Source: Candidatus Scalindua sp.
GTDB taxonomy: Bacteria; Planctomycetota; Brocadiia; Brocadiales; Scalinduaceae
Assembly: GCA_021777035.1 (NCBI GenBank)
Contig: JAIQZR010000124.1
Location: 1-41,400, forward strand
DNA length: 41,400 nucleotides
Direction of reading: 5' to 3'
Position 1 is the first letter of the stretch. Each line of letters begins with the position of its first letter. Made by a program: the position numbers and the translations under genes. Positions 1 through 41,400 of this stretch are shown one piece after another. The notes under the pieces were generated by a model. It ran no database searches. It saw only the letters and a program-made list of their open reading frames with translations, and was not told the origin of the DNA.

Positions 1-237
1 AATATTTGTTTCCCTTAACTCCTTTAAAATAATTTTCATCTTATGAATAAAATCCTTCTGCGACTCAGAACTTTGGACTTCACCATAATTTAACGCTGGA
101 GATGTTCCACATCTAATCAATTGGCTGGCAATATGATTGCCAGCTCTGGTTTTGGGCAATTCCTCAACGAGCTCCATGATTCTTATAGCAAATTCTATTA
201 ATCTATCTTCTAAATCATACTTTTTTGCTGAATTCAT
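1..237 (-). CDS. Four-helix-bundle protein (23S rRNA intervening-sequence family), 5' part only
   Basis: The reverse strand is open from an ATG at 237 to the window edge (79 codons, no stop), so the 3' end lies outside the window. The translation begins MNSAKKYDLEDRLIEFAIRI and continues with a helix carrying LPKTRAGNHIASQLIRCGTS and later SPALNYGEVQSSES. This is the usual N-terminal half of the small (about 120 residue) four-helix-bundle proteins named after 23S rRNA intervening sequences; their function is not established. Its upstream region and first 11 or so codons recur three more times in the window without the rest of the gene. It lies downstream of cytochrome b on the same strand, but the intervening leader repeat suggests an independent insertion rather than an operon partner. 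Confidence 0.8.
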   Translation of the reverse strand, partial: MNSAKKYDLEDRLIEFAIRIMELVEELPKTRAGNHIASQLIRCGTSPALNYGEVQSSESQKDFIHKMKIILKELRETNI

Positions 238-400
238 TATTCGAAGTTCAATGTTCTTTATTCGACATTTTCAATTATAATTTAAAATTGTCTTTCAAGC
301 CGAACTTAGAAAAAAAGCCTCTTCCCAGCAGACTACAATCAAGTCTCAATTCGAGATTTCCCAATCATGAATATCGAACATCGAATAATGAATTTAGAAA
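205..400 (-). repeat. Four-helix-gene leader repeat, copy 1 (with intact gene start)
   Basis: This stretch holds the first codons and the leader of the four-helix-bundle gene. It contains AT-rich words such as TTCGAAGTTCAATGTTC and ATGAATATCGAACATCGAAT that recur at about 33,620-33,815, 38,240-38,442 and 38,590-38,806. The closest relative is the 38,590-38,806 copy in reverse complement, which shares even the middle section (TTAAAATT, CCGAACTTAGAAAAAA, CAATCAAGTCT). Confidence 0.75.
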
Positions 401-408
401 TGACTCCC

Positions 409-1206
409 CTACAGCGGCCCCGAAACCCCTCCTGCCCTTCTAATTCTCCAAAAGTGGAAACCCATTAAACCGGCTATTCCAAGAGGGAGAGCTATTGCAT
501 GCAAAAGATAAAATCTTAATAGCGTGGGCTGCCCAACTGCAGCACCACCCACCAAGATAGAATTCACGTCTTTTCCCGATTCTAACAATGCAAATGGTCC
601 CTTCGCCCCTAATAACGGAGCGTTCTCACCCATGCTGCATCCTATAGTAACTCCCCAGTAAGCCAGTTGATCCCACGGAAGCAAATATCCTGTAAAACTT
701 GAAAGCATTGTCAATACCAGCAGAATTACCCCTACAATCCAGTTTAATTCCCTTGGAGGCTTGTATGCCCCTGTCAAAAACACACGTAACATGTGAAGAG
801 ACACAAACATCACCATTAAGTGCGCAGTCCACCTATGCATATTCCTAATTAAAACACCAAATGGCACAATGTATCGAAAGTCCTCAACATTCGCATAAGC
901 CTTGTTGACATCCGGGTTATAATAAATCATCAGAAACGCACCAGTGCATGAGAGCAATGCAAAGAAAAAAACACTCAGGCCTCCCAGACAAAATGTGTAC
1001 AGTATTATCCGCTTACCGCCCACACTCATATTGTACGGATGCAACTGCATGATCTTGGCAATGCCACGCATTAAGCTATTTATTGGGGAAAAAGGTTTAA
1101 ATTCACCAAACAAAAGATCTCCAAATATGGCCTTCCATACCTGCGTACCCTTTGCTAAATCTTTTATATTTTTACCTTTTCCATCTTTATTCTTTTTTTC
1201 TTCCAT
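409..1206 (-). CDS. Cytochrome b, b6-type N-terminal domain (Rieske/cytochrome b complex)
   Basis: Membrane diheme cytochrome b subunit that would oxidise quinol together with the Rieske protein encoded just upstream. Counting from the ATG at 1206 (265 residues), four heme-ligand histidines are visible at 124, 138, 236 and 251. The 14/15 spacing is that of cytochrome b6 rather than mitochondrial-type bc1 cytochrome b. The motifs RNMHRWTAHLMV, GYLLPWDQLAYWG and LLHAIALPLG are typical. The protein ends GGVSGPL, where b6-type proteins of this sort normally end; the C-terminal subunit (subunit IV-like) is not in the window. A TTG six bases upstream (1212) is an alternative start; AGGAG lies 5 nt from the TTG and 11 nt from the ATG. 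About 92 nt separate it from the Rieske stop, so co-transcription is likely. Confidence 0.9.
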   Translation of the reverse strand: MEEKKNKDGKGKNIKDLAKGTQVWKAIFGDLLFGEFKPFSPINSLMRGIAKIMQLHPYNMSVGGKRIILYTFCLGGLSVFFFALLSCTGAFLMIYYNPDVNKAYANVEDFRYIVPFGVLIRNMHRWTAHLMVMFVSLHMLRVFLTGAYKPPRELNWIVGVILLVLTMLSSFTGYLLPWDQLAYWGVTIGCSMGENAPLLGAKGPFALLESGKDVNSILVGGAAVGQPTLLRFYLLHAIALPLGIAGLMGFHFWRIRRAGGVSGPL

Positions 1207-1298
1207 AACCAAGCCAGCTCCTTATCAAAGTAACGGAACAACCTAACCGGATGATACTGAATCAGTACGAAATTTATATTTCAAAACCGTACATCGCT

Positions 1299-1868
1299 TC
1301 AAAGAGGCAGTACATAATCTACGCCTACTATCTTCTCCTTATCAACAATCAGGCGCCCGTCATCACTTACAGTAACCAGCGCACGCGATAAAGGTTTTGG
1401 TGGAGGCCCAGCAAAGTTTACCCCATTTTTGTAAAATTGCCCACCATGACACGGACACTTGAATATTTGTTCTTTCTCAAGCCATCGAGGCTGACACGAC
1501 AAGTGTGTACACACCGCGATAAGCGCATACAAACCCCTCTCCTCCCTGATAATCCATACCTTGCGTGTTTCTATGAGTGTTACAGAGCCCAAAGGATAAT
1601 CTTCAGGCCTGCCTGCTTTAAAAATACTTGAAGGCTCATACGATACCCTGGGTATCAAGTACCGAACTACGGAAAAACTCCACATAGAGACAAGGCCCCA
1701 GAATGACAGCCATGCCCCCCAGAAAAGGCATCTTCTTGTGATCGTCTTTGGATGGTCGAGGAGAGCACCTGGCTCGTAAGACTCGCTAATCTCGGTTGAT
1801 TCTTTATCCCCTATGGTATTCTTTAAGTATTTTGCGTCTATCTTATCGGCCATATCTGAAATTGCCAT
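1299..1868 (-). CDS. Rieske [2Fe-2S] iron-sulfur protein
   Basis: One transmembrane anchor (about residues 48-74, after an unusually long, about 45-residue, N-terminal tail) precedes a Rieske fold. The cluster-binding loops CTHLSC (120-125) and CPCHGG (138-143) supply Cys/His ligands C120, H122, C138 and H141, with C125 and C140 placed for the stabilising disulfide. The sequence GPPPKPLSRA after the second loop is the typical proline loop. It transfers electrons from quinol at cytochrome b to a periplasmic or paryphoplasmic acceptor. It is the first gene of a pair with cytochrome b. No strong ribosome binding site is visible; a TTG one codon upstream is an alternative start. A shared palindromic element lies 304 nt upstream. 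Confidence 0.93.
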   Translation of the reverse strand: MAISDMADKIDAKYLKNTIGDKESTEISESYEPGALLDHPKTITRRCLFWGAWLSFWGLVSMWSFSVVRYLIPRVSYEPSSIFKAGRPEDYPLGSVTLIETRKVWIIREERGLYALIAVCTHLSCQPRWLEKEQIFKCPCHGGQFYKNGVNFAGPPPKPLSRALVTVSDDGRLIVDKEKIVGVDYVLPL

Positions 1869-2171
1869 CAACGTTAAAAAAGGAAGCTAACCTGCTTCTA
1901 CATACCAGGAAACACGTGAAAAACTGGAGATGCGTTAAAAAAAAACATAAAGGTAAAAATAATTTGCCTTGGCAGCTAATTTACTTATCAATACAATATA
2001 TTTTTGTAACACTTAAAAATCGATTCGACTTAAAGAATGGAGTGAGTACCGATGATTAATCGCAAAAAGCGTTCCACTCAAATACGAAACCGCCATAAAA
2101 GCGTAAACTCTTATCGCAAAGAAAGTTGCAGAATCACATTCTTAAGAAAACAACCCCGACCACTACCTCTA

Positions 2172-2239
2172 CACACTCTTTTTTTTGACATCCTGTCAAT
2201 GCATATTGTGATCCAACAAAATCAATGACATTATGTCAA
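2172..2239 (-). promoter_or_regulatory. Twin-palindrome element, copy 1 (upstream of Rieske/cytochrome b)
   Basis: Two inverted repeats of the form TGACA-N3-TGTCA lie at 2185-2199 (TTGACA-TCC-TGTCAA) and 2225-2239 (ATGACA-TTA-TGTCAA), with centres exactly 40 bp apart. Read on the minus strand the inner palindrome is followed by eight A and then, two bases on, GTGTG. The same arrangement without an indel occurs at 12,533-12,600 upstream of nirS; by my count 48 of 68 bases match. The half-sites resemble Crp/Fnr-type (FNR, DNR/NnrR) sites, but the three-base centre is not the usual four. The element could act on the minus-strand Rieske gene or on the divergent cupredoxin promoter, whose predicted start is about 100 bp from the second palindrome. 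Confidence 0.65.
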
Positions 2240-2296
2240 TCCCTAAATTGTTTACCGAAGAGAAGTGTCGTTCTAAACATTGTAACAATAAAACAC

Positions 2297-2325
2297 TTGA
2301 AATCAAAACATTGAGGTTGTAGAAT
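2297..2325 (+). promoter_or_regulatory. Sigma-70-type promoter of the cupredoxin gene
   Basis: TTGAAA at 2297-2302 and TAGAAT at 2320-2325 are separated by exactly 17 bp and lie about 70 bp before the cupredoxin start. This is sequence-match evidence only. Confidence 0.45.
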
Positions 2326-2396
2326 CTACTGCAATCTTCTAAAAATCCGTTTTAGAGACCCTTGGAATTGTGACACCAAATCAAAGGAGAAGGTGT

Positions 2397-2828
2397 ATGA
2401 TTAAAAAAACCGTAATTCTATTGACTATAGTTGCCCTATTAACAATATTCTCTCTTTATGGATGTGGTATTGCTAATGAAGCGAATAGCAATTCAGACAG
2501 AAACCCCTCAACCACTCAATCAGCTGGAACAACAACAACACACACTGTCGAAATGACTGGTGATTACGAGTTTGCACCCTCTTCATTAACGATTAAGCAG
2601 GGAGATAGTGTAAAATGGATTGTAACCGGCGCAAAGGCTCACGAAGTAGCAAGTGGGACAGTAATCGAAGGGGAAGATGGTAAGGAGGGCGTTCCTGATG
2701 GTCTCTGGAAAACTGACAAAATGGCTTCGGGAAGCTTTACCTACACCTTTGACTCTACCGGTACATTTCCTTACTACTGTGATGCTCATCTAGACCAGGG
2801 GATGATAGGGTCTATTACGGTTGAATAA
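2397..2828 (+). CDS. Lipid-anchored cupredoxin (plastocyanin/azurin-like type 1 copper protein)
   Basis: Small periplasmic electron carrier of 143 residues. The N-terminus MIKKTVILLTIVALLTIFSL ends in a lipobox with Cys23 as the probable lipidated residue, followed by a Ser/Thr/Asn-rich linker to about residue 50. The copper site is visible as His82 (AHEVAS) and the C-terminal cluster Cys128-x2-His131-x4-Met136 in YYCDAHLDQGM, the standard Cys-His-His-Met set. The start is fixed by AAAGGAGAA six bases before the ATG at 2397; a longer reading from 2370 has no such site. It stands alone and divergent to the Rieske/cytochrome b pair, with the twin-palindrome element between them. A role as electron carrier between the Rieske/cytochrome b complex and a reductase such as NirS is plausible but inferred. 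Confidence 0.92.
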   Translation: MIKKTVILLTIVALLTIFSLYGCGIANEANSNSDRNPSTTQSAGTTTTHTVEMTGDYEFAPSSLTIKQGDSVKWIVTGAKAHEVASGTVIEGEDGKEGVPDGLWKTDKMASGSFTYTFDSTGTFPYYCDAHLDQGMIGSITVE

Positions 2829-3093
2829 TTTCCTTAAGAAGACTGTAAATATATAATTTGCATCGCCGGCGTAGCGAGTATAGCACCCTTAGATTTACTA
2901 CGTTATTGATCAACACCCACAAGCATCTTGATTAAATAAGGGTATTAGGAAAATGTTAGCACGCTAATACCTTAAAACCTATTAGAAGTATTGGCCTCTT
3001 TTTCCATAACTATTTTAGCTCATCTAAGATTAAGCCAACCCCATGACACTGGCCTCGCAAGGCAATATTATGTTACATAGCAAACTCACGGCA

Positions 3094-3927
3094 ATGAACA
3101 TTGTTAAGATAGCAATGAGCGCACTGCTCATTCTTTCTTGTATATCGTTAATCGGATGTAGCAGAACGGAGGATGTAGAAACAGATAAAGTGGTCACGCT
3201 AATTCAATGGCTTAATGATAGTGACAGCAGCGTCAGGCAGATGGCGGCTGAGCAGCTGGGGGAGAGAAAAGAAATCCGCGCAGTTAAGCCCCTGATTGCT
3301 GCATTGAAAGATAATAATAGAAGTGTTCGGTGGAGTGCAGCAGAGGCACTAGGGGAGATAAAGGACACCAGCGCAGTTGGGCCTCTGATTACCGCCCTGA
3401 AGGACAATGACAGCAGTGTTCGGTGGAGTGCAACCGGAGCGTTGGGGGAGATAGGCGCACCAGCAGTGGAATCATTGGTTGATGCACTGAAAGATAGCGA
3501 CAGTAGAATCCGGCAGTATGCAGCGGCCGCGCTTGGGAAAATAAAGGATACACGCGCTGTTCAACCATTGATTACCACCTTGAAGGACACCGACAGCAGC
3601 ACCCGGGACGCTGCCGCAAGAGCGCTTGGAAAAATAAAGGATGCACGCGCTGTTGAACCCTTAATCGCTGCACTAAAGGACGATGACAGTGGCGTCCGAC
3701 GGGATGCAGCAGGAGCACTGGGAGAGATAGAGGATACCCGTGCAGTTCAACCATTAATTGATGCACTGAAGGACAACAACAGTACTGTCCAATGGTGTGC
3801 GGTAGAGGCGTTGGGAAAGATAAAGGATGCCCGAGCAGTTGAGCACTTAATCGATACACTGGAAGATGATGATAGAGGTGTCTGGAGAAAGGCAGAAGAG
3901 GCACTTAAAGAAATAGAGGGAAAATGA
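3094..3927 (+). CDS. HEAT-repeat lipoprotein (PBS-lyase type repeats)
   Basis: After a lipoprotein signal (MNIVKIAMSALLILSC up to the lipobox ending at the Cys of LIGC), the protein consists of eight consecutive 30-31 residue HEAT/PBS-lyase repeats with the consensus VxPLIxALKDxDSxVRxxAAxALGxIKDxRA. The underlying DNA shows the same roughly 93-bp periodicity from about 3,190 to 3,920. Such repeats form a curved helical scaffold for protein-protein contacts; some relatives bind tetrapyrrole-protein complexes. The start is chosen for the signal peptide; in-frame ATGs at 3043 and 3070 exist and no clear ribosome binding site decides. The stop overlaps the next start by ATGA, so it is translationally coupled to the c-type heme lipoprotein. 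Confidence 0.85.
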   Translation: MNIVKIAMSALLILSCISLIGCSRTEDVETDKVVTLIQWLNDSDSSVRQMAAEQLGERKEIRAVKPLIAALKDNNRSVRWSAAEALGEIKDTSAVGPLITALKDNDSSVRWSATGALGEIGAPAVESLVDALKDSDSRIRQYAAAALGKIKDTRAVQPLITTLKDTDSSTRDAAARALGKIKDARAVEPLIAALKDDDSGVRRDAAGALGEIEDTRAVQPLIDALKDNNSTVQWCAVEALGKIKDARAVEHLIDTLEDDDRGVWRKAEEALKEIEGK

Positions 3928-4409
3928 AATATTCATTCATAATTTTTGTCGCAATCATATGTCTACCCATAGTCACTGCTTCCTGCAAGAAGCATGAGAA
4001 AGTAAAGATAGAAAGACCTGGAGAGGAACAGATACTTACACCAGACCATGGAGGCTTGGCAGAATCCATGAAGAAGGCATCCATATCAATGAGGAGATTG
4101 TCAAGAGCGGTAGAATACAGTGACTGGGTACAGATGGATTTATTAACAAAAGAACTCAAAGAGAATATAGGCTTCAATTGCGTTGAATTATATATGATTG
4201 AGAATAATGATATTCCACACGAGTTCACGGTACTAAGCAGTAAATTCAACAATGCATTAAATAAATTAATGTTATGCAGTAAAGATCAAGACACCGGTAA
4301 TGCGAATGTAGAATTTATCAATCTGGCAAAGTCGTGTGACGCATGCCATGAAAATTTTAACAAAGACGCAAAAACAAAATTAGACTTTACAGACGAAGGG
4401 CAAAAGTAG
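3924..4409 (+). CDS. Cytochrome c'-like lipoprotein with C-terminal CXXCH
   Basis: 161-residue exported protein with a signal peptide and lipobox (TASC, Cys21). It is mostly helical, with one heme-attachment motif CDACH at 138-142 near the C-terminus in the context FINLAKSCDACHENF. A CXXCH in the last helix of a four-helix bundle is the signature of the cytochrome c' / cytochrome c-556 class. Candidate axial ligands include the methionines in the first helix (for example Met49 or Met56). It overlaps the HEAT-repeat gene by 4 bp (ATGA), which suggests the HEAT protein docks or stabilises it. Cytochromes c' often bind NO; with nirS nearby, NO handling is an attractive but unproven role. Confidence 0.75.
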   Translation: MKYSFIIFVAIICLPIVTASCKKHEKVKIERPGEEQILTPDHGGLAESMKKASISMRRLSRAVEYSDWVQMDLLTKELKENIGFNCVELYMIENNDIPHEFTVLSSKFNNALNKLMLCSKDQDTGNANVEFINLAKSCDACHENFNKDAKTKLDFTDEGQK

Positions 4410-4432
4410 ACACATCAAAACCGGCTTGATTT

Positions 4433-6391
4433 TTATGCATCAGCAGCTTCCGTTTTTCCAGTCTCAATTCCGGGAATTTCCGGTTTCGCCTTCCCCTGAG
4501 TACTGAATTGCATCTCAAATAGTTTTTTATACAGCCCTCCATATGCAAGAAGTTCATGGTGGATGCCTGTTTCGACAATTCGGCCCTTATCGAGCACCAC
4601 GATTAAATCCGCGTGCAATATGGTTGACAACCGATGAGCAATAACGAATGTAGTGCGGTCTTTCACCAACCTGTAGATGGCGTTCTGAATGAGTTGTTCT
4701 GTCTCTGTGTCCACAGATGAAGTAGCTTCGTCCAGGATGAGGATGCGTGGATTGGCAAGAATGGCACGGGCAATAGCAATGCGCTGTTTCTGGCCTCCGG
4801 AGAGTTTTACACCACGTTCTCCTATTACAGAGTTATATCCATTCGGTAATATTGCAATAAAATCATGTGCATTCGCAGCAACAGCGGCACTTTTAATCTC
4901 TTTATCAGACGCATCAGATCGGGCATAAGCAATATTTGACTTTATGGTATCGTTGAAAAGAAAAGAATCCTGGAGCACCATGGCCATTTGCTTACGCAGG
5001 GATTGGAGCTTGATATGTTTGATATCATAACCATCAATACAAATATCCCCCTTTGTGGGATCATAAAATCTGGGAATCAATTTTGTAAGAGTTGTCTTAC
5101 CACTACCACTGGGACCAACCAGCGCAATCATCTGGCCCGGTCGAGCTATTATGTTGATGTCATGGAGGACTTCAGTGCCCTGGTTATACATAAAGTTAAC
5201 ATGCCTGAATTCCACGATTCCATGTACCGGCGGCAAATCAACAGCATCATGGTTATCTTTTAAATCGGATGGTGTATCAAGTATCTCAAAGATTCGTTCG
5301 GTTGAAACAATAGCGCGTTGTACCTGGTTGTAAAAACGGGTCAAACCGGTAATAGGGCCGTACATCATCTGGAGATAAGGGAAGAATATCACAAATGTAC
5401 CAACAGAAAGTTGCCCCTGCAACACCTTATATCCGCCCAGGCAGATAACAACTACCGCCCCCATTTCAGTGATAAAGTCGATAACAGGTCGTAAAGTAGA
5501 AGCAAGTCGTAATATCTGAATATTCAAGTTGTAGCTTTCGTAGTTCTTCTCCTGAAAACGTTCCAACTCCTCAGCTTCTTTTGCAAATCCGGAAATAACC
5601 TTAATACCTGAAATATTATCCTGAATCAGGGAATTAAGTTCTCCTGTTTTGTCCCTCAAAGAACGAAAGGCCTTTCTTATTCTTTTGCCAAAGTTATAAG
5701 TACAAATGGAGATAAATGGACAGATTAACAGTGCTATAACGGAAAGCTGCCAGTCAAGCCTAATACAAAAAAAGATAATCCAGCCAAATTTGAACATATC
5801 GGTAATAAATGTAATAATCGGGCCAACAATTGCCTGCTCGATTGAATTAACGTCATTCATGAGACGACTCATAATAGTGCCGGTTTTATTATTTTCAAAA
5901 TAGGAGAGAGGGAGTTGCTGAATGTGGCCATAAAGCTGATTTCGCAAATCATAAGTGAGCCTTTGGCCCAATCCCGCAGAAATGAAACCATGAACCAGCA
6001 TAATACTGCCGCTGACGGCATTCATAACAATAAAACTCACGGCAAGAAAGATCAGCGTAACAATGGTAGCGTTATAACCTTTAAACCAATTGGAATGGAC
6101 ATACTGAGAGGCGGTTAATAAAGGTTTTGATAGAGGAATAGCGCTCTTCTGTTCGTAGGCATCTGTTTTGTCCAGTGCTTTTGCATCATTCCGATCAAGT
6201 TGGGTATTTTTCAAATACTTGTCGGCTATCTTGATCTCATCCACCGCGATACCTAATATCTGTATAGGCAAAACGGCTATGTATGTACTAAGTGCCGCAA
6301 GTATGAGAATAATTACAGACTTGTGCCAGTACGGTTTTAAATAACCCAACAATCTGATATACGTGCCTCTTGAAAGGATGACTTTTTTCAT
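4433..6391 (-). CDS. ABC exporter, fused permease and ATPase (MsbA-type half transporter)
   Basis: 652 residues: six-helix ABC transmembrane domain (about 20-365) and a C-terminal nucleotide-binding domain. The latter shows Walker A GPSGSGKTT (426-434), Q-loop LQDSF (473-477), signature LSGGQKQR (530-537), Walker B LILDEATS (551-558) and the H-loop His586 in IAHRLST. It forms a homodimer or heterodimer in the inner membrane and exports lipids, peptides or drugs; the substrate cannot be read from the sequence. An insertion of about 50 polar residues (55-105) sits in the first extracytoplasmic loop. It converges with the c'-type cytochrome gene, only 23 bp apart, so shared function with that gene is not implied. 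Confidence 0.95.
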   Translation of the reverse strand: MKKVILSRGTYIRLLGYLKPYWHKSVIILILAALSTYIAVLPIQILGIAVDEIKIADKYLKNTQLDRNDAKALDKTDAYEQKSAIPLSKPLLTASQYVHSNWFKGYNATIVTLIFLAVSFIVMNAVSGSIMLVHGFISAGLGQRLTYDLRNQLYGHIQQLPLSYFENNKTGTIMSRLMNDVNSIEQAIVGPIITFITDMFKFGWIIFFCIRLDWQLSVIALLICPFISICTYNFGKRIRKAFRSLRDKTGELNSLIQDNISGIKVISGFAKEAEELERFQEKNYESYNLNIQILRLASTLRPVIDFITEMGAVVVICLGGYKVLQGQLSVGTFVIFFPYLQMMYGPITGLTRFYNQVQRAIVSTERIFEILDTPSDLKDNHDAVDLPPVHGIVEFRHVNFMYNQGTEVLHDINIIARPGQMIALVGPSGSGKTTLTKLIPRFYDPTKGDICIDGYDIKHIKLQSLRKQMAMVLQDSFLFNDTIKSNIAYARSDASDKEIKSAAVAANAHDFIAILPNGYNSVIGERGVKLSGGQKQRIAIARAILANPRILILDEATSSVDTETEQLIQNAIYRLVKDRTTFVIAHRLSTILHADLIVVLDKGRIVETGIHHELLAYGGLYKKLFEMQFSTQGKAKPEIPGIETGKTEAADA

Positions 6392-6585
6392 AGGTAATAT
6401 TATAAAAAATGCTTCTACCTGGTATTCAGATACTTATTAATACCGGATTCCCAATAAAGCTTGTCCTCGCATGCTTTAAGCGGGGAGAATTCGGGAATTA
6501 CAGATAGCGACGTTATATTGGGTATGTGGACATGTCCTAGTCTCTGACTTACGATATTTCAGGATACAATAAGTACTGTGTACAA

Positions 6586-6604
6586 GGGCACGAGCATCGT
6601 GCCC
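6586..6604. repeat. Short hairpin (GGGCACGA / TCGTGCCC)
   Basis: A perfect 8-bp stem with loop GCA lies downstream of the last radical SAM gene. No T-run follows on the minus strand, so it is a poor terminator candidate; it resembles the short dispersed hairpins seen elsewhere in the window. The rest of 6,392-6,650 holds no gene I can support. Confidence 0.4.
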
Positions 6605-6650
6605 CTACGGTTTAGGACCGTTAACATGTCTATGTTGCAGTGATTTCCTG

Positions 6651-7823
6651 TCATGTGTTGTTTGCGATTGGAACATGCACTGTAATCTCCTCCTCGGTCA
6701 GGTAGCATGCGGGGTCTGCCCCAAATGGGTCACCACACATTTCCTCTGCCCTGACTCCGCATCCCCTGCAAAGATGCTTATGAATACATCTCCCGCACCT
6801 GCCCTTAAGATAGTGCGTTTTATCTTTCATCCTGACGAGAATCTCATTTTCCTCATCAAAACAGATGTCGCTGAGTTTCCGTTCCCGAATATTGCCTATT
6901 GTCCGGCCCTTCCAATAGGGACAAAGATGCACATTGCCCCGGTAGTCCACGTTTACAATTCTATCCCCTGCCGGACACCCTCCCTGCCTGGCAAGGAGTT
7001 TTTCCATCTCGACAGCGAGCTCCGGCTCACGTTCTGTAACACGTTGCAGAAGATAAACGCCGTCGTCATATAACTGTTCGGTAACAACCTCCATCTCCGA
7101 ATTTTTCATTGCATAATCAATGAGGAAGTCTATGATTATACGTCTCTCTTTTTTCACGGTCTTCCAGTCTCTATCTCCAAAGTGCTGGCAAACTGCAAAT
7201 CTTTTCAGTCCCGTATTTTCGATAGCCTCTATTATAAACGGCATCTGAGATAGATTGAAGTCTCCAATCGTAATCCTCACACCACATCCAACCCCTGCGT
7301 CTCTGAGGTACTCCACGGCAGGCAAGGCTTTCCCCAGCCCTGCAGTAACGTCCATAGCACCACCCATCTGAGAAAACCCGTCCATATCAATTCCCACATA
7401 GGAGATACCTGACTCTGCGATCTCCTTTGCGGTTTGCTCTGTTATAAGGGCAGCGTTGCTGGATAAAATAATCCTCAGCCCTTTATTGTGAGCATGACCT
7501 GCAAGTGTGAAAAAGTCATCCCTGGTTAATGGTTCTCCCCCGTAAACAGAAACCATAGGAACCTTTATTGACGCCATGTGATCAATAAACTCTGAAGCCT
7601 CCTGCGTGGTTAACTCATCGCCATCTGCCTCAAAAGCGGAGCCGAGGTGGCACATATCGCAGGAGAAGTTACACTTTCGAGTAATATTCCAGGCAACCAT
7701 GGGGGCTTTGACATTTGCGTATCTGATGAGATGTTTTGGCACCTCATCAGCCCTTTTGTTGTGGTGTTTTTTTACATCGAGGGCAGTCTCCCTTACCTTG
7801 AGCAATCTGCTGAAGTTAATCAT
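6651..7823 (-). CDS. Radical SAM/SPASM protein, NirJ/AhbC-like paralogue 1 (divergent)
   Basis: 390 residues. The radical SAM cluster motif is C51-x3-C55-x2-C58 (CNFSCDMC), followed by His where the other two copies have Tyr. The GGEP motif (YGGEPLTRDD) binds SAM. The C-terminal SPASM-like region has the Cys-rich pattern CGRCIHKHLCRGCG and ends DPFGADPACYLTEEE, a hallmark of the NirJ/AhbC family, whose members process siroheme-derived tetrapyrroles on the way to heme d1 or heme. It departs from the family in the middle: the substrate-side motifs usually read as SLDG..HDSFRG and Y(A/G)GRG are altered (DMDGFSQMGG and HFGDRD). It overlaps the upstream paralogue by 8 bp, third of three tandem copies after nirS. 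The family is clear; the exact reaction is not. Confidence 0.85.
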   Translation of the reverse strand: MINFSRLLKVRETALDVKKHHNKRADEVPKHLIRYANVKAPMVAWNITRKCNFSCDMCHLGSAFEADGDELTTQEASEFIDHMASIKVPMVSVYGGEPLTRDDFFTLAGHAHNKGLRIILSSNAALITEQTAKEIAESGISYVGIDMDGFSQMGGAMDVTAGLGKALPAVEYLRDAGVGCGVRITIGDFNLSQMPFIIEAIENTGLKRFAVCQHFGDRDWKTVKKERRIIIDFLIDYAMKNSEMEVVTEQLYDDGVYLLQRVTEREPELAVEMEKLLARQGGCPAGDRIVNVDYRGNVHLCPYWKGRTIGNIRERKLSDICFDEENEILVRMKDKTHYLKGRCGRCIHKHLCRGCGVRAEEMCGDPFGADPACYLTEEEITVHVPIANNT

Positions 7824-8976
7824 GCAGGGCCTCCTGCACTGGCTTAGCGATTTCCTTCTCGGTTAAATAGCAGCTGGGATCAGGGGCGCCAAAATCATCA
7901 TAAACCGCCATGGCTCTGGCCCTTGAGCCGCCTCTACAGATTTCCAGAAATCTGCAATTTGCACACTTACCACGGAACAGGCTTTCTCTGTTTCTCAGCT
8001 TCCACAGGAACTCATTATCACTATTCCAAATATCATTAAAGCTTTTCTCCCTAATGTTCCCCAGTTCTGTTTTCAGGTGCTGACTGGCGTAAACATTACC
8101 TACCTCGTCAATGTATGCAAGTTTTTCCCCGCAACCTTCACCGCCATTACGGAGAAAGTGTTCGTACACCGCCTCGGCTTTTTGTGGGTTTTCCTTCAGA
8201 ACTTGCATGTAAATGTAGGCGGCATCAGCGTAGTTTCCAACGGTGAGCACTTCAAGATCGTGATTGTGGCTGTTTATCTCAACGGTCTTCTTAAACAGAC
8301 TATTCACGGCTTTCCGTCGATCATCTGGTGACAGATCATTATTCATAAGATCTCTCCCTCGACCGGCATACTCAAGATGATAAACACAGAGACGGTGAAA
8401 ACCTTCCTTAACCAAGAGTTCCATAATACCTGAAAGTTCATGATAGTTGTGCCGTGTCATAGTAAACCTCAGTCCTGTCTTTATCCCGGCATCGCAGAGA
8501 TTCCGCATCCCCTGAAGCGCATTGCTGTATGCATCTACGCTGCCCCTGAAGTAGTTATTCGTCTCAGCCAGACCATCCAGACTGACGCCAACGTATCCAA
8601 AACCAGCATCTGCCGCCTTTGCAGCTATCTCCGGGGTAACTGTAGTACCATTGGAAGAGACTATGACCATCAAACCTATCTCCCTGGCATACCGCCCCAA
8701 CTCGAAAACATCCGCCCGTAAAAAAGGCTCGCCACCAGAGAGTATCAGGAATGGGGAACCGCAGTCCTTCAGTTCATCAAGCATCTTTTTTGCTTCATCA
8801 GTAGAGAGTTCTCCTTCAGAGACTGTGTTGCCACCGGAATAACAGTGCATACAATTTAGATTGCACCTCTTCGTCGTGCACCATACTACAACCGGTGCAG
8901 ATCCCTCACTGCGCTTATGGCGAAGTGCCTTGTTTTCAAGTTTCTCCGATACCAGTATCCTGCTAACTTCTATCAT
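7816..8976 (-). CDS. Radical SAM/SPASM protein, NirJ/AhbC-like paralogue 2
   Basis: 386 residues with C38-x3-C42-x2-C45 (CNLNCMHCY), SGGEPFLRADVF for SAM binding, VSLDGLAETNNYFRG and HLEYAGRGRD. These are the canonical NirJ/AhbC motifs, and of the three copies this one has the most NirJ-like C-terminus (GNIREKSFNDIW, CANCRFLEICRGG, PDPSCYLTEKE). NirJ removes propionate groups from a didecarboxysiroheme intermediate in heme d1 synthesis; AhbC acts on related substrates in the siroheme-dependent heme route. It overlaps paralogue 3 by 14 bp and paralogue 1 by 8 bp. The cysteine found just before PYW in copies 1 and 3 is absent here, so the auxiliary-cluster ligation may differ. Confidence 0.88.
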   Translation of the reverse strand: MIEVSRILVSEKLENKALRHKRSEGSAPVVVWCTTKRCNLNCMHCYSGGNTVSEGELSTDEAKKMLDELKDCGSPFLILSGGEPFLRADVFELGRYAREIGLMVIVSSNGTTVTPEIAAKAADAGFGYVGVSLDGLAETNNYFRGSVDAYSNALQGMRNLCDAGIKTGLRFTMTRHNYHELSGIMELLVKEGFHRLCVYHLEYAGRGRDLMNNDLSPDDRRKAVNSLFKKTVEINSHNHDLEVLTVGNYADAAYIYMQVLKENPQKAEAVYEHFLRNGGEGCGEKLAYIDEVGNVYASQHLKTELGNIREKSFNDIWNSDNEFLWKLRNRESLFRGKCANCRFLEICRGGSRARAMAVYDDFGAPDPSCYLTEKEIAKPVQEALHD

Positions 8977-10174
8977 GTAACCTGACCTTTGCCCCGCTAA
9001 TCTCCTCCTCTGTCAGATAGCACGCTGGGTCTTCCCCGAAAGGATCACCACAAGCCACCTCCGCCCTGACCCTACATCCCATGCATAGGTGACTAAGCTT
9101 ACACCTCCCGCACTTGTCCTTAAGATAGCGCGTTTTGTCCCTCATCTTGGCAAGGATCTCATTTTCCTCGTCAAACCAGATGTCGCTGAATTTCTTCTCC
9201 CGAATATTGCCAATTGTTCGACTCTGCCAGTAGGGGCAAAGGTGCACGTCCCCTCGGTTGTCCACGTTCGCAAGCCCGTCTCCTGCCGGACATCCACTCT
9301 GCATGGCAAGGAGTTTTTCCACCTCAGCAGCGCGCTCCGGGTCGTGCTCCGCAACATTTTGCAGCAGATAAATACCGTCAGCATAATTATCAGCCGTGAC
9401 AATATTCATGCCGTTACTCACCTTGGCCTCCTCTATTACGTAGTCCATCACCTCTCTCCTCTGATCGTTGAAGATATCCCAGTCAATAATCTCCTTACCT
9501 CTGCCACCGTATACAAGTTGAAAGAGTGAGAATCTTGGTATTTTCTCGCGTCTGGTTATCTCAAGAACCTTGGACAGCTCATCATAGTTCTGATTTGTAA
9601 TGGCAAACCTTACGCCCGTCCTGACGCCTACCTCCATGAGATACCTCAGCCCCTGAATCGACTTCTCAAAGGCCCCCTTAGCACCCCTGAAACTATCATG
9701 AACTTTCTCAGTACCGTCCAGGCTGACACCTACATAGGCGAAACCCGCATCCTTGATCTTCTTTGCTGTCTCCCTGGTTATAAGGGTGCTGTTGGTCGAT
9801 AGTATGGTTCTAAGCCCCTGCTTCATGGCGTAGACATTAAGTTCATATATATCTTCTCGCAACAGCGGCTCGCCACCAGAAAAAACAAGCATAGGCGATT
9901 TTATTGCCACCAATTCATCGATCATGTTCATCGCTTCCCTGGTCGTAAGGTCACCCATATCTTCCTCTGACCCTGCATCTTCTGGTCCCACTGCGTTAAT
10001 ATAACAATGGGCGCAGCTCAGATTACACTTCCTGGTTACATTCCAAACCACCATAGGAGAAGCTGTCTTGGAGAAGCGAAGCATCCACTTTGGTGTCTTC
10101 TCCTTAACTGCGGAGTACCTTTTTATCTCGTTCAACGTTTCCGTGCTTTGTAAAAGTTTCGTACAATTTATCAT
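8963..10174 (-). CDS. Radical SAM/SPASM protein, NirJ/AhbC-like paralogue 3
   Basis: First radical SAM gene after nirS. C50-x3-C54-x2-C57 (CNLSCAHCY), FSGGEPLLREDIY, VSLDGTEKVHDSFRG and LVYGGRGKE are all present; the C-terminal part has GCPAGDGLANVDNRGDVH, CGRCKLSHLCMGC and EDPACYLTEEE. A short acidic insertion (about 62-74) follows the cluster motif. The start at 10174 (MINCTKLL) is preferred because copies 1 and 2 also begin MI-x2-S/T-x-L; an ATG 12 nt upstream (10186) is possible and no strong ribosome binding site decides. The C-terminal half is closely similar to copy 1, suggesting these two arose by a later duplication. Likely acts in heme d1 (or heme) synthesis. Confidence 0.88.
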   Translation of the reverse strand: MINCTKLLQSTETLNEIKRYSAVKEKTPKWMLRFSKTASPMVVWNVTRKCNLSCAHCYINAVGPEDAGSEEDMGDLTTREAMNMIDELVAIKSPMLVFSGGEPLLREDIYELNVYAMKQGLRTILSTNSTLITRETAKKIKDAGFAYVGVSLDGTEKVHDSFRGAKGAFEKSIQGLRYLMEVGVRTGVRFAITNQNYDELSKVLEITRREKIPRFSLFQLVYGGRGKEIIDWDIFNDQRREVMDYVIEEAKVSNGMNIVTADNYADGIYLLQNVAEHDPERAAEVEKLLAMQSGCPAGDGLANVDNRGDVHLCPYWQSRTIGNIREKKFSDIWFDEENEILAKMRDKTRYLKDKCGRCKLSHLCMGCRVRAEVACGDPFGEDPACYLTEEEISGAKVRLHDRS

Positions 10175-10217
10175 TCGGCACCGCATCTTTCAGTCGGAAA
10201 GAAAGAAAAAATAAAAC

Positions 10218-10248
10218 AGGCACGGACAAACTTTGTTTGTCCGTGCCT
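10218..10248 (-). terminator. Rho-independent-type hairpin between nirS and the radical SAM genes
   Basis: A perfect 14-bp stem (AGGCACGGACAAAC / GTTTGTCCGTGCCT) with a 3-nt loop is followed on the minus strand by a T-rich run (GTTTTATTTTTTC). It lies 34 nt beyond the nirS stop and 44 nt before the first radical SAM start, so it would end or attenuate the nirS message. Its inner 11 bp recur as a hairpin at 24,014-24,038, so it may be a repeat recruited as a terminator. Confidence 0.65.
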
Positions 10249-10282
10249 ACCTGTAATCTACCTAAATAATCCTGAAAACCTG

Positions 10283-11977
10283 TTAATACACGTCGTGTAC
10301 CGTGTTATATACATTGAACTTACCAGTAGGCGTGAGAAGGTTTGGTATCCTTGCTTTCTCTGTAAGGGTCTTGTCATCAAAAATCACTATCTCGCCTGCC
10401 TGGCCCTTGTCAGCATCTCCCAAATTGCCCCAGATGCTTATCCAGACTTCGTCACCTGCTTTATTGTACTCCATATGCACAGCCTTGCCATAGTCTGCGA
10501 CTTTCAAAGTCTTGAATATCCCGGCGTCCATATTTTCCTTGTCATATACAACAACACTTGTCCGATCTTTCGTTTTCTTACCAAGGGGAGAGTCAAGCCA
10601 GACCCATTTGCTATTCGGATGGGTCTTAATAAACAGGTTGCCGGAGCTAAGCGCATTTATTTTCCTGACCACTTTCCAGGCACTATCCGGGTGGTTCACC
10701 GGATCCGTGCCTATCACTGACACCACACTATCGCCAATATGTCCTGAGGCCCAGACCGGTCCGTACTCCGGATCGACCCAGTTTGCCCCTCTTCCAGGAT
10801 GCGGTTTAATGCCACCGGTATCGACAAGGGCAACAAGTTTCTTTTCCTTAGCATCTATTACGGCAATCTTGTTCCTCGCGTTTGCTGCCACAAGGAAGTA
10901 GCGTTTGGTTGAATCCCAGCCTCCGTCATGCAAGAAGCGTTCGGCCTCAATCATTTTAATTGCCGGATTGTCTGGGTCAGAATAATCCACGAGCCATACC
11001 TGCCCTGTTTCTTTAATGCTCAAGACCCATTCCGGTGCGAAGTGCGACGCTACAATGCTGGCTACACGCGGCTCAGGGTGAAACTCTTCTGTGTCGTAAG
11101 TAAATCCCAGAGTACTCACTATTTTAATCGGCTCAAGAGTGGCGCCATCCAGAATCACAAACTGAGGCGGCCAGTAACCGCCGACTACAGCGTACTTGTC
11201 TTCGAAGCCTTTGAACTTGCTCACATCGACAGATCGCGCGTCAAGAGAGCATCGAATCTCTGCTACTGTGTCAGGCTTTTTCATCCAGAGGTCTATTATT
11301 GTGCACTTGCCATCTCTGCCAATAGAATACACGTATCTTCCAGACATTGACATCCTGACGATATGAACAGCATAACCTGAATCTATAGTACTCACTACCT
11401 CTTTGGTATCGCCATCAATAATCGCTATCTTACCAGCATCGCGTAAAACCACGGCAAACATATTCTCCACATCACGATTATGCTCCGGCTTGGTAGGACG
11501 TTTCTCCGGCGGAATCAACACCTTCCAACTACCCCTGACAGACTTCATATCCCACTGAGGCGGAATAGGAGGTTCGTTCATAACATACTTTGTTAAGAGG
11601 TCTGTCTCTTCGCTGGTAATAGTACCCATTTTCCCCCAGCCTGGCATGCCTCCACCAGTCCCAAACCATATAAAATCTCTGATCTTCTTTATTCCCTTAG
11701 GTATTGTCTTCACGGGTGTCAGATCCGGCCCGGTGGCCCCTTTCCTTAGAACTCCGTGACAGCCTGCGCAACGGTCAAAGTAAATCACCCTGCACTTCTC
11801 GAACTCTTCAGGAGTAAGGGAATACGCTGATGGATCAGCTTCTGGCGTTGCTACTTTTTCCGTTTTAACTTCTGACGATACTACCGGTTTTGACTTAACT
11901 TCCTCATTGGCCGTCGCATAAGTACCACATACCATAAAAGCGACAACTAACATGATTGCAATTACAAATCCTCTCAT
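10283..11977 (-). CDS. nirS: Cytochrome cd1 nitrite reductase
   Basis: 564-residue periplasmic enzyme that reduces nitrite to nitric oxide. A signal peptide (1 to about 23) and a linker are followed by the cytochrome c domain with CAGCH (70-74). The C-terminal eight-bladed propeller binds heme d1; its proximal ligand is His205 in GYAVHIVRMSMSGRY. The two distal catalytic histidines are His350 (RFLHDGGWDS) and His393 (KPHPGRGANW), with the family motif YGPVWASGHIGD just after. The ATG at 11977 has GGAGG 8 nt upstream; a longer reading from 12019 would add a non-signal extension. The gene is preceded by a leader of over 550 nt that carries the twin-palindrome element and is followed by a terminator hairpin and three NirJ/AhbC-like genes. 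NirF, NirN and the NirD/L/G/H proteins are not in the window. Confidence 0.97.
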   Translation of the reverse strand: MRGFVIAIMLVVAFMVCGTYATANEEVKSKPVVSSEVKTEKVATPEADPSAYSLTPEEFEKCRVIYFDRCAGCHGVLRKGATGPDLTPVKTIPKGIKKIRDFIWFGTGGGMPGWGKMGTITSEETDLLTKYVMNEPPIPPQWDMKSVRGSWKVLIPPEKRPTKPEHNRDVENMFAVVLRDAGKIAIIDGDTKEVVSTIDSGYAVHIVRMSMSGRYVYSIGRDGKCTIIDLWMKKPDTVAEIRCSLDARSVDVSKFKGFEDKYAVVGGYWPPQFVILDGATLEPIKIVSTLGFTYDTEEFHPEPRVASIVASHFAPEWVLSIKETGQVWLVDYSDPDNPAIKMIEAERFLHDGGWDSTKRYFLVAANARNKIAVIDAKEKKLVALVDTGGIKPHPGRGANWVDPEYGPVWASGHIGDSVVSVIGTDPVNHPDSAWKVVRKINALSSGNLFIKTHPNSKWVWLDSPLGKKTKDRTSVVVYDKENMDAGIFKTLKVADYGKAVHMEYNKAGDEVWISIWGNLGDADKGQAGEIVIFDDKTLTEKARIPNLLTPTGKFNVYNTVHDVY

Positions 11978-12532
11978 AACTTTTACCTCCAAGAGATTGA
12001 CTTTGATAAAAATATCCACCTTTTAGGACTTGCCTCATCCCCCCCCTTCCATAGTTCTAAAAGTTTCAAAAGAAAATATTTAAAATATAAACACTCATGG
12101 CTTGACTGTCTTCTGTGCAAGCTTATGTTCCTACCTGTAAGCCATCGCTTTGTCTAGCTATGGCTAAAATATCCCCTCCCCCATTGTTCTAAGACAAACT
12201 GCCAACCTTGCTATGCACAAAACCATCAAATATTTTAAACGGACTACCATGAAACAATTTCTCGAAGATAAAATAGCACTTATATTTTGATCTGTAAATT
12301 GATGCTATCCTCCATTTATGCCTTTTTTTTGCTTAATCCTTAAAAGCAAAACCACTTATTTGCGAAATATTTTCTATCTATGACAGTATATTTAAATACC
12401 ATGTCTCTTAAAATCGCGCAAAAGATGTACCACGTGTGAAAAGATAAACATAATAGATGCGACTGCCTAAGTGATTGATTTATATACACATAAATGTTTA
12501 CCCTTTTAGCAAAGCAAGCAGCTTGACACTCG
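11978..12532 (-). other. Long leader/intergenic region upstream of nirS
   Basis: No credible gene is seen here. A C-rich phrase ending in AG/GTTCTAA occurs twice (about 12,037-12,060 and 12,170-12,191). A 10-bp hairpin with one mismatch (12,140-12,149 with 12,156-12,165) lies between them. If transcription starts near the twin-palindrome element, the nirS mRNA would have a structured leader of about 500 nt. No riboswitch family is recognised. Confidence 0.4.
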
Positions 12533-12600
12533 CACACAATTTTTTTTGACAATTTGTCAATTTGCGTGGTGGTTCAAGGAGATGAAGGACATTCTGTCAG
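12533..12600 (-). promoter_or_regulatory. Twin-palindrome element, copy 2 (upstream of nirS)
   Basis: Palindromes TTGACA-ATT-TGTCAA (12,546-12,560) and a weaker GGACA-TTC-TGTCA type (12,586-12,600) have centres 40 bp apart, with the same eight-base A-tract and GTGTG on the minus-strand side as at 2,172-2,239. It ends 556 nt before the nirS start. A further half-site (TGTCAA at 12,679-12,684) lies 84 bp beyond the second centre. The remaining DNA to 12,805 shows no supportable gene. Confidence 0.65.
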
Positions 12601-12805
12601 GGATTAATATATTGCCAGAAAGCAGAAAGAGACGGCACAGTGATTTTCAAAAACTGAATCTATAATGATGTGCAAATTTGTCAAGATACCTAATTTTAAA
12701 CTGCCTATTAAAAATGATAATTGTTTATCTTGTTCCGAGGAAACGTTGTATGAAAAACAGCAAACCGTATCAAAGAACATATTTGAAAAACTTTTCTATC
12801 TAAGC

Positions 12806-14866
12806 CTAATCTACTTTTTCAGACTCATTCTTTGCTTGCGCAATGATCGCCGGAACAAGATGTGATGGGACTATATCATAATGTGAAAGCTCCATACTAT
12901 ATGAACCCCTTCCACCTGTCATTGATTTCAACTCTGTTTCGTAGTTTTTTATCTCATCCATGGGAATACTTGCCTGAACTACCTGGAGGTCGCCAAAAGA
13001 ATCCATACCCTGCACCCGGCCTCTCCTGGAAGAGAGGCTACCTGTTACATCGCCCATAAACACAGAGGGGATAGTTACCTCTATGTTAACTACAGGCTCC
13101 AGCAAAACGGGCTTAGCATCGTTAAATGCCAGATGAAATGCCTTTGATGCCGCTATCTTAAACGCAGCTTCTGAAGAATCAACATTATGAAATGAACCGT
13201 CGTATAGTTCGACCTTCACGTCTACTATCGGATTATTGCTTAGAACCCCATTTGCTATTGTTTCTCTTAAACCCTTTTCCACAGCCGGAATATACTGAGA
13301 TGGAATTGATCCGCCTACAATTTTACTTACGAATTCAAAACCGCTACCCCTCTCCAGAGGTTCTATACGCAAATAAACTTCCCCATACTGCCCCTTGCCC
13401 CCAGTCTGTTTTTTATGTTTATATTGTGCACTTGCTTTCGCTGTAATCGTTTCTTTGTGTGGGATCTTTGGCTGTCGCGCCTCTACCTCAATATCATAAC
13501 GACTCCTTAATCTACTCAAGATCACATCCAGGTGTAGATTACTCATACCCGTAACAACTAATTCATGCGTCTGAGCGTCTCTAGAAACCTTAAACGTACT
13601 GTCTTCTGCTGCCAGCCTGTTTAGCGTCTCGCTTATCTTCTGTTCCGCCCCTCGGCTTTTAGGTTCAATAGCCAGAGAAGCCATAGGCTTTGGAAATACA
13701 ATATCCTTAAACTTAACTTTCGCGTGAGGATCACATAGTGTATCAGAAACCGATATGTCTTCGATTTTCGATATTGTAACAATGTCACCAGGTATGGCCG
13801 TTTCTATTTCCTGTTGTTCTTTTCCGAAAGTTTTGAACATATGTCCGATCTTCTCATTCTTCTTTGAACGCACGTTGTAAATCTCAGGATGACCCTCCAA
13901 TGTACCGGAATGTATTCTAAAGAAACTAAGTTTACCAACAAATGGGTCTGTAATCGATTTGAACACCTGCGCACTAAAAGGAGCATTTTTTGAAACTTCC
14001 ACATCTTTTTCCTCTTCAGATACCTTATCACCATTCACACTCATGCACTTACAGGCCAGGCCTTTTTCCGGAGAAGGTGTAAATTTCGCAATTACATCTA
14101 TGATACCTTCAATACCCAACCCACTCTTGTTCTCGCAACATAAAACAGGTACAATACTGCCCGCAGCGATTGCTGTGTTAAAGCACCCCCTAAGAGTTTC
14201 ATCAGATATTTCCTCCCCATCAAGATATTTTTCCAGTTGAGTATCACATACAGAGACAGTGCCTTCAACCAACTTCTCACGGCAGTCATCAACATCACCA
14301 ATCACGTCACCTGGCATTTCATCAGGCAGATTCAAGATGTCTACCACCCCTTTAAACTCCGCCCCATGACCTACAGGCAACATTAAAGGCAGGCACTCTT
14401 CACCAAATATATTTTGAATTGAATCTAGAAGTGCGGGATAGTCAATATTCTCACCATCCATCTTTGTGATTACAACCACTCGAGCCAGCCCTGCTTTACT
14501 GGCAATCTCCCACATTTTTTGAGTATTGACTTGGATTCCGCTTGTTGCTGAAACTACTACTATTGCAGTTTCTACTGCATTTAAAGCACCTATTGAACCG
14601 TTTATAAAATCGGGATATCCAGGCGTGTCTATTACATTAATCTCTTTGTCTTGCCAATTGCAATGTAGCACCGAAGAATCAATGGTAGTCTTCCTCTCTT
14701 TTTCCTCCGAATCAAAGTCTGAGACGGAAGTGCCATCATCAACACTACCTAAACGCTTTGTAGCTCCTGTCTTAAATAATATACCTTCTACCAGCGAAGT
14801 CTTTCCTGACGCACCATGTCCAACAAATGCCACGTTTCTAATATCTTTCGTTTCATATTGTTCCAT
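12806..14866 (-). CDS. Elongation factor G-like GTPase (EF-G2/FusA2 type)
   Basis: 686 residues with the full EF-G architecture. The G domain has P-loop GHGASGKT (16-23), DTPGY (80-84) and TKMD (134-137); domains II and III follow, and domain IV has GGSIPSQYIPAVEKGLRE, then a C-terminal domain V. Two features separate it from housekeeping EF-G: the P-loop reads GHGASGKT rather than AHIDAGKT, and the switch II His of DTPGH, used for GTP hydrolysis, is Tyr. Both are typical of the paralogous EF-G2/FusA2 group, whose cellular role is less clear and whose GTPase activity is often weak. A strong AAGGAGG lies 5 nt before the ATG. Last gene of the minus-strand series hisH to EF-G2 (42 nt gap). Confidence 0.9.
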   Translation of the reverse strand: MEQYETKDIRNVAFVGHGASGKTSLVEGILFKTGATKRLGSVDDGTSVSDFDSEEKERKTTIDSSVLHCNWQDKEINVIDTPGYPDFINGSIGALNAVETAIVVVSATSGIQVNTQKMWEIASKAGLARVVVITKMDGENIDYPALLDSIQNIFGEECLPLMLPVGHGAEFKGVVDILNLPDEMPGDVIGDVDDCREKLVEGTVSVCDTQLEKYLDGEEISDETLRGCFNTAIAAGSIVPVLCCENKSGLGIEGIIDVIAKFTPSPEKGLACKCMSVNGDKVSEEEKDVEVSKNAPFSAQVFKSITDPFVGKLSFFRIHSGTLEGHPEIYNVRSKKNEKIGHMFKTFGKEQQEIETAIPGDIVTISKIEDISVSDTLCDPHAKVKFKDIVFPKPMASLAIEPKSRGAEQKISETLNRLAAEDSTFKVSRDAQTHELVVTGMSNLHLDVILSRLRSRYDIEVEARQPKIPHKETITAKASAQYKHKKQTGGKGQYGEVYLRIEPLERGSGFEFVSKIVGGSIPSQYIPAVEKGLRETIANGVLSNNPIVDVKVELYDGSFHNVDSSEAAFKIAASKAFHLAFNDAKPVLLEPVVNIEVTIPSVFMGDVTGSLSSRRGRVQGMDSFGDLQVVQASIPMDEIKNYETELKSMTGGRGSYSMELSHYDIVPSHLVPAIIAQAKNESEKVD

Positions 14867-14908
14867 TGTCGCCTCCTTAGAGAGTCCACTATTGCCAATT
14901 TTTTCAAT

Positions 14909-15565
14909 TCATAATTCACCAAAATTCTTGAGAATCATTAAGCCGTAATGCTGGCTTTTCTCAGGATGAAATTGCATTGCAAATACATTGTCAATCGATA
15001 TCATGGATACAAACGAGACACCATGATCCGTCTCGGTAGCAACAACATCATCCCTATTCGGAATCACATAATAAGAGTGTACAAAGTACATATATGGGTC
15101 TGCCGGTAAGCCTTTTAAGATTGACACTTTTTTCTTCTCTCGTATTGTGTTCCAGCCCATATGAGGTATTTTCAATTTCTGATTGTCTGCAATGGACAAC
15201 ACCTTAATCGTGTCTGTACCCTCTCTGGGTCTGCCAGCCTTAAATCTAACTACCTCACCAGGAACTATGTCCAGGCCTTCATGCACTCCATCCTCATGGC
15301 TTCTCGTAAAGAGCAGGTGAAGCCCAAGGCAAATCCCAAGAAAAAGCTTGTTCTGTTTTATATGGTTTTTTATTGGCCCTATTAGATTTCTTTCCTGCAA
15401 ACCATCTTTCGCATCCTTAAAGGCACCAACACCCGGTAAAACAATTTTTTCAGCATTTTCTATAATTTCAGGATTATCAGTTACAACCGCATCAAAGCCG
15501 ACTTTCTCAAATGCCTTTTCTACACTCCGAAGGTTACCCATTCCATAGTCTATAATCGCTATCAT
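14909..15565 (-). CDS. hisH: Imidazole glycerol phosphate synthase, glutaminase subunit
   Basis: 218-residue class I glutamine amidotransferase that supplies ammonia to HisF in histidine synthesis. It starts MIAIIDYGMGNLRSVEKA, has the oxyanion/nucleophile region GICLGLHLLF with Cys79, and the catalytic His-Glu pair in FHPEKSQ near the C-terminus; PHMGWN is a HisH hallmark. The start at 15565 forms an ATGA overlap with the upstream OmpA-type gene; a longer reading to 15691 would only be the overlapping frame of that gene. hisF and hisA are not adjacent, so the his genes are dispersed. Confidence 0.95.
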   Translation of the reverse strand: MIAIIDYGMGNLRSVEKAFEKVGFDAVVTDNPEIIENAEKIVLPGVGAFKDAKDGLQERNLIGPIKNHIKQNKLFLGICLGLHLLFTRSHEDGVHEGLDIVPGEVVRFKAGRPREGTDTIKVLSIADNQKLKIPHMGWNTIREKKKVSILKGLPADPYMYFVHSYYVIPNRDDVVATETDHGVSFVSMISIDNVFAMQFHPEKSQHYGLMILKNFGEL

Positions 15566-16215
15566 TCGTCTGCCAGAACAACAATCTCCACTCTTCGATT
15601 TTTCTTCTTTCCACTCTTGTCCTTGTTGCTTGCAACAGGTTGGTTTTCTCCAAAACCAGCAATATACAACGACTTCTGATCCAAATGGCAATTATCTACT
15701 AGATAATGAAGCACTGTCGCAGCCCTCACGGCAGAAAGTTCCCAATTGGACTTGTAAACTTGCTTTGTGCGTTTGATGGGATCACTATCAGTATGCCCCT
15801 CAATCCTGATAGTTTCATTGGGAAAATCTTTTTTGAGCACACTACACACTTTTGACAAACTGGACTTTGCCTCCTTTTTCAGTTTAATCTGCCCAGAATT
15901 AAATAAAACTGACGACGGGAGTACAATAGAGATGTGACCTTCCTTGATCTTGACACTTACACCTGTTCCCTTCAGACGCTGCTCCATATTGCGCCTTGCC
16001 CTCTCTAATTTATCCTTCTCTTGAATTAATTTTGATATTTCTTCCTCGCTGGCAGCATATTTACTATTCAAACCCTCTTTTTCACTTTGCAGCTCTTCTA
16101 TTCTTTGAGACATAAATACTTTTTCTTCCCGAAGACTCGTCAACTCTCCGCATCCCACAAAAATGGCCATCAACGATAAAAAGAAACATCTTACAAATCC
16201 TGACTTGAAACCCAT
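15562..16215 (-). CDS. OmpA/MotB-family lipoprotein with coiled coil
   Basis: 217-residue outer-envelope lipoprotein: signal peptide and lipobox with Cys22 (AIFVGC), a coiled coil (about 30-85, rich in Glu/Lys/Ser heptads) and a C-terminal OmpA-like peptidoglycan-binding domain. The last shows IRIEGHTDSDP, LSAVRAATVLHYL and GFGENQPVASN with KKNRRVEIVV at the end. It probably links the outer membrane to peptidoglycan or a peptidoglycan-like layer. GGAGG lies 5 nt before the ATG at 16215; the ATG at 16227 lies upstream of that site. It overlaps hisH by 4 bp. Confidence 0.9.
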   Translation of the reverse strand: MGFKSGFVRCFFLSLMAIFVGCGELTSLREEKVFMSQRIEELQSEKEGLNSKYAASEEEISKLIQEKDKLERARRNMEQRLKGTGVSVKIKEGHISIVLPSSVLFNSGQIKLKKEAKSSLSKVCSVLKKDFPNETIRIEGHTDSDPIKRTKQVYKSNWELSAVRAATVLHYLVDNCHLDQKSLYIAGFGENQPVASNKDKSGKKKNRRVEIVVLADE

Positions 16216-16327
16216 AAACACCTCCATTCTCTAAAATTGAAACTACAAGAGTTGAAAAACTTCTTAATAATAGTCTTACATATTTACTCCTATATTATTT
16301 CTCTTAACTTGTTAAAGGTGTAAATTA

Positions 16328-17209
16328 TTAAATAAAATGTAAAAAAAGTGCCACATAAATATCTAAATACTCATCAATAATCTCTACAGAAACATCTTTA
16401 AACAGCAAACATATAAAAGCGGCCAATGACAAAAACGGACCGTAAGGAATCATATTCCCCCTCCTTGAAATAAGCCTGGGTACACTAAACAATAATCCAA
16501 AAAAAGGGGCCAGGAAAAAAGTTGCAACAGCTAACTTCCATCCTAAAAAGCCGCCTATTACACCCATTAGCTTTACATCACCAAAACCCATGGCATCTTT
16601 TCTTAATATCAGTTTGCCAATTATACCACAGAAAAAAATCATTCCTCCTGAAACAAGGATCCCTACCACCGATGCCAGCAAGGAAATCATCCATTGGTTT
16701 GCACTATTATCAAAATATCCTAGCGTACTATCTAAATTATGAAATCCTGTACACAAAAGGCCTGCTATTATGGCCAAAATCAGCCCGGTGTACGTAATTT
16801 CATTAGGTATGATGTACAATTTTAAATCTACAAAAGAACCAACAATAAGGAGGCAACAAAAGACCAGATAAAAGATATAATCAGAAACTAAATCACCACT
16901 TATTATCAAGACGCTATGGAACAGCAACAGGAAGACAATGCCTGTAATTATCTCTATTATTGGATATAGTACTGAAATTTTATGTTGACAATGCCTGCAT
17001 TTGCCTCTGAGAAAAAGATAGCTTAAAACCGGAATATTGTCATACCATACTATGTGTTTACTACAATTAACGCATTTTGAAGCTGGCCACAACAATGAAA
17101 TTTTTTCGGGAATTCTACAAATGCATACATTTAGAAAACTTCCTATAACGAGCCCCAGGCCGAAAACCCATAGTTGAATAATAATTCCCTGTAAACTTAA
17201 GTATTCCAC
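16328..17209 (-). CDS. pilD: Prepilin peptidase / N-methyltransferase (type IV pilus or type II secretion)
   Basis: 293-residue polytopic membrane protease that cleaves and N-methylates type IV prepilins and pseudopilins. The N-terminal cytoplasmic domain has the zinc tetrad C46-x2-C49 and C71-x2-C74 (KCVNCS, KCRHCQ). The two catalytic aspartates are Asp128 (SFVDLKLYIIPNE) and Asp211 in GFGDVKLMG. About seven or eight hydrophobic segments follow the usual order. Downstream of recJ by 45 bp on the same strand. Its substrates are not encoded in the window. Confidence 0.93.
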   Translation of the reverse strand: MEYLSLQGIIIQLWVFGLGLVIGSFLNVCICRIPEKISLLWPASKCVNCSKHIVWYDNIPVLSYLFLRGKCRHCQHKISVLYPIIEIITGIVFLLLFHSVLIISGDLVSDYIFYLVFCCLLIVGSFVDLKLYIIPNEITYTGLILAIIAGLLCTGFHNLDSTLGYFDNSANQWMISLLASVVGILVSGGMIFFCGIIGKLILRKDAMGFGDVKLMGVIGGFLGWKLAVATFFLAPFFGLLFSVPRLISRRGNMIPYGPFLSLAAFICLLFKDVSVEIIDEYLDIYVALFLHFI

Positions 17210-17254
17210 TTTTAAATTATGTGTGTGTTATGTTAATAGAACGTTATTTCGTTT

Positions 17255-19183
17255 TCAAGTAGAAATATCTTTTAGTTCAAGCTCTACGCCATCTTTGTAC
17301 ATCATGTCGTTATTGTTATACATACTATTTATTTCTCTCCGAAATGGCCGCCTGAGCACATAGGCAATAGAGCAATTCCCATTGTTTTGTTTAAGATCCT
17401 CCATTTTATCTCCCAAACCGAAGCCAACTGTTTTGAATGAAACATCTCCCTGCCTCACATAAAAACCCAAATGATTACCATTAACTCCAAAACGGCGTAT
17501 CTGGCCAACAGCCTTTACATTCCTGGTCGCAAAAACGGGAACCTGATTACCTTCTCCATGTGGAAACAAACATTCTATCTCCTTGAATAAAGAGTTTGAA
17601 ATTGACGACAACTTAACTTCAAGATCAATATTTAGTGTCGGAATTAAATCTTCCTCTTCCATCTGCTCCGTTGAAACGGTATTAAAAACTTCCTCAAACT
17701 CAGGAATATCTTTTTTTAATATTTTCAACCCTGCGGCTTGTGCATGCCCCCCAAATGAAATCAGCATCTTCCTGTCAGTAAAATATTCCTGACATTTTAG
17801 CAAAGCGTTATATAAATTGAAATCTGGGATTGATCTCGCAGAACCATGCCCTACCTCGCCATCAGTCGCAATTATAATGACCGGTCTGTAGAATTCCGAT
17901 ACAAGCCTTGAAGCAACAATGCCTATTACCCCCTGGTGCCAACTGTCATCCGATATTATAATTGCCATTTTTGAGTCAATATCTACATCATTTAATATCT
18001 GCTGCCTTGCCGATTTTAATATTTCACTTTGTATTTTCTGCCTTCTCTTGTTTTCACTTTCCAAATATTCGGCCAACTCCTTTGCTTCATTCTCGCATTT
18101 TGCAGTCAACAGTTCTACTCCCTTTTTTGCCTTTCCTACTCTTCCGGCAGCATTGATTCTTGGCCCTAAATTAAATCCCACATGTGATGACCGGATCGTT
18201 TTGTCTTTAAGCCCTGCAATCTCTTTAAGCGCATTAATTCCAGGATTTTTAGAATTCTGCAGAGCACTAAGACCGTACTTTGCCAATATTCTGTTTTCCT
18301 GCTTTAAAGGAACAACATCAGCGATTGTGCCTAAAGCGGCCAACCCTATTGCGTCCATAAGAAAATCTTTAAACTCACCTGCGACTTTCTTATTTGGTGG
18401 GCGAACAGTCCCCATCCGTTCTGTCTTTTCCAGCCCAGCTGGGTCATTTGCACGAGCAGAGGCAACTTGCCCTAATGCCCACGCAAGCATAAAAGCAACT
18501 CCGACACCAGCAAGCTCTCTGAATGGATAATTTGAGGTCGTCAATTTAGGGTTAATCAGCCCAAAAGCATAATCACAGCCACAAGGTACTGAGTTCTGCT
18601 CCCCAGTACCTTTGTCTCCGTCTGATAATTTGTCTCCAGGCTCATGATGATCAGTAATTATAAGATCAATACCTTTTTCTCTGGCGAATTTAGCTTCCTC
18701 AAAAGAGTTAACACCACAATCAACGGTAATAATAACTTTTGCGCCCCTTTCGCTTAGCGTCTCGATTGCACTAACACTTAAACCATAGCCCTCTTCCAGG
18801 CGATCCGGTATGTAATAATCAATTAAGGATTGCTGGTTCCAATACAATTTGGAAAGTGTCTCAAGGCACTTCACCATCAATGCTGTTGCAGAAATACCAT
18901 CAACATCATAATCACCATACACCGTGATTTTTTCACCTTGACTTAACGCATCAATAATCCTCTCACTCGACTTTTTGATATCGGGCAGCAACATCGGATC
19001 ACTCAGCAAAGATAGATTTGATTGTAAAAATATTTTGGCAGATTCCACATCAGTAAGACCTCTATTAATCAACAACTGTGACAACAATGGAGAAACACGA
19101 AGTGCATCAGAAATCTCTGTTTGGAGACTTACATTCAAAGGAGGGCATACCCATTTTTTTTGAGATAATTCCCGGATGATCAT
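17255..19183 (-). CDS. recJ: Single-stranded-DNA-specific exonuclease RecJ
   Basis: 642-residue 5'-3' single-strand exonuclease acting in recombination and mismatch repair. DHH-family motifs are in order: YGDYDVDG (89-96), TVDCG (153-157), TDHHEPG with DHH at 178-180, LGPRINAAGRVG and, in the DHHA1 part, HGSARSIPDFN and SFGGHAQAAGL. An OB-like C-terminal region follows. A moderately polar insertion lies near 235-265 (NDPAGLEKTERMGTV). Full length for the family. Start ATG at 19183. Confidence 0.96.
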   Translation of the reverse strand: MIIRELSQKKWVCPPLNVSLQTEISDALRVSPLLSQLLINRGLTDVESAKIFLQSNLSLLSDPMLLPDIKKSSERIIDALSQGEKITVYGDYDVDGISATALMVKCLETLSKLYWNQQSLIDYYIPDRLEEGYGLSVSAIETLSERGAKVIITVDCGVNSFEEAKFAREKGIDLIITDHHEPGDKLSDGDKGTGEQNSVPCGCDYAFGLINPKLTTSNYPFRELAGVGVAFMLAWALGQVASARANDPAGLEKTERMGTVRPPNKKVAGEFKDFLMDAIGLAALGTIADVVPLKQENRILAKYGLSALQNSKNPGINALKEIAGLKDKTIRSSHVGFNLGPRINAAGRVGKAKKGVELLTAKCENEAKELAEYLESENKRRQKIQSEILKSARQQILNDVDIDSKMAIIISDDSWHQGVIGIVASRLVSEFYRPVIIIATDGEVGHGSARSIPDFNLYNALLKCQEYFTDRKMLISFGGHAQAAGLKILKKDIPEFEEVFNTVSTEQMEEEDLIPTLNIDLEVKLSSISNSLFKEIECLFPHGEGNQVPVFATRNVKAVGQIRRFGVNGNHLGFYVRQGDVSFKTVGFGLGDKMEDLKQNNGNCSIAYVLRRPFRREINSMYNNNDMMYKDGVELELKDIST

Positions 19184-19242
19184 TCAATTTATAATTAATT
19201 GACTTTTAATTTAGCTTACGAGAACAGCACCGTACTATCAAT

Positions 19243-19998
19243 TTATGTGCAAAGCAAGGCATCCTGCATCTTCTCTATAAATCCTTGATTGAAGTGCTTC
19301 GTTCCCAGACAAGGGTTGACTATATAAAACGGCACATTAAACCCGAAAGCAAACATTTTCTCTTTGCATCCATCTATCTCTTTGGCTGTATGATTTTTAT
19401 GTATGTTAATGACAACAAAGTCTATCTTATCAAGCAATAGTCTGGCAGACCTCTTTATTTTGTCTATTGTTGGAGATACAACCAAAATAGCCACATCCGC
19501 GCTTTGAACACGAAGAAAACTATTGCCTTCAATTACCAAATTATGTTCTCTGTCAAAGCAATCCAACGAAGCCTCAATTCCGGCTTTTTCTACATTCGCA
19601 TCAGATTGCAGCCAGACAACTTTACAGGCCCCCGCTCTTGACAACAGATCAGTATCTTTTCCTTTTTCCCTTAAAACGCTATCACTTGTTACAATCGTAA
19701 AAGGCTCATATCCGTCATCACACGTATGACAGTCCGTGTGTCTGGGGCAAGAACCTTCATGCCTTATGGTAATTTTTAGAGCACTCCATGAACTTTCAGG
19801 AAAAAACAGGTCAGGTGAGTGTTCTATTGCTCCATAAGAAGTACTAGCTGCATGCTGCAATATACGCCTGTGACTGACTATTTTCTCACTATTTTTGTTA
19901 AATAATTGTGTTCGTCCAGATAAACTACTCAAAAGAAATGATGCTATAGTAGTCTTGCCTACTCCACTTGACGTTCCTGCAACTACGACTTTCTTCAT
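19243..19998 (-). CDS. P-loop NTPase of unknown function with Cys-rich loop
   Basis: 251 residues. The N-terminus VVVAGTSSGVGKTTIASFLL is a Walker A of the CobB/CbiA/MobB-like (SIMIBI) kind, and LVIEGNSFLRVQSADVAILVVSP resembles their Walker B/switch region. A loop with C-x5-C-x2-C (CPRHTDCHTC) precedes DDGYEPFTIVTSD, suggesting a metal or cluster site. It overlaps the NuoF-like gene by 4 bp (ATGA), so it is translationally coupled to it. A role as a maturation or insertion factor for a metalloenzyme that uses the NuoE/NuoF module is a guess from context; I do not recognise the specific family. Confidence 0.7.
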   Translation of the reverse strand: MKKVVVAGTSSGVGKTTIASFLLSSLSGRTQLFNKNSEKIVSHRRILQHAASTSYGAIEHSPDLFFPESSWSALKITIRHEGSCPRHTDCHTCDDGYEPFTIVTSDSVLREKGKDTDLLSRAGACKVVWLQSDANVEKAGIEASLDCFDREHNLVIEGNSFLRVQSADVAILVVSPTIDKIKRSARLLLDKIDFVVINIHKNHTAKEIDGCKEKMFAFGFNVPFYIVNPCLGTKHFNQGFIEKMQDALLCT

Positions 19999-21632
19999 TT
20001 TATTAGAGCTTCATATTCGTTTATGAAGTACCTGATTGTAGATAGTACGGGATTTGGGGCCGTTTGTCCAAGCCCACATAAAGAAGCAGTCTGTGTAACA
20101 TATGCCATCTCTTTTAGATCCTCTATATCACTTCTGCAACCTTCTCCCTTGGTTATCTTTGTCAATATATCCAGCATTTTTCTTGTGCCGACTCTACAAG
20201 GCACACATTTACCACATGATTCTTCCTGTACAAATTCCATAAAATACCTTGAAATATCAACCATCGAAGTATCATTGTCCATGACTATCAAACCACCAGA
20301 CCCCATGATAGCACCAACCGCCTTTACAGATTCATAATCTATCGGTAGATCCAGGTGTTCTTCAGGCACACAGCCACCTGAAGGGCCTCCCATCTGTGCC
20401 GCCTTAAAACCGCGGCGACCTGGTATTCCACCTCCTATATCAAAAATAATCTCTCTCAAGGTTGTTCCCATTGGTACTTCCACCAAACCGGTATTCTTTA
20501 CCTTACCAGCCAGTGCAAAAATTTTGGTTCCCGCACCATTTTTTGTACCAAGTTGCTTATACCATCCAGCACCTTCTGCAATTATCACCGGTATATTAGC
20601 TAATGTCTCTACATTGTTAATATTAGTTGGCCTATTCCACAATCCGGAGTTTGCAGGAAAAGGAGGACGAGGACGCGGCATTCCCCTTTTACCTTCAATA
20701 GATGCAATGAGGGCTGTCTCTTCACCACAGACAAAAGCGCCTGCTCCCATTTTAATTTCCAGATCAAAATTGAACCCGGAACCAAGAATATTATTGCCCA
20801 GCAAATTCAGTTTTCTGGCCTGTGCAATCGCATTCCTGAGATGATTAACGGCAATTGGATACTCAGCCCTCACATAAACAAAGCCTTTTTCAGCACCGAT
20901 TGCACGCGCAGCAATCAGCATTCCCTCAATCACCGCATGAGGATCACCTTCCAGGATGGCTCTGTCCATAAAAGCCCCAGGATCACCTTCATCGGCATTA
21001 CATATTAAATATTTAGTATCGCCTTTCGCCTTTCTACAAAAACCCCACTTAAGCCCTGTGGGGAAGCCGGCACCTCCACGACCTCTTATACCGGAGCGGG
21101 TAATTTCGCGGATTATCTGTTCCGGATCAAATTCAAAAAGTGCCTTTGCGAACGCATCATATCCTTTTCTTTCTATATATTGTTCGATACTGTTCGGATC
21201 AATAATCCCACAATTTCTTAAAACAATTTTATTCTGTCTGCTATAAAACGGTATGTCCTTCAGATACGGAATTTTTTTACCGGCTTCTGCATAACAGAGC
21301 TTATTAATAACCTCTCCTTTTAAAACTGTACTGGCAATAATGTCCGGCACAATATCCACGGTAACCCTGCCATAAAAAACACCAGGAGGATCTATAGTCA
21401 TAACCGGAGCCCTTGCACAGAGACCTTGACACCCGGTCTCTACAACCTCGACCTTATTCTGTAATTTTTGTTTTTTAATCTGTTTACTGAACTCCGCATA
21501 AACTTCTTGAGCGCCCAGAGCCCGACAACCGGTCATACAAATAGATACTTTGACCTTATCCTTTTTAACCTTCTTATCACTTGATTTTCTCATAGCAATA
21601 AGATCGTCATACGATTTTAATCTTTTTAACAT
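19995..21632 (-). CDS. NuoF-like NADH-binding flavoprotein with N-terminal thioredoxin-like [2Fe-2S] domain
   Basis: 545 residues. The N-terminal ferredoxin-like domain has C32-x3-C36 and C68-x3-C72 as in HndC/HydB/HoxF-type proteins. The core NuoF domain has the NADH/FMN motifs GRGGAGFPTGLKWGF (184-198) and GAGAFVCGEETALIASIEGK (297-316), and the [4Fe-4S] ligands C473, C476, C479 (SCGKCVPC) and C519 (SLCGLG). It lacks the C-terminal two-[4Fe-4S] ferredoxin domain often found in HndC-type subunits. With NuoE it forms a diaphorase that moves electrons between NAD(P)H and a catalytic partner such as a hydrogenase or formate dehydrogenase. No such partner is in the window. Confidence 0.9.
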   Translation of the reverse strand: MLKRLKSYDDLIAMRKSSDKKVKKDKVKVSICMTGCRALGAQEVYAEFSKQIKKQKLQNKVEVVETGCQGLCARAPVMTIDPPGVFYGRVTVDIVPDIIASTVLKGEVINKLCYAEAGKKIPYLKDIPFYSRQNKIVLRNCGIIDPNSIEQYIERKGYDAFAKALFEFDPEQIIREITRSGIRGRGGAGFPTGLKWGFCRKAKGDTKYLICNADEGDPGAFMDRAILEGDPHAVIEGMLIAARAIGAEKGFVYVRAEYPIAVNHLRNAIAQARKLNLLGNNILGSGFNFDLEIKMGAGAFVCGEETALIASIEGKRGMPRPRPPFPANSGLWNRPTNINNVETLANIPVIIAEGAGWYKQLGTKNGAGTKIFALAGKVKNTGLVEVPMGTTLREIIFDIGGGIPGRRGFKAAQMGGPSGGCVPEEHLDLPIDYESVKAVGAIMGSGGLIVMDNDTSMVDISRYFMEFVQEESCGKCVPCRVGTRKMLDILTKITKGEGCRSDIEDLKEMAYVTQTASLCGLGQTAPNPVLSTIRYFINEYEALIK

Positions 21633-21648
21633 TTTCTATCCCTAAGTA

Positions 21649-22122
21649 TTAGTTTGAATATTCTTTCACAATATCCGTCACCGTGTCTGTCGTCAACTTA
21701 CCAAAATATCTATCATCTACCATCATTACCGGTGCAAGAAAGCATGTTCCAATACACGCAACTGTTTCCAGAGTAAATTGATAATCTGCCGTCGTTTCCC
21801 CTTCGACCACGTTTAAATACTCCTTTACTCTCTCTTTGACGTCATCCACACCTTTTACATGACAGGCAGTACCGTTACAAATTTTTACCGCGTGCTTACC
21901 ACGCGGTATAAGAGTAAATTGTGAATAAAACGTGACAACACCAAAGACCCTTGTCAGTGGCACATCCGTTAACCTGGATATCTCTTTCATTACCGATTTC
22001 GGTAAGTATCCATATTTATCCTGGGCTTGTTGTAAGATTGCGATCAGGTTCGATTCATAATCATGAACATATTCTGAAATAATCCTGGCCACAGGTTTTA
22101 GATCTATGGTTTTATCTTCCAC
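21649..22122 (-). CDS. NuoE-like thioredoxin-fold [2Fe-2S] subunit
   Basis: 157 residues: an N-terminal helical bundle (YGYLPKSVMKEIS, VFGVVTFYSQF) and a thioredoxin-like domain with the [2Fe-2S] ligands C82, C87 (CNGTAC), C123 and C127 (CIGTC). Full length for the NuoE/HndA/HoxE family. It starts with GTG; AAGGAGGAGAC immediately upstream supports this choice. Lies 16 bp ahead of the NuoF-like gene and 22 bp after purQ. Partner of NuoF in a diaphorase module. Confidence 0.93.
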   Translation of the reverse strand: MEDKTIDLKPVARIISEYVHDYESNLIAILQQAQDKYGYLPKSVMKEISRLTDVPLTRVFGVVTFYSQFTLIPRGKHAVKICNGTACHVKGVDDVKERVKEYLNVVEGETTADYQFTLETVACIGTCFLAPVMMVDDRYFGKLTTDTVTDIVKEYSN

Positions 22123-22144
22123 GTCTCCTCCTTAATATCATGAA

Positions 22145-22963
22145 CTAAAATGCCCTGCTGATATAGTTTACGGCATTCCTAAATATGGCAATTCCATCAC
22201 CTTCTGCTTTTAATCCTTCCCTTGTCCATCTTGGATGCTGAGTCGGATCAATATGACGTTCAGGATGCGGCATCATGCCAAGGATCCTTCCTGTTGAATC
22301 GCAAACTCCGGCAATATTACCCGAAGAACCGTTTGGATTCCATGGATAACCAGACATATTACCATCTTTATCAACATATTTAAATACTATTTGCCCGGAT
22401 TTATCAAGTTTCTCTATCTCTTCCTGGTTCTCTGCAACAAATTTCCCCTCAGCGTGGGCTATTGGAACATACATGAAACTATCATTATCAACAAAAACAG
22501 ACCTGTTTGAAGCTGACTTCAAATAAACCCATCTATCCTCAAATTTATTTGAGTCATTGTAAGCCAAAGTGAATCGCTGTTTATCACCGGCCAAAGATGT
22601 CTGGAGCCCCTTCACCTCCGGCAATAGTCCCATTTTCATTAAAACCTGAAAGCCATTACAGATACCAATTATCAACTTACCATCGTCAATAAACCTCATA
22701 AGTTCATCCAATACCTGTTGTCTGAGCTGATTTGCCAGAACCTTTCCTGCGGCAATGTCATCCCCATAGGTAAATCCACCAGGCAAAACAAAGATATGAT
22801 ATGGGCTTAATAAACCTTTTACCTTAACCAATTGATTAACATGCATCAGATCCACATCAGCACCTGCTTTTTCAAGTGCATACTGCGTTTCGTAAGCGCA
22901 GTTAGTTCCAGCCGTACGAAGTATTACGGCTCTGGGTTTATTATTATTTTTTTCTACTGCCAT
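22145..22963 (-). CDS. purQ: Phosphoribosylformylglycinamidine synthase, glutaminase subunit PurQ
   Basis: 272-residue class I glutaminase that feeds ammonia to PurL in purine synthesis. Nucleophile Cys102 in IGICNGFQVL, the FGAM-synthase motif LPGGFTYGDDIAAGK, and the catalytic His-Glu in MMPHPERHIDP are present. Slightly longer than the classical 225-residue PurQ because of insertions in the middle (YVDKDGNMSGYPWNPNGSSG), as in the glutaminase domains of larger forms. purL is on the same strand but 1.2 kb upstream, separated by repeat-rich DNA. Confidence 0.95.
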   Translation of the reverse strand: MAVEKNNNKPRAVILRTAGTNCAYETQYALEKAGADVDLMHVNQLVKVKGLLSPYHIFVLPGGFTYGDDIAAGKVLANQLRQQVLDELMRFIDDGKLIIGICNGFQVLMKMGLLPEVKGLQTSLAGDKQRFTLAYNDSNKFEDRWVYLKSASNRSVFVDNDSFMYVPIAHAEGKFVAENQEEIEKLDKSGQIVFKYVDKDGNMSGYPWNPNGSSGNIAGVCDSTGRILGMMPHPERHIDPTQHPRWTREGLKAEGDGIAIFRNAVNYISRAF

Positions 22964-23016
22964 AGTTATAATTTAGTCATTTAGGTTAAGACTGGACTCC
23001 CGGCAAAAGCAGGAGT

Positions 23017-23072
23017 ATTTCCTCTCTTTCGAGAGGACTCCATAACCGGAATCCTCTCGAAAGAGAGGAAAT
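23017..23072. repeat. Nested palindrome ahead of purQ
   Basis: A perfect 21-bp inverted repeat (23,017-23,037 with 23,052-23,072) has a 14-nt loop. Each arm is itself a hairpin (CCTCTC-TTTC-GAGAGG), so the DNA can fold as one long stem or two short ones. It lies 54-109 nt before the purQ start on the minus strand. It could be a regulatory leader structure or a repeat. Confidence 0.6.
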
Positions 23073-23380
23073 TTATGCATTTAATATTTAATTTACAAAG
23101 TAAAGGTTGACTGCCATTTATTATTTCGTTCTGTTTTATAGATATCATTTTCGTCCTCACAAATATAGTGAGACAAGTGCGAGAGCTGGATAAGGTGAGT
23201 CGTACACAAAAGAACTGAGCAATTATAATCATCTCATAAAATAAATGCAAACCGTTTTAAATCAACTGTTTTAAATCAACATAATTATTGAATATGCAAA
23301 AAAAATTACGTATCATTTTACTTTAGTTTAACTGAGCCACATAGCTTCGGATAGTTTAATAAAATAAAAGGAAAATTTAA

Positions 23381-23542
23381 TTGAACAAACATATCACAAT
23401 TGACCCTCGTATATGCAACGGCAAACCAGTAGTTTCTGGTACACGAATACCCGTTACGGTAGTATTGGATCAGGTTGCGACCGTCCTCCAATATTGTCAC
23501 TCGGTCATTGAGCATACCGAGCTTGAAGTCAAAAGAATTTGA
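23381..23542 (+). pseudogene. Truncated DUF433 (antitoxin-like) gene
   Basis: The 53-codon reading (TTG start, AAAGGAAAA about 5 nt upstream) begins MNKHITIDPRICNGKPVVSG and TRIPVTVVLDQVA, the N-terminal signature of DUF433 proteins, which usually accompany PIN-like toxins. The following segment aligns without gaps to the family pattern (ELEVKRI for the usual ELEVEDI) but has lost its conserved acidic residues. A TGA at 23,540 ends it about 20 residues early. No toxin partner is present. Confidence 0.6.
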
Positions 23543-23743
23543 GAATCGGTTAGTTATTGTAAAATCGACAGGAATTCGATGGATATACACAGCGTAGGGT
23601 TCAAGAAAAAAATGGAAAATCGGTGTAAAAACAGACCTTTTATTTTCTCAATCATGACAATATTTTATTATTGTGTATCATTCCCAATTTTATATAATAC
23701 GCTGATTATGGACGTCTGATAAGCTTTGAATTTCCTATACACC

Positions 23744-23928
23744 AAATTAAACCTTCGGCATAAAGATACAGGTAGGAGCCAACTCCCGTTGGCGACCGTA
23801 CCGAACAGTACATTCGCCAGCCCGACAATGATTCTGGCGGGGGCGGGTTGGCGACCGTGATTCGCATGCTATGGTAGGTGATATTCGCTCGCCGTCGAGA
23901 GACGGCTCATACCAAACTTTGAATTTCC
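23744..23928 (+). repeat. GGAGCCAACTCC dispersed repeat, copy A
   Basis: Begins AAATTAAACCTTCGGCATAA, contains GTAGGAGCCAACTCC, GTACCGAACAGTAC and GGTTGGCGACCG, and ends with the small hairpin GCCGTC-GAGA-GACGGC and ACCAAACTTTGAA. Related copies are at 33,887-34,030, 34,240-34,399 and, reversed and partial, 38,095-38,183. Confidence 0.75.
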
Positions 23929-23937
23929 GCCACTACA

Positions 23938-24038
23938 GATTCAATCCTGCAGATTGAATCGAAACGTTCAGGTTCAGGCCGCAAACCTGAACCAGCAATA
24001 AGCATGCTGAGATCACGGACAAACAGAGTTTGTCCGTG
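23938..24038. repeat. Three successive short hairpins
   Basis: GATTCAATC-CTGCA-GATTGAATC (23,938-23,960), GGTTCAGG-N7-CCTGAACC (23,971-23,993) and CACGGACAAAC-AGA-GTTTGTCCGTG (24,014-24,038) follow one another. The last repeats the core of the terminator hairpin at 10,218-10,248. Confidence 0.6.
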
Positions 24039-24170
24039 CCACACGAATACTACATTTTAAAACAATGCGAAATTGGTCATACGTGAACGCTGCCATGTTT
24101 AATCTCCATCAACATTCTTATGTCCCAGTCCTTTTACAAGCTTTTACCGCTTCAATGTTTTGTTTTTAAA

Positions 24171-27086
24171 TCACAACTTCAAAGTTGCCTGCCATGCCTC
24201 TTTAAGATCAGAGATCTTCTCAGAGATCACCTTTTCGCCGCTCAGAGATAAGACGTTAAACATATCGTTTTCTATAACTTTCCCTATACAACCATATGAA
24301 ATGCCTTTAATTGCTGCCTCAAATTCGCTCTGTTGCGGTTGCTCAACTTCTACAACAAATCGCGTGTTAGATTCTGAAAAAAGGACAATATCGTCCCTGA
24401 CAATCCCTTCTTCAACAGGTACCTGGGCCAAATCAAGCTCCATTCCGTATCCGCCCGCAAAGCTCATTTCTGCTGCCGTAACAGCAATTCCACCCTCCGA
24501 ACAGTCGTGACACGACCTAATCAATCCTTTACCTGTAGCATTTGCAAGTAAATCCATAGTTCTCTTCGCAATCTCAATGTCTACCTTTGGAACTGAATTT
24601 CCTATAAAACCGTGCGTATAATAATAGTGTGAACCACCAAGTTCATTTTTTGTTATACCTATAACATATATCAAATTACCGGGTGATTTCACATCCATTG
24701 AAATCGCCCTGGTAACATCCGGCATTACACATATGGCAGAGATCAGCAGTGTTGGCGGTATTGCAATAGTTCTATCTCCAGCCTTAAACTCATTATTCAA
24801 GCTGTCCTTGCCGGATATAAATGGAGTTCCGTAATACAACGCAGTGTCATAACACCCTCTTGACGCCCTTACAAGACCTCCCAGGCACTCAGGTTTACCA
24901 GTGTTACCCCAGCTGAAGTTATCCAAAAGAGCAACTTCTTCCAGACTGCCACCCACAGATATAACCTGTCGTAATGCCTCGTCAATTGCCGAAGAGGCCA
25001 TATGATAAGGATCTATGTCGCCATATTTAGGATTCATACCATTCGATACAATTACTCCTTTGTTAGAGCCTAAAACCGGCCGGACTTTGCACGCATCACC
25101 GGGGCCATCGTTATTTACTCCCACCAAAGGTTTCAACACACTTCCACCCTGTACCTCATGATCATACTGCCGGATTACCCACTCTTTGCTACAGACATTC
25201 CATGAAGAGAGGATTCTCTTCAAATCTTCACCATAATCCATCTTCTCTTTTATATCCGGTTCTTCATGAGACGGCAGATGCCATGTTGCCTTCCGTGTAG
25301 TCCTGGGCACTCCATCATGCAAAAAAACCATTTCAATATCAGCAACTGTCTCGCCCTTGTATCTCAAATGTAATCTTTTGTCTCCCGTAAACTCTCCAAT
25401 AAACGTGGCCGTAACATCTTCCCCTTCAAAAACAGCTCTGATCTCATCCATGTTTTTCGGTGGTACAGAGAGCACCATTCTTTCCTGTGCCTCCGAAATC
25501 CAGATCTCTGAATAAGACAATCCATCGTATTTAAGAGGGACTTTTTCAAGATCAACAACAGCCCCAAGCTTTTCTCCCATCTCACCCACCGCAGAAGAGA
25601 GACCTCCGGCACCGCAATCAGTAATATTATTGTACAAACCTCGATCCAGCGCAATTAAGAGTGCGTCCGTAACTTTCCTCTCCATTATCGGATCACCAAT
25701 CTGGACTGCACCCCCGGATACCACTTCCGATTGATGAGTTAATTCAACAGATGAAAATGTCGCCCCATGTATACCGTCCCTTCCAGTTCTACCACCCACA
25801 AGCAAGATCAAATCACCCTTGTGCGACTCTTTCTCACACTTATCCTTTGCAATCAATCCTACATTTCCACAATAAACAAGTGGATTACCGGTATACCTTT
25901 CATCAAAGAAAATAGCACCATTCGCGGTTGGTATCCCCATACGATTACCATAATCTCTGACGCCGGAGACGACACCTTTAAAAATTCTTTTTGGATGAAG
26001 AACTCCTTCCGGAATCTTTTCCTGGGGCATATCCAGGGGGCCAAAGCAGAAAACATCTGTATTTAGAATTGGTTTGGCTCCCAGGCCAGTACCTAAGGTA
26101 TCTCTGATGACACCACCAATTCCCGTATTCGCGCCACCATAAGGTTCGATTGCAGAAGGATGGTTGTGTGTCTCAACCTTGAAACAGATATTATAGTCTT
26201 CATCAAACTCGATTATACCGGCATTATCCTTAAACACAGAAACACACCACGGCTTATCCAACTCTGAAGTGGCCTTCATTACTGTATTGGCGAGAAGATT
26301 ATCAATATGCTCCCCATTATAATCTATTATCCCCTTAAATGTTTTATGCATGCAATGTTCTGACCACGTCTGAGCAACGGTTTCCAGTTCAACGTCTGTC
26401 GGTTTTCTACCTAGTGCGGTAAAATATTTCCGGACGGCCTTCATCTCCTGAACGGTTAAATACATCTGCCCACTCTCACTAATTGCCAGAAGTTGTTCAT
26501 CATCTGCATCCAGTATGTCAAGCTCCTGTCTGTGAAAGGCGTAATCCACTATTTCATTTTTACCCTCATAAAACAGATTATCTTTGTCTATGAAAACATC
26601 TTCTATAATTTTATTAGCAAGTACTTTATTTGCGATAGTTTCGAGTTGATCAGTCGTAAGCTGGCCAGCTACCAAAAATCTTTTTGCAGTCTTTACCGAT
26701 CCGGCACTCAGACCCAGATCTTTAATCCCCTTGAGCACTGTGGATTCCACCGGATCCATTACACCTCGTTTACGGGTTACCTCAATCGTATGAACGCTAT
26801 TATATTGCCATTTCTTGCCAAGCTCTATTTTTCCTGCCTGTATACCATCGGGTTGACCTGATGGCCCATAAATGCAGATATAGTCCTGTGTCAATCCGTC
26901 TACTAACAGCTCACCGCAAATCCTCTTGATGCCGTCTTCTGACAGGTCTCCTTCTATCAGGTACACCTGTACCATACGGATTTCGTCCACAGACGCAATC
27001 CCAATATGCGAAACCTCCGACGCTGTCTCATTTCCGATGACATCAGGAAAATTTTCTTTAATAAAAACCTCTATTCTTATTTCCAT
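24171..27086 (-). CDS. purL: Phosphoribosylformylglycinamidine synthase PurL with fused PurS-like N-terminus
   Basis: 971 residues. The N-terminal 170 residues look like two PurS-type modules: a first one beginning MEIRIEVFIKENFPD and a second with VTRKRGVMDPVESTVLKGI, which has the classical PurS pattern. The synthetase proper follows, with TWSEHCMHKTFKG, the ATP/substrate motifs KVETHNHPSAIEPYGGANTG and GGRTGRDGIHGATFSS, and the second half-repeat with SCHDCSEGGIAV. It converts FGAR to FGAM using ammonia from PurQ. The glutaminase domain is separate (purQ at 22,145). The start overlaps the end of tyrA by 10 bp, so the two are coupled. Confidence 0.95.
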   Translation of the reverse strand: MEIRIEVFIKENFPDVIGNETASEVSHIGIASVDEIRMVQVYLIEGDLSEDGIKRICGELLVDGLTQDYICIYGPSGQPDGIQAGKIELGKKWQYNSVHTIEVTRKRGVMDPVESTVLKGIKDLGLSAGSVKTAKRFLVAGQLTTDQLETIANKVLANKIIEDVFIDKDNLFYEGKNEIVDYAFHRQELDILDADDEQLLAISESGQMYLTVQEMKAVRKYFTALGRKPTDVELETVAQTWSEHCMHKTFKGIIDYNGEHIDNLLANTVMKATSELDKPWCVSVFKDNAGIIEFDEDYNICFKVETHNHPSAIEPYGGANTGIGGVIRDTLGTGLGAKPILNTDVFCFGPLDMPQEKIPEGVLHPKRIFKGVVSGVRDYGNRMGIPTANGAIFFDERYTGNPLVYCGNVGLIAKDKCEKESHKGDLILLVGGRTGRDGIHGATFSSVELTHQSEVVSGGAVQIGDPIMERKVTDALLIALDRGLYNNITDCGAGGLSSAVGEMGEKLGAVVDLEKVPLKYDGLSYSEIWISEAQERMVLSVPPKNMDEIRAVFEGEDVTATFIGEFTGDKRLHLRYKGETVADIEMVFLHDGVPRTTRKATWHLPSHEEPDIKEKMDYGEDLKRILSSWNVCSKEWVIRQYDHEVQGGSVLKPLVGVNNDGPGDACKVRPVLGSNKGVIVSNGMNPKYGDIDPYHMASSAIDEALRQVISVGGSLEEVALLDNFSWGNTGKPECLGGLVRASRGCYDTALYYGTPFISGKDSLNNEFKAGDRTIAIPPTLLISAICVMPDVTRAISMDVKSPGNLIYVIGITKNELGGSHYYYTHGFIGNSVPKVDIEIAKRTMDLLANATGKGLIRSCHDCSEGGIAVTAAEMSFAGGYGMELDLAQVPVEEGIVRDDIVLFSESNTRFVVEVEQPQQSEFEAAIKGISYGCIGKVIENDMFNVLSLSGEKVISEKISDLKEAWQATLKL

Positions 27087-27937
27087 TTTTTCTTATCACG
27101 CACGGTTTTTGCCTTTTTCAATCGGCCTAAAAGTTTCTTATCGTTTCCCTGCTCCAGGTCATTTATCGTACGCTCTACCTCTTCAGAAAAACATCTCAGT
27201 ACCTCAATCAATTTATGCTTATTCTGTGTGCCTATGCTTAACCAAAGCTCAGGGTCTCCTGAAGCAATCCTTGTAGTGTCTCTCAATCCACTGGCTGCAA
27301 ATTTCCAGTATTTTTCATCTATAACACCTGCAAGGCTGGAGGCAACGAAATGAGGCAAATGGCTGACAAGTGCCAGTATCTCATCATGTTTAGAAGGGGT
27401 CATAATACTTATTTTTGCGCCCAATGCTTTCCACAAATTTGACAGCGTTGTTATACATTTCTTTGAATTAAGGATTGTTGGTGTAAGCACACAAACACTT
27501 CCTTCAAAAAGATCTGATCTGGCGAAATCTATGCCCCTCTGCTCTGAACCCGCAATAGGATGCGCACCTATGAAAGTCGGTTTTTCTCCACCACACGTAC
27601 TCTCTATCTCACTGTTTACCTGAGAAACAATATAATCCTTGGTACTTCCAACATCAGTAAGGATTGCAGATTTCTTCATCAGGGGAATTATTTTCTTTGC
27701 ATAGTCAGGTATGAGACTTACAGATGTTGCTAATATTATAATGTCAGCCTGTTTTACGACCGCTTCAACTCCAAGAAAACCTTCGTCTATAGCCTTGATC
27801 TTAAGTGCTTTATTTATAGAGGACTTACGGTGGCCAATGCCTATAATTGTCGTTGCCAAACCCCTCTTCTTCAGGCCCAGTCCTATTGAACCGCCTATCA
27901 ATCCCGTCCCAACTATGACAACAACTCCGAAGTCCAT
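27077..27937 (-). CDS. tyrA: Prephenate dehydrogenase (TyrA family)
   Basis: 286 residues. The N-terminal Rossmann fold has VVIVGTGLIGGSIGLGLKK; the catalytic region shows ILTDVGSTKDYI, FIGAHPIAGSEQRG (catalytic His and substrate-binding Arg) and the helical dimer domain ends ASGLRDTTRIASGDPELW. It oxidatively decarboxylates prephenate or arogenate in tyrosine synthesis. No chorismate mutase or ACT domain is fused. It is first in the pair tyrA-purL and divergent to accA; the 239 bp between them must hold both promoters. Confidence 0.95.
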   Translation of the reverse strand: MDFGVVVIVGTGLIGGSIGLGLKKRGLATTIIGIGHRKSSINKALKIKAIDEGFLGVEAVVKQADIIILATSVSLIPDYAKKIIPLMKKSAILTDVGSTKDYIVSQVNSEIESTCGGEKPTFIGAHPIAGSEQRGIDFARSDLFEGSVCVLTPTILNSKKCITTLSNLWKALGAKISIMTPSKHDEILALVSHLPHFVASSLAGVIDEKYWKFAASGLRDTTRIASGDPELWLSIGTQNKHKLIEVLRCFSEEVERTINDLEQGNDKKLLGRLKKAKTVRDKKKWK

Positions 27938-28105
27938 TCGTTATATTTTTCCACAAAAAAACTTAAATTTGCTTTACCCACCAGTACCTATTCCGGCAGG
28001 CAAATTCAAGGTAAATTTTACATGGCGATGTTAACCTTGTAATAGAATTTTGTCAATTTTTAATTAGTCTATATTCCCTTGATTTGCATAAAAAAACTGC
28101 TAGAA

Positions 28106-28135
28106 TTGACTGGAGTTTGCGTCAATCACTAAATA
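28106..28135 (+). promoter_or_regulatory. Candidate promoter of accA
   Basis: TTGACT (28,106-28,111) and TAAATA (28,130-28,135) are 18 bp apart, about 40 bp before the accA start. A TATAAT at 28,147-28,152 without a good -35 partner is an alternative. Confidence 0.3.
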
Positions 28136-28176
28136 ATCCAAAACATTATAATATTTGTTAAAAGTAGATTTATATT

Positions 28177-29133
28177 ATGACCAAAAGTACAGAAATGGCC
28201 AAAGATGCGATTCTTGGATTAGAGCAACGTATCCAGGAGCTACAAAACGACACAGAACAAGATGACTCATCTGTTAAAATAAAAGAACTGGAAGAACAAA
28301 GAACAGATCTTCAGAAAAAAATGTATTCCAATCTTACTCCATACGAAATAGTAAAAATAGCACGTCATCACCTTAGACCTCCCTTTTCTGATCACCTGGG
28401 TCTGATAGTTGACGATTTTATAGAGCTGCACGGAGATCGTAATTACGGGGATGATAACGCAATGGTCACAGGTTTCGGCACTATTGGCGGAAAGAAAGCC
28501 CTGATCATTGGTCAACATAAGGGAAAAACAACAAAAGAGAGAATCGACAGTAATTTTGGGATGCCCAACCCGGAAGGATATAGAAAGGCATTGCACAAAA
28601 TGAAGCTGGCAGAAAAGTTTAAATTACCTATAGTTACGCTCATCGACACACCGGGAGCAAATCCGGACATAGGAGCAGAGGAACGCGGCCAGGCGCATGC
28701 GATTGCAATAAACATTGCGGAAATGAGCAAGCTCAGAACTCCAATAATCTGTATTGTCATTGGAGAAGGCGGAAGCGGAGGTGCGTTAGGAATCGGTGTG
28801 GGTGATAAATTCTCTATACTGGAATTTGCTTATTGCTCTGTTATCTCACCCGAGGGTTGTGCGGCTATTTTGTGGAAAAGTAAAGACCATACGGAAGACG
28901 CTGCAAATGCTCTACATTTGACGGCAAAAGAGTTATACAGACTGAAAATAGTAGACGAAGTCATACCGGAACCTATTGGAGCAGCACACAACAATCCAAA
29001 GGAGATGAGCAGGATATTAAAGGAAACAATCGTCCGCTATATAGAAGAGCTGCAGGCAATACCCTTAGATATTCTAGTCGAAAAAAGATATCAAAAATAT
29101 AGAAAAATTGGCCGGTTCCTGGGCGGGGAATAG
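28177..29133 (+). CDS. accA: Acetyl-CoA carboxylase carboxyltransferase subunit alpha
   Basis: 318 residues, the normal length for AccA. A coiled-coil N-terminus (LEQRIQELQND) is followed by the carboxyltransferase domain: ARHHLRPPFSDHL, ELHGDRNYGDDNAMVTGFG, FGMPNPEGYRKA, TLIDTPGANPDIGAEERGQA and the oxyanion-hole region GEGGSGGALGIGVGD, then SVISPEGCAAILWK. It transfers carboxyl from carboxybiotin to acetyl-CoA together with AccD, which is not in the window. First gene of the plus-strand series; an in-frame ATG at 28195 is an alternative start. No strong ribosome binding site. Confidence 0.96.
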   Translation: MTKSTEMAKDAILGLEQRIQELQNDTEQDDSSVKIKELEEQRTDLQKKMYSNLTPYEIVKIARHHLRPPFSDHLGLIVDDFIELHGDRNYGDDNAMVTGFGTIGGKKALIIGQHKGKTTKERIDSNFGMPNPEGYRKALHKMKLAEKFKLPIVTLIDTPGANPDIGAEERGQAHAIAINIAEMSKLRTPIICIVIGEGGSGGALGIGVGDKFSILEFAYCSVISPEGCAAILWKSKDHTEDAANALHLTAKELYRLKIVDEVIPEPIGAAHNNPKEMSRILKETIVRYIEELQAIPLDILVEKRYQKYRKIGRFLGGE

Positions 29134-29246
29134 CCGCAACAAAGTTTTGAAATGCCTTAAGTGAACTAAAGTGCCTAAAGTTTAAAAAAAAATTGTTTTT
29201 TACCACAACTTTAACTCACTTCAAATCTTAGGTGCTTTTATCTTCT

Positions 29247-29786
29247 ATGTCACGAAAAAAATCTTTTTTGAGAAAACTTACAGCTATAATTTTAATTCTT
29301 CTGATTACCAGTCCGGTTTTTGGTTTTGGAAAGCAAACACCTGATCGAATACTGATAAAATACCTGAAATCCCTCTATTCAAATAATCTGAAAGAGACAT
29401 ACAGCTATATTTCAAAAGCAGACAAGGATATAATAACCAGAAATGAGTTTATAAAACAGAACAGCCTTGAAGACCCTTTTATTCAGGATGTTGCCAGGAC
29501 AGTCTCTTCACTGCGTAAGTACAAAATAAATGAAACAACAATTAACTGTAATTATGCGACCGTCAGAATCACTGTAACGTCTCCGGATATGTCCAAAGTT
29601 TTAGGAGAGATATTCGGGCCGTTTCACGGCCCAAAAAACATGAAAAATCCCCAGGATGCAGCCAGGTATATGCTGAAGCAGTACCTGGAAAAAGGTAACG
29701 TTCCTATGAGCCAGGAGAGAGGAACTTTTACTTTGGTAAGTGAAGAAGGCAAGTGGAAAATCCTCTTAAACCTTACAAATGAGTAG
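29247..29786 (+). CDS. Exported protein of unknown function, NTF2-like/DUF4878-type fold possible
   Basis: 179 residues. A basic start and hydrophobic segment (MSRKKSFLRKLTAIILILLI, then TSPVFG) form a cleavable signal peptide. The mature part begins with a helix (PDRILIKYLKSLYSNNLKETYSYISKAD) of the kind seen in DUF4878/NTF2-like proteins, and ends with a strand GTFTLVSEEGKWKILLNL, also typical of that fold. No catalytic residues are recognisable. A GTG at 29232 would add five residues. It lies 113 bp after accA and 35 bp before the next unknown gene. Confidence 0.7.
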   Translation: MSRKKSFLRKLTAIILILLITSPVFGFGKQTPDRILIKYLKSLYSNNLKETYSYISKADKDIITRNEFIKQNSLEDPFIQDVARTVSSLRKYKINETTINCNYATVRITVTSPDMSKVLGEIFGPFHGPKNMKNPQDAARYMLKQYLEKGNVPMSQERGTFTLVSEEGKWKILLNLTNE

Positions 29787-29821
29787 TACATAAATTGGGT
29801 AATTAAGAAAAGGACAAAATT

Positions 29822-30343
29822 ATGAGAGAAATAATATTGGATATTGCAAAGAGAGTCAGCTTCAATATTAATCAGTTGCAGAAAAGCTTCGAAGAGTGGT
29901 TTAAGGATAAGTTTGAAAAAATAGTTTCTGTCAAAGAAACCTATCAGGAAACAAGCTCGTGTACATACGAACATAATTATACAGAGTTTGGCAAAGAGAG
30001 AGAATATTTGATCGGTTTACATAAAAATATCCTTGAAAAAGAACATCACGAAACAGAAGATTTAAAGATACTTATGCAAAATTTTTATAACGATTACGAT
30101 GAACTGCTGCGTAAATACCGTGGGATAATACCTCTGGACTATTCAATAGATATTATCCCGGACAAAGCGCATGCCGAAGAAGGAAGTGAGATCGAAACGG
30201 AAATCCTTCATTTCTTTCCATCAAATTGTAAACGCGAGCATATCATAGAACATACAGCAGAGATCATTAAACACGTACAAGAAGAATCCCTTTCTGACAC
30301 ACCAATTTGGGTCAAGGTTATCCAGCACAAAGCAAGTAAATAG
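29822..30343 (+). CDS. Hypothetical cytoplasmic protein, 173 residues
   Basis: I do not recognise a family. The protein has no signal peptide or membrane segment, is rich in Glu/Lys/His, and is predicted helical in the first 115 residues (KRVSFNINQLQKSFEEWFKD, HKNILEKEHHETEDLKIL). A mixed C-terminal part contains HFFPSNCKREHIIEHTAEII and IWVKVIQHK. AAGGACAAAATT before the ATG is a fair ribosome binding site. It lies between an exported unknown and purN in the same direction and is probably co-transcribed with both. Confidence 0.65.
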   Translation: MREIILDIAKRVSFNINQLQKSFEEWFKDKFEKIVSVKETYQETSSCTYEHNYTEFGKEREYLIGLHKNILEKEHHETEDLKILMQNFYNDYDELLRKYRGIIPLDYSIDIIPDKAHAEEGSEIETEILHFFPSNCKREHIIEHTAEIIKHVQEESLSDTPIWVKVIQHKASK

Positions 30344-30389
30344 GATCTTTAGGGTTCGCGAAAAAATAACTTATAATCGAAAACAACAT

Positions 30390-31022
30390 ATGCCTTCATC
30401 CAAACCCCTTAATTTAGCGGTACTCATTTCAGGAAGCGGAACAACACTCCAAAATTTTATTGATAAAATAAACGACAGTACCCTTAATGCCAGGATCCAA
30501 ATTGTCATCTGCAGCTCTCCGGATGCCTACGGTGTAAAGAGAGCAAGGCAAAACGGTATTCCTACTGCTACAGTACAACAGAAAGAGTATAACCAATCGG
30601 AAATCTTCAGTAACACAATAATAAAAGAGATTGAAAAATACCCTGTAGACCTGATCATACTTGCAGGTTTTCTGCATCTTTTCAAAATACCCGATACATA
30701 TGCCGGCAAAGTAATGAACATTCACCCCGGACTAATTCCTGCATTCTGTGGTAAAGGATTTTACGGCCAATATGTCCACACGGCTGCGATTGAAAGTGGT
30801 GTCAAGATCTCAGGCTGCACAGTCCATTTTGTTGACAACGAGTATGATAGTGGCCCGATAATTATACAGAGAACTGTCCCTGTTCACGCCGACGACTCTC
30901 CGGACACGCTTGCACAAAAAGTTTTTAAAGAAGAGTGCATAGCGTATCCGGAAGCAATACGCCTCTTTGCGGAAGGAAGATTGAAAATTGAAGGAAGAAA
31001 GGTCAGGGTCTTAAACCAATAA
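30390..31022 (+). CDS. purN: Phosphoribosylglycinamide formyltransferase PurN
   Basis: 210 residues; transfers formyl from 10-formyl-THF to GAR in purine synthesis. It shows the N-terminal LAVLISGSGTTLQNFID phosphate-binding loop, LIILAGFLHLF, and the catalytic MNIHPGLIPAFCGKGFYG with Asn and His. The third motif, CTVHFVDNEYDSGPIIIQ, contains the catalytic Asp. Length is normal. It is two bases ahead of the TPR gene, and is the third purine gene of the window after purL and purQ on the opposite strand. Confidence 0.95.
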   Translation: MPSSKPLNLAVLISGSGTTLQNFIDKINDSTLNARIQIVICSSPDAYGVKRARQNGIPTATVQQKEYNQSEIFSNTIIKEIEKYPVDLIILAGFLHLFKIPDTYAGKVMNIHPGLIPAFCGKGFYGQYVHTAAIESGVKISGCTVHFVDNEYDSGPIIIQRTVPVHADDSPDTLAQKVFKEECIAYPEAIRLFAEGRLKIEGRKVRVLNQ

Positions 31023-31024
31023 TT

Positions 31025-33136
31025 GTGAGTACCAAGCTATTGCCAAACACGAAATGGGCTCAACTATTACCTGCCGGAAAGTTTTTGATCTTTTCAATAA
31101 TATGCCTGATTATAGTACAGGCAGGCACCCCTTCCTCTGCCATCTCTATTTTGAGGGTTAAGCCATCTGTAATCGAACTCCAAAACCAGGCCTTTTATAA
31201 CTTAAGGAGAGGGAAATTCCTTGAGGTCTTTAAAAACTGCGAAGAGCTACTGACAATCAACAAAAAGAGTGTTCTCGCCTACGAATTACTGCAAGTCTCA
31301 TACGCCGGGATTGGAGACTTCGACAGGGCACAACAATTAATTAACTCTTTAAAAGATGTTTCCAGCAATGCATCACTCACGCATCTATCCAATGGGATTA
31401 TCCTGCTTTCTCAAAAGAAGTTTGATAAGGCAATTGAAGAGTGTCAACAATCTATAGCGATAGACAAAGACAACCCGCTCGCACTCTATTACATCGGAAG
31501 GACATACACCGACAAGAAAGAATTTGATAAAGCCGATGAATATCTAAGGAAGGCGGCAGAGAGTGAACCGGAGCTTGCTTCGGCTTACACGGGTCTTGGC
31601 ATAAACTACCTGCTTCAAGGAGATGCCGGAAAGTCCTTCAAAAACTATAAAATAGCCCTGGAGATTGATCAGGATGAACATATGGCCAGAATGGGTCTTG
31701 CGGCAATATTCATAGAATTGAAGAGCTACGACAATGCTATAGAACAGTTTAAACTGGTAATAAATAAAATACCCGCCTTTATCACAGCCCGTCAGAGTCT
31801 GGCCTCACTTTATCTTCAACTGGAAAGATTTAAAGATGCAATCGAACAATCTAACGAGATCCTGAAAATTAATGCAAATATCGCATCCGCATATCTGATA
31901 CTGGCAAAGTCATATTCATATACGGACAACTTTGACAACGCCGTAGAAAACATTAAAAAGTTTATAGAAACAGGAAGCCCTTCCTTTGAAGGAAATTACC
32001 TTTTAGGCACCTTTCAGATGGCAAACGGGGATATTAATTCTGCAAAGAACGCCTTAGAGAGGGCCGAAGGCATTGATGCCGAAAGGGGCAACTTGATGAT
32101 GGCAAGCGCCCTGATAAATCATGTTGAAGGCGACCATAACATGGCAGAAGTGTATCTGAAAAAAGCACAGGAAGTCACCCCTGAAATCCATCACCCGATG
32201 ATCAATATTTTCTTGACCAATCTCTACCTATCACAGAAAAAATACAAACCATCTGAAGAGAGCTTAAAACGATCCGATAGTTTTATCAATGGATTTCAAT
32301 CTAAAAATCTTGATCTGAAGCCTGATAGTGACAATGAAAACTCATTTGCGTACACAAATCTCGCTATCTTTTTCTATCTGAACAGATGGTACGACAAAAC
32401 AATTAAGATGTGCGATGCCGCGTTAGCACTCTATCCGAAAAACCCTGTCACTTTATACGTAAAAAGCAAAACACTGATAGAGAAAAAAAAGTTTAGCCAG
32501 GCGCTTATACAACTTAAAAAGATAGTTGAGATACAACCGGATTTTTTATCTCCTCACCACGATTTAGCAACGCTTTATCTGATAATGGGCAAAACTGACA
32601 ATTCCATTAAAGAGTACAGAAAACTTTCAGATTTAGATCCGGAAAATATTTCAGTCCGCCTCGCAATAGGAAACATATATTCCCGACAAGGAGAGGTTGA
32701 TAAGGCCATGAACGAATATAAACAGGTCATAGCGATAGCGCCTGACTCTCCAATAGGATACAATGAACTGGCATATCACTATGCCGAAAGCGAGACTAAT
32801 CTAGATGAAGGACTTGAATATGCTCTAAAAGCAGCAAAGCTGGCACCAAAGGATGCGTCAATCCTGGACACGTTGGGCTGGGTGTACGTCAAGAGAGACA
32901 ATTTTAATCAGGCGGTAGAACACCTGAAATCTGCAGTCACATCAAGGCCAAACTCACCTATAACACGGTTCCATCTTGGGATGGCACATTACAAAAACAG
33001 TGACCTCAAAAGCGCTTTAATCGAATTTAAAAATTCATTAAAAATCTCGGAGAGATTTAAAGAGGCAGCCAAAGCAAAAGAGATGATTGAATTAATCGAA
33101 AACCAGCTGGGTCAAACAGAGAAGCAGAACATGTAA
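31025..33136 (+). CDS. Large exported or membrane-anchored TPR-repeat protein
   Basis: 703 residues starting with GTG two bases after the purN stop. A hydrophobic segment (about 19-41, FLIFSIICLIIVQAGTPSSA) is a signal peptide or anchor. The rest is almost wholly tetratricopeptide repeats of 34 residues, for example NPLALYYIGRTYTDKKEFDK and AYTGLGINYLLQGDAGKSF, ending NSPITRFHLGMAHYKNSDLK. The architecture resembles the TPR proteins linked to exopolysaccharide or PEP-CTERM export systems, but no such genes are adjacent. It serves as a scaffold; partners are unknown. Confidence 0.88.
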   Translation: MSTKLLPNTKWAQLLPAGKFLIFSIICLIIVQAGTPSSAISILRVKPSVIELQNQAFYNLRRGKFLEVFKNCEELLTINKKSVLAYELLQVSYAGIGDFDRAQQLINSLKDVSSNASLTHLSNGIILLSQKKFDKAIEECQQSIAIDKDNPLALYYIGRTYTDKKEFDKADEYLRKAAESEPELASAYTGLGINYLLQGDAGKSFKNYKIALEIDQDEHMARMGLAAIFIELKSYDNAIEQFKLVINKIPAFITARQSLASLYLQLERFKDAIEQSNEILKINANIASAYLILAKSYSYTDNFDNAVENIKKFIETGSPSFEGNYLLGTFQMANGDINSAKNALERAEGIDAERGNLMMASALINHVEGDHNMAEVYLKKAQEVTPEIHHPMINIFLTNLYLSQKKYKPSEESLKRSDSFINGFQSKNLDLKPDSDNENSFAYTNLAIFFYLNRWYDKTIKMCDAALALYPKNPVTLYVKSKTLIEKKKFSQALIQLKKIVEIQPDFLSPHHDLATLYLIMGKTDNSIKEYRKLSDLDPENISVRLAIGNIYSRQGEVDKAMNEYKQVIAIAPDSPIGYNELAYHYAESETNLDEGLEYALKAAKLAPKDASILDTLGWVYVKRDNFNQAVEHLKSAVTSRPNSPITRFHLGMAHYKNSDLKSALIEFKNSLKISERFKEAAKAKEMIELIENQLGQTEKQNM

Positions 33137-33342
33137 AATCTAAAAAGAAGGACAAGCTTTGAGAGTAAGACTCCATAGAGTCACTGATTAGTCCCCCAAC
33201 AAATTAAGCCTTCGGCAATTTTTTTTGCCTTCATGATGTCTGTTAAAAAATGTCGGGCAACCTGCCCGACTTCGCTATTCAGGCGGGGAAACCCGACCTA
33301 CGAGTAAAAAAATATAATATTTTGTAGGGCGGGTTTCTTACC

Positions 33343-33422
33343 CGACTGTACCTATTCGGGCTGGTTGCCCGACTACTTTGAATTTCCTATGCATCAATTC
33401 ACTTTAACGCAGAGGCGCTGAG
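33343..33422 (+). repeat. Outer inverted repeat, left arm (80 bp)
   Basis: Its reverse complement matches 38,831-38,910 at 74 of 80 positions by my count. It includes GAATTTCCTATGCATCAATT and the ACGCAGAGGCGCTGAG phrase. Confidence 0.8.
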
Positions 33423-33602
33423 AACACAGAGGGTAAAAAACTTTTATCTTTTAATTCATTTTGTATTTTCTTTGCGACCTCAGCGCCTCTGCGTTAAACC
33501 TTCTTTGTCCCCTTAGCGTTCCGGCTTTGCTTGAGAACTTCTTTGTTCCTCACCTGCCCGACTTCGTCGTTCTGGCGGGCGCCAAGGCGCAAAGAGCGCA
33601 AA

Positions 33603-33927
33603 GAAAATACAAAAACAAATTATCTTCTAAATCATACTTTTTTGCTGAATTCATTATTCGAAGTTCAATGTTCTTTATTCGACATTTTCTTTTGAACCAT
33701 ACTTAGAAAAAACCTCTTTAAAAAAACCTCTTTAAGTGAGCCCTTACTTACTTATTATTCTATATTTCTCAATCATGAATATCGAACATCGAATAATGAA
33801 TAACGAATTCTAAATTCGATTCCATTATTCAATTATTATTGTATTCCCTATGCATATATTTAAAACATTGAAAGACTATACCTCACGTTAAGCCTTCGGC
33901 ATAAACATACAGGTAGGAGCCAACTCC
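33603..33927 (+). repeat. Inner inverted repeat, left arm, including four-helix-gene leader copy 2
   Basis: The reverse complement matches 38,145-38,454 with about ten substitutions, a 1-nt indel and a 15-bp tandem duplication (a second AACCTCTTTAAAAAA) present only here. It contains the four-helix-gene leader (start codon remnant at 33,654 on the minus strand), whose coding part is replaced after about 11 codons by other repeat DNA. Confidence 0.85.
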
Positions 33928-34030
33928 CGCCCGCCCGTACCGAACAGTACGTTCGGGCGGGTTGGCGACCGAATTATTGCGGTTGAACGCTTACGCTCGC
34001 CGTCGGGAGACGGCTCCTACCAAACTTTGA
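33887..34030 (+). repeat. GGAGCCAACTCC dispersed repeat, copy B
   Basis: Same order of words as copy A (CCTTCGGCATAA, GGAGCCAACTCC, CCGAACAGTACGTTCGG, TTGGCGACCG, GCCGTCGGGAGACGGC, CCAAACTTTGAA), with the middle shortened. Confidence 0.75.
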
Positions 34031-34239
34031 ACCTCAAAAACCAAGTAAATTGTGATTGAAATTGTCCTAAGCCCTTTAAAATAGAGCAAACTCATCCGAT
34101 GGAGTCTCTTTTTCTCCTTGACTTTGGCACTTATTATCACTACTATCATTACTATGCCTCTATGCCTCTATGCCACAAGATAGCGTCTCAACCGAACAAT
34201 TTGATATCTCAACAATGATGTATACATTTTCCAGAAGCA

Positions 34240-34399
34240 CCAAATTAAGCCTTCGGCATAAATATGCAGATAGGAGCCAACTCCTGCCCGCCCGTACCGA
34301 ACAGTACGTTCGGGCGGGTTGGCGACCGTAATTCACATGCCATGGTGGGTGATATTCACTCGTCCGCCTTGGCGGACTCCTACCAAACTTTGAAATTCC
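34240..34399 (+). repeat. GGAGCCAACTCC dispersed repeat, copy C
   Basis: Direct repeat of copy B about 350 bp further on, with the end hairpin changed to TCCGCC-TTGG-CGGA. It shares GTGATATTCACTCG-type words with copy A. Confidence 0.75.
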
Positions 34400-34518
34400 T
34401 AAATATAGATTTATGCTTACAATAAACAACAACTTAACCGGAAAAAACAATCTGATTAAATAATATTCTCTTTTTTTTAACTGTAAATATTCGTAACTTA
34501 AACTAAGGAGTAATCATT

Positions 34519-36219
34519 TTGATAGATTTTTTTAGGAACTTATTTTCTCAGGAGTTTATGCCTCACGGTCACTGCCTCTATTGGAAAACGGAGCTTCTCA
34601 GGTTATTTGTAATAGGAGACGGCCTTACTGCCATTGCTTACTATTCCATCCCTGTTGCCATTTTCTACTTCGTTTATAAACGTAAAGATTTAGCTTTTAG
34701 GTGGGTTTTCGTATTATTCAGTATTTTCATTTTATTATGCGGCACAACGCATTTGATGTTCATCTGGACGCTGTGGAATCCCATGTATCGAGTAGAAATC
34801 GTCTTAAAGCTTTTAACGGGCGTTGTATCCGTTGCTACTGCCATAATAGTCTGGCCAATTATTCCAAAAGCATTGGCATTGCCAAGTCCAAAACAAATTA
34901 ATGACACAAATAGGAAATTAACCAAAGAAGTCAACGAACGCAAATTAGCTGAGGCTACCGCTATCAGGCAAACTAATATTATACATGCAATAGACCATGT
35001 TCTTAGAAAATCATTGTTGCTTGAGACAGAAGAAGACATAGGCAAATTGTTTCTTGACGCAGCAGAGGCATTGACAGAAAGCAAGTTCGGCATTATTGGT
35101 GAAATTAATCCTGCCAGACTTTTCGATACTATTGCGATTAGTAATCCGGGATGGGACGCTTGTAACATACCCCATTCCGATGCGATAAAACATATTAAGA
35201 ATATGGACATTCGCGGAATTGATAGATCAACAATGAGAGATGGAATACCCAGGATAGTGAACAAGCCCTCCACTCATCCTGATAAAATTGGAACCCCTAA
35301 AGATCATCCACCAATAACATCTTTTCTTAGCATTCCACTTAAACGCAGGAATAAAACGATTGGTATGATCGGCTTGGGGAACAAAGAGAATGGCTATGAT
35401 GAGTTCGATCAAAAAGCTATTGAAGATCTGTCCGTAGCATTTGTGGAGGCGTTGATGTATAGGAGGTCTCGAGAAGAGCTCAAGAGTACTAATAAATCAC
35501 TTATACTTGAAATCTCTGAACGCAAACGATTACAAGAAAAACTTGTCAGAGAAGAGAAACTGGCCGTCTTGGGCAAATTTGCAGGTGGGGTCGGCCATGA
35601 ACTGCGCAACCCTCTGGGGATAATCAACAACTCTGTATATTTCCTCAAGATGGTACTCACTGACGCAGACGATAAAGTAAAAGAGTACCTTGAGAAGATC
35701 TCCTTTGAAGTCATGCGATCAACCGATATAATCTCAGGCCTCCTGGACTTTGGACGCACTCAACCTGTTAATAATAAGGAAAAAGTGGTAGTTATCAATA
35801 TGCTTAATCTGGCGCTTCAAAGGTTGCCTGCCCCGAAAAATATAGAATTGAAAATAGATATACCTTCAGCCCTGCCTACTGTCTACGTTGACCCAAGGAA
35901 GATAGGACAGGTGCTGCTTAATGTGGTGAATAATGGTTATCAGGCGATGCCGGAAGGAGGTCTCCTCACGATTACAGCCAGCGCAGAAAATCAGTATGTA
36001 AATATTTCAATTGCGGATACCGGTACAGGCATATCTTCGGAGAACATGGATAAGATATTTGAACCTCTTTTCACTACTAAAATATGCGGCTTTGGTCTTG
36101 GCCTGGTTTTGGCCAAAGGCCTGACTGAATCCAATGGAGGAAGTATCGAGGTGAAGAGTGAGGATGGCAAGGGTACTATATTTACGGTAAAGCTGCCGGT
36201 AAAAGAGGTGACGTCATGA
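34519..36219 (+). CDS. Ethylene-receptor-like sensor histidine kinase (ethylene-binding domain, GAF, HisKA, HATPase)
   Basis: 566 residues starting at TTG with AGGAG 8 nt upstream. The N-terminus has three transmembrane helices matching the ethylene-binding domain of plant ETR1. Aligned with an offset of nine, the residues I recall as needed for ethylene binding are all present: Asp34, Tyr41, Ile44, Pro45, Ile71 and the copper ligands Cys74 and His78 (LLCGTTHL). A GAF domain (about 155-315) and a short coiled coil follow. The kinase core has His360 in GHELRNPLG, the N-box LLNVVNNGYQAMP and the G boxes ADTGTGIS and GFGLGLVLAKGL. It overlaps the receiver gene by 4 bp (ATGA). The ligand in this organism is unknown; ethylene, copper or another small molecule are possibilities. 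Confidence 0.93.
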   Translation: MIDFFRNLFSQEFMPHGHCLYWKTELLRLFVIGDGLTAIAYYSIPVAIFYFVYKRKDLAFRWVFVLFSIFILLCGTTHLMFIWTLWNPMYRVEIVLKLLTGVVSVATAIIVWPIIPKALALPSPKQINDTNRKLTKEVNERKLAEATAIRQTNIIHAIDHVLRKSLLLETEEDIGKLFLDAAEALTESKFGIIGEINPARLFDTIAISNPGWDACNIPHSDAIKHIKNMDIRGIDRSTMRDGIPRIVNKPSTHPDKIGTPKDHPPITSFLSIPLKRRNKTIGMIGLGNKENGYDEFDQKAIEDLSVAFVEALMYRRSREELKSTNKSLILEISERKRLQEKLVREEKLAVLGKFAGGVGHELRNPLGIINNSVYFLKMVLTDADDKVKEYLEKISFEVMRSTDIISGLLDFGRTQPVNNKEKVVVINMLNLALQRLPAPKNIELKIDIPSALPTVYVDPRKIGQVLLNVVNNGYQAMPEGGLLTITASAENQYVNISIADTGTGISSENMDKIFEPLFTTKICGFGLGLVLAKGLTESNGGSIEVKSEDGKGTIFTVKLPVKEVTS

Positions 36220-36599
36220 GTGGTAAATGGAGTATTCTTATAGTTGATGATGACCAACAGATGGCCGAATCGCTGAAAGACATTATTGATTTTAAGGGTT
36301 ATGAAGCTGTCACGGCCTTTTCAGGTAAGGAGGCCATAGAAAAATTAGAGAAAGCCCGTTTCGACTTTCTTCTTACCGATATCAAGATGCCTGAAATGAG
36401 TGGTGTTGAACTGCTCAAGATAGCTAAACGAATACAACCTGATATTATGCTTGTATTGATGACCGCTTATACCAGCGATGTGCTGGCCAGAGAAGGTTTG
36501 AATGAAGGGGCCGTTGACGTATTGCAAAAACCATTTGATATTGATAAATTCCTTATATTGATCTCTACTCTTATTAAGGAGGGTAGCCATGGCCAGTAA
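36216..36599 (+). CDS. Single-domain response regulator (CheY-like receiver)
   Basis: 127 residues, one receiver domain and no output domain. Acidic pocket DDD at 11-13, phospho-acceptor Asp55 in LLTDIKMP, Thr83 in LMTAY and Lys105 in LQKPFD are all present. It lies between the sensor kinase (4-bp overlap) and the HD-GYP protein (11-bp overlap). A phosphorelay or competition between the two receivers is therefore likely; it is the most direct target of the kinase. Confidence 0.95.
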   Translation: MSGKWSILIVDDDQQMAESLKDIIDFKGYEAVTAFSGKEAIEKLEKARFDFLLTDIKMPEMSGVELLKIAKRIQPDIMLVLMTAYTSDVLAREGLNEGAVDVLQKPFDIDKFLILISTLIKEGSHGQ

Positions 36600-37944
36600 T
36601 GCTGATATCCTCATTGTAGATGATGATGTCCAATTCGGAAAAACCCTTTGCGACATACTTACAGCAAAAGGTTATATGCCCGTAGCGGTGGAAACAGGGA
36701 AGTCTGCCCTTCAACAAATAAATACCAAAGCACCTGATGTTGCCCTGATAGACCTCAAACTTGAAAATATGTCGGGACTCGATCTTCTCAGGAAAATCAG
36801 AGAACTGTCGCCAGTTACTGAATGTATTTTGATTACAGGACACGCCTCACAGGAATCTGCCATAGAAGCGATTAACCTTGGGGCATACGGCTATATGACA
36901 AAACCGTATGATGTCGAACAGCTACTACTCATGATTCGAACGGGTATTGACAAACATGATTCCGATCAACGGTCACAGGCTATAAGCGATACTGCCAATG
37001 ACGCCATTATCGTGGCGGACGGTAATAGTAAAATATTATATTGGAATAAGGCTGCGGAAAAGGGTTTTGGTTATTCGGCAGAGGAAATAATCGGTAAATC
37101 ATTACAAGAGACAATTATACCCAGCAATTATCAGGAAGCTCATTCAAAAAGTATGGCTAAATTTAAAGAGACAGGACATGGCACTATGATAGGAAAGCCT
37201 ACTGAATTAACCGCTGTCAGAAAAGGTGGGGTTGAATTCCCGATAGAATTGTCTCTTTCGTCAGTAAAGCGGAATGGGAAATGGCAAGCAATAGGTGTTA
37301 TAAGGGACATTTCTGAGCGGAAACAAGCTGAAGAACGAGAGAAGCTAGGCGTTACAAAATTGAGAGAAGCCTTAGGTGGAATTATCAATACCCTGGCATT
37401 GATGACTGAACAGAGAGACCCTTATACAGCAGGCCATCAACAACGTGTGAGTAACTTTGCGCGTAAAATAGCAGAAGAAATGGGTTTGCCGCCGGACAAA
37501 ATTGACGGACTCCGCATGGCAGGAGTTATACACGATATAGGCAAAATGCATGTACCGGCAGATATCCTGAGCAAGCCAGGCAAATTGAGTAGCGATGAAT
37601 ACAACATTATCAAAACTCACGCTCAGGTTGGTTATGACATATTGAAGGGAATTGAATTCCCATGGCCTATTGCTGATATTGTACATCAGCATCATGAACA
37701 TATAGACGGCTCCGGATATCCTCTGGGCATGACAAATGGCGACATCCTTTTAGAAGCAAGGATTTTGTGTGTAGCAGATGTTGTTGAGGCCATGTCCTCA
37801 CACAGGCCATATCGTCCGGCACTCGGCATAGACAAGGCATTAGAGGAGATCACAAAGGGCAAAGGCATTATTTATGATTCAGACGTTGTGGATGCCTGTT
37901 TAAAAGTTGTCAAAGAAGAAGGATTTAAGTTTGAGTTAAATTGA
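36589..37944 (+). CDS. Receiver-PAS-HD-GYP protein (cyclic-di-GMP phosphodiesterase)
   Basis: 451 residues: receiver (1-120, Asp55 in LIDLKLE, Thr83 in LITGH, Lys105 in MTKPYD), PAS (about 132-245, ending GVIRDISERKQAEE) and HD-GYP (about 265-451). The HD pair is at 315-316 (AGVIHDIGKMHVP), and the GYP motif is in HHEHIDGSGYP (368-378). HD-GYP proteins hydrolyse c-di-GMP to GMP or pGpG, so the cassette links a small-molecule sensor to c-di-GMP level. AAGGAGGGTAGCC before the ATG is a strong ribosome binding site. Last gene of a tight three-gene operon. Confidence 0.96.
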   Translation: MASNADILIVDDDVQFGKTLCDILTAKGYMPVAVETGKSALQQINTKAPDVALIDLKLENMSGLDLLRKIRELSPVTECILITGHASQESAIEAINLGAYGYMTKPYDVEQLLLMIRTGIDKHDSDQRSQAISDTANDAIIVADGNSKILYWNKAAEKGFGYSAEEIIGKSLQETIIPSNYQEAHSKSMAKFKETGHGTMIGKPTELTAVRKGGVEFPIELSLSSVKRNGKWQAIGVIRDISERKQAEEREKLGVTKLREALGGIINTLALMTEQRDPYTAGHQQRVSNFARKIAEEMGLPPDKIDGLRMAGVIHDIGKMHVPADILSKPGKLSSDEYNIIKTHAQVGYDILKGIEFPWPIADIVHQHHEHIDGSGYPLGMTNGDILLEARILCVADVVEAMSSHRPYRPALGIDKALEEITKGKGIIYDSDVVDACLKVVKEEGFKFELN

Positions 37945-38094
37945 TAGCGTCCGGTTAGGTTTTTGCAAGTACGGTTTTTTTATATCCAAACCGTCAGCAG
38001 AGACGTAGGGCGAGGTCATGCCAGAGGCAGATTCGCCTATGGAGTGATTTTAGCCTTGCCATTTATGCACGAAAGCGATCCTATCAGCCCCCGC

Positions 38095-38183
38095 CAGAAT
38101 GATTGTCGGGCTGGCGAACGTACTGTTCGATATGGTCGCCAACAGGAGTTGGCTCCTACCTGCATATTTGTGACGAAGGCTTA
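38095..38183 (-). repeat. GGAGCCAACTCC dispersed repeat, copy D (reversed, partial)
   Basis: In reverse complement it reads CCTTCG, CAGGTAGGAGCCAACTCC, TTGGCGACC, CGAACAGTACGTTCGCCAGC and CCCGACAATCATTCTGGCGG, closest to copy A. It lacks the terminal ACCAAACTTTGAA part. Confidence 0.7.
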
Positions 38184-38454
38184 ACGTGATGTATAGTCTT
38201 TCAATGTTTTAAATATATGCATAGGGAATACAATAATAATTGAATAATGGAATTGGATTTAGAATTCGTTATTCATTATTCGATGTTCGATATTCATGAT
38301 TGAGAAATATAGAATAATAAGTAAGTAAGGGCTCCCTTAAAGAGGTTTTTTCTAAGTATGGTTCAAAAGAAAATGTCGAATAAAGAACATTGAACTTCGA
38401 ATAATGAATTCAGCAAAAAAGTATGATTTAGGAGATAATTTTTTTTGTATTTTC
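38145..38454 (-). repeat. Inner inverted repeat, right arm, including four-helix-gene leader copy 3
   Basis: Partner of 33,603-33,927 in inverted orientation, about 97% identical over 310 bp by my reading. The remnant start codon is at 38,404 (MNSAKKYDLGDN), after which the frame runs into unrelated repeat DNA and stops. Confidence 0.85.
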
Positions 38455-38589
38455 TTTGCGACCTCTGCGCCTTGGCGTGAGGGAAAAAAGAAGTTCTCAC
38501 CTGCCCGAATAGGTACAGGCGGGTAAGAAACCCGCCCTGCAAAATAATGTTTTAAATATATGCATAGGGAATCCAATAATAATTGAATA

Positions 38590-38806
38590 ATGGAATCGAA
38601 TTTAGAATTCGTTATTCATTATTCGGTGTTCGATATTCATGATTTAGGGATTTCAAATTAAGACTTGATTGTCGCCTGCCGGGAAGATGCTTTTTTCTAA
38701 GTTCGGTTTGAAAGAGAATTTTAAAATTATAAAAGAGAATGTCGAATAAAGAACGTCGAACTTCGAATAATGAATTCAGCAAAAGAGTGTGATTTAGAAG
38801 ATAACT
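38590..38806 (+). repeat. Four-helix-gene leader repeat, copy 4
   Basis: Direct repeat of the leader in 38,240-38,442 but with the longer middle section of copy 1. The remnant start is at 38,770 (MNSAKECDLEDN), followed after the same codon by TTTTGTATTTTCTCTGC-type repeat DNA. Confidence 0.75.
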
Positions 38807-38830
38807 TCCATTTTGTATTTTCTCTGCTAT

Positions 38831-38910
38831 CTCGGCGCCTCTGCGTTAAAGTGAATTGATGCATAGGAAATTCAAAGTAGTCGGGTAACCTGCCTGAATA
38901 GTTACAGGCG
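38831..38910 (-). repeat. Outer inverted repeat, right arm (80 bp)
   Basis: Partner of 33,343-33,422 in inverted orientation; 74 of 80 positions match. Confidence 0.8.
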
Positions 38911-38920
38911 TGAAGATATT

Positions 38921-38970
38921 AAACAGGGAAGAGACGGAGGTACTCTCCTCACGCCTCTTCCCCTGTTCAA
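38921..38970 (-). terminator. Hairpin downstream of the PKD-repeat gene
   Basis: AAACAGGGAAGAG pairs imperfectly (one bulge, one mismatch) with CTCTTCCCCTGTTC, with inner GGAGG/CTCC pairing. It starts 17 nt after the stop; only a short T stretch follows on the minus strand, so function as a terminator is tentative. Confidence 0.35.
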
Positions 38971-38986
38971 ACAAGTCAGACTTGAA

Positions 38987-41400
38987 TTATCTAACTTCCA
39001 TTATAGATGTAGGTGTGGCGTTTACAATTGCCGTAAATGAATCAGTTGATGTATCACATTTAGTCCCTGAATTGTCATTCACAGTCAATGTGATCAAGTA
39101 TTTACCAATCTTCGAGTAAACATGAGTTGGACGCACTCCTTCTCCTGTAGTGCCATCTCCAAAGTCCCACGTGTAACTTAGGCTGTCACCATCGGCATCA
39201 AAGCTTTGCGAACCGTCAAACTCGGATACGGTATTAACACAACACACAAGATTAGGCCCGGCATCTGCCACTGGTGGAGTATTTATCCTGACATTTATAC
39301 CAGCCACATCTCTTGAACACTCAGTACCTTTATTGTCACTTACCGTCAGTTTTACCGAGTAATCACCACCATTAGTGTAAACATGTGTCACCTGAGGCAT
39401 GTTCTGCCCCTTAGTACCATCTCCGAAATCCCATGCATAAATCAGATTGTCTCCATCAAGATCAGCAGTATCTTTCGCATCAAACGAAATTGCATCTCCT
39501 ACACAAGCAATGTTCGCTCCGTAGAAAACTGCAGTTGGTCCAGTATTAACAGTAACTAAGATGGTATCAGAACTGGATGAACACTTCGTGTTTTGTGAGT
39601 CACTAACAGTGAGAATAACATTGTAATTGCCGCCCTTCTCATAAGTATGGGCGACCTTGACACCATCTCCCTTTGTTCCATCACCAAAATCCCACTCATA
39701 TCGAAGATCCTCTTCACCACCGACAATCGACCTGGAGCCGTCTAGCAAGACTTCCGTACCCTGACATACTGTGATATTATCGCCGGCTATCGCGACAGGC
39801 TTCCTGTTTATCTTTACATTGACGCTGTCAGCGCTGGCGCTACATGCCGAATCCGAACCATCGTCTACAAAAAGGGTGGTTACATATTCACCTTTATCCG
39901 CATAATTGTAAACATGAGTTACGTTTGCACCAATCGCCCCGCTTCCATCACCAAAATCCCATTTATAAGTCAACAGATCACCATCCGCATCCATTGAACC
40001 GGAACCGTTAAAGTTAATCCTGTAATCCTGGTTATGTTGAAAGCAGAGATCAATGTCTGCCCCGGCATAGGCAACCGGGCCGGTATTTATAGTTATCGCC
40101 TTCTCAATACTGTCTGAATCACAGATAGTCCCGGAGTTATCATTCACCTCAAGCAGAACACTATACGTACCCCCCCTGTCAAATACTTTTGTCACTTGTA
40201 CTCCTTCGGCAATAGTCCCATCACCAAAGTCCCACTTATAAGTGCTGCGAGACGGTGTTTCGTCAGTTGTAACGCTGGCATCAAAGACGACCTCCTGGTC
40301 GGTACAAGCTTTGTCAGGGCTTGCAAAAGCGGCAATGGGGGCTGTATTCACATGAATAACCTGTGAAGAGACGGCAGTATCACATTCCAAACCGGAATTG
40401 TCCTGAACCGTAAGAACTACATTGTAAGTACCTCCATTTTTAAACCGGTGGGTCACAATCGGTTTGTTGCTTGTAGTCCTATCTCCGAAATCCCAACGAT
40501 ATGTAAGCGCCTGATTATCAGGGTCAAACGATTTTGTAGCATCAAAAGTGAACTCATTACATTCATCACTGGGAGCAGGCTCTGGCAAAGACCTTGGCCA
40601 TCTCCTGAAATATATCGGAACAGGAGAACCATCATCCATGTGCGTGATCCTTAATCCAGCGTGTGCTTTCGGTTGGGTCGCCTTGGTGATTTCATAATCA
40701 AGGCACCTCTCATTTGCGGAAGAGAAAGTAACCACTGTCTCACTCCACTGACCACTTGACGAATCATTTATGTCATAGGTTTTGTTATTCTCCCGGTCGT
40801 ATAATAAACTATGCCCTCCGTGCTCATCAACGTCATAGTTTTCTACAATAATCTGGGTCACACCCTTCTTTAATAATGGATAAAAGTACATCTTTGCCCC
40901 TTCATCCGGCAGTAGCTGAAAAGTAATATTGGGGCTGGAAACCCTGGCATCATCAGGGACTTCTATCTTAAAAAGATTTGCGTCGTCGCCACTTACTGCT
41001 GTCAAAACAAGTATAAACCGATAAAAGTCACCTATTTTAATACCGTCTGTTTTTGCTAATAAATCAAAATAGTAAAACTTACTATCGTACTCACCCTCTC
41101 CAAACTGCTTTTGATAAAGCATTCCTTTGCCGCCGTACAAAGCAATCTCCGTGACGGTGTCCCATGTGTTAAAATCACTCTCTCTTGCGTCTATATCACC
41201 GCCGGTATCAGGATCGTAAACTCCTATCCGAACCGCACCTTGCGACTCTACGGGAATATCAATGTGTAGTAACTGCTCATGATCCTCCGCCCCTCTCAAG
41301 GGATTACCGTTAGGCCCGGTGACATAAAGGAGTTCTACCTGTGAATCCTCTTGTGGGACAATACGAGCAAAAGAATCCCCAGCATAGATTGCAGTAAGAG
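38987..41400 (-). CDS. PKD-repeat extracellular protein, N-terminus outside the window
   Basis: The reverse frame is open from the right edge to a TAA at 38,987: 804 codons, no start needed inside the window (a TTG at 41,299 is internal). The first 300 or so residues are a beta-rich region I do not recognise (VRIGVYDPDTGGDIDARESD, TFQLLPDEGAKMYFYPLLKK). Six PKD domains follow, each with a WDFGD core (YRWDFGDRTT to YTWDFGDGTT). Each PKD unit carries one Cys before its first strand and one near its end (for example ACTDQ and TICDS), which suggests one disulfide per domain. The C-terminus (MEVR) has no sorting or PEP-CTERM motif. A surface or secreted adhesive or structural role is likely. Confidence 0.88.
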   Translation of the reverse strand, partial: LTAIYAGDSFARIVPQEDSQVELLYVTGPNGNPLRGAEDHEQLLHIDIPVESQGAVRIGVYDPDTGGDIDARESDFNTWDTVTEIALYGGKGMLYQKQFGEGEYDSKFYYFDLLAKTDGIKIGDFYRFILVLTAVSGDDANLFKIEVPDDARVSSPNITFQLLPDEGAKMYFYPLLKKGVTQIIVENYDVDEHGGHSLLYDRENNKTYDINDSSSGQWSETVVTFSSANERCLDYEITKATQPKAHAGLRITHMDDGSPVPIYFRRWPRSLPEPAPSDECNEFTFDATKSFDPDNQALTYRWDFGDRTTSNKPIVTHRFKNGGTYNVVLTVQDNSGLECDTAVSSQVIHVNTAPIAAFASPDKACTDQEVVFDASVTTDETPSRSTYKWDFGDGTIAEGVQVTKVFDRGGTYSVLLEVNDNSGTICDSDSIEKAITINTGPVAYAGADIDLCFQHNQDYRINFNGSGSMDADGDLLTYKWDFGDGSGAIGANVTHVYNYADKGEYVTTLFVDDGSDSACSASADSVNVKINRKPVAIAGDNITVCQGTEVLLDGSRSIVGGEEDLRYEWDFGDGTKGDGVKVAHTYEKGGNYNVILTVSDSQNTKCSSSSDTILVTVNTGPTAVFYGANIACVGDAISFDAKDTADLDGDNLIYAWDFGDGTKGQNMPQVTHVYTNGGDYSVKLTVSDNKGTECSRDVAGINVRINTPPVADAGPNLVCCVNTVSEFDGSQSFDADGDSLSYTWDFGDGTTGEGVRPTHVYSKIGKYLITLTVNDNSGTKCDTSTDSFTAIVNATPTSIMEVR

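Follow-up and report, generated by a model that had tools for sequence, protein, structure and literature searches.

Paired palindromes upstream of nitrite-metabolism genes in a Scalindua-type anammox genome are predicted sigma-54 enhancers

The window studied here, a stretch of 41,400 nucleotides, comes from a 4.16-Mb Candidatus Scalindua-type anammox genome and carries respiratory genes on its minus strand (Table 1). We identified a Rieske protein gene and a cytochrome b gene in one predicted operon, as well as nirS, which is reported to be highly expressed in S. profunda and is followed by three NirJ-like radical-SAM genes that probably belong to the same operon. Upstream of each group lies a copy of a 68-bp element (2,172-2,239 and 12,533-12,600). 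A recount confirmed that the two copies align without an indel and are identical at 48 of 68 positions. Both contain two palindromes of the form TGACA-N3-TGTCA and point towards the minus-strand gene, as originally predicted, and a sigma-54-type -24/-12 box stands on that side of each. The original prediction included neither this box, which lies some 110 bp closer to the gene, nor a sigma-54 mechanism.

Table 1. Genes and predicted regulatory features in the window
Feature	Position	Strand	Remarks
Cytochrome b gene, same predicted operon as Rieske	409..1212	-	Pfam PF00033
Rieske [2Fe-2S] protein gene, first predicted target	1299..1871	-	Pfam PF00355
Predicted sigma-54 -24/-12 box, Rieske/cytochrome b	2061..2076	-	TGGAACGCTTTTTGCG; 109 bp past inner palindrome; aligned block in relatives
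Inner (promoter-proximal) palindrome, Rieske/cytochrome b enhancer	2186..2198	.	TGACATCCTGTCA; 40 bp from outer
Outer (promoter-distal) palindrome, Rieske/cytochrome b enhancer	2226..2238	.	TGACATTATGTCA; kept in relatives
Divergent cupredoxin gene (plastocyanin/azurin family), unsupported as a target	2370..2828	+	Pfam PF00127
Three NirJ-like radical-SAM genes	6651..10186 (8963-10186, 7816-8976, 6651-7823)	-	NCBIfam NirJ1-type models, below curated cut-offs
nirS, cytochrome cd1 nitrite reductase, predicted target	10283..12019	-	Pfam PF02239, E 9.9e-136
Predicted sigma-54 -24/-12 box, nirS	12417..12432	-	TGGTACATCTTTTGCG; 114 bp past inner palindrome; aligned block in relatives
Inner palindrome, nirS enhancer	12547..12559	.	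TGACAATTTGTCA
Outer palindrome, nirS enhancer	12587..12599	.	GGACATTCTGTCA; one mismatch

The 40-bp pair with up to three mismatches occurs at three places in the source genome, against none for the reversed control. When any centre-to-centre distance of 27-57 bp was allowed, perfect pairs were found at 12 places in 59 genomes (reversed control, 0), ten of them at 40 bp, one at 41 bp and one at 52 bp. The invariant 40-bp spacing of the original prediction gives way to 40-42 bp across the family; at these distances the palindromes lie nearly on one face of the DNA, as had been proposed for two dimer-type sites. Alignments of orthologous promoters show the palindromes and the box as conserved blocks separated by variable DNA. 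The A-tract and GTGTG are not conserved in most of these promoters (GTGTG does occur at locus L100), and we rejected both as working parts, including the role suggested for the A-tract. The window does contain dispersed repeats, and the likeness of the two copies could in principle be that of such a repeat, or be coincidental, with no regulatory function. This is hardly credible: the conserved palindromes and box amid variable DNA speak against a dispersed repeat, reversed controls gave 0 or 1 match, and the element precedes the same orthologous genes in relatives.

The sigma-54 -24/-12 consensus, with GG and GC at fixed spacing, is quoted as TGGCACG-N4-TTGCW (PMC4482717). Both boxes of the window (TGGAACGCTTTTTGCG and TGGTACATCTTTTGCG) differ from TGGCAC-N5-TTGCW at two positions. 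Activator sites of sigma-54 promoters usually precede the box by about 100-200 bp, and the inner palindrome lies 99-133 bp before a box in 63 of the 64 pairs of a wider set with 40-42 bp spacing, while shuffled flanks pass the same box test at a rate of 0.46% per side. In the GTDB family of the source genome (f1), pairs with 40-bp and 41-bp spacing were gathered without regard to promoters. On one side, towards the target and at a distance of 99-133 bp, a -24/-12-type box accompanies 26 of 26 distinct 40-bp pairs, a count that leaves aside three places with three mismatches (G002:C87, G005:C111 and G010:C7), and all 16 of the 41-bp pairs have such a box on the target side. Of the 21 pairs with 42-bp spacing, 20 are not independent evidence, as the box was part of the pattern by which they were collected; a 42-bp place with two mismatches at C118 of the source genome has no box. 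Weak extra boxes with three mismatches occur on the far side of two 40-bp pairs (220 and 231 bp) and on the near side of one (23 bp), and another weak box lies 68 bp away on the far side at C116. Control of the divergent cupredoxin gene by the Rieske/cytochrome b enhancer was rejected, since that side lacks a sigma-54-type box at 95-135 bp and has only the three-mismatch one at 220 bp.

The combination of one palindrome and a box gave 74 matches in 17 f1 genomes (reversed control, 1); the 42 genomes from elsewhere in the order gave six (control, 1). Perfect single palindromes number ten in the source genome against four in the reversed control. Half of the ten are parts of units with a -24/-12 box; the other five (C34, C87, C106, C118 and C184) have no box within 60-230 bp and are about as many as expected by chance. 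The source genome also encodes rpoN (PF04552 at G000:C60, E 2.6e-59).

The original prediction noted a resemblance to FNR/DNR-type sites. The palindromes might accordingly be operators of a CRP/FNR-type nitrite or NO regulator (FNR, DNR or NNR) acting on a sigma-70 promoter, given that TTGAC...GTCAA half-sites recall DNR boxes and that this family classically controls nitrite reductase genes. In CRP/FNR sites, TGA and TCA are 6 bp apart, and FNR/DNR sites have the symmetry TTGAY-N4-RTCAA. The sites found here have the form TTGAC-N5-GTCAA, in which the half-sites are separated by one base too many (TGA-N7-TCA). A scan of the window for FNR/DNR-type boxes gave 9, close to the 8.5 expected, and none falls at the elements. 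Because of this spacing (7 versus 6 bp) and the lack of enrichment the resemblance is not supported, and sigma-54-type boxes are coupled to 42 of 42 independently collected pairs; we consider a CRP/FNR-type operator very unlikely.

Five units of paired palindromes and box were identified in the source genome, upstream of the bc1 genes, nirS, nxrCB, a FocA-type (nitrite/formate) transporter gene and an operon of unknown role. The nxrB and nxrC products match nitrite oxidoreductase subunits of solved structure. These targets agree with the expected link to nitrite respiration. Many copies unrelated to respiratory genes would have spoken against it, but the pairs with a box in the source genome precede the five targets just named. 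The orthologous genes behind the element recur in relatives, where identities were assigned with Pfam or PDB for some genes and by eye from matching N-termini for the rest. Absence of the element before orthologous genes in close relatives, which would also have spoken against the original prediction, is seen in part: nirS of G001, G003, G009 and G014 lacks it. A further bc1-type operon of the source genome, at C34, has one perfect palindrome, no box and, as judged by eye, a sigma-70-like TTGACA...TAAAAT downstream. A 70-residue piece of a 184/185-aa protein family had no Pfam match. A search for known RNA elements in the long leaders, covering the window and L113, L115, L194, L195 and L199, gave no Rfam match at gathering score.

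We identified a response regulator gene adjoining the nxr pair (G000:C62:51744-53183), with a membrane histidine kinase gene directly before it. The protein has the receiver, Sigma54_activat and HTH_8 domains and the GAFTGA loop of the NtrC class. Among the 25 NCBIfam models listed, it reaches the cut-off of no named equivalog (best AtoC, 490.5 bits against 714), and its identification as AtoC, NtrC, ZraR or NorR was rejected on these scores. Ortholog identity is 76-91% in 14 f1 relatives, 60% in G018 and at most 48% otherwise among the matches listed. The DNA-binding helix is nearly invariant in f1, and in the eight genomes whose contig carries the whole gene, 57-142 bp separate its end from the pair before nxr. 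Linkage and co-distribution suggest that this NtrC-type protein is the likely activator, and the original idea of a dedicated regulator binding as paired dimers appears largely right. Close orthologs of the candidate are nearly confined to the family with the pairs.

It is possible, if rather improbable, that the sigma-54 enhancers are bound by another NtrC-class regulator. A search of the source genome gave at least 11 NtrC-class proteins at E<=1e-90, and linkage, co-distribution and helix were compared for a single one of them, the nxr-linked protein. Its gene lies away from nxr in G015 and G016, and G015 has the ortholog without any palindrome and box match. Conversely, G003 (82% complete) has palindrome and box matches, but no close ortholog was found there. 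The short distance to the nxr pair, the near-confinement of close orthologs to the family and the nearly invariant helix argue for the nxr-linked protein.

Given the analyses presented above, we propose that the 68-bp elements are very probably sigma-54 enhancers for an NtrC-family regulator, likely the nxr-linked one, over genes of the nitrite branch point. Two dimers of the response regulator, driven by the histidine kinase encoded directly before it, would bind the two 13-bp palindromes and assemble into an AAA+ oligomer. DNA looping would bring this oligomer to the RNA polymerase-sigma-54 complex waiting at the -24/-12 box about 100-130 bp further, and ATP hydrolysis would open the promoter. 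The effect would be activation, and the signal may be nitrite, NO or redox state. The regulon would comprise nirS, bc1, nxrCB and the FocA-type transporter and, in relatives, also a HAO-like nitrite reductase and further bc1 operons.

The predicted system resembles NtrC-family sigma-54 systems (NtrC, ZraR, AtoC, NorR) in its receiver, AAA+ and Fis-type HTH domains and in its paired palindromic sites upstream of a -24/-12 box; the site sequence, spacing and target set were not found in the literature consulted. In Nitrospira, nitrite oxidoreductase genes are likewise linked to sigma-54-dependent regulator genes, for which a role in nxr regulation was suggested (PMC6606698). However, Nitrospira belongs to another phylum, and the available text describes neighbourhood and expression, not binding sites or a wider regulon. 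In Kuenenia stuttgartiensis, nirS and haor rise 10- and 2.5-fold under nitrite limitation and fall when NO replaces nitrite, a joint response for which the text available to us names no regulator (PMC12485887). Unlike the Scalindua family, the order's other families, taken to include Kuenenia, yielded no paired element in the genomes searched. Our searches of open-licence literature listed no paper whose title or abstract reports a regulator, binding site or sigma-54 promoters for Scalindua nitrite genes. The kind of system, a sigma-54 enhancer with an NtrC-type regulator, is known, while we found no report of the Scalindua regulon in our literature searches.

We further suggest, with somewhat more confidence than doubt, that a single two-component sigma-54 switch acts as master regulator of nitrite handling in the Scalindua family. 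It would govern nitrite uptake (by FocA and HPP types and perhaps by a SLAC1-type channel), reduction (NirS in one genome group, a HAO-like reductase in another), oxidation (NXR) and bc1 complexes. Alternative nitrite reductases and bc1 operons would have acquired or lost the enhancer-promoter unit, and those lacking it would have sigma-70-like promoters instead. If so, core anammox catabolism would have its first defined transcriptional regulon, and the promoter differences among relatives would point to a rewired central metabolic branch. Now that a site, a promoter, an activator and a list of genes have been predicted, the way in which anammox bacteria adjust to nitrite can be tested directly and, if the proposal is true, an important step of ocean nitrogen loss would have, in marine Scalindua, a master switch that can be tested.

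The 68-bp stretches upstream of the Rieske/cytochrome b genes (2,172-2,239) and of nirS (12,533-12,600) align without a gap and are identical at 48 of 68 positions, as originally noted, and each contains two palindromes of the TGACA-N3-TGTCA form. The NirS of the window has Candidatus Scalindua sequences among its best relatives (76-85% identity), and we regard the genome as that of a Scalindua-type anammox bacterium. Scanning the whole genome (4,163,003 bases, 204 contigs) with up to three mismatches placed the 40-bp pair at three sites, compared with none in the reversed control. The third is at contig C62 position 53245, with a response-regulator gene on one side and nxrC on the other.

In alignments of orthologous upstream regions, another block of conservation stands out at a distance of about 100-125 bp from the inner, promoter-proximal palindrome. 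It reads GTGGCAC-N5-TTGC in the nirS regions of relatives and in nxr, and is of the TGGAAC or TGGTAY type in Rieske upstream regions. Judged by its sequence, the block has the form of a sigma-54 -24/-12 box, for which PMC4482717 gives the consensus TGGCACG-N4-TTGCW. We required GG and GC and allowed up to three other mismatches. By this measure all 26 distinct 40-bp pairs (up to two mismatches) from the organism's own GTDB family have a box to one side, 102-125 bp beyond the inner palindrome, and all 16 of the family's 41-bp pairs have one at 99-133 bp; these 42 pairs were gathered by their palindromes alone. Weak additional boxes, with three mismatches, lie at 220 and 231 bp from two 40-bp pairs and at 68 bp from the C116 pair, in each case on the far side, and at 23 bp on the near side of one 40-bp pair. 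A wider set of 64 distinct pairs spaced 40-42 bp includes a single pair without a box at 99-133 bp, a 42-bp pair with two mismatches on C118 of the own genome; each of the other 63 has one in exactly one direction. Letter-shuffled flanks pass this test in 0.46% of cases per side. The 42-bp pairs with a box number 21, of which 20 came from a search that already included the box and are not independent. A single palindrome plus box gave 74 matches in the 17 family genomes (reversed control, 1) and 6 in 42 genomes of other families (control, 1). Because the box alone is not rare in the window (7 with one mismatch versus 4.4 expected), we place weight on its coupling to the palindromes.

The pairs were sought in 59 genomes of the order, comprising the own genome and relatives, 17 in the family and 42 outside it. 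The 40-bp pair with up to two mismatches occurs in 13 of the 59, every one within the family (control, 0); with up to three it occurs in 13 of the 17 family genomes, where the control gave 3 matches (one in G004, two in G014; each match counted once over both strands). The 41-bp pair occupies 17 places in 13 of the 59 genomes, 16 of them in 12 family genomes, and the sole place outside (G027) lacks a good sigma-54-type box. With the spacing left free between 27 and 57 bp, perfect palindromes are paired at 12 places: 10 at 40 bp, one at 41 and one at 52, the last in another family (G041) and without a good box. Contrary to the proposed fixed 40-bp pairing, units (a pair with its box) in the family occur at 40, 41 and 42 bp.

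The own genome contains five units in total. One more pattern match, on the other strand of C116, has a poor box and was counted as chance. Against the solved nitrite oxidoreductase 7b04, the nxrB product matches subunit B (E 5e-207) and the nxrC product subunit C (E 5e-95). Both nirS and nxrC have long predicted leaders of about 400 bases from box to start codon, for which an Rfam search returned no match.

Coordinates of the palindromes, boxes, units and other features
Feature	Location	Strand	Remarks
Rieske/cytochrome b inner palindrome	window 2186		TGACATCCTGTCA
Rieske/cytochrome b outer palindrome	window 2226		TGACATTATGTCA
nirS inner palindrome	window 12547		TGACAATTTGTCA
nirS outer palindrome	window 12587		GGACATTCTGTCA
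Predicted sigma-54 box, Rieske/cytochrome b	window 2061-2076	minus	
Predicted sigma-54 box, nirS	window 12417-12432	minus	
Unit 1	window 2186		Rieske/cytochrome b
Unit 2	window 12547		nirS and three NirJ-like genes
Unit 3	C62		nxrC-nxrB
Unit 4	C116		formate/nitrite transporter and HPP membrane protein; 41 bp
Unit 5	C110		small gene group including MlaC-type gene; 41 bp
Predicted nirS leader	window ~12020-12405		
Predicted nxrC leader	locus L113 ~8440-8880		
Small open frame after cytochrome b	window 1-237; L093 19283-19666; L094 7283-7666	minus	begins MNSAKKYDLEDRLIEFAIRI; strand given for the window
Putative lipoprotein	window 3043-3927		
Dispersed intergenic repeats	window 204-393, 23735-23928, 33311-34399, 38080-38910		

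In 11 family genomes a unit and the nxr genes downstream of it share a contig, at 40 bp in nine (the own genome, G001, G002, G004, G005, G008, G010, G012 and G013) and at 41 bp in G009 and G016. In G014 (41 bp) and G007 (42 bp) the unit lies behind the regulator gene, on a contig without nxrB. The Rieske gene is visible behind a unit in six genomes (the own genome, G004, G007, G008, G010 and G012), while the G011 contig holds only the cupredoxin side of a Rieske-type locus; the formate/nitrite transporter gene is visible at a unit in seven (the own genome, G004, G008, G009, G010, G011 and G016). Further units lie upstream of the gene for a SLAC1-type channel in G001 and G013, and of another bc1 operon in G013 and G014. 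In six genomes where the genes can be seen, a 42-bp unit stands before a third bc1-type operon, and in four genomes a unit stands before the gene for a 950-aa c-type cytochrome; G014 has additional units on C10, C180 and C246. Single-palindrome matches in G002 and G009 lie upstream of a two-domain cytochrome c and an octahaem protein. The octahaem protein of G009 matches 6h5l ('similar to hydroxylamine oxidoreductase'; E 1.5e-225), which is the HAOr-type nitrite reductase, and we take the G009 protein for the same enzyme. In Kuenenia, as described in PMC12485887, NirS and HAOr are the two NO-forming nitrite reductases, and the genes for both are up under nitrite limitation.

NirS is encoded by 12 copies in 11 of the 17 family genomes. 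The expectation that the element precedes orthologous genes in close relatives held in part: a full unit lies upstream of nirS in the own genome, G004, G006, G008 and G012, but is absent in G001, G003, G009 (both copies) and G014. The unit is degenerate in G010, and the G011 contig ends just past an inner palindrome and box. By eye, the nirS regions of G001, G003 and G009 have a TTGACA...TATA-like sigma-70 promoter. Its -35 (TTGACATTA in the nirS upstream loci L195, L196, L197 and L199 of G009, G003 and G001) resembles an activator-site half-palindrome, and one may have turned into the other. Conversely, a bc1-type operon on C34 of the own genome has a lone palindrome and, by eye, a sigma-70-like promoter with no sigma-54 box, and relatives retain the 42-bp unit at the corresponding operon. 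Presence and absence of the unit among nirS and bc1-type promoters count against a fixed regulon and suggest regulon rewiring between relatives.

A lone perfect palindrome also lies between divergent genes at C106:20348 and C184:4106 (loci L116 and L117), two paralogous copies of one locus encoding a sensor-like protein with a Cache domain and a 211-aa protein for which Pfam gave no match; neither has a sigma-54 box at the usual distance. Within the window, some of the dispersed repeats share 69 nt at 100% identity, and some are inverted, with arms of up to 212 nt. The small open frame behind cytochrome b, which we take to resemble a 23S-intervening-sequence (four-helix-bundle) protein, is also found in G008; in several further relatives the position directly behind cytochrome b is taken by a 279-aa gene, and the small frame may be an insertion in the bc1 operon. 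The putative lipoprotein, composed of internal repeats that are HEAT-like by eye, adjoins the cupredoxin gene and is retained in relatives.

The product of the gene adjoining the nxr pair combines a receiver, a sigma-54-activating and a Fis-type HTH domain and carries a GAFTGA loop. Directly before it is a kinase gene with a PilS-like membrane domain, HisKA and HATPase, and a PAS match just under the cut-off. Orthologs of this regulator at 76-91% identity in 14 relatives bring it to 15 of the 17 family genomes; in G013 a fragment of it lies at the end of a contig, adjoining the nxr pair there, and none was found in G003 (82% complete). In G015 and G016 the gene does not adjoin nxr, and G015 has no site-plus-box, nxrB or NirS match. 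The only other close ortholog among the matches listed, in G018 (60%), occurs in a genome with neither palindrome pair nor site-plus-box match, and none of the remaining listed matches exceeds 48%. The own genome encodes rpoN. With at least 11 NtrC-class proteins at E≤1e-90 in the own genome, we consider the nxr-linked regulator a likely rather than certain candidate to act at the palindromes.

Beyond the DNA pattern, target genes and domain content, we infer, from how regulators of this class generally work, that two regulator dimers would occupy the two palindromes, which at 40-42 bp are close to four helical turns apart, and that the dimers would assemble and then loop to polymerase at the box. 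The kinase would presumably be the sensor, with nitrite, NO or membrane redox state as candidate triggers.

In Nitrospira, nxr genes have been described with sigma-54-dependent regulators nearby (PMC6606698), but the passages concerned give neither binding sites nor a regulon. The words 'sigma' and 'promoter' are absent from the S. profunda genome paper and from a Kuenenia nutrient-limitation paper (PMC7438415), and in mostly non-subscription literature we found no title or abstract that describes such a regulon, or its sites, for an anammox bacterium. The kind of regulator, an NtrC-class enhancer system, is already known; what appears new is its site, its regulon and the place it takes in anammox.
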